From assembly GCA_021018995.1 (NCBI GenBank), contig CM037586.1, positions 148,904,060 through 148,968,059 on the forward strand: a stretch of DNA of 64,000 bases, written 5' to 3'. Numbering within the stretch: the first letter of the stretch is position 1; each line of letters starts with the position of its first letter. The translations under genes were made by a program, and so were the position numbers. A model generated the notes under the pieces. It ran no database searches. It was not told the DNA's origin and saw only the letters and a list, made by a program, of their open reading frames with translations. Positions 1 to 64,000 of this stretch are shown here, in pieces. The DNA comes from Chloranthus sessilifolius. Taxonomy: Eukaryota; Streptophyta; Magnoliopsida; Chloranthales; Chloranthaceae.

Positions 1-972
1 CTTGATCACTCTGATTCGTCCCAACATTCCCACAACAAATGCACTGTTAGGTCTTGTGCAAACTTGAGCATACATTAGGCTTCCGACAGCAGAAGCATAT
101 GGGATGTTCTTCATGTGTTTTCTTTCAAGGTTGTTCTTCGGGCATTGGTTCAAATTGAACCTATCACCCTTCACAATGGGGGTCTACACTTGGTGAATAA
201 TCTTTCATACGAAATCTCTCTAAAACTTTCTTAATATAGGCTTCTTGAGATAGACCTAAGATACCTCAAAATCTGTCTCTTTGGGTCTTAATGCCAATGA
301 CATAAGATGCCTCACTCATATCCTTCATATTGAATTTTCTAGAGAGAAAACGTTTCACCTCATGCAGAAAACTCTTATCATTATCATTAGCTGCTAGCAA
401 AATATCATCCGCATATAAAATAAGAAAACAGACTCTACTTTTATTGACCTTCTGATACATACATTGATCGATAATATTTTCTACAAAATCAAATAAATAA
501 ATTACATTATGGAATTTCAAATATCATTGGCAGGATGCTTGTTTTAAACCGTATATGGATTTCTTGAGCTTGCAAATCAATTGCTTACCATTACTAGAGG
601 GGAATCCTTCATGTAAACCTCCTCCTCTAAATCTCTATTGAGTAATGCCATTTTCGCATCCATTTATTGTAACTCCAAGTCAAAATGGGCTACTAATGCC
701 AAAATAACTCACAAGGAATCTTTCTTAGATACAGGAGAAAAAGTCTCTATATAATCGATTCCATCTTTCTGCGTGAATCACTTAGCAACGAGTCTTGCCT
801 TGTATCTCTCAATGTTGTCCAATGAGTCTTTCTTTATTTTAAAGACCCATTTACATTTAATGATTTTTACACTATGAGGCAACTCTAAAAGATCCCTGAC
901 TCTGTTACTCTTCACAGAATTCATCTCTTCCTTCATAGCATTGTACCATAATTTTGATTCTTTACAACTCAT
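1..972 (-). pseudogene. copia element F: reverse transcriptase fragment
   Basis: This is a decayed Ty1/copia reverse transcriptase, read right to left and cut off by the window start. The N-terminal part at 778-972 shows the usual copia opening (EMNSVK, then KCKWVFKIK and YKARLVAK). The catalytic part at 266-520 keeps the YADDILLA box and the following FLSRKFNMKDMSEASYVIGI stretch. Stops and frameshifts separate the two pieces, so no enzyme can be made. It continues upstream (higher coordinates) into integrase, protease and gag of the same element. Family assignment is secure; the copia lineage is not. Confidence 0.85.
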
Positions 973-1039
973 GGCTTATGAAAAAGACTCGAGATCATTT
1001 TCGGCTCTAATGTTGTAGCCAGAATCTTATAAATACACA

Positions 1040-2190
1040 ACATAATCATAAGGAATTACTTATCTCTTTGATCTAATAGATTTTCTTAATGTTATACCAT
1101 CATCTTCCTGAGAAGTATACAGTTCAACTTGTTGTTCAACACCAGTTTGAACTACATGATCTACTGGAATGTCTTCAACAACTTGTGGAATTTCAACGAA
1201 TGGTTGTTCAACACTAGTTTGAACTTGAGGGGTGCCATAAAAAATAACTAATCTATCACTTGAGGTGGAAGGTTAAGATTCTGAATGATCCTTCTTAGAA
1301 ACTATGTTCCTGGTTTGATCGCTCTCACTGATAAAGTCATTTTCAAGAAATTTTGAATTTCTTGGTTTCACAATCCTAGTGATGTGAAAATTTGAAATTT
1401 TGTAACTTTTAGACCGTTCAACATATCTAATGAAATACCCACTGATGGTCCTTGGGTCCAGCTTCTTCTCTTGTGAATTATAAATTCTTACTTCAGATGG
1501 GCATCCTCAAACATGCATATGTCGCAAACTCGGTTTTCAACCTTTCCATAATTCAAATGGCATTTTAGGAACAGCCTTGGTTGGAACTCGATTTAATATA
1601 TATACTGTCGTCTTAAGTGCTTCAGCCCACAAGGATTTAGGAAGATTGGATGTACTAAGCATAGTTCACACCATGTCCAATAATATTTAGTTTCTTTTTT
1701 CTGCTACACCATTTTGGTCCGGTGAACCAGGCATGGTGTATTAGGCAACAATCTCAAGTTCTTGAAGAAACTTTGTGAATGGCTCAGGTGTTTGTCCATA
1801 TATCTTATGTGTATATAACATAATATTCTCCACCTCTATCTGATCTCACGATCTTAATTTGCTTATCTTATTATTTCTCTACTTCAGCCTTAAAGATTTT
1901 AAAGACATCTAATGCTTCGTTCTTGTTATAAAGCATGTAGATATACATATATCGTGAGTAATCATCTATAAAAGAGATGAAGTATTTCTGACCATGTGAA
2001 TCTATTTTTGGACTACATATATTAGTATGTATGATCTATAATATATTCAAACTCCTATTAGCACCTTTCTTTGACTTGTTGATCTGCTTTCCCTTTATGC
2101 AGTCCACACAAGTCTCAAAATCAGTAAAATCTAGGGTATTAAGTACCTCTTCATTTACTAATCCTTTAATTCTTTCTATGGAGATATGAC
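1040..2190 (-). pseudogene. copia element F: integrase core region, degenerate
   Basis: Reading the minus strand piecewise gives copia integrase landmarks. Near 1900-1990 there is a FIDDYSRYMYIYML segment (first catalytic Asp neighbourhood), and further along a SDRGGEYY-like segment (second Asp). Many stops interrupt the frame. It lies in the normal copia order between the GAG-pre-integrase domain (2191-2650) and reverse transcriptase (1-972). It has the same orientation and is probably the same insertion. Confidence 0.7.
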
Positions 2191-2650
2191 CTAATCTCCA
2201 GTGTCATAATGTAGAGGAATCCTCATTAATAACACATCTTTTAGAGCCAGTGTGAACATGCATTGAATCATAAGTGACATTATTTTATAAATTAATATAG
2301 TAAAGACCATTAGATAAAGTACCATTCCCAATACAATTAGATTTATAAAATAGACTGAATGATGAATCTGAAAAATTAAAGAAATATTAAAAGATACAAG
2401 TCTTGAAACTAAAATCAAGTTTCTAGAAAAACTTAGAACATAAAAGATCTTTTCTAACTTTAAAACAAAACCACCACTTAAAATTAAATTGCAAGTTCCT
2501 ATAACTTCCACATGTGAGCCCATCTGACTCCATAATACGATGCTTTGCTCACTTCCCACAGGCTTCCTTAGGTTTTATAAACCATGTAAGGAATCCAAAA
2601 TATGGATTGTTGATCTAGAATCAATCCACCATGTGTTAATATTGACTTTA
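2191..2650 (-). pseudogene. copia element F: protease and GAG-pre-integrase remnant
   Basis: The minus strand at about 2560-2640 reads NINTWWIDSRSTIHIL. This is the copia protease active-site segment, with the usual DSG changed to DSR. It runs into an open stretch (2191-2559) with GTCNLILSGGFVLKLEKIFYVLSFSRNLI-type protease and pre-integrase sequence, where YVLSFSRNL matches the common copia YVPxLxxNL pattern. The protease active site is altered and the reading frame is interrupted. Confidence 0.7.
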
Positions 2651-3480
2651 ACCATATTAGATTAATGATAAGAAAATGAGGTTGGATTACCTTTGTCCGC
2701 AAGCCATTTATGAAATTTGGCGCATTCCTTCTTCATGTGCCCCTTTTTTTTTACAGAAGATACACTTGAAATTTTTCTTAATATCAGCTTGGGGAGGTAT
2801 TTTACCTTCCCCTTTCTTATTGGCTTGAGATTTTTCCTTTTCATGCGTTGCCAGCATTGCACTTTCTCCCTACTTCATCACCAGTCTCCCTTCCTCTTGA
2901 ACACATATGGTCATGAGTTCATTGATTGACCAATTATCTTTATGTGTATTGTATGAGATTTTGAAGGGTCCGTATTGGTGCGGAAGGGTGTTCAAAATAT
3001 AGTGTACCAGGAAGGACTCTGACATTTCATCAGCGAATTTCTTTAATTGAGTCACATTATCCCTCATTTGCATGATGTGCTCATGCACACCTTTCACATC
3101 GGTGGGCCTTAGGGATGAGAACTTCATGATTAGGATACTTGCTAGTGCCTTGTCAGAAGTGATAAATTGTTCATAAATAGCCTTTAGCAAGTCTCGGACC
3201 TTTTCATGCTGATCGATAGAAACACGAATACCAATAGAAATTCTAGTCTTAATGAATATCATGCTGAGGTGATTAGATCGTTCCTATCATTCATAAAACG
3301 TGATATCCGCTGCAATGCTGGTATTAGTGAGTGCTGGTGGTTCATCTTTCCCAATAGCATAGTCTATATCCATCCACCCTAAATGAAGAAGAACTCTCTC
3401 TTTCCAGACCTTATAGTTATCTCCCTTAAGTTCAGAAATTTCACAACGAACATCAGAGAAATTTGCAGGTTGTACAATTA
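2650..3480 (-). pseudogene. copia element F: gag with zinc knuckle
   Basis: This is a Ty1/copia capsid gene of the UBN2 type. From the right end the minus strand reads a GDNYKVWKERVLLHLGW-like start. The main open piece (2870-3262) then contains the typical helical gag region (MKFSSLRP, MRDNVTQLKKF, FLVHYILNTLPHQYGPFKI). A zinc knuckle follows at about 2705-2775 (CIFC, KKGHMKKEC). A run of nine A (minus strand) inside the knuckle shifts the frame, and an in-frame stop separates the first two pieces. Gene order gag, protease, integrase, RT confirms copia. Confidence 0.8.
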
Positions 3481-3894
3481 TATAAAATTATAGATTACAA
3501 GCTTATGTTAAAACCGATGCCTAAATAAAAATTTCATGCTTTACCAATGTAAATCATGTTTAAAAATTGAATGTAATTACATAAAAATTGCCTGTGGGTT
3601 AAATTTTTTTAATCCAAGTAGATTCAATTATTCTTTATGATAGAAATTATCAAATTATTTACTAAAAATAAACTTTATGATAAAACTATCAAATTATTTA
3701 TTACTTCATGATTCTTATGGGTAAGTTATGAATACTTTGATATTTTATCCTAATTAATCATATAAATATAATAATAAATTTTATGGGATAAAATTTATTA
3801 TATTAAATATGATTAATTACAATTAATGTCTAAATATTATTTATGTAATCCTAAATTATAATATATAATTTTTATCAAGGGGCTCTATGGAAAG
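3481..3894. other. AT-rich spacer, no gene
   Basis: This is about 410 bases of very AT-rich sequence between the gag genes of elements F and G. It probably holds the leader or LTR of F, but I find no convincing TG...CA ends or primer site. Confidence 0.3.
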
Positions 3895-4367
3895 TAAGCC
3901 GCCATGAAAAATCACCCTAAAGAGTTTTCAGTTTGGAAAAGAGTGCCGAGACGGACAATGGAGTCCTGTACATAAAGGGCGATTTCAGGTGAAAGTTCAT
4001 ATAAACGAGGAGCATTACTTTGAGCAAATTTTTCGTGGAGTTCAACCCAAAATTCTTGAGCAGAAGTAGCATAAATAACGCTGTTAGAAATCTATTGAGA
4101 TAGGGAGTTGTGTATCCATGATGTAACCATATCATTACATGGTTCCAGTTGGCCAAATTGGCGGAGGTAGAAGACACCACCACTAAGGACCCATCAATGA
4201 AGCCAATCTTATTTTTGGCACTGAGAACAGCGCTCATAGCATGACTCCAAATTGGATAATTTTCTCTTGTAAATGGTTGGTTGGGAAACAACGACAGAAG
4301 CAGGATTGCCGGAGTGATGAAAGAAGAAAGAATTAAAAGAACCAACTGTTGAAGATGAAGAAGCCAT
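3895..4367 (-). pseudogene. copia element G: gag N-terminal fragment
   Basis: A second minus-strand copia gag starts at an ATG at 4367-4365 (MASSSS, then a serine/histidine-rich leader). After a frameshift it continues with NYPIWSHAMSAVLSAKNKIGFIDGS, the signature of the Retrotran_gag_3/copia gag_2 N-terminal family. The ATG lies 37 bp inside the primer-binding site, as expected. The rest of the element is missing: the sequence passes into element F at about 3890. F probably inserted into or recombined with G. Confidence 0.75.
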
Positions 4368-4403
4368 GACAGGTTGGCATCAAAAGAAACGAAACATGAA
4401 AGA

Positions 4404-4416
4404 GGCTCTGATACCA
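4404..4416 (-). promoter_or_regulatory. primer-binding site of copia element G
   Basis: The minus strand reads TGGTATCAGAGCC, complementary to the 3' end of initiator tRNA-Met. It lies just upstream of the gag ATG and marks the inner edge of the 5' LTR, which must extend to the right from about 4419. Confidence 0.8.
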
Positions 4417-4420
4417 TTGA

Positions 4421-4985
4421 TGTTTTGGTAAAACTATATATGTTTCTTGTCATTAATTAAAAATGTATAAATAATAATACAAGAACATCATCCGATCCCT
4501 TGGTTCATGCAATAACTTGAATCTCAAAAATTCCACCCAGCAGTCTGTGATTTTACAAAGGAGTATAATGTAGACTTTGAGAAGTGCACAGAGTTGAAGG
4601 CCCTTAGATCAGCGTCCATCTAAAAGTCTCTTTGGAGTCCCGAGTGGGTAGCTGCACCAAGTAAACTCTAGAGAAAGTAATGTGAATTATTAATTAAAAA
4701 CAAACATTAAGCATTCCATAATGGCCAATTTGGATAGAAAATTTAATTAGATTAGAAACTGGCGTTGCTAGTAATTGAAAATATCTGAAGTAGTGCTATC
4801 CTAAGTGAAATTATATGATCACTGTTGTTTCAAGTCCTACTTGAAAAAACGGTCATCATGATGGGAAAAATTGTTCACCATAAATAACATAAATAGCCCT
4901 GCTTGTGAATTTTTTAACATCGTTGCTGCACCATTTATCTAATCTAGCTAATTAGATTTGGTGTCCAAACTGGCTCTAAATTATA
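4421..4985 (-). other. probable 5' LTR sequence of element G, outer end not found
   Basis: The sequence next to the primer site begins TGTTTTGG on the plus strand (an LTR edge reading CCAAAACA on the minus strand). I could not find the outer boundary or a second LTR copy. No gene is visible in this stretch. Confidence 0.35.
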
Positions 4986-4995
4986 GCAACCACAT

Positions 4996-5187
4996 AGGGC
5001 CGGCACTGAGATTTTGGGGGCCCTAGCCAAATTAGTAAATGCGAACCAAAATGGGTACCTTTGAAAAAAAATAAAAAATCTTGGGCCTTTGAAGATTTGA
5101 CTGACAAGCTCAGGGAGCCCTATTTTGGGCGCAAAATTAGGGCGGCCCAAGGCAGCCCACACGCCCCCTATGCTCAGGGATGGCCCT
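4996..5187. mobile_element. 192-bp GC-rich MITE with 10-bp target duplication
   Basis: The ends are imperfect inverted repeats (AGGGCCGGCACTGAG at the left; AGGGCCATCCCTGAG read inward from the right). The flanks carry a perfect 10-bp direct repeat, GCAACCACAT, at 4986-4995 and 5188-5197. It is clearly GC-richer than its surroundings. A 9-11-bp duplication suits Mutator-like elements; the CCGGCCCTGAG-like end also recalls hAT-type repeats, so the superfamily is open. Confidence 0.8.
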
Positions 5188-5197
5188 GCAACCACAT

Positions 5198-5745
5198 TAT
5201 GAATTGGTATCACCAGGTGCAAAGCAACATTTTAATAAGTTTCTAGTCTAATATTACAGATTTACACTACCATAAAAATAATCTCTAAACTGTACCAAGG
5301 CTCCAGGGATCAGTTTTTGCCACACAGGTTGAATCTCACACCAGGTTTACAGAATTTTTTTATCAGGCTCTGCCCATATGGATTTCGTAGAAGTGAGGCT
5401 CTTGTTAAGTGTTGGGGAGTAAAGTACACCTTTTGTACTGTAGTCACAGTTTAGGATCAGTTCTCCCTACATGGTTCACAGTTTGTGATGTTTCTAGTGG
5501 AAGTAAGAGAGAAATAGCCTAAGTCATCAGCTAATGAGTTCACAAAATTCATGATGGGCACATCGAAATCAGCAAACTGTGCAGAGCACATAAGGCTTGT
5601 AGTGAGTCTAGGAGTATTGTTGTGTGGAATATTGGAGAGATGTTTTGAGGAGAACCATTAAAACAAATTAATTGGGGATGAAAATGAAATATATACTCAA
5701 ATTCGGGTTAATACGCAAGAAAAACATAAACCATTATGTTACAGA
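5198..5745. other. intergenic, nothing recognised
   Basis: I see no coding, repeat or RNA signal in this 550-base stretch. Confidence 0.4.
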
Positions 5746-5856
5746 CACTACAAAAAACAACACTATTAGTGGCAGCCAAAAACTACTGCTATTAACAAAA
5801 ATCTGCTATTAATACCCTTGGCACTAATAGTCTTAATAGTCTTATTTTCTGTAGTG
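5746..5856. mobile_element. CACTA-type MITE copy M1
   Basis: It starts CACTACAAAAAA and ends TCTGTAGTG, with the subterminal GACTATTAGTGGCAG-like repeats of this family. The 3-bp target duplication AGA is present on both sides, as expected for CACTA elements. It has no coding capacity. Confidence 0.85.
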
Positions 5857-6108
5857 AGATGAAGGAATAATTTAGTCATTGGAGTCAGTAACCTTATCTC
5901 AGGATAACTATATATCCAGACCATCTACCCTGGACTGGCCATATCCCAAAAGTCATGCCACCATCCGAGTCTCCAATTCATGTAACTTTAGAATTTAAAC
6001 ATTTGTCAGGATCCATTTTAATCACCCAACTGCTATGCTCAAAATTATGAATTTTCTGATCAGCATAGCTGGATTAGTGTGTTTTTGGGGTCATGCCCAA
6101 TTCGCGTG
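5857..6108. other. intergenic, nothing recognised
   Basis: Short spacer between two CACTA MITEs with no visible feature. Confidence 0.4.
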
Positions 6109-6279
6109 CACTATAAAAAATAAGACTATTAGCGCCAGTTTTAATTTGGCAGCAAAAAACTGTTTCTATTAACAAAAAAAATTATTGTGCCCATCAATAA
6201 TGACATGACTAGTAGCAACAGTTTTTTTGCTAATAGTGACAGTTTTTTACTGCCGCTGAAACACCTTATTTTGCTAGTG
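6109..6279. mobile_element. CACTA-type MITE copy M2
   Basis: It starts CACTATAAAAAATAAGAC and ends GCTAGTG, with internal GCGGCAG-type motifs in both orientations. The target duplication GTG flanks both ends. Confidence 0.8.
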
Positions 6280-6429
6280 GTGGTGGTCTGGATTGATTGA
6301 GCTTGTGTCACATGAACGGTGCAGATCAGCTACCCTTATGTATGTTGCATTGAGGCACATGCATGCTGCCATCTGTCAAAAGTCCAGATTACTTTCTCAT
6401 TCCAAGCACTTTCAAGTAAAACGATGAAT

Positions 6430-6612
6430 TCGAAAAAAGAATTAGATCCAAAAACATGAAACACATCTGATTTTATTTTGAAGAAAATATACCCCTAGTG
6501 AAATCATCAACAACGGTGAGAACTTTTGATAAATGATAAATGTCCGCATGCACTAGCTCTAGTGGGACTTGCTCTCGATGATAGAGCCTTCAAAGAATTT
6601 CAATGATGTCTA
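6430..6612 (-). pseudogene. copia integrase scrap, cut by element E
   Basis: The minus strand at 6485-6540 reads VLTVVDDFTRGIFS, the first catalytic-Asp segment of copia integrase (normally FLTIVDDFSR). Everything around it is full of stops. The scrap is interrupted at 6612 by the insertion of element E; the other side resumes at 26031, where I can no longer recognise it. Confidence 0.55.
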
Positions 6613-7108
6613 TGTTTTTTAGGCTGTAACTTATTAGAGCTTGCTCGAGCTGGAACCAAATCCGCTCGAGCGAGGTGGGTCACCCATTAGGGCCAACTTA
6701 CTAGTGTAAGTCGCTCGATGACTTTGGTACTCGCTCGAGTGACCCACGACGGATGAGTTACACTTGAGCGTATGTTTGGCAAGTTGTGCTTGAACCAGAA
6801 ATCTGATTTAGATCTTTATATTTAAGGAGAAAACTCTCGAGCGAATTAGGGAGTTGAGATATCATTGTAAAGCTTTAGTAAACTTATTTAGGGTTTTGCG
6901 GAGAGCTTTGGTAAGGTTTGAGTGTTCTTATATTCTTATAGAATCATCAATATAGTGAATCATCGTTGCCCGTGGACATAGGCATATTGCCGAACCACTT
7001 AAATATTGTCTCTTGTGTGATTGCGTTTGATTTTTTTTATTTTATTTTGCATTCTTATTTGATCGTTCATTGTGAGATCGTTGGTTAATTTGAGGCCTCG
7101 GCATAACA
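6613..7108 (+). repeat. 5' LTR of element E with CGCTCGAGCG palindromes
   Basis: It begins TGTTTTTTAGG and ends ATAACA. The first half holds several variants of a CTCGAGCG palindrome (about 6645-6850), also present in the 3' LTR. A TATA-like TTTATATTTAAGG at about 6816-6828 is a possible promoter. Confidence 0.85.
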
Positions 7109-7111
7109 AAT

Positions 7112-7123
7112 TGGTATCATAGC
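7112..7123 (+). promoter_or_regulatory. primer-binding site of element E
   Basis: TGGTATCATAGC, close to the complement of the initiator tRNA-Met 3' end (one or two mismatches), lies three bases after the LTR end. Confidence 0.75.
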
Positions 7124-7147
7124 TATTAGGTTTTTGTTCTATTATCA

Positions 7148-7990
7148 ATGATGGCATCGAAGTCCACAAAAGTTTTGAACGCGAGATTCAAGGTTGAGAG
7201 ATTCAACGAGAAGATTAATTTCGGCTTATGGCAAGTATAAATCTGGGATATCTTGATTCAACAAGGGTTGCACAAGACGTTGAAAGGGCTTACAAGTAAG
7301 CCGACGGATATGTTTGATGGTGATTAAAAAGAATTCAAACTTCAACCGTGTAGTATGACTCGGCTATGTCTAGCGAAGGAGATTACGTATAACATGATGT
7401 GGGAGAACTCGACAGCCTCACTGTGGACCAAATTAGAAAGTCTCTACATAAAGAAATCTCCGACGAGTCATTTGTATCTCAAGAAGCAACTGTACAAGTT
7501 GTACATGAAGTAGAACACTCCTTTCAACGAACATCTTAATGAATTTAATAAAATAATATCTGAATTATTAAATATTGGAGAAGAGGTTAAGGATGAAGAT
7601 AAAATACATTGCTTTTGTCTTTCCTCTCCGATTCCTATGAGCATCTAGTTACTAAGTTGCTCTATAGGAAGGAGAGACTATTGAATTGGAGTTAGTTACA
7701 GCGGCACTGCTTTGTAATGATATGAGGAAGAAAGGTTCGGATTGTAATACACAAGCAGATGACTTATTTGTTAGGAGGAGATCAAAGGATGTAAGTCTGA
7801 AAGGGATAGATCAAAGTTCAAATCTAAATCTAAAAATAGAAAGACTGTAGAATACTATAAGTGTCATAAGAAGGGTCACATAAGAAGACATTGTCCTCAG
7901 TTACAAACTAAGAGGAACGATGCTCAAGATATGAAGTGGAAAGGGGTTATTGATAAGGCTGGTATAGCCAAACAAGCTCTGAATGATAAT
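7148..7990 (+). pseudogene. element E gag with zinc knuckle
   Basis: The copia capsid gene starts at ATG 7148 with a MASKSTK leader, then FNEKINFGLWQV, the usual gag entry. A LWTKLESLYIKKSPTSHLYL segment and a NEFNKIISELLNIGEEV segment follow, both characteristic of UBN2-type gag. A CCHC zinc knuckle sits at about 7853-7905 (YYKCHKKGHIRRHCPQ), with the first Cys of CxxC lost. Stops occur within 120 bases of the start and again later, so it is dead. Confidence 0.8.
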
Positions 7991-8029
7991 GAGAAAGTAT
8001 TGTTAGTGGTTTTTGATAAATACTTATAG

Positions 8030-8440
8030 AATGCATGGATACTTGATCCTGGGTACTCCTGCCATATGTGTCCAAATAAGGACTGATTCACGTCTCATAA
8101 AGAGGTAGATGGCTTTGATGGGTAACAATATGACATGTAAAACAGTTGGAAAGGGTAATATTAGAATAAAGATGCACGATTGAGTTTTAAGAATATTGAC
8201 CGATGTACATCATGTTCTGAAACTGAAGAAGAACTTTATTTCGCTTGGTACACTAGACTCAAATGAGCTCAAGTTTATAGCTCAAGGTGGAGTTTTGAAG
8301 GTGACAAAGGGATCTCTAGTTGTGATGAAAGTGAAAAAGGTTAGAACTCTTTACTTTCTATCAGAAAGTACAGTGGCAGGTGATGCAGTGATATCTATGT
8401 CAGAAGATAGCAGTTTATCCTCTACACTGCTATGACACAT
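8030..8440 (+). pseudogene. element E protease / pre-integrase region
   Basis: AWILDPGYSCHMCPNKD at about 8034-8085 is the copia protease segment (normally DSGCSxHM), with the catalytic DSG changed to DPG. An open stretch 8196-8435 continues with LTDVHHVLKLKKNFISLGTL and EGGVLKVTKGS-like sequence of the protease C-terminus. It follows gag and precedes integrase, as expected. Confidence 0.75.
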
Positions 8441-9300
8441 GTGCCTATGACACATGTCAGAAAGAGGGATGACAAAGTTTAGCAAACAAGACTTGTTGAT
8501 CGGTGTAAAGGCTGACAACATTAACTTTTATGAGAATTGTGTCTTTGAGAAACAGTGCATGGTTAAGTTGAATACAGTTGTTCAAACTACGAAAGACAAA
8601 CTGTATTATATATATTCAGATGTATGAGAGCCTTCAAAGGTTCTTTCTAAAGGTGGTGCCAGGTACTTCCGCTCCTTCATCAACGATTATGCTCGGTATT
8701 TATGGATCTACTTGATGAAGAGTAAGGATGACATGTTGAAAACTTTTAAGAGATAAAAATACTATTTGAGAACCAGACTCGAAAGAAGGTCAATCAATTG
8801 AGAATCGATAATAGTAGTGAGTACACCAGTAGATAGTTTCAGAAGTTCTATGAAGAGAACGGTATTGCTAGGCACTTCACAGTGAGGAATACACTGCAAC
8901 AGTATGAGATAGCAGAACATATGAATAAAACCCTACTTGAAAATATAATATGTATGTTATCCAATGCGAGATCAGGTAGAAAGTTTTGAGTTGAGGCAGT
9001 CAGTACGGCGTGCTGTCTAACAGATCACTATCTACAGTAATAAGGTGTAAGACTATGATTGAGATGTAGTCAGCGAAGTCTGTAGATTACAGTGCATTGA
9101 GAGTCTTTGGTTGTACAACTTACTATCATGTCAGAGATAGTAAAATTGATCAAAGAGCTAAAAAAGTGACCTTCTTAGGGTATGGAGATGGCGTGAAAGG
9201 ATAAAGGTTATAGTGTCTTGAGCAGAATAAGGTTGTGATTAACAAAGATGTGTCATTTGATAAATCTGTTATGCGGACTTCTAGCAAATAGAGCATGAAA
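8441..9300 (+). pseudogene. element E integrase, degenerate
   Basis: Piecewise reading gives FRSFINDYARYLWIYLMKSK near 8670-8725 (first catalytic Asp changed to Asn in the INDYAR box). Later come RIDNSSEY-like and the copia spacer VFGCTTYYHVRDSKIDQRAKKVTFLGY near 9100-9185. Several in-frame stops occur (for example 8755 and 8835). Confidence 0.7.
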
Positions 9301-10783
9301 ATTAGAGAGGTGGTGAAAGATCAATCTAAGGTAGAGTTAGAAACTTATATAGTTACTATATCAGAAAAATATGTAAAAATTTTAAGTGTAAAAATAGTTG
9401 AGAGAGAGTCAGAGCAATCCTTAGCGGGTGGAAGACCCAAAAGGAATGCTAGAGCACAAATTCTCTACGATTACGAGGATATGGTTGCCTACGCATTGAT
9501 GTTGGATGTCAATGAGCAATTTTCATTCAAGGATGTAATTAGTGGAATATGTGAATAGGAAAAGTCGAAATGGGTGAAGAGATGAATTCTCTTTATAAGA
9601 ATATAACTTGGGAATTGACAGAGTTACCTAAGGGTAAAAGGGCAATTAAATGCAAGTATGTTTATAAGAAATAAAGGGCTATGCGCAAAAGGAATACATT
9701 AATTACAATGAGGTGTTTTTACTAGTTGTGAAACACTTCAATCCAACTTTTGTTGTCAATTGTAGCATAGTTGGATTTAGAGTTGAAACAACTCAATGTG
9801 AAAATGATGTTTCTACATGGTGATTTGGAGTAGATCTATATGAACCAACCTGAAGGGTTCAAGTCTCCTGAAGAAGAGAGGTTAGTGTGCAAACTGAAAA
9901 AGTCTTTATACAGGTTAAAATAGTCATTGATACAATGCTACAAGAGGTTTGACACATTGGTGATTCAAAATTACATTCGAAATGAATACGATAACTGTAT
10001 TTACTTCAAAAGGCTAGTAGATGGCTCGTATATTTATCTTCTCTTATATGTTGATAACATGCTCATAGCTTCAAAGAGCATAGTGGAGATCAACAAGTTA
10101 AAATCGTAATTTGGTATAGAGTTTGAGATACAGAATTTTGGCGCAGCGAGAGAGATTTTTGGGATAGAGATTCAGAGAGACAAAAAGAAATGGCAGTTGT
10201 GTCTGACACAGAAGAGTTATCTAAAGAATGTAATCTCATGGTATGGGATGGAGAACTCAAAAGAGGTGAGTACTCCATTGGCAGATCACTTTTGTCTCTC
10301 GACTAGCATGTCTCCTACTATGAATGGGGAGCGTGAATACACGACTCATGCTCACTATGCAAGTGCAGTTGGTAGCTTGATGTACACTATGGTGTGCGCT
10401 CAATCAAATATTTTAAAGGTCGTTAGTATGGTTAGCAGGTATATGGCTAATCAAGCCAAGAAGTATTGGTAGGCGATGAAATGGATTAGAAGGTACATAC
10501 GCAGTACCATGAATGTCGGGTAAGTTTTTTGCGATGGTACGTATAGATCATCAGTAATGCAGTTAAGTAGATTCAGATTACGCGGATGATTTGGATAAGC
10601 GTCGATTTATAACTAGATATGTTTTTACGCTATCAGGTAGTCCGATCAGTTAGAGGTCGATGTTACAAGATACAGTGACTTTCTCTACTACGGAGGCAGA
10701 GTATATGGTAGTGAAAAAAGCATTGTGGCTTGAAGGCTTAGTAGGTGATTTGAGTATCGCACAGGAAAGTGTTGATGTGTCTG
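9301..10783 (+). pseudogene. element E reverse transcriptase and RNase H, 5' part
   Basis: The spacer before RT is open at 9295-9558. RT begins near 9580 (EMNSLYKN, then RAIKCKYVYKK), with a likely internal deletion at about 9670-9700. The catalytic box at 10035-10070 reads YVDNMLIAS, so the second Asp of YVDD is Asn. The C-terminal RT/RNase H connection is open at 10197-10472 (STPLADHF, SAVGSLMYTMV, SRYMANQAKKYW). The frame is broken at 10783 by chromovirus A; the last RNase H codons resume at 25175. Confidence 0.8.
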
Positions 10784-11020
10784 TGTAATAGCCCAAAAAT
10801 TCTGAACAAGAACCTGACTGTTTTGATATGCATGCCCAGCACGGGAATCGAGACAGATTTAAAATTTTGAAATAGTATTATTAGAAATAATGTTAAGCCT
10901 GTAATTAGGTGAGTTGACGTGTGAATTCTCACTTAAATCCGAGTCATGTAAGACGTCAAGACGGCGTGCTACGCCGCATCGACCGTGTTCGTGCTTCACA
11001 CCGAAGTCTAAATTAGAGAA

Positions 11021-11060
11021 AACTGAAATGTCAAGGATATTTCAGTTGCTAGCTTATAAA
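11021..11060 (+). promoter_or_regulatory. LTR A promoter: dyad plus TATA box
   Basis: AACTGAAATGTC and GATATTTCAGTT form an inverted repeat with a 3-base loop. It ends 7 bp before TATAAA at 11055-11060. In the 3' LTR (22671-22697, TATA at 22705) the two 12-bp arms are perfect. Transcription would start near 11085, at the pyrimidine-rich CTTTCTTCTTCTTCC. Confidence 0.65.
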
Positions 11061-11382
11061 GGAAGGAAGAGACCTAGAGATATCTCCTTTCTTCTTCTTC
11101 CTCTGGTTCTTGAGCAAAACTTTGGAGCTAGGTTTGGTTTGGGCGAGTTCTTCGTGAAAAGCAGGGTTGGCAATACCCAGGATGGTGAGTTGTCTAAGTT
11201 AGGGTATGTAGAGTTCAATGAGACGAGCTTAAGTATGGTCTAAGTATGCGTGAGGTCTCTGCATACTGAACCAGAGCTAATTGTCTGCTCGTCGGAGTCG
11301 GATCGGTGATAAACTGCGAGAGCCGGATCCGAAACCCTCGTTCGGATCGATTTGCCGAAACCCCGAAAGGGCCCAACTAAAG

Positions 11383-12947
11383 GTGAGTCCGTGTGTTTAA
11401 AAATAGGCAGTTGGATGCCCTAATATGTGCATGTGAGTGTGTAGTAATGGTTGTAAGAAACCATGAATGAAAATGGGTTAAAAATAGGGATGTAGATGAC
11501 CTCCATTAATGACAGAAGTTCTGTCATTATTGATCGATCAATGGCAAGATTGATCGATCAATGACTGGCGGTGATCAATCAATGAAGACCATTGATCGAT
11601 CAATCTGTATAAGACAAAGAAGGGAACAAAAGCCCTGAAATTCTGGAAGTTCAGTGCACGAAGGGTATTGATCGGTCAATTTGTTGATTGATCGATCAAT
11701 CCTGTGCATTGATTGATCAACAAGAGAGTGATCGATCAATGACTGGTGGTGATCGATCAATGAAGGCATTGATCGATCACTGGAGTGTATTGATCGATCA
11801 ATGAAGGCATTGATTGATCAATTTGTATAAATGTTAAATGTGAACAGAAGGTGGAAAATTTGAATTTTAGGCTATTGATCGATCAATGAGGGTATTGATC
11901 GATCAACAGGAGGCATTGATCAATCAACCAAGCTGGTGATCGATCAATTTTGACTGTGTTAAAATGAGGAGAGAAGAGGTTATTGATCGATCAACAAGGG
12001 TATTGATCGATCAATGATGAGTAGTGATCGATCAATAAAGGTTATTGATCGATCAATTGATTCTGTTCCTGGTTGAGAGGTAAGAGAGGATTGATCGATC
12101 AATGGGATCATTGATCGATCAACATGTGGGATTGATCGATCAACAAGAGTGGTGATCGATCAATCACCCCTGTTTTCAGCCTGTTTTGATTTTGTGAGTT
12201 GAATACTATTGGACACCGTGCCAATTCACGTCCCGACATTCCTGACATATAGAATACTATGTTTATGGTCTAGGATCAGACCATGACGCCTTGGATTTGC
12301 TTAGAAAGAGGTCTAATCTGAGGTAGGGGAAAACCAACCTAAACCGTTTTGAGTATGATTTCATATTTATTTCATATCTGCGCCCTGATTTTTGTTTTAA
12401 CAAGCATGTAAGCATGCCATAAATTTCTGCTATCTCTGATTTCTGTTTCCTAATTTGTATCTTGAAACCTGCTTCTGATTTCTGTTATCTGATCTGTGAG
12501 GTCTATGTGTATATGTGATTTGATGATTTAACCAGATGATCCCCACCGACCCGGTGGTGTATTCGAGCCTGGCACACTTGTGCATCTGCTTGTAATCCCT
12601 CGATACAATTACACTCCATAGATGAGGCAATGTTGCAATCTAAAATTGTTCATGTGAACAACGATTGGTTGGGGTTTCTTATCGGAATATTCCTGTTTAC
12701 TCCGTGCTATATAGTCACGGGAGTTTCTTAAGTTATAAAACATATACAATTTAAGTCTCTGATCATATACTTGCATAACATTTGTTTCTGTATAAAAGCT
12801 CAGTATTTGATTTCGTATGTCCTGTTTACACGTTCTGATTTGATTTTCTGCTTTGAGGTATCATGACTTGCATGTTCAATTCATTTTAGTTGGAATTCTT
12901 CTATTGAGCTAGGATGTAGCTCACCCTATTTTCTAAATCACTTTTAG
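11383..12947 (+). other. predicted leader intron inside LTR A
   Basis: Donor AAAG|GTGAGT at 11383 and acceptor CACTTTTAG|GTTCTGAG at 12947 bound 1565 bases that contain the whole GATCGATC array. A GAGCTAGGATGTAGCTC hairpin lies about 25 bases before the acceptor. Solo LTRs B and D and LTR C have donor and acceptor in the same relative places. No RNA evidence is available here. Confidence 0.5.
11537..12165. repeat. TTGATCGATCAA palindrome array, 5' LTR of A
   Basis: About 19 perfect GATCGATC cores, mostly within ATTGATCGATCAAT, are scattered at irregular spacing (roughly 15-45 bp), with about six one-base variants. Variants are mostly GATTGATC or GATCAATC, which is what CpG decay would give. 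It is not a simple tandem repeat, because the spacers are unique. Confidence 0.9.
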
Positions 12948-13060
12948 GTTCTGAGGCTGTAGTTCCTGGCACTGAGAGCCACCCAGATTACCAGCCTGAC
13001 CCAGACGCTGAGGTCGAGGATGAGGAGACAGACATCCAGGCGGACGAGTTCTATCCGTAG
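12948..13060 (+). CDS. acidic 3' exon encoded in LTR A
   Basis: This is an open segment of 38 codons when entered in phase 1 (the G before the acceptor completes the first Gly). It is rich in Asp, Glu and Pro, including the run DPDAEVEDEETDIQADEF, and ends FYP-stop. It follows a predicted 3' splice site and has no ATG of its own, so it would be a terminal exon. LTRs B, C and D carry acidic open segments at the same place behind an AG|G acceptor and in the same phase. No known family is recognised. Candidate upstream exons are the leader (blocked by stops) or, in the 3' LTR, the extra ORF of element A. Confidence 0.45.
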
Positions 13061-13188
13061 CTTGGGTACTGAGTCTGATATTTGCATTTTGGATATTCCA
13101 TATTATTGTGTGCCTGGTGGCCATTGTCTGTATGTATATATATATTACTATCTATATTGTATTTTTGTTATTTTATACATTCTATTAG

Positions 13189-13250
13189 AACCACTATCGG
13201 GAACCATTGTTTGGGTGATGGATGTCCATCACCAATGGTTCTTCTTGGTT
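13189..13250 (+). other. conserved stem-loop in LTR A
   Basis: GAACCATT pairs with AATGGTTC, and inside it GGTGATGGA pairs with TCCATCACC around a TG loop, with a 4-5-base bulge on the 5' side. The 3' LTR copy (24893-24955) changes one inner base so that a G-U wobble is kept. Comparable stem-loops lie in LTRs B and D. Confidence 0.65.
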
Positions 13251-13359
13251 CCTTTTTGGGAATGTATATTCTTTTGGTAAATATAATTACATGTTTTATT
13301 TATTGTGTTCTTTTATATGTTGTGCCTTATGTAATGACTCGACCTACCGCTGCTGAGTA

Positions 13360-13393
13360 GTGTCTGCTTGGTTTCCGCTATACGAGCAGACAC
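13360..13393 (+). other. hairpin near the end of LTR A
   Basis: GTGTCTGCT and AGCAGACAC form a perfect 9-bp stem. A second small hairpin (CGGATTTTC / GAAAATCCG) lies at about 13440-13463, ten bases before the LTR end. Either could act in 3' end formation or packaging. Confidence 0.45.
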
Positions 13394-13475
13394 TTTATGA
13401 TTTGTCTCGAGGATCATCCAGAGTATGATCATGATGGCACGGATTTTCGGGTGTGAAAATCCGGGCTGTTACAGT

Positions 13476-13488
13476 TGGTATCAGAGCC
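13476..13488 (+). promoter_or_regulatory. primer-binding site of chromovirus A
   Basis: TGGTATCAGAGCC, complementary to initiator tRNA-Met, lies two bases after the 5' LTR. Confidence 0.9.
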
Positions 13489-13579
13489 TAGGCTTTAGGT
13501 TGAACTACTGGTTCAGGTTGGATTGTTTTTATAATCTATGTACTGATCAGTGTTATTGTTTTCACAATGACAGACTAGT

Positions 13580-14780
13580 ATGGGCCCTAAGTTCAGAGGC
13601 GGACATAGTGGAGGTAGAGGAGGTCAGAGAGAAGTTCCTCTGAGGGAGATACCAGAGGTGATAGGCATGTCGCGGGGATTCGAATTCCTTTCGCACACAT
13701 ATGTGGTTCTCGTGGGGCCAAGAGAAGGAAGAAGGGGTAATGAAGAAAGAATGGGCGGTGTTGGAACACAACGTCAGCTCGTGACAGCTTCCGACTCAAC
13801 AGGCAGCTAGACCACCTCATTAGCCTAGTGGATTCGCGAAGTTTAGGAGAATGAGACCTCCTAACTTCTCGGGTCAGACGGATCCCATAGAGGCGGAAGG
13901 ATGGATAGAAGAGATGGAGAAACTATTTGAAGTGCTCTAGTGTAATGACGTGGAGAAAGTGCGCTGGGCCACTTTCAAATTGGACGGTGACGCCGGACTT
14001 TGGTGGAAGTCGGTGTCATAAAATAGACAGAGAGAGTTTCCTCACACTCCTTGGACATGGGAGGAGTTTACGAAAGTGTTTTATCATAAATACTTCCCAA
14101 AAATTGTGAGGCATCGATGGGAAGTAAAATTTATAGAGCTGAAGCAGGGTGTCATGTCAGTGAGGGATTATGGAGCTGAGTTTGATAGGCTGGCTAGGTT
14201 TGCACCCTAGCACGTAGCCACTGAATTGATGAGAGCAAGGAAATTTCAACTTAGCCTGAGACAGAACTTGCAGAAAGATGTCGCCATGTGGGAAATGGAG
14301 ACATATGAGGGAGTGATGGCCAAGGCTCTCATAGCAGAGGAAGAGAACCAGAAACAGTTCTCTTAGAGAGGGGCTAGGTTTTCCAGACCCCCGAGATACC
14401 CTACGCACTCTCGACCGGCGATTTCTTTGGGTCCGAGTTCATAACAGAGAGCAGCGGTGCCTACATCTTCCAGACCATTTCAACCCTCTGGACCTTCTGG
14501 TAGTGGACCTTCAAGGGTCTCGTCTTTCACTCCATCCGTGTCATGTGCAAAGTATGGGAAACCACACAAGACAGAGGAGTGCAGGAGAGAGACAGGGGCA
14601 TACTTCAGGTGTGGCAAGATGGGCCACTTGGTTAGGAACTGCCCAGAGGAGAGCAAGGAGCGGTCAGGATCGATGTCCACCCAAAGATCTTCTCGACCTG
14701 TGGTTCACGATCGAGCATACGCCGTTACCGCAACTAATGCTCTGACATCGAATGATGTCATCCAAGGTATGATTAAAATT
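13580..14780 (+). pseudogene. chromovirus A gag
   Basis: The Ty3/gypsy capsid and nucleocapsid gene starts at ATG 13580 (MGPKFRGG, Gly/Arg-rich). The capsid part, in another frame from about 13845, shows MRPPNFSGQTDPIEAEGWIEEMEKLFEVL, then WATFKLDGDAGLWW, TWEEFTKVFYHKYFP and FIELKQGVMSVRDYGAEFDRL, the Retrotrans_gag pattern. The tail has CAKYGKPHKTEEC and a zinc knuckle YFRCGKMGHLVRNCP at about 14600-14645. At least five stops and one or more frameshifts are present. Confidence 0.88.
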
Positions 14781-14930
14781 CAAGAGAAGCTGTTTTATTT
14801 AATAAGATGAACTAGAAATTTAGTAAAGATAGAATTTATTTGATTAAGTATGATGATAATAGTACACATACGCACACACATCTAAAATGCTTGATTTAAT
14901 ATTATAATTGGCGTATAGGTGAGCTGAAAG
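14767..14930 (+). other. AT-rich insertion or intron between gag and protease of A
   Basis: Coding similarity stops at VIQGMI and resumes near 14940 (SCDICFHRARVLIDPDS). Between lie about 160 AT-rich bases that start GTATGATT after CAAG and contain several AG acceptors (14918, 14930). It could be a spliceosomal intron or a small insertion. I cannot decide from one copy. Confidence 0.35.
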
Positions 14931-16215
14931 TGTATAGGAGTTGCGACATTTGCTTCCATAGGGCTCGAGTCTTGATAGACCCAGACTCTATGCATTCTTT
15001 CGTAAGGCCTCAATTTACGAAGGAATTGAGTGCCACTCCTGAGCAGCTAGATTTCATTTTGACAATGTCCATTCCTACGGGTAGCGCAGTGAATGCACTC
15101 ACAGTGTGTAAGTCAGTGGTAGTGTCAGTAGACGATCACGAGACACTGGCAGACATAATTTTGTTAGATATGAAAGGATTCGACATCATTCTGGGAATGG
15201 ACTGGCTATCCGCTTACCACGCGAGCGTTGATTGTCTTCGGAAGATAGTAGTTTTTCGTCCTCTAAAGGAGCGATCATTCAGATTTTTCGGGGTGAAGTC
15301 TAAGATAGCTCCATTGATATCTGCCATTCGGGCCGAAAAGATGATGAAGAGTGGATGCAGCGGATATATAGCCTTTCTACAAGAGCAACGGGAGGAGATG
15401 AATGTAATATCTGATATTCACGTTGCGTGCGAGTATTCCGATGTATTCCCTGAGGATTTGCCAGGACTACCACCAACTCGGGAGAATGAGTTTGCAATCA
15501 ATCTGGTTTCTGGCACTGAACCAGTATCTAAGGCTCCTTATCGGATGGCTCCAACAGAATTATAAGAGTTGAAGGAGCAACTACAAGAACTGCTTGACAA
15601 AGGATTCATTCGACCGAGTGTGTCTCCTTGCGGAGCACCCGTGTTGTTTGTCAGAAAGAAGGATGGTTCAATGCGTCTGTGCATTGACTATCGGCAGTTG
15701 AACAAGTTGACGATTGAGAATCGTTACCCGCTCCCTAGGATTGATGATCTGTATGATCAGTTACAAGGAGCGAGGTTCTTTACGAAGATTGACTTGAGAT
15801 CAGGTTATCATCAACTACGAGTTAAAGCAGAAGATATTGAGAAGACGACGTTCAGAACCAGATATGGGCACTATGAATTCTTAGTTATGCCATTTGGATT
15901 GACGAACGCACCTGCGTCATTTATAGACCTGATGAACCGAGTGTTCAAACCACACTTGGACAAGTTAGTGGTTCTCTTTGTAGATGACATCCTTGTCTAT
16001 TCCAAGACAAACGAAGAACACGAAGAACATCTACACGTAGCTTTACAGACCCTTAGAGAACATAAATTGTATGCAAAGCTCAGTAAGTGTGAGTTTTGGC
16101 TTGACCAAGTGAGTTTCTTGGGTCATATTGTTTCTGAAAAAGGTATAACAGTCGATCTGACAAATATAGAAGTGGTCGTGAACTGGGAACAACCTAGAAC
16201 GGTAACTGAGGTCCT
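14931..16215 (+). pseudogene. chromovirus A protease and reverse transcriptase
   Basis: The protease segment is ARVLIDPDSMHSFV (active-site DSG/DPG region reads DPDS, so it is probably inactive), followed by DIILGMDWLSAYHASVDC. RT then runs from the connector (FPEDLPGLPP, TEPVSKAPYRMAPTEL) across a stop at 15563 to [72 protein letters not shown] and the catalytic FVDDILVYS at about 15980-16005. The RT fold motifs are well kept. Similarity ends abruptly after [11 protein letters not shown] near 16215, where RNase H should begin. Confidence 0.9.
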
Positions 16216-17636
16216 GATTTTACCATCAAAGATGATGACACTTTGCTATTTAGAGATCAGATGTGCATACCTAATACAAAAGATCTTAAAGATACGATTT
16301 TGGAAGAAGCGCATAAGTCTACATATGCTATACATCCTGGGAGTACCAAGATGTATCAAGATCTCAAGCAAAGTTTTTGGTGGAGAGGACTGAAGAAAGA
16401 TGTTGCAGATTATGTTTCTCGGTGTTTGGTCTGCCAGCAGGTGAAAGTGGACCATCGAAATCCAGCGGGTTTGTTACAACCATTGCCAGTGCCAGAGTGG
16501 AAATGGGAAGCCATTTCTATGGATTTTATTCTAGGATTGCCGAGCACATTGAGAAAGAATAATGTCGTTTGGGTCATTGTAGACCAACTGACGAAATCTG
16601 CACATTTTCTGTCATATCAGACTACATTCATAGCCAATAAGCTAGCAGAGCTGTACATGAAGGAGATAGTTCGGTTACATGGCATACCAGTCAGCATCAT
16701 ATGTGATAGAGATCCGCTATATACTTCGTAATTCTGTCGACGATTTCAAGAAGGCATGGGTTCTAAATTGGAGTTCAGCTCAGCGTTTCATCCTCAGACA
16801 GATGGGCAGACTGAGAGAGTGAACCAGATTATAGAGGATATGTTGCATGCATGTATGTTGGACTTTCATGGTTCATGGGATCAACACTTGCCTCTGATCG
16901 AGTTCGCTTACAATAACAGCTATCAGTCAAGTATTAGGATGGCGCCTTATGAAGCCTTATATGGACGTCGATGCAGATCTCCATTGAATTGGGAAGAAGT
17001 CGGCGTGAAGCTTGTTTTGGAACCTGAGATCGTGGACAGTACCACCGAGACAGTTAGGTTGATCCGCGAAAGGTTGAGGGTTGCTTAAAGTCGCCAAAAG
17101 AGCTATGCCGATCTCCATCGAAAGCAAGTGGAGTTTCAGGTATAAATGAATACGTTAGACGAAGAGTAAGCCCATAGTTCAATTGATTTGCTATGGAATT
17201 AACACTTGTTTTCCAGGTTGGAGACAAGGTATTTGTGAAAATCTCGCCAACCAAGGGTGTGATGCACTTTGGGAAGCGCGGAAAGCTGAGTCCTCGATAT
17301 ATCGACCCATTTGAGGTACTCGGACGGGTTGGTGAAGTCACTTATCGGATTGCCTTGCCACCACAGTTGGCAAGCATGCATAACGTTTTTCATGTGTCTA
17401 TGCTACGACGCTACGTACGCGACCCGACTCACGTCTTGGATGTCCAACCAATTAAGCTACAAGAGGATTTGACGGTGATTGAGGAACCGATCGCAATTTT
17501 GGATCATAGAGATCAAGCCTTGCGGACCAAGTTGATTCCACTGGTGCTAGTCAAGTGGAGAAATCATTCAGATTCGAAAGCTACTTGGGAGAGAGCAACT
17601 GAAATTCGCAAGCAGTACCCGCATTTGTTTACTTAA
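16216..17636 (+). pseudogene. chromovirus A integrase and chromodomain-like tail
   Basis: It resumes, after the RNase H deletion, with [19 protein letters not shown]. The HHCC zinc domain follows ([19 protein letters not shown] ... CLVCQQVK), then the DDE core with SMDFILGLP and ICDRDPLYTS, a TAA stop at 16729, and HPQTDGQTERVNQIIEDML carrying the catalytic Glu. Another TAA at 17086 interrupts. After a predicted 77-base intron (17140-17216) comes VGDKVFVKISPTKG, the GPY/F-like PRYIDPFEVLGRVG, and a chromodomain-like end LVKWRNHSDSKATWERATEIR before the stop at 17634. This marks a chromovirus. Confidence 0.9.
17140..17216 (+). other. predicted intron in chromovirus A pol
   Basis: The coding line VEFQ/VGDKVF is split by 77 bases that begin GTATAA right after TTTCAG and end TTGTTTTCCAG before GTTGGAGAC. 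Removing them restores the frame across the junction exactly. 77 is not a multiple of three, so the unspliced RNA would be out of frame. Confidence 0.7.
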
Positions 17637-18368
17637 TGTCAAAGGTATGTTCACGGATCAATTTACGTTAATCATTGTACGTATATGCGTAATTTACCGG
17701 GTACTGTATGTATAGTATACAGTACCTTCGTTGTTATGAATACCATAGATCCGAGTTTAAAAGAATTTAAACGAATAAAAATATATAAGAGGTTGGTTAC
17801 TGGTGTGATTAATCGATCAATAGGAGTATTGATCAATCACCATAGTTAATTGATCGATCAAGAGAAGGCATTGATCGATCAACAATGGTTAGTAGTATGG
17901 TGGAGCTCGATTGATTGATCGATCAATTTTAGATTGATCGATCAATGTAAGGTGTGTTGATCGATCAACATAGTAGTGATCGATCAATAATAAGGTCATT
18001 GATCGATCAACAGGGTAGTGATCGATCAATTAAGGGATCATTGATCGATCAATTAAGGGTATTGATCGATCTATGCATCGGGCCAGGGCATAAAGATGCT
18101 TTATTGATCGATCAATAAAAGCATTGATCGATAAATTCTGGGGTTTAAGTTAAGGTTTGGGATTTCGAACGGTCATTTGCACGAAGCTATTAGAGTGATC
18201 GATCAAGGGCTTTCGGACTCCGACCGTTCAACCTCCTTCCCGACTCATCTCCGACCATCTACATCCTTCCTTCCGCGTGATTTGAGTGGACATTTCTCCA
18301 TTCGCTCGGTAAAGCTTTCTTCTCGTTCATTTCGAGTCTTGTTTCGTGCTTATTTGCAAATTTTGACC
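17637..18368 (+). promoter_or_regulatory. pol-aORF spacer: hairpin, TATA-like box, palindromes
   Basis: GGTACTGTAT (17700-17709) and ATACAGTACC (17717-17726) form a 10-bp hairpin 65 bases after the pol stop. A TATATAA box lies at about 17782-17788. The LTR-type TTGATCGATCAA palindromes are clustered at 17806-18140, just before the extra ORF. This looks like a separate 3' end and promoter region, by inference only. Confidence 0.4.
17806..18140. repeat. TTGATCGATCAA palindrome array, internal copy in A
   Basis: More than a dozen GATCGATC cores occur with unique spacers, as in the LTR array, but the surrounding sequence is not an LTR copy. It stands between pol and the extra ORF. Confidence 0.85.
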
Positions 18369-20068
18369 ATGGGCCCGCGAACGAAGAACGCTTCTCGGAA
18401 GATCCCAACATCCCGCGCTCGTACACCCGTACCGCCCTCCGTTCCTGTTCCCTAACCACCCGTGACACCCGTGGCACCAGTTTCGAACGTGGTGCCACCT
18501 GTTCCGACCCCCGTTCTGATTCCCATCAAATGTGAAGTGCCCAAACCTTGGTGGGCTTCCAAAACGTTCCTACCCGAGTATGTTTTTACGTCCTCGCTCT
18601 ACGAGGACCGACCTGAAATGGCTTGGGCCAAGGGTTATATCCAAAAGCTCGGGTTGAAACCCTTGCTTGAACCATTTCATGACCATTATTGTCCACGTCT
18701 CGTACGACTATTTTTTCAAAACCTACGATGGGGTAATAATGGCCACCGACTCATCACAACCATCGATGGGTTTAAATATAAATTCAACCATTTCCATGTG
18801 GCGGCAACACTTCAATGCCCGTCCGCTTACATTGAGAACGCGGGCTTGGATGCCCCGTACGTCAAGGAGGTCTCTTTCACTGACGTGGTCACCAAGATGA
18901 CCCAAGGTCAGCACGGGAAGGGACAATCCATATCTCGGGCCCAATTACCCGATAAATTGTGGATGCTTGATACGTACATCAAGTGTGCACTTAACCCAAT
19001 TTTACACAAGTCCTCGCGGACTGGGGTGGTGCAACAAGCACTATTTTCTGCTTTTGAGAACCGTTGGTTCTCTATGGCCGACTTGGTCCTCGATGGCATC
19101 ATCAATGCCAATGACCTTATGTCTGAGAAGGTCAAGTCGGGGGTTAAGAAACAAATCCCCTATGCTCGCCTCATCACTAAAATGGTAGAGCAGTATGCCG
19201 CTCTACGCGAGGCATATACTTTGGCTCCTCACGAGCCACGCTTGGTCGATAACACTAAAGTCTTTTACCTAAAAGACTGGACCAAGAGTTACAACTTATT
19301 GGTTCGACGGTGTAATATCCCAGATATTTTGGATCAGATTTTGTTTACCTTGGTAAGCGTGCCTGGAAAATTTATGGGACGAACCAGGAGTATTTAGGTA
19401 GGTTAAGGTATGATGAGAGATGTGGTCAAAGGATTTTTTATCTGGATTTGTGGATGTCATGTATTTGATGACATATACGCTAAGAATGGTATATGTGCTT
19501 AGCACCGAAAATAAATGCATGTTAAGTGGATGGAACTTCAAACATAAATATCATGATATTTATAGGAAAAATCATGATATTTTGAGGAGAGAGGTTTGCT
19601 TATAAAGGGAGAGGATTAAGAGAGAAGTTGATCTCTTCTTCCTCACGTATGAACTAAGCTTTGCAACCCTTGTTCTTCTTGCTTAGATCTTTAGAGATTT
19701 AGAATTCCTCTCACCATCTCAACCATTGTTAAGCCTTGTATCATGCTTCTGATTTGATTAAGATATTGGGAAGGAAGACTAGGGGAGAGTGGACGGTTTG
19801 GTGAAGGATCTGGGCTAAACTTTGCCCTGGTAGCAAGGTGAAGATGGACTGATTTTGGGGTCCAAATTGGAACTTGCGGCTTAATTCGGTGCTTAAGAAT
19901 AGATCCACGGAAGCTAGGTGTAGACCTTGAAAGGTAAGCTCTTTAAACACCTTTGATTAAAATTATTTATGCTTAGAATAGTTTAGATAAAGGTCGAAAA
20001 GATAGATGGATTGGTGTTTTGGAATGAAAAATCAAGTCGGAAGAACAAATCTGGAACACACAGATCTG

Positions 20069-20212
20069 GAGAAATTCGATGGTCGAATTTCAATTCGATG
20101 GTCGAATTTGAAATTCGACCATCGAAAATAAATTCGATAGTCGAATTTGGGTTTTTAAGCCTGATGCATTTTTGGGAAATTCGATGGTCGAATTTGAATT
20201 CGATGGTCGAAT
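20069..20212. repeat. AATTCGATGGTCGAATT palindrome array in solo LTR B
   Basis: Six copies of an interrupted palindrome (TTCGA, 3-base centre, TCGAA) occur; one is inverted and one has a variant centre. It sits inside the predicted LTR intron, as the GATCGATC array does in LTR A. LTR D has two related copies (GAGGGTCGAATT-type) near 31780-31840. Confidence 0.8.
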
Positions 20213-21345
20213 TTGGTCCGACACTGCTTTGGTATTTCGGTCATAACTTTTTATCCCGAACTCGGATTAATGCGATTTCTGAGGCGTTGGAAAGAAAACA
20301 ACAAGACCTATAACTTTCATGAATTGATCAATTTGTGAATCAAATGTTATAAAGGTCAAAAATTAGGGTGAAGTAGGGACAAGTTTTTACATGAGTCAAT
20401 GTTACCTTAAACTTGCCTGTTTCACCTAACTGTGAGAAAATTTTAGAAACTTTGGCTTATATGATAATTAGTCGGTAACATGTGTATACATGAATGTTTG
20501 TAATGTAGATTAAAGATTGGAGATCGTCGAGTGAGCTTTTACTTTGCCTCTGATATGCTCGACTCTAAACTAAGGTAGGGAAAACTTGATATCATGTGCA
20601 TTATTTCATAAACATGTGTGTTATGTTATGATACGTTCTTCGATTCTATTTTGTGATTTCCGTTTATGATTTTGAAGAAATGAGGCATGTGTTTATGTAT
20701 GACTTAAAAACATGTGAGACTTATGGAATCTTGATTCATTTGATATGTGTATAAGAGACTTTCACACTTTGTTCCGACTTCTGATATAAATTATAATTAT
20801 CACTTCACACGGCGATAAGCTATATGTATGCACTTTTGGATTTAAGGTTATGTGAATACCCGACCGACGCGGCGGTATAACCGTGACTGACGCGGCAGGA
20901 TATCCGTGACCGGTACGGCGGCCAATCCGTACACCCTTTGTGATTCCTACCGTATAACGGTAATTATGTTCGGCCAAGTGTCCAACTCTACGGGACCTTA
21001 GATTTATGTGCAAATGACTCATGTGAGTGACGATGGTGGGTATTCCATCGGGGGCTTGAGGCTATAGTTCCTCATTCTAGTACTTTAAGTAAACACTTTT
21101 AAGTTTTTCTTCTTTCTTATGTCGGAATAGAAATGTGAGCATGTTCATGATTCCATTAGCATTGCATATGTATGTTAAGGTTATGAAATCACCTCTCTGC
21201 ATGTGTTCAAAACAACTTTGTGTACGTTATGCCATAAGATATGTGTTTGATGTTATGATAAGCATGTTATTAGTTTTTTTTTCCTACTGAGCTTGGATGA
21301 AGCTCATACCCCGACTATAAATCACAGTCTTGACATTTGCCTTAG

Positions 21346-21401
21346 GATCTTTGGAGAACTCGACTACATTCTTTGAGGAGGAGTTGGAGACCCCAGCATA
21401 G
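21346..21401 (+). CDS. acidic 3' exon remnant in solo LTR B
   Basis: Entered in phase 1 from the predicted acceptor, the frame reads through TTFFEEELETPA to a TAG at 21399. The relative in LTR D continues past this point to EEFFP-stop, so B is probably truncated by a point mutation. It has no ATG of its own. Confidence 0.35.
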
Positions 21402-22420
21402 GAGTTCCTTCCTTGATCGAGATAGGTCATTTTGGTACTTTTGGATTATAATCTTTTTGAATATTGGGCCCTAGGCCATTGTTTTGTCTTTTGGATATCA
21501 CTTGAGGAACCATCAATAGGAACCATTGTTTAGGTGTTTGGATTGGCCAACACTGGTGGTTCTTTCTGGTTCCTCTTGGTGATATTTTTTGTTAAAGCTT
21601 TTAAGCTTTTGTTCTTGTTTTATTAGCTTTGCTTCTATTTAGATCTATGCTTATGCTACCGGCTTTGTTTGAAATATGGCTTATTGAGAAATCAATAAGA
21701 TGATGAACCGGCCTTTCCTATACCTTAAGGATTGGAAAAGTCGGGTCATCACAGACGGCTTCCGGAGGAGGAGGAGGGCGCCGCTGAGCCCATTCCACCC
21801 GCCGTCGCTGAGGGTCACCCACCGAGCCTGCATCTGGAGAGGGGTAGGCCCCACGTGATCCACCACCTCCGCCTGAGGTGTCTACCTGACCTGCCCCCAC
21901 TACACCCCGTTGACTGCTCCGTCACACCATAGCCCATCCCCCACCATCTTCCTCGGACGACGTCGCGGTGATGCTTCGTGAGCTGGTGGAGGGAAACCGA
22001 CGGATACACGAGCGGTTGGATGGCATGGAGGCGTTCCAGAGATAGATCCATCGTCGTCTGGATTACCATGAGGGCATGCATGAGCTGGTCATGCAGCGTT
22101 TATATGCCACGACGTCCACGCCGATGATCGCCCACGCTGTGTCAGCACGTGGTGGAACCTCATGATTACCGCACACCACCGCCTCGTCCCAGCAGACCTA
22201 CGCCTGACGAGGCCGGACCATCTGACGTCCCTACAGGTATAATTATGCTATTTATATGCTGTTCTTATATTACTTATATCTGTATCTAGATTATTCTGCT
22301 TTTCGTATAAATTCCATTCTGCATGCCTATTTATTTCTGCATGATACTTTGACTGCGTTATACGCCTTCCAACTATTATGTCACCACACCTCTTAGACAT
22401 TTTCGAGGATGAAAATTCCT

Positions 22421-22430
22421 AAGGGGGGGA
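22421..22430 (+). promoter_or_regulatory. polypurine tract of chromovirus A
   Basis: AAGGGGGGGA, three bases before the 3' LTR, follows the TTTTCGAGGATGAAAATT stretch often seen just before chromovirus polypurine tracts. Confidence 0.85.
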
Positions 22431-22433
22431 TAA

Positions 22434-25169
22434 TGTAATAGCTCAAAAATTTTGAACAAGAACTTGACTATTTCGATATGCGTGCCCGGCACAAGAATCG
22501 AGACAGATTTAAAAATTTGAAATAATATTATTAGAAATAATGTTAAGCCTGTGATTAGGTGAGTTCACGTGTGAATTCTCACTTAAATCCGAGTCATGTA
22601 AGACGTAGAGACGGCGTGCTACGCCGCATCGACCGTGTTCGTGCTTCACACCGAAGTCTAAATTAGAGAAAACTGAAATATCAAGGATATTTCAGTTGCT
22701 AGCTTATAAAGGAAGGAAGAGACCTAGAGAGATCTCCTTTCTTCTTCTTCCTCTGGTTTTTGAGCAAAACTTTGGAGCTAGGTTTGGTTTGGGCGAGTTC
22801 TTCGTGAAAAGCAGGGTTAGCAATACCCGGGATGGTGAGTTGTCTAAGTTAGGGAATGTAGAGTTCAATGAGATGAGCTTAAGTATGGTCTAAGTATGCG
22901 TGAGGTCCCTGCGTACTGAACCAGAGCTAATTGTCTGCTCGTCGGAGTCGGATTGATGATAAACTGCGAGAGCCGGATCTGAAACCCTCGTTCGGATTGA
23001 TTTGCCGAAACCCCGAAAGGGCCCAACTAAAGGTGAGTCTGTGTGTTTAAAAATAGGCAGTTGGATGCCCTAATATGTGCATGTGAGTGTGTAGTAATGG
23101 TTGTAAGAAATCATTAATGAAAATGGGTTAAAAATAGGGATGTAGATGACCTCCATTAATGACAGAAGTTCTGTCATTATTGATCGATCAATGACAAGAT
23201 TGATCGATCAATGACTGGTGGTGATCGATCAATGAAGACCATTGATCGATCAATCTGTATAAGACAAAGAAGGGAACAGAAGCCCTGAAATTCTAGAAGT
23301 TCAGTGCACGAAGGGTATTGATCGATCAATTTGTGGATTGATCGATCAATCCTGTGCATTGATCGATCAACAAGAGAGTGATCGATCAATGACTGGTGGT
23401 GATCGATCAATGCCAACAAGAGAGTGATCGATCAATGACTGGTGGTGATCGATCAATGAAGGCATTGATCGATCACTGGAGTGTATTGATCGATCAATGA
23501 AGGCATTGATCGATCAATCTGTATAAATCTTAAATGTGAACAGAAGGTGGGAAATTTGAATTTTAGGCTATTGATCGATCAATGAGGACATTGATCGATC
23601 AACAGGAGGCATTGATCGATCAACCAAGCTGGTGATCAATTAATTTTGACTGTGCTAAAATGAGGAGAGAAGAGGTTATTGATCGATCAACAAGGGTATT
23701 GATCGATCAATGATGAGTAGTGATCGATCAATAAAGGCTATTGATCGATTAATTGATTCTATTTTTGGTTGAGAGCTAAGAGAGGATTGATCGATCAATG
23801 GGATCATTGATCGATCAACATGTGGGATTGATCGATCAACAAGAGTGGTGATCGATCAATCACCCCTATTTTCAGCCTATTTTGATTTTGTGAGTTGAAT
23901 ACTACTGGACACCGCGCCAGTTCACGTCCCGACATTCTTGACATATAGAATACTATGTTTATAGTCTAGGATCAAACCATGACGCCTTGAAAAGCTTTGG
24001 ATTTGCTTAGAAAGAGGTCTAATCTGAGGTAGGGGAAAACCAACCTAAACTGTTTTGAGTATGATTTCATATTTATTTCATATCTGTGCCTTGATTTCTG
24101 TTTTAACAAGCATGTAAGCATGTCATAAATTCCTGCTATCTCTGATTTCTGTTTCCTGATTTGTATCATGAAACCTGCTTCTGATTTCTGTTATCTGATG
24201 ATCTGTGAGGTCTGTGTGTATGCGATTTGATTATTTAACCAGATGATCCCCACCAACCCGACGGTATATCCGAGCCTGGCACACTTGTGCATCTGCTTGT
24301 AATCCCTCGGCACAATTTCACTCCATAGATGAGGCATTGTTGCAATCTAAAATTGTTCATGTGAACGACGATTGGTTGGGGTTTCCTATCGGAATATTCC
24401 TGTTTACTTCGTGTTATATAGTCACGGGAGTTTCTTAAGTTATAAAACATATACAATTTAAGTCTCTGATCATATACTTGCATAACATCTGTTTCTGTAT
24501 AAAAGCTCAGTATTTGATTTCGTATGTCCTGTTTACACATTCTGATTTGATTTCCTGCTTTGAGGTATCATGACTTACATGTTCAATTCACTTTAGTTGG
24601 AATTCTTCTATTGAGCTAGGATGTAGCTCACCCTGTTTTCTAAATTACTTTTAGGTTCTGAGGCTGTAGTTCTCGGCCTTTGAGAAGCGACCAGTTACCG
24701 GCTGACCAGGAGTGAGGTTGAGGGCGAGGAGAGACATCCGGGAGGGCGAGTTCTGTCAAGTAGCCTAGGATCGATATTTGCATTTTGGATATTCCAGATT
24801 ATTGTGTGTCTGGTGGCCACTGTCAGTATGTATATATATATTACTATCTATATTATATTTTTGTGATTTTATACATTCTATTGGAATCACTATCGGGAAC
24901 CATTGTTTGGGTGATGGATGTTCATCACCAATGGTTCTTTTTGGTTCCTTTTTAGGAATGTATATTCTTTTGGTAAATATAATTACATGTTTTATTTATT
25001 GTGCTCTTTTATATAATGTGCCTTATGTGATGACTCGACCTACCGCTGCTGGGTAGTGTCTGCTTGGTTTCCGCTATACGAGCAGACACTTTATGATTTG
25101 TCTCGGGGATCATTCAAAGTATGATCATGATGGCACGGATTTTCGGGTGTGGAAATCCGGGCTGTCACA
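22434..25169 (+). repeat. 3' LTR of chromovirus A
   Basis: It begins TGTAATAGCTC and ends GGCTGTCACA. Compared with the 5' LTR it has a 45-bp internal duplication in the palindrome array (array at 23178-23868) and scattered transitions. Its acidic exon (from 24655) is damaged by small deletions, so the frame closes early. Confidence 0.92.
23178..23868. repeat. TTGATCGATCAA palindrome array, 3' LTR of A
   Basis: Same array as 11537-12165, with more perfect GATCGATC cores and a local 45-bp duplication at about 23366-23455. Confidence 0.9.
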
Positions 25170-25174
25170 GTCTG

Positions 25175-25467
25175 CAATAGCCAGAATGTTATTTACTTAG
25201 AAAAAAATGCATTGATATACGGTATCACTTCGTACGAGAAGTAATCAAAGATGGCGAGGTATCTTTGAAGAAGGTGAGTATGAAGGTTAATCCTACTAAT
25301 ATAATAACAAATATAATACCAATAGTCAAGTCTAAATATTATTTGAATTTGATCAATGTTCAACATATTTGAACGCCCTTGGGGCGCTGGTGGCAGCGGT
25401 GATACGAGTTTAGCGATGATCGAAAAAAAGAGTATCTGGTGAAGCTTAGAGTCAAGTGGAGAATTAT
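25175..25467 (+). pseudogene. element E RNase H end and 3' untranslated region
   Basis: Directly after the GTCTG duplication the copia RNase H line resumes (CNSQNVIYLEKNALIYG, normally CDSQSAIxLAKN). It soon closes with stops. The rest to the 3' LTR is untranslated. Confidence 0.7.
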
Positions 25468-26030
25468 TGTTTAGGTTCTAACTTATTAGAGCTCGCTCGA
25501 GCGGGAACCAAATACGCTCAAGCGAGGTGAGTCACCCATTAGTGCCAACTTACTGGTGTAAGTCGCTCCAGGGACTTTGGTACACTCTCGAACAACCAGT
25601 GCACTATTTCAAAGAGCGATTTATCTGGTCTAAGTCGCCTGAGCGAGTTTGGTTCCCGCTCGAGCAACCGACGACAAACAAGTTACGCTTGAGCGTACAT
25701 TTGACAAGTTGTGCTTAAACTAGAAGTCTGATTTAGGTCTTTTGTATTTAAGGAGAAAACTCTTAGACGAATTAGGGAGTTGAGATATCATTGTAAAGCC
25801 TTGGTAAACCTATCTAGAGTTTTGTGGAAAGCTTTGATAAGACTTAAGTGTTATTGTATTCCTATAGAATCATTAATATAGTGAATCATCGTTGTCCGTG
25901 GACGTAGGCATATTGCCGAACCACGTAAATATTGTCTCTTGTGTGATTGTGTTTTATTTCTTTTTATTTTGCGTTCTTATTTGATTGTTCAGTATTCATC
26001 GTTGGTTAGTTTGACAACTTCCGCGCAACA
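25468..26030 (+). repeat. 3' LTR of element E
   Basis: It begins TGTTTAGG and ends GCGCAACA. It matches the 5' LTR with many substitutions and carries an extra segment of about 60 bp near 25590-25650. It contains CTCGCTCGAGCGGG-type palindromes. Confidence 0.85.
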
Positions 26031-26035
26031 GTCTA

Positions 26036-26168
26036 CCAAACACACTACTTCACAAATTCGAGTCATAAGTGACTAATAACCATATAAAAGCAAATAAAAA
26101 ATCTTAGCTCAAATTTCAATCAGGGGTTGACCTGTGCAAGATTGCTAGTCCCACACAGATTGTAGACA
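26036..26168. other. intergenic, nothing recognised
   Basis: This is the right-hand flank of element E, originally continuous with 6430-6612. I cannot extend the copia integrase similarity into it. Confidence 0.4.
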
Positions 26169-26320
26169 TACTATAAAAAATTAAACTATTAGCAGAAGCC
26201 AAAACTGCCACTATAAACAAAAAAATTGCCACTAATACCCTCGTCACTAATAGTCTTAATCATATTTTTGCTAATAACGACAGTTTTTTGCCGCCACTAA
26301 TAGTGTTATTTTTTGTAGTG
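26169..26320. mobile_element. CACTA-type MITE copy M3
   Basis: It starts TACTATAAAAAA (first base mutated) and ends TTTTTTGTAGTG, with subterminal AACTATTAGCAGAAGCC and GCCGCCACTAATAG. The flanking triplets ACA/GCA agree at two of three positions. Confidence 0.75.
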
Positions 26321-26390
26321 GCAACCCCTCAACGGGAAGATGCATCGTGATCCAACCTCAAGCTTTATGCTGAAAAATAGCAGTGACTAC

Positions 26391-26554
26391 CAAGGATCAA
26401 AATATCGGCCAAAATTTTGGCCGAAAACTGATAATTTAGTCGAAATTTCGGCCGATAATTTCAACCCTATATAAAATATGACCAAAATTTCGGTCCAAAT
26501 TATTATTTTGGTGAGGGCTGAAACCGATAATTTTGACTGAAATTTTGATCCTTG
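26391..26554. mobile_element. hAT-like MITE copy H1
   Basis: Terminal inverted repeats CAAGGATCAAAAT / ATTTTGATCCTTG enclose 164 bp rich in GGCCGAAATTT motifs. The perfect 8-bp duplication GTGACTAC lies at 26383-26390 and 26555-26562. Confidence 0.85.
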
Positions 26555-26562
26555 GTGACTAC

Positions 26563-27521
26563 TCTAATATCTTTACTCTTCAATAGTTATTGAGATCTCC
26601 TTGAAATTAGAAGCATTTCACATTATTAGCCTCTTTCAGAATTCTTAAAACTGGTCGACATTGTTCCTTTTCATAAATGTCATTTGTTGTTGTTGGCCCA
26701 TTTCCTACGCGACTGGTACTTAAGTAACAAACCTACTTTAAAAAAATTATTATATAGTAAGCGCATTATTGATATTTTCCATTTTAGGCCGATTAGTTTG
26801 TGGTGGGTTCAAACTTTTTTAGAGGGTCGAGGAGATTATGAGCCAACAACTAGTGAACAAAAAGGAGCCCTAGTGGTGGATGCTCTGTTGCACTCCTGAA
26901 CAAACAGCTCCAAACGTTTTGCACCATCAGCAAATTTGTTGTCTTTTGGGCCTATAATTGCTACATGTATATCGAAACAACCAAACCCAAATAAAGAGGC
27001 CCAAATGTACGGCAGAATTCTTATCTTCATTGACTAATCAAAATGGTTTTAATTAATCCTTTATTTCAGTCAATCATTTATGAAACCTGAGTGGTGTTTG
27101 GGTTTTCATTACATATGTAATATGCCTTTGCACCCCACTTAAAATGAAAAAATAAGAAAAAATAAAGTAAGCATTATCTTATATAAGTATTATGTGCTTT
27201 CACTCCACTTAAAACAAACACTAATAACCTCATCAAAGAAGTAGAGAACTCGCAGAAAAAGAATAACTCAAAACAGGAAAAACTCAAAACTTACACCATC
27301 TTTTAGTCTTTTAATTAGAATGATTTTAAATGACGTGCAAGTACTTGCACCATTTTTGTAACTTACACCCTTTTTAAATTTATTTTTTTCAAATGATGCA
27401 ATGACTTATATTTGGTGTGTAAGTATTGGCTCCTTGTGTAGTTAGTTGTATCGATTTTTATGTCCACACCAAAAGTTCAGGTTCAAGAATATTCATTTGA
27501 GAAATAAAGAGGCCTTATGTC
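26563..27521. other. intergenic, nothing recognised
   Basis: About 960 bases with only short random open stretches and no repeat ends that I can pair. Confidence 0.4.
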
Positions 27522-27682
27522 CACTACAAAAAATAAGACTATTAACGACAATCATAAACTGTTGCTATTAACAAAAAAACTCGCTAATACCTTTCCCGCT
27601 AATAATCGTAATAGTTTTTTTTTTAATAGCGGTAGTTTTTTGTTGTAAAAAACTGCCGCTAATAGTTTTATTTTTTGTAGTG
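27522..27682. mobile_element. CACTA-type MITE copy M4
   Basis: It starts CACTACAAAAAATAAGAC and ends TTTTTTGTAGTG, with target duplication GTC on both sides. Confidence 0.88.
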
Positions 27683-27691
27683 GTCTTAATT

Positions 27692-27857
27692 CACTACAAA
27701 AAATGAGACTATTAGCGGCAGTTTTTTATTTTTAATAAAAAACTGCCGCTATTAGTACTGTCGCTATAAAAAACTGCCGCTATTTGTAGCGACAGAACTA
27801 ATAGCGGCAGTTTTTTATTAGAAAAAGCTGCCGCTAATAGTCTTATTTTTTGTAGTG
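27692..27857. mobile_element. CACTA-type MITE copy M5
   Basis: It starts CACTACAAAAAATGAGAC and ends TTTTTTGTAGTG, with target duplication ATT on both sides. The two halves are nearly perfect inverted repeats, so it could fold into one long hairpin. It lies 9 bp from M4 as a separate insertion. Confidence 0.88.
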
Positions 27858-27879
27858 ATTGCACATTAAAGGACAGTTA

Positions 27880-28196
27880 GGTTGTATTTGGCATAGCTCT
27901 ATGGTAGCCCCTAACTGATCAGAGTTCACCAGCTTTAGCAGGTTCCCATTCTCTTTGCTAATAATCTGCTACTTGTTTTAGCAGGTCCGGCTTCTCTTTG
28001 ATAATTCCTTGCATAACAAGATTTTATACAAAATTTACTTGTTGATCAACAGTTTTCCCCCCCTCTCCGCTCATTCGTTGCCGGAATAGATTTTATTTGT
28101 TCTAGTAGAGAGTTAGCAAAGAGAATAGAATCCTGCTAAAGCAGGTGAACTCTACTCTGGCAGGGGCTAGCAGAGAGTTTTGCCAAACACAACCTT
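27880..28196. mobile_element. long-TIR MITE (TTTGGCA end type)
   Basis: The left end AGGTTGTATTTGGCATAGCT pairs with the right end (AAGGTTGTGTTTGGCAAAAC read inward), and the similarity extends inward to GAGTTCACC on both sides. I find no clear target duplication. A relative lies at 47970-48336. Confidence 0.6.
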
Positions 28197-28343
28197 AGGC
28201 AATAACAAAAGGATGCCAATATTTGAAGCCCATGAAAAGGTAGGCACACCCATTGGTAGTTCCCTAAATTAAGTGTTGTACTATGTGCCTTTCACTTGTT
28301 TTTAAAAATTTTACATTTGTCCCCCACTTTTGGGAGCATGGAC

Positions 28344-28522
28344 CAAGGATCAAAATTTCGGCCGAAATGACCAAAATTTCGGCTGAAATTATCGGTTTTG
28401 GTCCCCACCGAAACAATAATATGGGACCGAAATTTCAGTCATTTTTGTATGGGGTTCAAAATTTCGGATTTCGGTTTAGGTCATTCTCGAAACCGAAATT
28501 TAACCCGAAATTTTGATCCTTG
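28344..28522. mobile_element. hAT-like MITE copy H2
   Basis: CAAGGATCAAAATTTCGGCC ends, 179 bp, with the perfect 8-bp duplication GCATGGAC at 28336-28343 and 28523-28530. Confidence 0.87.
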
Positions 28523-28765
28523 GCATGGACATTCTTGAGTCCGCTTGGTGACAACCCATATGCTTGTCAAGGATGAACCACCGACAACAACTAGCAATTC
28601 TCGTTTGCTTGCCGCTTGCATGTAGTTTGTTACTGGAATTTTATAAAACCAAGGATTTTTTAAAAAGAGTTTCAGCAAATTATTCTACTTCAGAAATTTT
28701 AAAGAAAAAAGAAAAGGGTTTGCCAACATTTTTTGAGTTCCCAATAACGCATTCGATCAATATAT

Positions 28766-28862
28766 CACTATAAAAAATAAGACTATTAGCGGCGACCAAA
28801 AACTGCCGCTATTAACAAAAAAACTATTAAAAGGTATTAAGACTATTAGCGACGAGGGTATT
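28766..28862. mobile_element. CACTA-type MITE copy M6, left part
   Basis: It starts CACTATAAAAAATAAGAC. It is cut at 28862 by the insertion of element C; the right part is 41190-41255. Confidence 0.85.
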
Positions 28863-30137
28863 TGTAACAACCCATATTTTTTAACTTTATTTTAATGGTG
28901 TTAGATGATATATCATACCGTGTACGGTGCTAAAGCTCCACATCGGAACCTACCATCTTTTAGAAAAGTTCTTTTTTTTTTTTCTACATCAATATTAAAC
29001 TCATTGCGAAGTGCTCATCGATACAATTCCAACGATATATAATTTATCAATTTTTGGCAAGAGTATAAAAAGTTACGCTCATTTTAGGTGATGAAACAGG
29101 TTAAAGGGCATTACTGTAAATTCGAGAGAAACATCAATTGCTTCGGTGCTTACACAAAGCGCTGGAACAAAACCTTTTCTCAAGCTATTCTTGAAAAACT
29201 TCTATTTTATTAAATCCTTTACGAAAAGTCTTAATTAGAGTTAACCTAAAACTTTTTTTTATTATAAATAAAACTTTAAAAGCTCTCTTTTCTCTATAAT
29301 AAAAAATTATTCTCTCCTAAGACTTAGACGAATCGACGACTTGGGCATCGAGAGGTGGGTACCTATCAATTCATCTTATTCTTCTCAGATTCCGTCGCAT
29401 AGGATGTGTTTGATCGGGCATCGACGGGTTTAAAAATCTTATTTAAACCCTAATATCTCATAAATTAATAGATCTGCATGTTTAATATTATGCTTTCCCT
29501 TAAAAGTTGTATAATTTGTAGGCCGGGTAATATTTTGTTTCTTTTTTCAAACAATCATTTTGTTTAGCTATTAATATTTTACCTTCTATTAGGTCTGTAT
29601 ATTTAATATGTTTTCTTCCTCTTAAATCTACATACTAATTAAACATGAATATCTTTAAGTATGATAAATCTGCATATTTAGTATTTTATTTTTCTATTAA
29701 AGTTACATGATATGTAGGTCGGGTTTAATTTTATTTTTCTTTTCAAATAATCCCTTTGCATAGAAATTTAATATTGTACTTTTTTATTAGGTCTTCATAT
29801 TTAATATTTTACCCCTCTTTTAAATCTGTAAATTAATTAAACTCTAATATTTATAAATCTAATAGATTGACTTAATTGGAATAATACTATATTGGTATTG
29901 TTTATTTCTAAATCTATATAATTAGTAATTTACCCTTTTACTAAAAACTATAATGACATATGATTATTGCAAGTCTATATTATTATTTATTTTAAACTAA
30001 TTAAGCCCAAAATTAAGCTATATTCTTGTTTTATTTAAGAGAATAATAGATTGCACAATCTTGAAGTTTCGAGTCCGAACTCGCGACCACGAACCCAAAT
30101 TCGCGGCCACAAACCCGAACCCGCGACCATCTGGTCC

Positions 30138-30240
30138 TAGTATTTTGGCCATAATCTTTTATTTCAACCTCGAATTGATGCGATTCTTACGATATTGGAA
30201 AGAAGACAGCGAGCTTTACAACTTTGTGTGAAATAGCCAT
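30138..30240 (+). repeat. LTR module shared by unrelated families B and C
   Basis: A stretch of about 100 bp (GGCCATAATCTTTT ... GATGCGATTCTTAC ... GGAAAGAAGACA ... CAACTT) in LTR C recurs at 39128-39240 (other LTR) and at 20231-20325 in solo LTR B, whose other sequence is different. It lies in the predicted LTR intron in both families. Confidence 0.65.
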
Positions 30241-30458
30241 TTCACGAATCTGACGTTTTAGAGGTCAAAATAGAGTAACAATTCGGGTTTAATTTTGAAT
30301 AATCTAAGGCTACACGAATTTAGTGTTATTCTCTGATTTTCATGACCAAATTTCCTATATATATTATATCTTAAGATCTTTCGATCGATAGTCATGATAA
30401 ATCACAACTTAGTAATTATATATATATATTTTTTAATTTAATTAACCAATTATAGTAA

Positions 30459-30494
<36 letters not shown>

Positions 30495-31004
30495 AATTTA
30501 TCTCTTCAACGTGACCTCTTTGATAACATGAAAGGTTAGAAATTCGATGCCTCGTGAAAATCGAACTCTGACCATGGATCAAAATCTCGGTCGAAATTTT
30601 AAATTTTTTGGCCGAGACGTCTCGGTTTCAATCTGAACCGAGACGAAAAATATAAAAATATCGGACCCCTTCTGAAAATACAAGATTATCGGCTGAAATT
30701 TTAAATTATCGGCCGATAGCTGGTTTGCATTTTTTAAATTTTTTTACAGTTTTTTTACAAAAATCAAACAATTTTTTTAATTATTTTCTGGAGACTTGTC
30801 GGAACCTCGCCGGATTCCACCGAATCTCACCGAATTTTCTGGAGACTTGTCGGAACCTCACCGGATTCCACCGGATTTCATGATTTCCCCCCTGTTTTTT
30901 CCCTTCCTTGCTTCTTTAATCCCAGAAAAATAAAATATTGGAGGAGGAGAAGGAAAAAAAAAAAAAAAAAAGCAAGAAAGAGGACCTACTTGGCGGCTTT
31001 CTTT

Positions 31005-33122
31005 TATAATATTCCTGATATTTTAGACCTGATTTCGATTACCTCGGTATGCATGCCCAAAAAATTTACTGGACGAGTCTGAGTTATTTGGGTAACTTAG
31101 GGTATGATGAGAAATGTGGTCAAAGGATTTTTGATTTGGACTTGTGGAAGTCATATACTCAATAACATATACGTTAGGTAGTTTGTATGCGCTTAACACC
31201 GAAAAGAAATACATGTTAAGTTGATGAGATTTCAAACATAAATATCATGATATTTATGTAAAATATCATGATATTTGAGGTGAGAATTTAGGTTATAAAG
31301 GGAGGGGATTGAAGAGGAAGTATGATCTCTTCTCCCTCACGTATGAACTAGAACTTGCAACCCTTTATTTTTGATTAGATCCTTTGAGTGTTAGAATCTC
31401 TCTCCCCATCTTAGCAATTAATAAGCCTTGTATTATACTTCTGATCTGTTTAAGATATTAAGAGAGAAGGATAGGGGAGAGAGGATATTTCTGTGAAAGT
31501 TTGGGTCTCTTGCTCTTGAAGCAAGATTGTGATGGACTGACTTGGAAGTCCAACTAACTAAAACTTGAGGTTTTGTTCCTGCGCTTGAATTTGGAGAAAC
31601 GGGAGCTGAAGGATTTAACTTCAAGAGGTAGGCTTTTAAACCCCTTTGAGTTAATTAATTGTGCTTTGCTTAGAGTAGAAAAATTGTGTGTATAGCATAG
31701 ATAACAGGTTTTGTTTTGGAAGATTAAATTGCAAGAAAGGAGACAAAGAAAATTGAACAAGCACAGACTTGGAGAAATTTGAGGGTCGAATTTGAGCTTT
31801 TAAAGCCTGATGCAATTTTGGGGAATTCGAGGGTCGAATTTTACACTATTTTTTTATTTTTTGGAGACTTTTAGAAAATGTTTGGGGTGCCTTTTGGTTG
31901 ACTTTTTGGACTTAATTAACACCGTTGGTGTTAATCGTTGTAGGTTTTGTGATATGAGTCCATTGTGAGAACTGCTTTGCATACTTTTGGAGCAAATTGA
32001 GTTGAGGTAGGGAGACCCTAAACCTACTTTGCATTCTATTATAAGTTTAGGTTATTTGTTTGCAAGCATGAAATCTGAACTTTGATAAGCAGTACATGAT
32101 TAAGAATTCCGAAACTTTGATATAAGAACTCAGAAATTTGAACTTCCGAACCTCATCTTCGAATGTGAACTTTGAATCAGAACTCCGAAAATCTGAAAAT
32201 GTATTAATTACATAAAATATGATATATTTCATATTTGCATTTGATTTGAGGCACATACGAACGAAACCCTAGATCCTACCAACAGTGTTGACGGTAATTC
32301 AGTTTGGCGTAAGTTTCCCTCATTACGTAGGGGCTTGTTGCTCTCTTCAAAAAAGGGTTCATAAACAATGATGGTCAATAGAGTTTCCCATCGGTGATAC
32401 TCTTACTCTCATGCTAATATGTAATTTGAGAGATTATACTTAAGCTATAAGTTTAAGACAAGAAGCATGTTTAATTCAGAATTTGAAAACATCAGAACAT
32501 CAGATTTATTGAATCATCTTTTGGCATTCTATTTTAGAACTAGAATTTAGACATCAATGCATCTTTTGAAAATCATATCTGATCCGATTTTGTCTTTGAA
32601 AAATCTTTACTTATGATAAAAATCCAAATGGATAAGTTTCCTCTATTGAGCTTCGATGCTAGCTCACCCCGACAATATGTCACAGGTGCTGAGACTAACC
32701 TGGGATCGGAAGATCTGGATATGGAGGACTCCGACTATATTCCTGAGGAGGAATTAGAGACCCTAGCGGAGGAATTCTTTCCTTGATCTGGATTCGTTCT
32801 TTTTATACTTTTTGGTTTATAAGTATTTTGAATATTGGGCCCTAGGCCATTGTTTTGTTTTATTTTTTCTATCATTTGAGGAACCATCATTAGGAACCAC
32901 TATTTTAGGTGTTGGATTGGCCATCATCGGTTGTTCGTCCTAGTTTCTCAGGGTGATATATTATTTTGTTATGATCTTTTGTCTATGATTATTTAATTTT
33001 GCTTCTGTTTTGTTCTTTGCTATGCTGTCAGCTTCCGTTTGTTTAAGGCTTATTGAGAAATCAATAAATTGATGAACCGACCTTTCCTATACCTTAAGGA
33101 TTGGAAAAGTCTGGTTGTCACA
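31005..33122 (+). mobile_element. solo LTR D
   Basis: It begins TATAATATTCC (relative of TGTAATATCCC in B, second base mutated) and ends GGTTGTCACA. Flanks TCTTT/CCTTT give a weak target duplication in a CTTTC-rich setting. It has two perfect AAATATCATGATATTT palindromes (31240-31255, 31261-31276), TATAAA at 31294, donor TCAAGAG|GTAGGC at 31628, acceptor GTCACAG|GTGCTGAG at 32685 and a GGAACCA stem-loop near 32880-32945. It is the same family as B but strongly diverged. Confidence 0.82.
32686..32786 (+). CDS. acidic 3' exon in solo LTR D
   Basis: The 34 codons open in phase 1 after the predicted acceptor include GSEDLDMEDSDYIP and EEELETLAEEFFP before TGA. It shares the EEELET and EFFP/EFYP endings with B and A. 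It has no ATG of its own and belongs to no known family. Its being open in an old, diverged solo LTR is notable. Confidence 0.45.
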
Positions 33123-33689
33123 CCTTTCTTCTTCTTCATCTCCTCCTCCTCCTCTTCTGTTTTTTTATTTCTCTGCTACTTTAGTTATATAAAAGCTAGT
33201 TATCTTATATCTTATCTTATATAAAAGAAAGTTATATAAACGAAAGTTATGATATGGTGTTGAACCTTATTAGTAAGCTAGTTATATAAAAGAAAGTTAG
33301 TGTAAATTATGATATGGTGTTAAACGATAGCTAGATAAGTTATGATATGGTGTTAAACCTTATTAGAAAGCTAGTTATCTTATAATAAAAAAAGCTAGTT
33401 ATGATATGATGTTTGGAATGCATACGGCTGCTCTTTGTGCATGTATCTAACTAATTTTCGGAAAGTGCGAATGTCTAAAACCCACTGAATGCTAGGAATC
33501 AGACGATAGGGACAGTTTTTCACCCCGATCTTCCACATAATGGATCTTGAGACCGTGAGCATATCATCAAATGGTCATTTTTTTATTCCACGTGCCACAA
33601 ATACTCAAAAAGTGGCCATAAAATCATATGACACATTATGCCCAAATGTGAGTTAGGGCTTTTTTGGATCAGTGACTGATGGAATATAA

Positions 33690-34725
33690 AGACCATTAAT
33701 CAATAATGCGCCCAAAAATATTTTATTTATGGAGATTTAAGCCATCTGATTTGTAGAGTTAATATCAACTAATGTTTTCAATTTAATGGCTGATATTAAA
33801 GACCATTAATCAACGATTTAAGACGAGCCCTAAAGGTACAAAATTTTCAATTGGTTTAAGAAGGGCTATGCTTTAAAATTTTGAACTCTTAATTTTTAAA
33901 GGACCGACTCTCCTGATTCTCGACTATCATTGGTGTTTAAATGATTTTACACCATAAATGGTTTAAGATGCGAGTGATCCGATCCATCAAAGTGACAGAT
34001 CATATATTGAAGTGTAATATGCTTAAAAATAGTATTTTAAGGAGATCTAAACCATCCGATCCATTGACTATAATGCCACTCATTGCTTTTTGTTTTAATG
34101 GTTGATATTAAAGTTCGTCAATCGGATTGTTGGCATCCACTTATCAACATATTTCATTGGGTTGAGATTGCCTATCCAATTAGGGAGATTTAAGCCATTT
34201 GATTTCAGTCATAATAAGCTCAAAAATATTTTTTTTTAGAGATTTAAGCCATCTGATTTTTGGAGTTAATATCAACCATTGTTTTCAATTTAATGGTTTA
34301 TATTAAAGACCATTAATCAATGATTTAAGATGGGCCCTAAAGGTACATATTTTAAAATTGGTTTAAGATAGGTTGTGCTTTTAAAAAATTGAAACACATA
34401 ATTTTTAAGAGACCGACTCTCCTGACCATCATTGGTGTTTAAATGATCTTACACCATCAATGATTTAAGATGTGGGTGATCATCCGAACCATTAAAGTGA
34501 TCATATATTGAAGGCAACATGCCTAAAAATAGTATTTTAAGGAGATCTAAAGGTGATATAATAGTCAATGGACCGGATGGTTTAGAATCTAAACCATCCA
34601 ATCCATTGACTATAATATCACTCGTTGCTTTTAGTTTTAATGGCTGATATTAAAATTCGTCAATTAAATTGTTGACATCCAATTATCCGCATATTTCATT
34701 GGGCTGAGATTGTCATTCCAATGAT
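33690..34725. repeat. tandem duplication of about 504 bp inside H3
   Basis: The block at about 33690-34190 recurs at about 34195-34725: the GATTTAAGACGAGCCCTAAAGG site at 33818 matches 34322. The copies are diverged and non-coding. Confidence 0.75.
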
Positions 34726-35410
34726 AGATTGGTACTTGAACAAGTTAGATTGATAGCTGATAAATCAAATTTTAATGGTGTAAAATAAATAAAAAACACT
34801 GTAGGGAGATTTAAGCCATCATAAATGGCCAAAAAAGGTATTGTAGACAGTTTTAAGCCATCTATTTTGTGGACTATAATGTTGCACAATCTCCATCATC
34901 TGTTTCAAAGCAATCAATGGGTTTAAAGGGGTTGCACATATGGGATGTGCCAAGGAATCAAAATATTGAATCAAAATTTGACTCTCTGATAATATGAACA
35001 TGATCTCAAGATCTATTGTGTCAAATATTGGGATGAAAAATGATCTTCATCGTTTTATTTAAAAGAGTCAATGATTTAAGCATAGAAAATCTATGTTGAC
35101 AACGAAAAATTTATACTTATAATAGACATATAAGTACTTTAAACGGACGAAAATTAGTCTTACTAGTGTATATATGTGTTTTAATAATGTTAAAGAGCTT
35201 TAAAAACCTAATAAAATAAAGTTCAACAAAGTTCGGTAAAGTTCGGAACATATTTTCAAAAAAAATCTGAAATTTATCAAAAGTTTGACCAATTTATGGT
35301 TCGGGTCAGGATCGAAACCAAAATCAAAACCGAGATTTTTATCCATGACTCTGACCTTCACGTTTTTGAAATCACATTAACAATTATCATATCCTATAAG
35401 TATATTGGAG

Positions 35411-35480
<70 letters not shown>
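35411..35480. repeat. (TA)n microsatellite
   Basis: 35 uninterrupted TA units occur in the 5' LTR of C; the 3' LTR has a shorter tract at 39597-39620. Confidence 0.97.
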
Positions 35481-35484
<4 letters not shown>

Positions 35485-36551
35485 ATAATAAAATCTAAAT
35501 GTAAATATATGATGTGTGTATGATAGTGCTCTGCTTCCATCTTTATCATAATATATGAATTATGGATACATTAGGTCATACATACGCGAGTATATGATAT
35601 CATGCCTATGCTTGGGCGTGGTAATTCGCCAAGATGGTATCGAAAAGAGAAATATCTCGTATTCGCATGCCTTATAACTCATGGTGGTATGAGACATCAT
35701 GACAAGTCGGGTGAGTATGAATTCAGTATAACCTTATATATGTGATATATACAGTGACCCTATCACCTTGAGTTTTAATATGAGAGGAGAGGATAAGGTA
35801 TGAGTTATGATATGAGATTCAGGCCTTAGGCTTTAGCTGTGGTGAAGTTACCCTACTATAACTCATCTTAGAATTAAGTTGTAAGAGTATGATATGAGTA
35901 TGAGTACGAGTACGAGATAAGATATGTTATGAGTACGATAATAAGATACCGCTGTGTATGCCAGTAAAAGATTAAGAACTTAAGTCTTTGTACGTATCAT
36001 TTCTTGCGTAGTCACCGTAACAGCAACAACAGCTTTCAGCCAAGATGGGTCTCTTAGAGACAGTATGAGTATGATATGAGTTATGTTTGACCATTATGTC
36101 TCCCCATTAGGCTGGGTGGGGAGTATGAGGAGGATAGGGAGGGCGATTAGATAGATTATGATATGATGGTATGATACTATGGCGACCCTCACATGATAAC
36201 TCGAGCAGCGACTCTGACACAGGTCGTTTAGGATTTATGAGTATGTTAGATACGATCATACGATGTACAAATGTATATGCGAGAATAATAAAATATGATA
36301 TGCTACGAGTTATGGTGAGGTACGTTAAGATATGAGTGTCTTAATCATGGTCCTACATTTATGTTATGATATGAGTTTTAGATTATGCACTTGGTTTTAT
36401 TATGCTCTTTCTGATTTCATTGTTATATTATCTTTATCACTTACTTGATGCACCAACAATGCACCTTAGTAGAATGGGGTGGATTGCTAGTGTATCCACT
36501 GAGTTTACGTAACTGAGTAAACTCATCCCACAAAAATCTAAACAGCTGCAG

Positions 36552-36709
36552 GTGATTACATTGACGGAGGAGACATGTGCTATCTAGATTCTGCTGATGT
36601 TGACTTCGTTGACCCCGTGGGCGTTGAGTACCAGGAGCCTTGGGAGGGTGACGTTGCTGATTACCAAGAGGACTTCGGTGCTAACTTTGATATAAGCACT
36701 GGTTATTGA
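36552..36709 (+). CDS. acidic 3' exon in 5' LTR of C
   Basis: The 53 codons open in phase 1 after acceptor CTGCAG|GTG contain DSADVDFVDPVGVEYQEPW and DYQEDFGANFD, ending GY-stop. The 3' LTR copy (40719-40876) has the same length and is also open despite many base differences, which suggests past selection on the protein. It has no ATG of its own. It is acidic like the exons in A, B and D, but alignable to them only in composition and in DY/ED motifs. Confidence 0.5.
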
Positions 36710-37017
36710 TAGTTTTAGACTCGGTATAGCATTTCATTTGATAGTTTTGTGTTGATTTTATGCTTTCTTTTATCGGATTTGTCCCCAACTTTCATTATTG
36801 TCTTATTGGTGGATTACTTAGATTCACCACTTTCGTTCGATTATTTATGACAGCTTTGATGTTTCTATTTTATATGTTAGTTTTATAGATTTTGTGAAAC
36901 CAAACTTGCACAATAACTCTGATTAAGTGTATGTCCGCTTAGCATATCCGAGATATGTGCGGATCATAACTCAAAATTCTAAGCCCTCGAGATGGGATAG
37001 AATTTTGGGTCGTGACA

Positions 37018-37801
37018 GAATGGTATCAGAGACCAGACTGTACTTCCTCGAGGACTGTATGGGTTATGTAAGTATAATATGTTGATTGAGGTTATGATGT
37101 TTCTGATAGACCCTAGACTTTAAATCTTTTGACGACTTAATTGTTTTAAGGAGGTTCAATCATTAATGATAGAAGACCCTATGATTCAATTTTGTATTTA
37201 AAGATTTATTTAAAAATAACTTATATAGTTAGGAACTTGTGAGAAACATTAAAAATAATCTATAAGGATTGAAAAATAATGAATGAAACTTTTCTAAAAT
37301 TGAGAGGTGATTAGATAAATAAATCCTTAAAGATTTGACTATTTAAGATTCTAAGTGATCTGAGATGCCAACTATAAGAATAGTTGATTCTAGGTTATAT
37401 TACAAATAACTTCAATAATTGGATCAAGTGAATATTCGACTAAAGTGTGACATACCACACATTTGGAGAAATTAGTCACATCGGATCAGATTATTTTATA
37501 AATTGATGAAATAGAGCCTAATTTTATTATAAGGAAGGGAAGATCCTATTCCTATGATATCAAATATTAAGTATCGAAAATATCAAAGTTTTGATGAGAT
37601 TAATAGAGATGATGATACTAGTTTTTAATCAATGCCTAATTTTCGATGACGAAAATTTTTAAGGAGGGGAGAATGTAATGACCCTGATTTTTGTTAAGGT
37701 TGAATCGTTGACTTTTGATGAGAAGTTTAGATTATGAAGCCCGAGCTCATCACCTAATGTACGTAATTTTTGAGGATAAAAATATTATAAGGGGGAGAGA
37801 A
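37018..37801 (+). other. internal region of element C (784 bp, non-coding)
   Basis: A primer site TGGTATCAGAG lies at 37021-37031 and a polypurine tract AAGGGGGAGAGAA at 37789-37801. A second, older tract AAGGAGGGGAGAA at 37661-37673 is followed by an LTR-like start TGTAATGACCC at 37674. No open frame of useful length is present. Confidence 0.8.
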
Positions 37802-40800
37802 TATAACAACCCGGATTTTTGGACTTTATTTTAATGGTGTTAGATGATGTACCACACCATGTACGGTGCTAAAGCTCTACATCGGAACCTACCATCTTTT
37901 AGAAAAGTTCTGATTTTTCTATATTAATATTAGACTCATTGCGAAGTGCTCATCAATACGATTCCAACGATATATAATTTATCGATTTTTGACAAGAATA
38001 TAAAAAGTTACACCTATTTTAAGTAATGAAACAAGTTAAAGGGTATAATTATAAATTCATGAGAGAAACATCAATTGTTTCGGTACTTACACAAAGCGCT
38101 AGAACAAAACCTTTTCTCAACCTATTCAAGTCAGGCATGAATTCTTATTGCGTGGAGTAACTTCTATTTTATTAAATCCTTTACGAAAAGTCTTAATTAC
38201 AGTTAACCGAAAACTTTTTATCATTATAAATAAAACTTTAAAAACTCTATACTATCTATAATTAGAAATTATTCTCTCCTAAGACTTAGATGAACCGACG
38301 ACTTGGGCATCGACCTTTTCAACCCGAACTGTCATAGATCTACCATTCACGCTTCAAGAGGTGGGTACCCATCAATCCATCTTGTTCTTCTCAGATTCTA
38401 TTACGTAGGATGTGTTCGACCGCGCATCGACGGGTTTAAAAATCTTATTTAAACCTTAATATCTTATAAATTAATAGATTTGCATGTTTAATATTATGCT
38501 TTCCCTTAAAAGTTGTACAATTTATAGGCCGAGTAATATTTTATTTCTCTTTTCAAACAATTCTTTTATTTGGCTATTAATATTTTACCTTCTATTAGGT
38601 CTGTATATTTAATATTCTTCTTCTTAAATCTACATACTAATTAATTATGAATATCTTTAAGTATGATAAATCTGTATATTTAGTATTTTATTTTTCTATT
38701 AAAGTTGCATGATTTGTAGGTCGAGTTTGTATTTTGTTTCTTTTTTCAAATAGTCTATTTATTTGGTTATTTAATATTGTACTTTTCTATTAGGTCTTCA
38801 TATTTAATATTTTACCCTCTTTTAAATTTATAATTTAATTAAACTCTAATATTTATAAGTCTGATAGATTGACTTAATTGAAATAATACCATATTGATAT
38901 TATTTATTTCTAAATCTATATAATTAGTAATTTACCCTCTTACTAAAAACTATAATGACATATTATTGTTGCAAGTTTTATCATCATTTATTTAAAACTA
39001 ATTAAGCCCAAAATTAAACTATGTTCTTATTTTATTTAAAAGAATAATAGATTGCACAATCTTAAAGTTTCGGTGGGTCCGAACTCAGGACTACGAACTC
39101 GAGCTTGTGACCATCGATATACCGGTTCTGATATTTTAGCCATAACTTTTTACTCCAACCTCGGATTGATGCAATTCTTGCGGCATTGAAAAGAAGACAA
39201 CGAGCTTTACAACTTTGTGTGACATAGACATTTTACAAAACTGACATTTTAGAGGTAAAAATAGAATAACAAGTCAGGTTCAATTTTGAATGACCCAAGG
39301 CTATAAGAATTTGGTGTTATTCTCTGATTTTCATGATCAAAGTTCTTATGTATATTATATCTTAAGGTCTTTCGATCGATGGTCATGATAAATCACAACT
39401 TAGTAATTATAAATATATTTTAATTTAATTATCCAATTATAGTAATTTATATATATATTAATTTAACACTTCAACGCGACCTCTTCGATAACATGAAAGG
39501 TTAAAAATTCGATACCTTGTGAAAATTGAACTCTGACCTTCACATTTTTGAAATTACATTAATAACTATCCTATCCTATAAGTGTATTGGTGTTATGTAT
39601 ATATATATATATATATATACATATAAATATAATAAAATCTAAATATAAATCTATGATGTGTGTATGTTAGTGTTATGCTTCTATCTTTATCATGATATAT
39701 GAGTTATGAACACGTTAGATTATACGTATGGGAGTAAATGAGATCATGCCTATGCTTGGACGTCGTGATTCGCCGAAATAATATCAAAGCGAGGAATACT
39801 TCGTATTCACATGCCTTACAACTCATGGTGGTATGGGGCATCATGACAAGTTAGGTGAGTGCGAATTCGGTGTAACCTTATATACGATGGCATATACGGT
39901 AACCTTATCACCCCGAGTTTTAATATGAGAAGAGAGAATAAGATATGAGTTATGATATGAGATTCGGGCCTTGAGCCTTAGCTGTGGTGATGTTATCCTA
40001 CTATAGTTCGTCTTTAAATTAACTTGTAAGAGTATGATATGAGTATGAGTACGAGATAAAATATGTTATGAGGACGATAATAAGAAATCACTGTGTAGAC
40101 CAGCAAAAGATTAATAACTTAAGTCTCTGTACGTATCATTCCTTGTCTAGCTACCGTAATGGCAACAACGTCTTTCAACCAAGACGGATATCTGGGAGAC
40201 AGTATTAGTATGAGTGTGAGTCTCAGTATGAGTATAATATGAGTTATGTTTGACCATTATGTCTCCCCATTAGGTTGTGTGGAGAGTATGAGGAGGATAG
40301 GGAGGGCGATTAGATAGAATATGATATGTATGGTGGTATGATATTATGGCGACCCTCAAATGATAGCTCGAGCAGCAACTCTGACACAGGTCATTTAGGA
40401 TTTATGAATATGTTAGTTACGCTCATACGATGTACATACGTATGTGCGAGAATACTAAAATATGGTATGTTACGAGTTATAGTGATATACATTAAGATAT
40501 AAGTATCTAGATTATGGTCATGTATTTATGTTATGATATGATTTCTAGGTTATGCTCTTGATTTTGTCATGCACTTTCTGATTTCATTGTTATATTATCT
40601 TTATCACTCATTTGATGCACCGACAATGCACCTGAGTAGAATGGGGTGGATTGCTGGTGTATCCACCGAGTTTACGTGCTTGAGTAAACTCATCCTACGA
40701 AAATCTAAACAGCTGCAGGTGATTACGTTGACAGAGGAGACACCGGCTATCCAGATTCTGCTGACGTTAACTTCGTTGACCTCGTAGGCCTTGAGTACCA

Positions 40801-41184
40801 GGAGCCTTGGGAGGATGATGTTACTGATTACCAAGAGGACTTCGGTGCTGACTTTGATCCGAACACCGGTTATTGATAGTTTTAGCCTCGGTATCACGTT
40901 TCATTTGATAGTTTTGTGTTGACTCTATATTTTCTTTTATCGGATTTGTCTCCGACTTTCATTATTGTCTTATTGGTGGATTACTTGTATTCATCACTTT
41001 CGTTCAATTATTTATGACAACTTTTATGTTTCTACTTTATGTGTTGGTTTCACGAATTTCGTGGAACCAAACTTACGTGATAACTTTGATTAAGTGTATG
41101 TCCGCTTAGTATATCCAGGATATGTGCGGGTCATAACTTGGAATTCTAAGCCCTCCAGATGGGGTAGAATTTCGGGTTGTGACA
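37802..41184 (+). repeat. 3' LTR of element C
   Basis: It begins TATAACAACCC (second base mutated) and ends GGTTGTGACA. TATAAATA is at 38225, donor TTCAAGAG|GTGGGT at 38361 and acceptor CTGCAG|GTG at 40718. At 39535-39545 it shows the uninterrupted site where H3 entered the other LTR. Confidence 0.9.
40719..40876 (+). CDS. acidic 3' exon in 3' LTR of C
   Basis: This is the partner of 36552-36709, also 53 codons and open. It reads DSADVNFVDLVGLEYQEPW and DYQEDFGADFDPNTGY before TGA. Both copies keep every acidic cluster. Confidence 0.5.
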
Positions 41185-41189
41185 GTATT

Positions 41190-41255
41190 AGAGGTAGTTT
41201 TTTTTGTTAATAGCGGTAGTTTTGGTTGCCGCTAATAGTCTTATTTTTTGTAGTG
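41190..41255. mobile_element. CACTA-type MITE copy M6, right part
   Basis: It continues M6 after the GTATT duplication and ends TTTTTTGTAGTG. The outer flanks TAT/TGT agree at two of three positions. Confidence 0.85.
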
Positions 41256-41349
41256 TGTTTATAGTTGAAATTATGGAACTACCTTTATTCTCAATTAAAA
41301 ATCCTGATATCATATAGTATTTATCAACCATAAATGTTTCACAATTGTC

Positions 41350-41500
41350 CATGGATCAAATTTTCGATTTCGATCCCTACCGAAACCGAAATCTAGAGCC
41401 ATAATTTTGGTTCTCAAATGTATGAAGAGGAAGATTTCAGCCAAAATTTCGATTTTAGTCATGACTGAAGCCGAAACGAAATCCGATATTTTGATCCTTG
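41350..41500. mobile_element. hAT-like MITE copy H4
   Basis: Ends CATGGATCAAATTTTCGAT and TTTTGATCCTTG match H1-H5. The 8-bp flanks (CAATTGTC, CACTCATT) do not match, so it is old or rearranged. Confidence 0.65.
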
Positions 41501-41739
41501 CACTCATTGACCAAATGCCTTTTTGGGGCTTGTTTTCGTTATTTCAAATCACTGTTTCCCTCGCACATTGGATAACTTTTGACGACCCCCTTGTTTCTAA
41601 TTTGCTCAATAACAAACTTGTTCCAAAACATGTTCAAATTGGGGGTACGCCTACCTTTTCAATGGGGGGTGCTAATACAGGGATCGTTCCGCTTAATTTA
41701 ATGAGAAAGATTTGGTATTTTTGGCAGTTGTGAAAGGTT

Positions 41740-41885
41740 ACTTCAAAGAAAAAAGACTATTAGTGGTAGTTTGTGGACAAAAAAATTTGTTGTTTCAGTA
41801 GCGACATAATTAGTAGCGACAATTATTTTGTTAATAGCGGTAGTTTTTAATTGTTGAAACACTTTATTTTTGTAGTTTGTAGAAC
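41740..41885. mobile_element. degenerate CACTA-type MITE (M8)
   Basis: AAAAGACTATTAGTGGTAG and TAATAGCGGTAG motifs and a TTATTTTTGTAGT end resemble the family, but the outer CACTA end is lost. Confidence 0.5.
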
Positions 41886-42354
41886 ATTATCTAAGTCGTC
41901 TGATTTGAAGGCCAAATTGGTACGAAACACAATCTTTATTGTCTGATTTAACATAGTTAACCATTAAATCAGATGATGGGCTTAACCGAAATTAAGTCAT
42001 ATGATAGAAATTGTGTTTTATACCAATCTTTGATACTAAAAATTTTTATATTATGACTTTCAAATTAAATAACCTAAATAATATTTTAGGTGGCAAAAAT
42101 ACTAAATCTTTCTTATTAAACTATGTGAGACGGCACAAATCTCGAGTCCAAGTGGTTATTCCCAATATGAAAACATTTTGCACTACATGTTAATGGGTGC
42201 CTTGTAGGTAATCATGACAAACCAAAGTCATTTACAATATTCATTTCCTATACAACATTAATTTTAGTATTGTTATTACACTCCGTCAAAGTGCACTGTA
42301 GCGTACATTTACAAGAAGTTTTCTCATAAAGTGCACACCCAACTGAATTTGTAG

Positions 42355-42527
42355 CAAGGATCAAAGTTTTGACCGAAATGATCGAAATTTTGATTTCGGT
42401 CCCACTGAAATCAAAATAAAATTTCAAAATTTTAGAATTTTTGTATAAGGATGAAGATTTCGGCCAAAATTTAAAATTTCGATGATACTCCACCAAAACT
42501 AAAATGAAATCCGAAATTTGATCCTTG
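42355..42527. mobile_element. hAT-like MITE copy H5
   Basis: Ends CAAGGATCAAAG and TTTGATCCTTG, 173 bp, with the perfect 8-bp duplication ATTTGTAG at 42347-42354 and 42528-42535. Confidence 0.87.
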
Positions 42528-42535
42528 ATTTGTAG

Positions 42536-45415
42536 CATGCACCACTGCTTCGCTTTTCAAATGGGATCATAGACCATTGAGTAGGGAACCACCCAAAGCT
42601 ATACAAAAAGCTCAGTTATTGTCTATTCGGGATTAAGATGGGTAAGAACGGTCCTACTTTATTATATGTCCTAAGACCTCATGATGGAATGCATCGAACA
42701 ATTGTAAAGCTGATCGGTAGGTGTCCGCCGACAGCTATGCAACCGTCTCAATTGTCATCCACTGACAGAGTTTATGACACCGGGCAGAGATTGAAGTGTG
42801 AACCGTCAAAAAAGCCTACCAATTTAAGGAGCCATTCACTGACAGAGTGTGTGACACCGAGCGGAGAGGGAGGTGCAAACAGTAAAAAAAGCCTACCAAT
42901 TTGAGGATAATTGATAGTGCGACTTTTAATTGCTACCCAGATTAATCGTTTTTTCACTAATTGGTGCGATTGCAATTTGTGTAGCGGCATAAATAATGAT
43001 ACCTTACTATTTTGTTTGCTTATAATCATATATTATCACAAAGGTAGGGATTTCGATGTCCCACTTTATGTCCTAACTCCTAACCTAAGTGACTAAAGCT
43101 TTAGTATTTTTTTATTTTTATTTTTGAAGAAAACTAAAGCTTCAGTATCTGCTGATGGGGTTTAATCAACATCCTATTAGATCATGTTTTATATAAGTGA
43201 GGGCTTGCGGCCTGTAGGCAATGGAAAGTTAGGTCGCAGGTTGAGTCCACCTCAGCCATCAACAAACAAAACATGTTTAATATAAGTCAGCCCGCCTTGC
43301 GCCCTATATGTCTTGCTATAAAATTAATTAATTAATATATAAAAAGGATTGCTATGAAATTAGATTTCATCGAATAAGCTGCGCAAGCCATGTGGGTCCT
43401 GTTCAAATTATTTTTGGAAATTTGCTTTGATTATATTAATATAAAATTCATAATTAGTGCCTCGGGAAATTGAGCAATACACTAATTAGCGCCGCAAGCA
43501 TTGCTACATTCAGAGAAAATTAAGGCAGGTAGTATAGGAATTCCTAATACAACCGAAAAAAATCTAGAAACTATCTACCACATAATTTTGATTATGCTCC
43601 GTGGCTAAAATGCAAGCTCCGTTTTAAAAGTGGGGGACAATTGCACTTTATAAATATTAGATTGTGACCTCTTTGCCGTGAGAATGCACAAAGCATGGGA
43701 TGAGAATAAAAGAAGAAATCATCACCTCAACATAAAGCTTATGTGTGCACACAATGTCGGAAATATGGAGGGGCGGACTCACTTAAGGCCCACCATGGGC
43801 ATATGCCCACAGTGAAGTTTTTTTTTTATTTTTTTAATCAAGTCATACCCTAATAAGGTACAGAGATTCACACGTTTTATGAAAACAACCTTAAAATTTT
43901 GTATTAAGTACGGCTTTGCCTCTATGAGGTGTCTAACAGAATACCGCATGTAGTGTCTGGCCCACCCATCTGCCAACTCCTCAGGCGTCACTATGCCTAA
44001 TTTATATTGTGTGTTTAAGCCAATCACTGAGTGTGGTACTTGGGTGAATCACTAACGTTGGTTAGAATAGTTTTAAGACCAAAGATGTCGTGGAATGAAG
44101 GATATTGTTGAAGGGTGTTTGAGAATCCACCACCCTTTATGTTGGTTTTGGACGGTTTAGATGCACTAACTTCATGTTTTCATTATTGTTCGATATAAGT
44201 TTTTAAAAAACCCATGATTGAAGCATAAGCTTTTAAAAGGGAAATTTTCATAATTGACCCTGTCATAGTCACTTTTTCGTCAAAGACCCTATAGTTTCAC
44301 CTATCACCAAACCGATCGGCTCTAAGCCGAGCCGACACCCGCCTTTAGGAATTGCCGAAATTGCCTCCAAGGTAATAAATAGCTATAAAAAATTGCAAAT
44401 CATTACTACTTTACTTTCTACTTTTTTACTTTTTACATTTTGTTCGAAAATGGCGACGTTTCAAAGGGGGTAACATTCTATTGTTCAATTTTCAAGCTAC
44501 CAATTCTGTTGTAAATTCGAATCTTTATTCATTATCTTTCACTGATATCGCCTTTAGAAAAAAAAGAATAAAATAAAAATAAAAATATTGCCTATTTAAA
44601 TAGTCAATACCGCCTTTTTTTTTTTTCAAAAGCATGCCGTAGTTTAAAAAATATTGGGTCCGCCATTAATGATTTAATGGGGTAGATCTTTTTGTAAGCA
44701 AATTCGAAATATATATTATATATTTATATTTTAAATTTTAAATATTAATTAATATTATGCACACCATAAAAAAAAATCATGAATCTGCCACTAGATATAC
44801 GTACCAAGTTTTATGCTGATTCATTATATTTTGAGCAAGAATGGGCTTTGGCCTGTAGCACAATAGAAGATTATAAGGGAGTGGACTTTTGTCCCAATGG
44901 TGATGCCCTCAAACATGTAGCGTTGAGATAGAGGTTCGAATCTAGTTCTTATTTAACCAAACAAAAAAAATGAAAGGTTGATAACATTGCAACCTCAAGC
45001 TTATAGGGTTGAGCTAGGGTTACGCGTTAGAGAATACATATTTTTTAAACAAGAAATCCATCAAAGGAAAGCAATCCACTTTGTTTGTAAAACTGTCTTT
45101 CATAATCGCTTTGTCCATAGTTTTCCGATCTCTTTGTCCTAGACTAGTAGGGAATTTTATTTTATTTTTCAAAGAAAATTTAGAAAAATTGGCTTCATAT
45201 TTTATATACCAAATCATAACTCTAATCTAGTACAGAAATGATAAAAGAAACCGTTGGAGGCTGGGTAGCGATGGGTACGTCTACCATGAAAATGACATTT
45301 CCTCAAAGCAAATGTCTCCAAAAATATACGGAGTACAAAGTTCTTTTAAGTTGTGTTTAGGTCAACTTTGTGTATCCAAGTAATTACTCTCAAAGTTTAT
45401 GAAATGATATCAAAA
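42536..45415. other. intergenic with SINE-like pieces and a short duplication
   Basis: No gene is visible. An imperfect 80-bp tandem duplication occurs at about 42755-42905. Two related tRNA-like pieces lie at about 43200-43275 and 44835-44970. The second has a B-box-like GAGGTTCGAATCT and both share a GGCCTGTAG...CAAT start, suggesting SINE relics. The rest is AT-rich spacer. Confidence 0.4.
44835..44970 (+). mobile_element. SINE-like relic
   Basis: It starts GGGCTTTGGCCTGTAGCAC, contains GAGGTTCGAATCT (pol III B box) and ends in an A-rich run. A shorter relative lies at 43200-43275. No clear target duplication was found. Confidence 0.45.
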
Positions 45416-45540
45416 GTATTTCTATTTGCACTCATTTAATTACTGAAAGCACTCACTTAATGAAAGCACGCGCTAGTGCCCATCGGCTGCGCGCCCACTG
45501 CAGCTCCCGATATCATTAAGTGGGCGTGAATAGAGGTACC
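45416..45540. mobile_element. Mutator-like MITE copy R1
   Basis: The inverted-repeat ends (TTTCTATTTGCACTC... / ...GTGAATAGAGGTACC) enclose a nearly palindromic 125 bp, with direct repeat TGATATCAAAA at 45405-45415 and 45541-45551. Confidence 0.75.
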
Positions 45541-45806
45541 TGATATCAAAATCACCCTATTATTATTATTATGCATATAATAGGGATAACTCTATTTGCA
45601 TCCATTGAAACTCTATGTGCCCCCAGCTTGAACCTTAAACTAGTATACATGTTAGTAGACTAGTGCAAGGTGAGTGCTCTTATAATCAGAGGGCTTAGAG
45701 GGTATTTTCTCATACCAAATAGCCCTAAAAACCTTTAAGTTGGGTGTTTGGCTAACTTTGTGTTTGCAAGAAATGGCTGCCAAAATTTAGTGGAACATTA
45801 TTAAAT

Positions 45807-45940
45807 GGGTACCTCTATTAGCAGCCACCTATTTATTGAGAGCACCCACTTGATGAACACTTGCACTAGTGCCCACCACACGGCCGGACATCATTAAGTG
45901 GGCGCTTTCAGTAAACAAGTGGGTGCAAATAGAGGTTCCC
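45807..45940. mobile_element. Mutator-like MITE copy R2
   Basis: GGGTACCTCTATT ... AATAGAGGTTCCC ends, with perfect 9-bp duplication TTATTAAAT at 45798-45806 and 45941-45949. It is nearly a foldback. Confidence 0.82.
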
Positions 45941-45969
45941 TTATTAAATTTACCCCATTATTCTGATTA

Positions 45970-46795
45970 GGGCTGCTCTATTCACGCTCACGTGTTCTCT
46001 GAAAGCGCCTATATCTCAGACCCTTTAAAAAATGTTGATTGCTTTTGATTAGATGATGGAGATTGTGTTTCACCTCAATCTTCTACATGATGGATCTTCA
46101 GAGCATGGCGCACCTATCAGACGACCAATTTTGTATTCCATGAGTCACAAAGTTGGGTGTTTGGTCAACTTTATGTTTGCAAGTAATGGCTGCCAAAATT
46201 TAGTGGAACATCATTAAATGGGTACCTCTATTCATGTCCACCTATTTACTGAGAGCACCCACTTGATGAACGCTTGCACTAGTGCCCACCACACGGCCGA
46301 ACATCATTAAGTGGGCACTTTCAGTAAACAGGTGGGCACAAATAGAGGCTCCCCTATTAAATTTACCCTATTATTCTAATTAGGGCTGCTCTACTCATGC
46401 CCATGTGTTCTCTGAAAGCGCGATGTTGATTGCTTTTGACTAGATGATGAGATTGTGTTTCACCTCAATCTTCTACACAATGAATCTTCAGAGCTTGGCG
46501 CACCAATCAAACGGTCAATTTTGTATTCCATGGGTCACAAATCACAAAAAAATGGATCTTCAATCATATGGCACACATCACAATCAAACGTGATTTTTGG
46601 GCCATTTTTGGGGGATTTGTTATATAAGGAATAAAAAATAACTCTCTGATAAGTGAGACATGATCTCAAGATCCATTTGTGGAAAATATGGGTAAAAAAT
46701 TATCTCCATCATCTGATCGGAAGCAATCAACGGATCTCAAGGGGTTTGAGACGTAGGGGCTTTCAAAGAACATGTGGGCACGGATGGAGCTACCC
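45970..46795. mobile_element. 826-bp Mutator-like non-autonomous element
   Basis: Long terminal inverted repeats (GGGCTGCTCTATTCACG... / GGGTAGCTCCATCCGTG... read inward) have the perfect 9-bp duplication TTCTGATTA at 45961-45969 and 46796-46804. It includes a duplicated block carrying MITE R3. No coding capacity. Confidence 0.82.
46220..46353. mobile_element. Mutator-like MITE copy R3 (segmental copy of R2)
   Basis: R3 and its flanks repeat those of R2 with an offset of about 413 bp, so it arose by local duplication and not by a new insertion. Confidence 0.75.
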
Positions 46796-47333
46796 TTCTG
46801 ATTATAAATAAAAGAAAGCAACAACTTGCACACGAGATTTGTACCGTGACAAAAGAAAGATGATATTTTTGAGATTTGTGCTATGTGGAACACCATTTAA
46901 GTGTTTGATTTGAAGGTTGTGATGGAAAGAACTTTGGCGCCAAAGATTGGCAAAAAAAATGACCTCTATCAACTAATTCATTGCAATCAACCATTGAATC
47001 AAATGATAAGCTTTGACGCGGTTGAAAATGATGATAGAGATTGCATTTTGTGCCAATCTTTGGCAGCAAAGATTTTTACATCATGACCTACAAATCAAAT
47101 GGATTAGATGTTGTTCCACATGGCTCAGATCCCAAATATACCAAGTCTTTCTTCTTAAATTATGTGTCATGGCACAAATCTCATGTGCAAGTTGTAGCTC
47201 CTTATATAAGCTAAGCTAGCTGCGCATAAGCCTACGACCTTGAGGTTGCAATACTTTCAACCTTCCATTGTACTTCAGCCCAAGCCCATGCCCATGCCCA
47301 TGCATGCCGGTGGATAGTTCTATTTGTACCCAC

Positions 47334-47410
47334 CGTAGATCAAAATGTTGGAAAACCGATACGTATCGTCCGAGCCCAAAACCAATACATTGAATGTATC
47401 ATCCGAGTAA

Positions 47411-47472
<62 letters not shown>

Positions 47473-47595
47473 CCGATACAGTACATTGACCTCCGATACC
47501 GGCACATATCGTCTGATACGTATCGGTATCAGATGAAATTTTGATCTATGACATCCACTTATACGTATCGGTATCAGCCGAAATTTTTATCCATG
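47334..47595. mobile_element. hAT-like MITE copy H6 with (TA)n inside
   Basis: Ends CGTAGATCAAAAT and ATTTTTATCCATG, with 8-bp flanks GTACCCAC/GTACACAC (7 of 8). Inside are CCGATACGTATCG palindromes and a (TA)n tract at 47414-47470. Confidence 0.7.
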
Positions 47596-47969
47596 GTACA
47601 CACTGAGCTTGCACCTTTAAGGGGTGGACATCTTAGTAGTGCTAGTTAGGTTAGTGCTCTTAGAGGTTCACTGGGTCCAAAGAGTGCTATCCATAAAATA
47701 TAGATATTTTGAAGCAACGTGATGTATTTCTTAGTGAATGTAACATTTGCTATGTTAAATGTCCATGACAATGATTGGTCCATCGGGTTAAACTTGATTT
47801 CGTGTTTAACCAGATCAGTAGCCATTAGATATGAAAGAATCTTGACTACATGTCACCCTATATATAAAATGGGAAATCGCAGCATTGGCAATGTCTGTAA
47901 CATTTTGTTGAGAAGGCCGAGGCAGCTTCCTGCCCGAATCTTGACTACATGTCACCCTAGTGGTGATTT

Positions 47970-48336
47970 GGGCTGCGTATGGCATAACTCTTTGATAGTC
48001 CCAGCCACAGTAGAGTTCACCAGCTTTAGTTAGTTCACATTTTCTTTTCTAACCCCCTGCAAATGAGGATTACCTGCTCTAGCAGTGCTCTTTGCTCTCT
48101 ACTAACTCCCTACCAGAGCAAATAAAATTAGGTCTGACAAGGCGTGAGTAGAGAGGAGGATAGAATTGGTGAATAGGTAAATCTTACATAAAATCTTGCT
48201 ATACAAGGAATTATCAAGGAGAAAAAGTACCTACTAAAACATGTAATAAGATATTAGCAAAAAGAATAAGAACCTACCATAGCAAGTGAACTCTGCCATA
48301 ATAGAGGCCACCAAAGAGCTATTCCATACATAGCCT
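47970..48336. mobile_element. long-TIR MITE, relative of 27880-28196
   Basis: The left end GGCTGCGTATGGCATAACTC pairs with the right end (GGCTATGTATGGAATAGCTC read inward) and similarity extends to GAGTTCACC. No clear target duplication. Confidence 0.6.
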
Positions 48337-48509
48337 TGCTCTCCATATAGGATAGAAGCTTGAATCTTCTCGTGTAGCCCTAGGTGGCTGGTTGGTGAAT
48401 CCCGAAGAATAGTCAAAGGGAATCGATAGGTGATGGCAAATCCAATCCAATCACAACGAGTTGATTAGGTGCAGAAAATCCACATTATTGGTGAAGGTGA
48501 AAATAATCA

Positions 48510-48690
48510 CGAGATGAAGGTGGATATAGCGGAATTTCACGAAAGATTGAATCCAGAGGAATTCGCGAATGGTTGAGCAAAATCGAGATCATCTTCGAGT
48601 TAAAAGAAGTACCAAGCCAACATAGAGTAAAGTTTGTAGCAACAAAATTACTGAATGAATACGAGCCCTTCTTTGACGAGGACCGAAAAC
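48510..48690 (+). pseudogene. Ty3/gypsy gag fragment
   Basis: MKVDIAEFHERLNPEEF is followed, after a frameshift, by EWLSKIEIIFELKEVPSQHR and VKFVATKL. This is the start of the Retrotrans_gag domain of plant gypsy elements. Similarity then stops; the following sequence (to about 48780) is unrelated. No LTR is seen nearby. Confidence 0.8.
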
Positions 48691-48779
48691 TAGTTATTCT
48701 CCATCCGTCTCATCCTTGCGAATGGTCTCCTTCGGTATCTGATGTTCTTCACGCTCATCCGTGAGCGCATCCTTGACCT

Positions 48780-49723
48780 CTTATAACTTGCTCCGTTAAA
48801 ATTTTCAATCAATCAACATGTTAATTTGTTTGTTTTTTTATGAATCTCAGATCGGCATGTTTGCTCAACATTGGAACCCTCCTTGGTGGCATATTGACCA
48901 CTACCAAAGACACTAACCCTGCTCTATACCAAATTTTTATGCGGACGGCAGCCCACAACATGTCAAATGGATGACACGTGAGTTTGGCAATTTTTCAAAA
49001 AACATAGGAAAAGGTTTTGTAAATTCAATTGATTCTCGTTTTTGGGAATTCATAGGAATTCATTGTTTTCCGATGTTTGGATTGTGTAATTGGCGCATAG
49101 AAAATAAAAAATGACCATTATCGATCGTATATATCTTACACACTCAATAAATTCAACTTTTTATTATGATGGAAATTTTGTGAGAGAAAGAAAAATTAGG
49201 AAAGAAAAAAAATGAGAGAAAAAAAAAAATTTTGACGAGAAAGAAAGAAATTAAGAGAGTGAAATTTAAAAAAATATATTGAGAGAAAATTTAGGAGAGA
49301 GACATCTAAAAAAGGAAAATGATAATAGAGAGCTAAGAAAGATAGAGAGAGAGAGATTGAATTTTTATTTATTTATTTTAATTTTAATTTTTTTTTCTTT
49401 TTAAAATTTTTTTATATTTTGAAATTTTTTATTTTTAATTTTATTTTTATTTTTTTACTTTATTTTTAAAATAAAATAAATAAATAAATAAACTTAAATA
49501 AAAAGTAAAAATATAAATATATAAAAAATATAAAAAATAAAATCACTCTCTCTCCCTCTCTCTCTTTCTTTTGATAAAATAAATAAAAATAAAAATATTA
49601 AAATTAAAATAAATAATAAAAATAAAAAAATAAAAATATTCTTTTATTTATATTATTTGATTTTATTATTTGATTTATTATTTTTTTTTTTATATTAATT
49701 TTATTTTATTTTATTATTTGACT

Positions 49724-49790
<67 letters not shown>

Positions 49791-50460
49791 TTATTTATTT
49801 ATTTTTTATTATTTATTTATTTTATTAAAAAAAAAATTTTAAGTTTTTTATTTTAATTTTATTTTAATTTTTATTATTTTTTTATATATATATATTTTTT
49901 ATATTTTATATTTTATATTTATTTTTTAAAACTTTTTAAATTTTTTAAAATTTTGTATTTTTATTTTTATTTTTAGTTTTTATTTATTTTATAAAAAAAA
50001 ATTATTTAAAAAAAAAAATTTTAATTTTTTTTTTTTATTTTAATTTTTTTATTTTTTATTTTTAATTTTTTAATTTTTTTTTGTATTTTAATTTTATTTT
50101 AATTTTTATATTTTTATTTTATTTTTTTAATTTTATTTTTTATATTTTAATTTATTTTTTTATTATTTATTGATTTTATTAAAAAAATATTTTTTATTTT
50201 TAGATTTTTTTTAATTTTTTAATTTTTATATTTTTATTTTATTTTTTATTTTTTATTTTTATCTAATTATTTTTATTTTATTTTTAAATTTTTATTATTT
50301 TTTATTATTTTATTTTTTTTGAAAGTCTTATTTTATTTTTTATTTTTATTCTTATTTATTTTATTTTATTTTTATTTTTATTTACTTTTTTTTAAATTTT
50401 AAATTTTTATTATTTTATTTTAATTTTTGTAATTTTTTCAATAGTTTATTTTGTTTCAAT
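48780..50460. other. AT desert with low-complexity tracts
   Basis: From about 49380 to 50460 the sequence is almost only A and T (TTTTATTT-type runs), with a (TA)n tract at 49727-49786 and a GAGAGA tract near 49195-49360. There is no gene. It could be expanded simple repeat inside a transposon. Confidence 0.7.
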
Positions 50461-50599
50461 TTATTCATTAAAAAAGGGAGTGAGAGATAGAGGAGAGAGA
50501 AAGAGAGAAATCGAGAATGACAAAAGTTTTTCGATGAAATCCTCCTATTTTAGAGGGATTTGTCGGTTTTTAATGAAGAAGAAAATTTTGAATTTTCAT

Positions 50600-50703
50600 A
50601 TGATTTTCAGTGGCACAACTTTGTTGCCAAACATAGGAAAGTATCATATTTCATTTTATTTCCCATGATTTCTTTTTCTTTCTCCCTATCCAAACAGGCC
50701 CTA
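50600..50703. mobile_element. Harbinger/Tourist-like right end
   Basis: It ends CCCTATCCAAACAGGCCC followed by TAA, the mirror of the GGGCCTGTTTGGAT end at 57471. I could not identify the left end across the AT desert. Confidence 0.5.
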
Positions 50704-51129
50704 AAAACAAAACTAAGTGAAAACATAGTTATCACAGAGTTTCCGATTAGCAGTAGAAATCTGTACAAAATTCTACAATTGAACTGCAATTTCAACTAGA
50801 GAAAAAAAATGCAAACAGGTTAATATGGCAGCATGTTTATATGTAGATTAATATTAATAATATTTAGAGTGAGCCTTGAATACAAAAACTTAAAATTCTA
50901 TGCAGGAATTTAATTTCACAATCAAAGATAAGAAAATCGTTGAGAATGTGGTAGCTAATCACCTCTCCCATATTAAGTTTTCAGAGATTGTCAACAAAAG
51001 AACCTCCGCGCCTCATTTCCAGATAAACAACTTTTTGTCATACAAGCTGTATAGCCCTGGTACGCAAATATTGTTAACTATCTCGCAGCCAGTAAGATTT
51101 CTCCAAACTAGTCCAAACAAGATAGAGAG

Positions 51130-51940
51130 TTATTCTTTTCTAAAGTCAAATATTATATATGGCCAGATCTCTTTAAGATCTGTCCAGATCAAATCATGAG
51201 AAATTGTGTCACCGAAAATAAAATCTAAAGTATTCTTCAATTTTGTCATACACATGCTTTGTTCCTTTATGTATTTGACGAAGGTTCCGTGATTTAGACT
51301 GTCTTTATCCATTTTCTCATAATATTCATCTCCACGATCTAATCTAAGACTCTTTATCTTTTTATTTAATTGTTTCTCTACCTCAGTTTGAAAGATTTAA
51401 ACATGTTGAATGCCTCGAATTTGTGATGGATAAGATACACATACGCATATCGTGAGAAGTCATCTATGAAGTTGATATATTAATGATGCCCACCTCAGTA
51501 TAAATGGGATGCAGTAAATCAAATGATCTTGAAACTTCAAATTTGCGTTGTTTTATCATTTTTTTTTTAATACATTGAACGCAAGTTTCAAAATCGCTAA
51601 AAACGAGAGATTTAAGAATATCATTTTTGACTTAGTCTCTAATCTTTTTCTCGATGCATGACCCAACTGTCTTTGACGTGACACCCAATCCGATCATTGA
51701 ATGCCACATAAGGTCGATTACCAATTGTTTAAAAAAAAAATTAAAAACAAAGTGATTTGCCACCTTAATTTTGTGGTCAAAATTGAAAATTTTCAATGGC
51801 GAAATATTTGTTGGAAAAATCGATATTTTGACATGTAAAATGAAGGGCAATGAGTTCGATTTTTTTTTTTTCAAAAACCCCAAAAAATGAGCTGAATTCT
51901 TAGAGGATGAGGTGTAACCCGCAATCATATTACATATCGC
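51130..51940 (-). pseudogene. copia GAG-pre-integrase and integrase relic
   Basis: The minus strand reads ILKSLVFSDFETCVQCIKKK (pre-integrase zinc part) near 51560-51620, then FIDDFSRYAYVYLIHHKFEAFN near 51410-51480. Next comes SLRLDRGDEYYEKMDKDSLN near 51290-51355, giving two of the integrase catalytic regions. Frameshifts and stops occur. It is a different copy from element F. No LTRs were identified. Confidence 0.78.
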
Positions 51941-52004
51941 ACATGATCTGGCTTATGTGTACAACGCAAAAATGTCACGCTGCACACCTACCCACCTTCC
52001 CTTT

Positions 52005-52009
<5 letters not shown>

Positions 52010-52060
<51 letters not shown>
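52010..52060. repeat. (TA)n microsatellite
   Basis: About 25 uninterrupted TA units. Confidence 0.95.
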
Positions 52061-52063
<3 letters not shown>

Positions 52064-52139
52064 TTTTGTTGTGAAATTTTAATTGTACTTACAAGTGCAC
52101 GAATCTTATCGTAGTATAAAAAGTGCAAGTATGAGGTGG

Positions 52140-52271
52140 CACTATAAAAAACAAGACTATTAGTGGCAGCTAAAAACTGTTGCTATTAATAAAAAACTGC
52201 CGCTAATAGTCTTAATAGGCTTTTTATTAATAGCAAAAAAACTGCCGCTAATAGTCTTATTTTTTGTAGTG
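52140..52271. mobile_element. CACTA-type MITE copy M7
   Basis: It starts CACTATAAAAAACAAGAC and ends TTTTTTGTAGTG. Flanks TGG/TCG agree at two of three positions. Confidence 0.82.
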
Positions 52272-54140
52272 TCGATCTCTAGCAAGATATGATCGATAAA
52301 GACCTAGAGTTAGACTAATCTAATCAAACCTTAATCTAGCGAATAATATTATTTTGGATATAAAATATATTTAATTAATTTCAGAAAATAAACATAAAAA
52401 TATCTATGAAAACATAGATGGCAACTGAATTTACTTCAAATAGATAAAAGAGTGTACGGCAAGAAATCCATAACTTCCGGGTTAGATCACATATTATGTG
52501 TAATTAATTAACAGAAATAATTTTATCTCACATTAATCCATAATTCAATCCATTAATGTGGAAAATCTAACAATATAAATCAATGAATAATTCTAATTAA
52601 ATATATTCTCCCTTGTTTAAAAGATTAACAGCTAAATGTCGGATGTATCCGGTTACAATATCAAAAAAATTAAACAGATATCTACTCTTAATGTTAGCAA
52701 TACAAAATCAAGCCGAGATATGGTCCTAAAGCATTAAAAACTAAAATCTCACAATTAGTCAATGTATCCAAGATTAAATCCTTAATTAATCTAATACTGG
52801 CGAGAATATGATAAAAGAGTCTTAGTCGCATTTGGATGTTAAAAGAATCCGGAGAACAATAATAAGCGATATTGAAATGATGTTGGTGCATGTGAAAACC
52901 GTGCAGATTTTAAGAGCATAGAGATCATGGTAAATTTAGAGTAAGAATGCTCAAGTTCCTTGATCTCAAAACCCATTGTGCAGAAGATCAGGACGGGAAA
53001 ACTTTCTTCCTCTAATTCAAAGCAGGCAATAATAAGATTACCAAGATTACCTTTTCAGCTAGTGAGAGTATATTTTCAGGGGATTTAAATAGAATATTAT
53101 AAATGGTGGAGAGTTTTTTAGAGAAAATTGCATGCAGTCAGCTTATGTGACCCGACGGGACTGGTTACAGTGCTTGGGCCTTACTATGTGTGCAATCAGT
53201 CATGCCATCAGGGACAAAGTCAGAAACTTTTATTAGACGAAGCCAAAATGTAAATAAAAATTGTATCAAGATAAAAGCCCTAAATTCCAAAACATGAGTA
53301 AAAAATATCTGAAGACCACAAAAAATAAAAATAGTATTCATAAAGTATTAACAAAATAAATAAAAAAATAAAAAATAATCATTTTTTAATATATTTAAAT
53401 TTAAACTCAGTCATTTAATGAAATGGAATCTGATGGACTGACGGTCGGCGTCAAGCGATGGGCGCGATGGTGACGGACTGACGGTCTCGAGCTGGTGTGA
53501 GGCTGCAAAGTTGCAGGCTACTTGTGATTGGCGCTTGCAACTTACGTGGATGAGAGAGGACGAAAGAGAGGATTTCAAATTCAATGTTTAAAAGAAGAAA
53601 AGAGAGATGACGAAAGAGATAGAAGTTCAGTCGTTTAGAGGAAGAAGAGAGAGAGAAGAGTTGAGGAAAAAACAGAAATGCTAGGGCTGGCTTTGACTAG
53701 GTAAATTGCTTGGGCAAATATGTAAAAGGGAGCCATTATTTGGAACGCTTTTCAAGTGATTCAACTAGATTGCACTGAATATAAAAGAAAGACTTGCAAG
53801 TTTGACAACCTCTACCATGTGAAAGCCCCATCTAAGCCATTTGATTTGCAAGCCATGATTTAAAGATATTGATGGCAAAAGATTAGAACAAAATATAATT
53901 TTCATCATTTGATTAAATGGAGTCAAAGGCTATTATATAATTCAACAATTGACTACAATCGATCATATGAAAACTATCGTGTTTTGCTCTAATTTTATGT
54001 ACCAAGGATCTATTGATCATGAACTTCAAATCACACGGCCCATATTGCATTTTTACATACCACATGTCCCTAATTAAATACCAAGTCTTTCTTTAAATTT
54101 GGTGCAATCACTTTAAAAACTTGTGCAAGTAATGACTCCC
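52272..54140. other. intergenic, nothing recognised
   Basis: AT-rich sequence with no paired repeat ends or coding similarity; a 14-base ATGGACTGACGGTC-like motif repeats at about 53430-53485. Confidence 0.35.
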
Positions 54141-54149
54141 CCATGTAAA

Positions 54150-54430
54150 AGGTCTTTTTGTTTTAATAGGGGGAGTAAAAAAGGTCTTTTTGTTTTAATT
54201 GGTTAGGCCAGCAGGCGGTAAAACTTAAAAGGGGAAGGGGGGAGGGGGCTAAAAGGTCTTTTGGTGTAATTGGTTGGGCCAGCTGGCGATAAAACTTAAA
54301 AGGTGTTTTTATTTTTTTAAAGTGGAGGGGGGGCCATGGAACCAGGACTTTTGTTGTAATTGCTTAGCCCAGCTGACGTTAAAACTTAAAAGATGTCTTC
54401 TTCTTTTTCTTAAGTGGAGGGGAGCCATAG
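54150..54430. repeat. degenerate minisatellite
   Basis: Four imperfect units share AAAGGTCTTTT, TTGTTTTAATTGG, GGCCAGC and GTAAAACTTAAAAG. Unit length varies (about 50-100 bp) by G-rich and T-rich insertions. Confidence 0.7.
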
Positions 54431-54540
54431 CCCCTGTTGGCCCTCCCCTAGCCCCTGTTGCCTGCAAAATTGTTTGTAAAAAATTGTCCACCATATAACA
54501 GTGTCTGGATGCAAGTAATTGTACCCTAATGTGATATTAT

Positions 54541-54736
54541 TGTAACCTCAAGGGGTTAGGTGAGCTGACTAGGTACTTGCTTCCAAAAAAAGGAGACATG
54601 AGTACGAATCCCCTCCCTCCCTTGAGACCACCCTAGGGATTTATATCATATGCTGAATTTGTGATGCACATGTGTCTCTGAGATTAGGCAGGTGCTCTAA
54701 GAAGCCCGAATACCCAGATTATCCAAAAAAAAAAAA
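54541..54736 (+). mobile_element. tRNA-derived SINE (Au-like)
   Basis: An A-box-like GGTGAGCTGACTAGG and a B-box-like GAGTACGAATCCC are followed by a CT-rich body and an A12 tail. Flanks GTGATATTATT / GTGATTATT look like a slightly altered target duplication. Confidence 0.72.
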
Positions 54737-54844
54737 GTGATTATTATGCATGGCTTGTGTGTGTACTTATTTACTCTAGTTGTCATTAATATAAAGTGCT
54801 ATAAGACTTAGAAATTGTTTAAAGGTGGTAGCAAAACTCACTTT

Positions 54845-54847
<3 letters not shown>

Positions 54848-54917
<70 letters not shown>
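54848..54917. repeat. (TA)n microsatellite, left of Micron-like copy 1
   Basis: 35 TA units abut the left end of the first Micron-like element. Confidence 0.95.
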
Positions 54918-54919
<2 letters not shown>

Positions 54920-55300
54920 GAGTCGGTTAGGTCCTCCAATGGAGGACGGTGACCGTCCTTTAAGATATACATGGAGCTCCACGTGGCACCCAAAACACTG
55001 TTTGGGTGTCACATGGAGCACAAGTGGACAACTTAGATTAATATTATAAAAAAAAAAATTTGAAAAAAACTTTTTAAATCGACAAGTCAAATTTTGACGG
55101 GTTTCATTGGTCCATATTTCACAGTTCAAAAAACACACGGTGGAGATGAGTTTTCAATTATTATTTTTTTCAAAAATGATCTAAGCAATGCACTCGAGCT
55201 CTACGTGGCATCGAAACAATATTTTGAGTGTCACGTAGAGCTCCACGTGAAAGCTTGGAGGATGGTGACCGCCTTCCCATAGAGGACAAACACCTTTTCC
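54918..55300. mobile_element. Micron-like MITE in (TA)n, copy 1
   Basis: The two ends are long imperfect inverted repeats sharing GTCCTC, GGTCACC and CACGTGGAGCTC blocks. Both borders are TA tracts, as in rice Micron elements, which sit in (TA)n. Confidence 0.7.
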
Positions 55301-55314
55301 TATATATATATATA

Positions 55315-55663
55315 CTTCCGTCCTCCCATGTCATTACCCTTCGAGGTCGGCATGGAGGTTCGTGTGGGACCCAAAACACTATTTGTGTGCCACATAGAGC
55401 ACAGGTGGATGTTTTAGATCAATTTTCATATTAAAAATTTTGACTTTTTTTTTTTCTTAAACACAAGTCAAAGTTTAATGGGTTTCAACAGTCCACATTA
55501 TATGATTCAAAAAACACACGGTGGATAAGCTTTCAAAAAACATAAAATTTAAGATGATCTACGCAATGCACCCTAAACCCTCCCGAGCTCCACAAGGCAT
55601 GCAAACAATATTTCCGGTGCCACATGGAATTCCACGTGGAACCTTGGAGAATAGACACCTTTT

Positions 55664-55713
<50 letters not shown>
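55315..55713. mobile_element. Micron-like MITE copy 2 with right (TA)n
   Basis: The element (55315-55666) repeats copy 1 in the same orientation with divergence. It is separated from copy 1 by a 14-base TA tract (55301-55314) and followed by (TA)n at 55667-55713. Confidence 0.7.
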
Positions 55714-55718
<5 letters not shown>

Positions 55719-56096
55719 TATAAAGTTTGAATATTTTTAGATGTGTTAATAGGGAATCAAACATCTTAAGATTAAGCTTATAAGCAGCCTTTAAACCAAC
55801 TAATTCTATCACCTACAGGTGTTAAGGGCTCCGAAAAATCAGTAAAGTAGATTTGATAAGATTAGGTGTCTACAAAAATACTCATAAGCTTGAGAACCTA
55901 TTATTGTCCGCGAGTTAATCCACTCTGTAATTTTACAGCCAAACGATACCTTATTACTTATTTATCAAAAAACAAAAAAACAAAATACATAACTTATTAC
56001 TTATTTTCAAATTTCCTTAACCTATCAAACTGCTTACTTGTCTTTATTAATTACCATTTTCATGTTTCGATTGCAAATACCAACAAACGTTATTAA

Positions 56097-56300
56097 AAAT
56101 TGACCGATACTAACACATATCGGTTTTTCAGCAAACCCGATACGTATTAATATGCATATCAGTATTTGGTATCAGTATTAGCCGATACGGGCCCGTATCG
56201 GCCAATATGGGCCGATACCTCCCTTTTTTTTGTTTTTTTTTTAAATTTATCGAGTCAACTCAGTATCAGTCACCTTTGGACCGATACCCGATACAGGTAT
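56097..56300. mobile_element. CCGATACG-palindrome repeat, probable hAT-like MITE relic
   Basis: Several CCGATAC/GTATCGG motifs occur, with a perfect 22-base palindrome at 56181-56202 (arms GCCGATACGGG). It shares these motifs with H6, but terminal repeats are not recognisable. Confidence 0.5.
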
Positions 56301-57332
56301 CCCAAAAAAAGCAATACAACATCAATTACGTCTGGTGAGACGTGTGCAAATCTCGTCCTTCTTCGGTGAGACATCTGAGAAGAGATGGTTGATCTCTATG
56401 GTCATTTGGGGACCTGGGAGAAACAGGGTTGTTGTTTATCGCCTCGTTCAGGTTCGGCATGCGAGATGTATCGCTCGAGAATCGAGATGTCTCGTTTCAA
56501 GTGATATTTAAAATCACACTAACACAAAGTGGCAATCAATTAATTGATTCATCTATACGGTCAACCTGACAGACCATTTTTGACAAACATTAGCACCTAT
56601 CTCAATCAAATAATTATACTCGTGAGACGATCATAACTAGCTGAATGTTGAACTTTAAAATTGACTCTTAGGACAATCATCCCTAGTAAATTATTGTACA
56701 GATCGGAGGTTCAAATCTCCTAATTAGCATGTTTTTAGACCAAACACAACTCTTAAAATATATGTCATCACTTTGATGACTCGAATTCAAACACTAGAAG
56801 GACAAAAAATAAGAGGTGAAAGCTAAAAACATAGAGGGAAACAAAGAGGAGATACATATATACGAAGAATTGCCACCTTACAAAAAATAGCTTCGCGCCC
56901 ATTATAAATTAGTGGAGAAATAAAACTTGCAAAGCCTAATCCAAATATATGAGCCAAGTTTAGGGTGCCACGCCATTAACTAATGGCAAGTTGGTCGGAC
57001 CCACCAACCTGTAAAAAGCACAGACCTATTAGTATTAATCCCAGCTAAATTAATCTATGAGCGAATTTATCGCATTGGGCTAAAAATGGAAAATTACAAA
57101 TGACAGACAAGTTTTGTACAAGCAAAGTGCAGGTGGCTAACATGGTGCGACATGACTGGCTGCATGCCCTGACCTGCATTGCTTAGGCTCCACTGCAATC
57201 AGTAAAAAAATAAAGTGAGTTAGCGGCAGCACATGCGCAACGGCGATTATTAAGGGAAGCCACTATAGATCAGCTACATCTGTGGCGGTCTTTAAAGAAA
57301 ATTCAATGGCAAACTCTACTCAAGTTGTGCCC
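56301..57332. other. intergenic, nothing firm
   Basis: A tRNA B-box-like GGAGGTTCAAATCTCC at about 56705 may belong to a SINE relic. There is no other signal. Confidence 0.35.
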
Positions 57333-57419
57333 TATATTAAGGCAACATTTCCAATCGCAGCTCCAACTCTCCTTCATTCCATTTGATCTACCAAATGGCA
57401 AAACCCAACTGCGCGAAAG
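57333..57419 (+). other. orphan promoter and possible first exon of a host gene
   Basis: TATATTAA at 57333-57340 is followed 55 bases later by ATG 57395 in the favourable context CCAAATGGC. The ORF reads MAKPNCAK and then meets a GT donor (AAAG|GTGAAA). The region is less AT-rich than its neighbours and is not part of a recognised repeat. No second exon was found; a Harbinger-like element starts 50 bases into the putative intron. It could be a 5' gene fragment or chance. Confidence 0.3.
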
Positions 57420-57470
57420 GTGAAACCCCTTTCTCCTTTGTTCTCTGGTCTCCGAATTACAAAACTCTAA

Positions 57471-58680
57471 GGGCCTGTTTGGATATAGGGAAAAGAGAGG
57501 AATACTTAGATTCGGATTATATTTTCCGTAGTTTTCCGCAGTTTGGAAGCTACTAAAAGGTCAGAATACAAAATACAATTTTTACGTTCATTTTCAACTT
57601 AAGAGTTTGAGGATATCCCTCGGCATTCAATTTGCCGAGACCTCGGAAAGATAAGAGGAGAAGTGGAGAAGAAAAAAATAAGAGTACAACTCTTCTCACC
57701 CATTTATAATTAGCAATTCCACACAATTTTTTCACAGGCAAAAATCATTGACTGATTTGAATTAAACGATAGAGATTGTTTTTTTTCCAATCGTCCACAT
57801 GATAGATCTTAAGATCATGGCACCCCTATCAGATGGTTAGATGTTGATTCTATATGGCACACATCTCCAAAAATCGAAGGCGGAGCCACATTATGACTTC
57901 AGTTAATTGACCACCCAAACTTTCTAAAAAATTATTACTAAGCTTTAGGGGTCCTAATTTATATTAGTCGATTCTCATCCATCCAAAATTTTATTGACCT
58001 CCAAAAATTATAAAAAAATCTTCAAACAATCTTTTTTATGGTATTTGTTTTCATAACAATATTTCTTGTTTGATTTTTTTTAACTAAATCCTATAATTTT
58101 GAGCTATTTTTAAGCTCCCCTCCATCTATTTAAGTGATGCATAGACTTATTTTTGGGAGAGATTTCTCTCACAAGGGCTCCACTATGTTATAGAGCTACA
58201 TACTCACATATATGGTGTATATGCTCTAGTATAATTAATTAAAAAAATGAGTAATTTATTGCAAATAACAATGTTTGAACCTAGAACCTAACTTTCACAA
58301 AGCACTAAGTCAACGACTAGAGCAATTCACTAAGATATATAAAGAGCAAAAACAACTTAATACATATATAATTTTTTTGTCATTTTTGTGAATCATTTTA
58401 TAATATTGCAGCCGTTTTTTAATTTGGATGATCGTTTTTGGTATTATGGCTATTTTTTTTGTTAGGATATGTTATTTTCAAACAATTTTCTGCATTTGTA
58501 TCTAAGACAAAATTTGGTTAAACTTGCATTTTCCCAGCTAGCAATGCGGTTATCCAAACAGCGAAAACCAAAGGGAAACAAAAGAATCTCATGGTTTCCT
58601 ACAACTTAGGTATCCATAGGAAAATATAGAAATATTATTTTATTTTCCTAAATTTCTCGTGTTTTTATCCAAACAAGTCC
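57471..58680. mobile_element. Harbinger/Tourist-like non-autonomous element
   Basis: Left end GGGCCTGTTTGGATA, right end AGGACTTGTTTGGATA read inward (over its first bases), with TAA at 57468-57470 and 58681-58683. This fits PIF/Harbinger (3-bp TWA duplication, GGGCCTGTTTGG end). 1210 bp, no coding capacity. Confidence 0.85.
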
Positions 58681-58756
58681 TAATTGTTCTCTCAGTTTTT
58701 GACTCTAATCACTTTCTCCAATCTCTAGCTCTTTCTAATCTCTCAAAAAATTTCTC

Positions 58757-59395
58757 AAATCACAACTACTAGAAAGCTGCATCGATGTCTTTGTTCTTAA
58801 ATTGAAGACTCCAAGATTTCCTCCTCACAAAAGGTTAGATCTCGTGTTTCGATTTGTGAATCTCGCGTTCGGATTCGTGATTTCGAATTTTTAATATGTT
58901 CATAGATTTGAGATCTAAATTTTTCAGAATTTTTTGGGGATTTTTGTCTATATATTTTAGATCTATCAAATCACAACTGCAAGAAGGTTGCGTCGATTGA
59001 AGGCTCCATCAGATTAAAGGCTCCAAAATTACATCATCACAAAAGATTAGATCTCGTGTTTCGATTTCTAAATCTCATGTTCCGATTTGTGATTTGTGAT
59101 TTTTAATATTTAATATATTTGTATATTTGAGATCTGAATTATTCCGACTTTTTTGGGGATTTTTGTCAATATATTTTATATCTATCAAATCACAACTATT
59201 GGAAGGCTGCATTGATGTATGTATTCTTAAATTGAAGGCTCCATCAGATTTAAGGCTAAAATAATTTATCACCACAACAAGTTAGATCTCTTGCTTTGAT
59301 TTGCGACTCTCACGTTCCGATTCGTGATTTCTAATTTTTAATATGTTCATAGATTCAAGATCTGAATTTTTCTAACTTTTTTGTTAGGAGCTCAT
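58757..59395 (+). repeat. tandem triplication, unit about 210-219 bp
   Basis: Three diverged units start at CAAATCACAACT (58757, 58967, 59186). Each contains TTAGATCTCGTGTTTCGATT, a CGATTCGTGATTT-type stretch and TTTTTGGGGATTTTTGT. Short ATG-containing stretches recur in each unit but are not open. Confidence 0.8.
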
Positions 59396-59789
59396 CTTTT
59401 ATTTATGATATGGTAGTGGTTTTTGTTGTTTAGTTGGTTTTGAATCCCTAAATTAGTTTGAGAATGGCAAGAAAAAGTTGTAATCATATGTTATTTAGAA
59501 GGATTGAAATAAACAAGTCTGAAGAAGGAGATCAGCCCCCTTGAGTCTGTTTTCTGTTTTTTTCTCTTCTTATTAAGTTCTTACAATAAAAAATAATTAT
59601 CTCTATTCCAACATCTTTAGATTATAAAAAATTGGTAATTGATATTTGAGTATGAAAGAGTAACCTGCATTCTTAACTTCAACCACACTGCCCTAGATTT
59701 TTCAACAGAAAATTTATAAATGATATGTAGATCACATAAAGCTTAGTAATTATGTGCAATTATGTGCTTTCTTTTTTGTATGCATCTTG
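59396..59789. other. spacer before CACTA transposase, one tiny ORF
   Basis: It holds a 26-codon ORF at 59464-59544 (MARKSCNHMLFRRIEINKS...) that I do not recognise, and otherwise nothing. Confidence 0.3.
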
Positions 59790-60630
59790 AGATCAGCGTT
59801 CGCAATAGACTCTCGAAATGTTAGATTTGGATTAGCGAGTCACAGTTTCAATCCTTTCAAGATAATGAGTAATACACATAGCACGTGGCATGTGATACTT
59901 ACTCCATACAATTTTCTACCATGGTTCTGCATAAAGTAACCAAACATGATCCTATCGACACTTATACCAGGTCCATGTGAACCTAGAAATGACATTGATG
60001 TGTATTTGAGGCCGTTGATAGAGGAGTTAAAAGAATTATGGGAATTTGGGGTGAAGACATATGATGCTTCAAGGAGAGAAGTATTTCACTTGCATGCTGT
60101 CTTGCTATGGATCATTAGTGATTTCCTGGGGTATGCTATTTTGTCAAGTTGGAGCACGAAAGAGAAGTTGGCACGTCCTTCATGCAATAAGGACACATAT
60201 AGCTTATACTTGTGGAATGGTAGGAAGCAATGTTATATGAGACATCGCCGATTTTTACCTTCATATCATAGATTTCAAAAACAAAAATAATTTTTTGACG
60301 ATACTGTAGAAGATAGACCGACTCCAATTTCAATGTCTGGCTTGAGCATATTGATTGAACTAGAGAATATACATACTTTTGGGAAGCGTCATGTGAGGAA
60401 AAGATCCAGAACCATAGAGTCTGAAAACATACCTCATAACTGGAAGAAGAAGAGTATATTCTTTGAGTTGTCATATTGGGAGTATAATCTATTCAATCAC
60501 AATTTGAATGTAATGCACATTGAAAAAAGCATATGTGATAATTTGCTTATGACTCTCTTAGATGTAGACGGAAAAACGAAGGATAATATTAAGCCACGTC
60601 TCGACTTGAGAGAAATGAATAAAGACTAAC
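59790..60630 (+). pseudogene. CACTA (En/Spm) transposase, TNP2-type, N-terminally truncated
   Basis: RNVRFGLASHSFNPFKIMSN, then the core LIPGPCEPRNDIDVYLRPLIEELKELW and FGVKTYDASRREVFHLHAVLLW, are diagnostic of Transposase_21 (TNP2). CNKDTYSLYLWNGRKQCYMRHRRFLP follows. After a stop at 60288 a second open piece (60333-60629) has KKKSIFFELSYWEYNLFNHNLNVMHIEKS and DGKTKDNIKPRLDLREM. The N-terminal part is missing, replaced upstream by unrelated repeats. Stops and frameshifts make it inactive. It may descend from the autonomous partner of the CACTA MITEs here, but no matching ends were seen. Confidence 0.88.
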
Positions 60631-61460
60631 AAAAATCAAGCATATTTACCTGCTACCTTCTACTCTATGGGCAAAAATGAAAGACTGAGGTTTTGCAATA
60701 TTTTGAAGAATTTGAAAATTTCAGATGGTTACTCATCTAATATTGCAAGGTGCATCAATATTAAAGAGCACAAAATATCTTGACTAAAAAGTCATGATTC
60801 ACATGCCATAATGCAACAGTTTTTACCCCTGACTATTCGAAAGATGTTACCAAAGAAAGTAACTTCTACACTAGTAGAGTTGAGTACATTCTTCCGTGAA
60901 TTATGCTCCAAAGTTTATCGGCCTGAGGATATGAAACGTCTCGAGGAGCGCATTGCATTGGTCATTTGTCAATTAGAGCGCATTTTCCCACCTGTATTCT
61001 TTGACATTAAGATACACTTACCCATACATTTAGCTTCAGAGGCACTACTAGGTGGACATGTCCATTATCTTTAGATGCATCCTATTGAGAGGTATTGTCT
61101 TGCAGTATATAAAATTTAGTTATTTATTATGCAATTACCTATAACATTATTCATGTAAGTCAACTACATTTACATGTAGGTACTTATTGACATTGCATAC
61201 ATTCATAATAGAGCTCAACCCAAGGGGTTCATTGCCAAAGGGTACCTCACAAAAGAATGTTTAACATGTTGCTCTCAGTACTTCAACAATGTTGAAACGA
61301 GGTTAAACCGGCCTCAGAGGAATCTTGACTTTGTTGCAAATAGCAGTGTCACACTATTCCTTTTGAGCAAGGTAGAATAGGCACAAGAACATCGCTATTT
61401 GGTGTTCAACCACGAAAAGGTCACATCTTATTTAATGTAAGACTTCACAGATTTATAAAT
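60631..61460 (+). pseudogene. CACTA transposase, DUF4218 part
   Basis: Open at 60811-61074: QQFLPLTIRKMLPKKVTSTL, FFRELCSKVYRPEDMKRLEE, FFDIKIHLPIHLASEALLGG. This is the DUF4218 domain that follows TNP2. It is then interrupted by a stretch that looks like an intron (about 61105-61178, GTATAT...TGTAG). It resumes as GFIAKGYLTKECLTCCSQYF and NNVETRLNRPQRN with a frameshift near 61210. Confidence 0.8.
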
Positions 61461-62455
61461 TATTTTTTATACCTATGCAATATTTGATGCTCACACAACG
61501 ATCATTCAACACAGGCATCACGATTAAGTGTTGCGTATGATGTACTCAAAAGCAAGTCCCCATGAAAGACAAAAATTGTAGAATGAACAATTTGTTGATT
61601 GGTTTAAGGAGCATGTAAGTTAGGATTCTTTATATATCAAAAGTCATTTTATACGAATTTTGGATTAGTATTTTGACCTTCCTGTGCACTTAAAATAGGT
61701 ATGAAAGTTAAAAAAAATTCAAATAGTTCATTACCAGAAGAAATCGTTTTGATCGTCGAAGGTCCTTATTCAGAAGCAAGAAGATTCACCAATTATACTA
61801 TTAACTAATATAAATTTTGAATAATTGAAAAAGAGAAAAGAACTAAAATTCAAAATAGTGATGTTGCAGTAACTGCAACAATTACAAACCAGCCTACTCA
61901 AGCACTAAGGATAAAAGGTCCACTGTTGGAGAGATAATATATTACGGCTGTTTAACCGATATAATCGAGTTAATATATTCTGAACAACTCAAGAGAGTAT
62001 TGTTCAAGTGTGGCTGGGTTGATGTGACAACATAGGGCAAATGAATTAAGATTGATGAGTTAGGATTCATGCTTGTGAATTTTATTCGATTGTTGTTCCC
62101 CACTCAACAAGTGTCAGAAGAACCATATATTTTGGCATCTCAAGCTACTCACGTTTTCTATGTCCAAAATCTAGTTTATCCAAATTGGCATGTTATCATG
62201 AAGACTAAGCCTAGGGACCTATTTGATATGAGATTGAATGATAATACTTTATTGGATAGTGATACTTATGCCATCCAAGAGCCAAATGACACTATCGAGG
62301 ATGGTGATGATGACAATTGGGTAAGGGAAGATGTGGTTGGACCAATTGTAGATGCACCTCTCAAAATGTATGTTTCGCAACAAGCTCCTTCAACTAATTT
62401 CATTGATGATGACCTTGGATTAGATTCTAATTCTCAAGTGGATGGAAGTGTTTAA
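61461..62455 (+). pseudogene. CACTA transposase, DUF4216 and acidic C-terminus
   Basis: VLFKCGWVDVTT and KIDELGFMLVNFIRLLFPT are followed in one open piece (62069-62455) by EEPYILASQATHVFYVQNL and WHVIMKTKPRDLFDM, the DUF4216 domain. The tail is acidic (EPNDTIEDGDDDNWVRED), ending at a TAA (62453-62455). Several stops occur before 62050. Confidence 0.8.
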
Positions 62456-62991
62456 CCATTTCCCATCATGCACAATAAGCTCCGGTCCGCCAAGACAAGA
62501 ACCATCATTTTTACTTCTCTCTTAGTGTCTCTTTGTTATTTGTTTTACACTAAAATATGACTTTTTGTTTGTTTTTTCCCCTTCTATACCTTTTTTTGAA
62601 GTTTTCCTTTGTGTGGTGAAGAGTAATAATGTCATCGAAGAGCCAAATGACACTATCGAGGATGGTGATGATGACAATTGGGTAAGGGAAGATGTGGTTG
62701 GACCAACTGTAGATGCACCTCCCCAAATGTGTGTTCCGCAACAAGCTCCTTCAACTGATTTCATTAACGATGGCCTTGGATCAGATTATGATTCTCAAGT
62801 GGATGGACGTGTTTAACTATTTCCCATCATGCACAATTAGCTCTGGTCGACCGAGACAAGAACCATCGTTTTTACTTCTCTCCTAGTGTCTCTTTGTTAT
62901 TTGTTTTACTCTAAACTATGATTTTTTGTTTGTTTTTTTCCCCCTTCTATACCCTTTTTTTGAAGTTCTCCTTTGTGTGGTGAAGAGTAAT
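62275..62991 (+). repeat. 360-bp tandem duplication of transposase tail and 3' region
   Basis: The segment from the acidic tail through the 3' flank (about 62275-62630) recurs at about 62635-62991. The second copy keeps the open EEPNDTIEDGDDDNW frame and its stop (62564-62816). The copies are very similar, so the duplication is younger than the gene's decay. Confidence 0.85.
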
Positions 62992-64000
62992 GCTATTAAA
63001 CTCATGCCTAGTTATTGTATACGTTCTTACTATTTCAGTGCACATATCTTGCATTTTGAGCTGTATTAAAGGGACAGACTCTCTTGACAGTCGTTTAAAT
63101 ACGAAATGGTACTTATGAAGCAACCAAATATGATGTTTTTTCATATATTTTTTCTATCTTTTGTATGACTGCCTACCTTTTTTCCCTTTTTTTAGGAATA
63201 TTTTCATTGTCTTGTTGCAGTTTTTGTTATTGATTATCTTTTTTGATATATCATTGTTTGATATATCTTGATTCCAAAATCCTTATAGCCATCGTTTGGC
63301 TCAAAAATTTACTGGTTGTCATGGGATATGGTGAAACTAATAATTTAGAGATGTACTAGAGAAGCTGGTGTGCAAAATATGGAAAGGTAATTGGCAGCGT
63401 TGGCTCGTGCAGCTGCTGTCAATTTTGGTTGTAGACGAGGCTATATGCTAGAAAAAGTACCAGGGGTAAACTCGTTTTTCCCTTATAGTGTGGAGGTCTC
63501 ATATTCGAAACTTTTTCTTCATAAATTATACTCATGTAGTTGAAATTGCTTGCCTTTTGCAATGCGAAACAAAACAGATGGTACATTTGCAGCCTCCTAG
63601 GTTTGATGACAGAGAAACTGCAGAACGAGTAGCAACTCCTGGAGTATCTATTGGGCTCGTGTGGATATAGAGAAGTTGGCCCTTCAATGGGTCATTTCCT
63701 TAAATAGATATAAAATAATCTTCAGTAATGGAATTTTTTTTAGTTTTGTTTGATCAAGTTCCAAAAGAGAAGTTAGATAGCATGTTCAAGCAACAAAGTA
63801 AGGGAGTCATTATCAGAGCATCTCCAGAGAAAATAAGACAACTGAGTGGACAAGGGTCACAGATGGAACTGGGCGCTACGAGCTGACATGTCCTCACATC
63901 TCTGTATGACAAGAAGAGAAGGGTGGTCAACAACGCCGGGGTGACCAATATTATTAGAGAGTCGCCGCACATCTATCTCAGTACCAATTGCCAATTTGAG
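62992..64000. other. spacer, nothing firm
   Basis: Only short open stretches occur (for example 63488-63670) without recognisable similarity. It may be further CACTA-element sequence, but I cannot support that. Confidence 0.35.

Follow-up and report, generated by a model that had tools for sequence, protein, structure and literature searches.

Can the long terminal repeat (LTR) of a plant retrotransposon supply the last exon of a protein? The question is raised by a short stretch at positions 12948 to 13060 of a 64,000-nt region of the Chloranthus sessilifolius genome (the window), part of which is filled by nested Ty3/gypsy elements, here called A, B, C and D. A first-pass annotation, made from the letters alone, had proposed that LTRs of all four families contain a 3' splice site followed directly by an acidic open segment that would end a protein. 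The acidic segment of the LTR is a real and conserved feature, and it is probably a terminal coding exon of the retrotransposon itself, located inside the LTR, with a putative role in self-activation.

Element A is bounded by a 5' LTR (10784-13475) and a 3' LTR (22434-25171), both on the plus strand and 92% identical, the second being the copy that would be spliced. The primer-binding site TGGTATCAGAGC at 13476 is presumably of the tRNA-Met type. A profile search identified the domains Retrotrans_gag, RVP_2, RVT_1 and Integrase_H2C2 (gag, protease, reverse transcriptase and integrase), and a chromodomain at the C-terminus of the integrase (PF00385, 31.2 bits versus a cut-off of 25.1) marks the element as a chromovirus. 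Long LTRs and the chromodomain, and only these two features, suggest the Tekay/Del lineage, to which element A may belong. Its pol ends at 17636, upstream of an additional open reading frame (aORF) and of the 3' LTR. The solo LTR B (19311-21755, plus strand), with GACGG on either side, is inserted within this aORF, and self-comparison of the window placed the single LTR D (31003-33122, plus strand) within the 5' LTR of element C. The latter has two LTRs, the second at 37804-41185, which are separated by only about 785 nt. LTRs B and D, both of them single, come from related families, with 74% and 76% identity over two long matches. The LTRs B and C, which can otherwise hardly be aligned, have about 88 nt in common (20230-20317 in B, 39129-39216 in C, 76% identity). 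On the minus strand, 2200-4456 resembles by eye a Copia-type element; it contains a broken gag-like sequence and the primer site GCTCTGATACCA (plus strand) at 4405.

Re-reading of the four families bore out the coordinates, acceptors, phase-1 frames, stop codons and acidity of the segments as first annotated. The lengths of 38, 53 and 34 codons given at that time hold if the split codon and the stop are counted; what is encoded amounts to 36, 51 and 32 amino acids plus a stop. All segments lie on the plus strand. The exon of the A 5' LTR (12948-13060), entered in phase 1, encodes 36 amino acids and a stop, that of D (32686-32786) 32 amino acids and a stop, and those of the C 5' LTR (36552-36709) and C 3' LTR (40719-40876) 51 amino acids and a stop each. 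In the A 3' LTR (24655-24761) the frame is lost in the window copy, and in B (21346-21415) an early stop leaves only 21346-21401 open; the bases past this stop read EFLP-stop and resemble the ending of D. Loss of the frame in the second A LTR and the early stop in B are expected of dead copies. The segments form GC-rich islands (GC content 0.48-0.58 versus 0.31-0.41 in the flanks), and in A, C and D aromatic residues are interspersed among the acidic ones. How often such an arrangement occurs by chance was estimated from all 7085 AG sites of the window (3752 on the plus and 3333 on the minus strand): a site was counted if the phase-1 frame behind it stayed open for 30 codons or more and (D+E-K-R)/length reached 0.2 or higher, for which the B segment is too short. 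On the plus strand, 15 nested sites were found, which correspond to the A 5' LTR, D, both C LTRs and a tandem pair at 62280 and 62641; on the minus strand, none of the 3333 AG sites precedes a long acidic phase-1 run. The tandem pair belongs to a duplication at 62263-62991 with a unit of about 361 nt, 91-92% identical, which holds an acidic open segment after the AG at both sites.

Searches of the window's own 2.17-Gb genome at the DNA level returned 3393 first-look candidates for A, 2541 for D and 2909 for C, 40 of which were scored for each family. For A, 48 loci were given to the alignment and 43 copies were read, among them the window copy and a few places represented more than once; for D and C, 20 copies each were read. 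After removal of rows with an exon indel and of identical rows, dN/dS was calculated from 35 of 44 rows for A, 21 of 21 for D and 17 of 21 for C. A value well below 1 had been proposed as a check on the coding nature of the segment. It was found in A (0.21 in the true frame versus 0.97 and 1.27 in the other frames) and in D (0.28 versus 0.40 and 1.86, the 0.40 being low as well), whereas C (0.46 versus 0.51 and 0.79) displays no codon constraint beyond that of the off-frames.

Variants common to at least two copies are synonymous in 16 of 37 cases in A (binomial 0.001), 13 of 25 in D (0.0006) and, as a slight enrichment, 22 of 69 in C (0.02), compared to an expectation of about 0.2 that treats all changes as equally likely and ignores the excess of transitions. 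The contrast between shared and private variants is weak in A (p=0.12) and D (p=0.05), modest in A and D together (p=0.015) and absent in C (p=0.72), and shuffling of alignment columns gave P values of 0.045 (A), 0.058 (D) and 0.56 (C). The acceptor AG is kept in 40/44 (A), 20/21 (D) and 17/21 (C) rows and the terminal stop in 42/44 rows of A and 21/21 of D; most A copies end in DEFYP-stop and D copies in EFFP-stop. Of the 41 distinct copies in A, 30 have a fully intact exon with AG, open frame and stop, as do 19 of 20 in D and 9 of 20 in C; these figures overestimate intactness, since sampling began with the best matches and was thereby biased towards intact exons. Sequence comparison thus supports a coding role of the segment in families A and D.

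All four families have a short hairpin just before the acceptor. That of the A 5' LTR reads TGAGCTA-GGATG-TAGCTCA (12905-12923, plus strand); A, B and D have in common the form TGAGCT-loop-AGCTCA, and C has TGAGTTTAC-loop-GTAAACTCA, with other bases in the same shape. In single-strand predictions the hairpin folds in most copies of A, C and D, exceptions being, among others, L040, L077 and L092 in A, L132 in D, and L107 and L114 in C. The A-type pattern (up to 2 mismatches) is not over-represented in the window, with 14 occurrences versus 10.6 expected, so that its recurrence at one and the same position, and not its number, carries the argument. A hairpin pattern also matched 16 viral contigs.

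If the segment is a last exon, a donor in the same phase is needed upstream, and in element A the candidate is provided by the aORF. On the plus strand, its first part spans 18369-19310, with a premature stop at 18453-18455, and its last part 21757-22236, ending in DEAGPSDVPT-G; in the window copy the frame is split by LTR B and damaged by this one stop and by frame breaks, also within the last part. Directly at its end lies the phase-1 donor CTACAG^GTATAA (22237-22242, plus strand), 197 nt upstream of the 3' LTR, which by a crude score ranks 66 among the 3338 GT sites of the window. An alignment of 28 distinct rows, window included, out of 50 loci revealed conservation of the GT in 27/28 rows, of the acceptor AG in 27/28 and of both together in 26/28. 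Identity amounts to 0.85 across the 99 nt before the donor versus 0.66 at intron positions 7-92, differences upstream of the donor at the three codon positions are 0.10, 0.087 and 0.261, a strong excess at the third position, and the GC content falls from 0.62 to 0.34 at the donor. Donor and LTR acceptor are both phase 1, a match with a one-in-three chance by itself, and the joined frame runs on into the acidic tail. Judged from these alignments, the region has the anatomy expected of an exon-intron boundary with the LTR segment as putative 3' exon, and such a predicted partner exon is well supported in family A only.

A 75+75-nt probe across the A junction, by which a spliced retrocopy would be detected, gave none that spanned the join among the 40 of 1659 candidates that were scored, an uninformative null because spliced RNA without the polypurine tract should not retrotranspose. 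Upstream of the aORF no convincing conserved pyrimidine tract with AG was found, the best candidate being located about 85 nt before its ATG. The idea that the LTR itself contains an upstream exon starting with an ATG was rejected: no conserved GT site (score of at least 4) gave an open phase-1 frame with a start in all families, and a few isolated GT sites in single LTRs have an ATG.

A protein search of the genome with the aORF yielded 136 scored matches from 46400 first-look candidates, a good part of them without stops. The window aORF matches PF20167 (Transposase_32, 'putative plant transposon protein') with 15.7 bits (E 0.014 for its first part), below the cut-off of 45; three of five other aORF copies scored 14.9-15.2 bits and two had no match; elsewhere in this genome, the 150 top-ranking places pass the cut-off. 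None of 557 candidate homologs in the protein collection reached E<=0.001, and the viral contigs contained no relative of either the aORF or the reverse transcriptase segment. A search of solved structures with the aORF returned weak matches only, the best (E 0.12) to G-protein alpha chains, and single-sequence structure prediction was unusable (mean pLDDT 37).

The LTR acceptor could also be reached from elsewhere. A second 5' splice donor on the plus strand, AAAG^GTATGT (17645-17650), is placed 8 nt past the pol stop (17634-17636) and is the best-scoring of the 3338 GT sites. AGGTA is present there in all 29 aligned loci (30 given), and the pol frame is closed by a stop ahead of it in all of 30 rows except L053. 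As this donor is by far the stronger one, it may be an additional or even the main user of the LTR acceptor; alternatively, its acceptor may be one before the aORF, where the candidates are weak. In the D family, the counterpart of the aORF (39% identity over 77 residues, E 6e-14) ends, in the four copies read (L099, L100, L142, L143), in its own internal Asp-rich tail and a stop before the LTR; the D LTR nonetheless keeps its own conserved acidic exon, and three of the four copies have a candidate phase-1 GT at the matching place. The C-family relative L141 has no aORF between pol and LTR. Its pol-like sequence, broken by stops, reaches to about 45 nt from the expected start of the 3' LTR, where a phase-1 A^GTACGT is found; at the equivalent place beside the C 3' LTR the window has GTACGT (37759-37764, plus strand), with no open frame in this copy. 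Given the internal tail in D and the pol end without aORF in L141, the partner of the LTR exon may vary from family to family.

Two readings of the segment follow from these additional donors. The LTR exon might be a C-terminal extension of pol, attached to the chromodomain end of the integrase through a donor at the end of pol, at least in C and perhaps ancestrally. The position of the L141 pol end and its phase-1 site agree with this idea, as does the window C copy, which retains GTACGTAATTTTT at the site of L141, but the C-family case comprises two copies only, one of them with a pol broken by stops, and in A the pol is not extended because the in-frame stop precedes the post-pol donor in nearly every row; we regard such an extension as possible, though doubtful. 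Acceptor and segment could, on the other hand, form a conserved non-coding 3' exon that is spliced within the 3' UTR from the post-pol donor, the acidic reading being a by-product of base composition. An intron right behind a stop codon requires no reading frame, and the donor involved is both the best-scoring and conserved. This would leave unexplained the frame-specific conservation in A and D, the retention of the terminal stop in both, their related acidic endings EFYP-stop and EFFP-stop, and the second conserved, phase-matching donor at the end of the aORF, which makes a non-coding exon improbable.

The preferred reading thus remains that of an LTR-encoded last exon for a protein of the element. 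Exon, phase, conservation of donor and acceptor, dN/dS, hairpin and arrays are features of the DNA itself, on which the following course of events is modelled. The pre-mRNA of family A would extend from the aORF downstream of pol into the 3' LTR. Splicing from the phase-1 donor that closes the aORF to the phase-1 acceptor of the LTR would then remove the polypurine tract along with the beginning of the LTR. The aORF protein would gain from the LTR an acidic, aromatic C-terminal tail together with its stop codon. The hairpin before the acceptor may limit splicing, which would allow full-length genomic RNA to survive. The product might be a self-encoded transcriptional or anti-silencing factor, whose acidic tail could act as an activation domain.

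Candidate binding sites of such a DNA-binding aORF protein are provided by arrays of TTGATCGATCAA-like palindromes. The main array of the A 5' LTR covers 11521-12164 (plus strand), that of the 3' LTR 23177-23861, and another 16 sites are clustered in the spacer between pol and aORF (17809-18206, plus strand). With up to 2 mismatches, each whole A LTR has 25 sites, the rest of A beyond LTRs and spacer none and the rest of the window 7. The 760 nt before the aORF contain 10-19 such sites in 30 of 30 loci, one of which is the window copy, versus a mean of 0 after base shuffling. LTRs B and D have a different palindrome, AATTCGATGGTCGAATT, with 5 and 2 sites (up to 3 mismatches). The arrays in the LTR and before the aORF, together with the acidic-aromatic tail, favour a self-encoded activator, and a self-activating factor is, by inference, the most attractive function of the aORF protein.

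Comparable arrangements are known from other systems. According to excerpts of PMC7390438, the foamy virus regulator Tas (Bel-1) binds to an internal promoter as well as to the LTR, and its acidic activation domain lies at the C-terminus. The likeness concerns the way of working only: foamy viruses are another viral family, and activation and DNA binding are predicted here from sequence. VANDALs are DNA transposons. In Arabidopsis they encode the VANC anti-silencing proteins, which recognize short motifs in tandem arrays that differ between related elements (PMC5735166, in excerpt). An element-encoded protein and motif arrays are common to both cases, again as a working analogy in which binding by the aORF protein is presumed. 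In element A, arrays of a motif do occur at the two places, LTR and upstream of the putative regulator gene, where a similar mode of action would have them; membership is not implied. Tentatively, and with some doubt, element A may be viewed as a chromovirus with a Tas- or VANC-like self-activator, whose LTR contains the activating tail along with the operator array that the protein reads and whose families diverge by swapping matched arrays and proteins.

The spliced protein may be real and its tail nevertheless serve a role outside transcription, for instance in particle assembly, RNA handling or nuclear transport. The nearly pure Asp-rich tail of the D-family proteins, which differs from a typical activation domain, points in this direction, while two features point away from it, namely the aromatic residues scattered through the acidic segments of A, C and D, and the palindrome arrays at both places required by a self-activator; such a role is plausible, if somewhat short of an even chance. 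Far less probable is that the LTR mainly works as an alternative last exon for host genes, for which only the wide recurrence of the acceptor with its open phase-1 segment speaks (the thousands of first-look candidates given above for each family, 40 of them scored). Owing to this recurrence accidental host fusions may exist, but conservation along the element lineage requires selection during retrotransposition, and one of the two A LTRs is open and the other has lost its frame. The proposal that an LTR supplies the C-terminal exon of a protein thus gains from the coding signal in A and D and from the phase-matched upstream exon in A, while C shows no such coding signal. Nothing in these sequences points to a host protein as recipient, and the tail does not look like one lent to host proteins, since its candidate partner, the 3' aORF, belongs to the element itself.

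The statement that LTR-encoded C-termini had not been described proved too strong. In the CRM group A centromeric chromoviruses, the polyprotein reaches into the 3' LTR, which contains the CR motif and encodes the C-terminus (PMC3059260, in excerpt). These elements are likewise plant chromoviruses with the C-terminus of an element protein encoded by the 3' LTR; their polyprotein, however, is read contiguously into the LTR, whereas the pol of element A stops far upstream, which sets it apart from the group, and the LTR segment is located behind a splice acceptor and seems to be part of the aORF. Additional ORFs have been reported in other plant LTR retrotransposons, namely 5' aORFs in Tekay and 3' aORFs in Athila (PMC7264820, PMC11728184, both in excerpt). 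They have in common with the present case an extra conserved sense ORF beside gag-pol, which in the chromodomain element A follows pol on its 3' side, with the last exon apparently in the LTR. Retroviral genes situated in the 3' LTR, such as MMTV sag and HIV nef, are expressed from spliced RNA and have their own start. Element A differs from these in that its LTR would contribute a tail exon only, without a start of its own. The excerpted accounts of aORFs and chromoviruses in PMC7264820, PMC11728184, PMC11963269, PMC6317226, PMC3605345 and PMC3485330 do not mention an LTR exon, and no description of an LTR-encoded spliced exon was found in the available portions of open-licence papers, which is not proof of absence. 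LTR-encoded C-termini are thus already known from CRM group A, and it is the spliced LTR exon of an aORF for which these sources gave no description.

If the proposed exon is real, LTRs of abundant plant retrotransposons would hold, besides their regulatory role, a protein-coding exon that is reached by splicing over the polypurine tract. Such an arrangement would offer a testable route of self-activation for Ty3/gypsy elements, and many LTR copies would be predicted to provide an acceptor and an acidic tail for capture by nearby transcripts.
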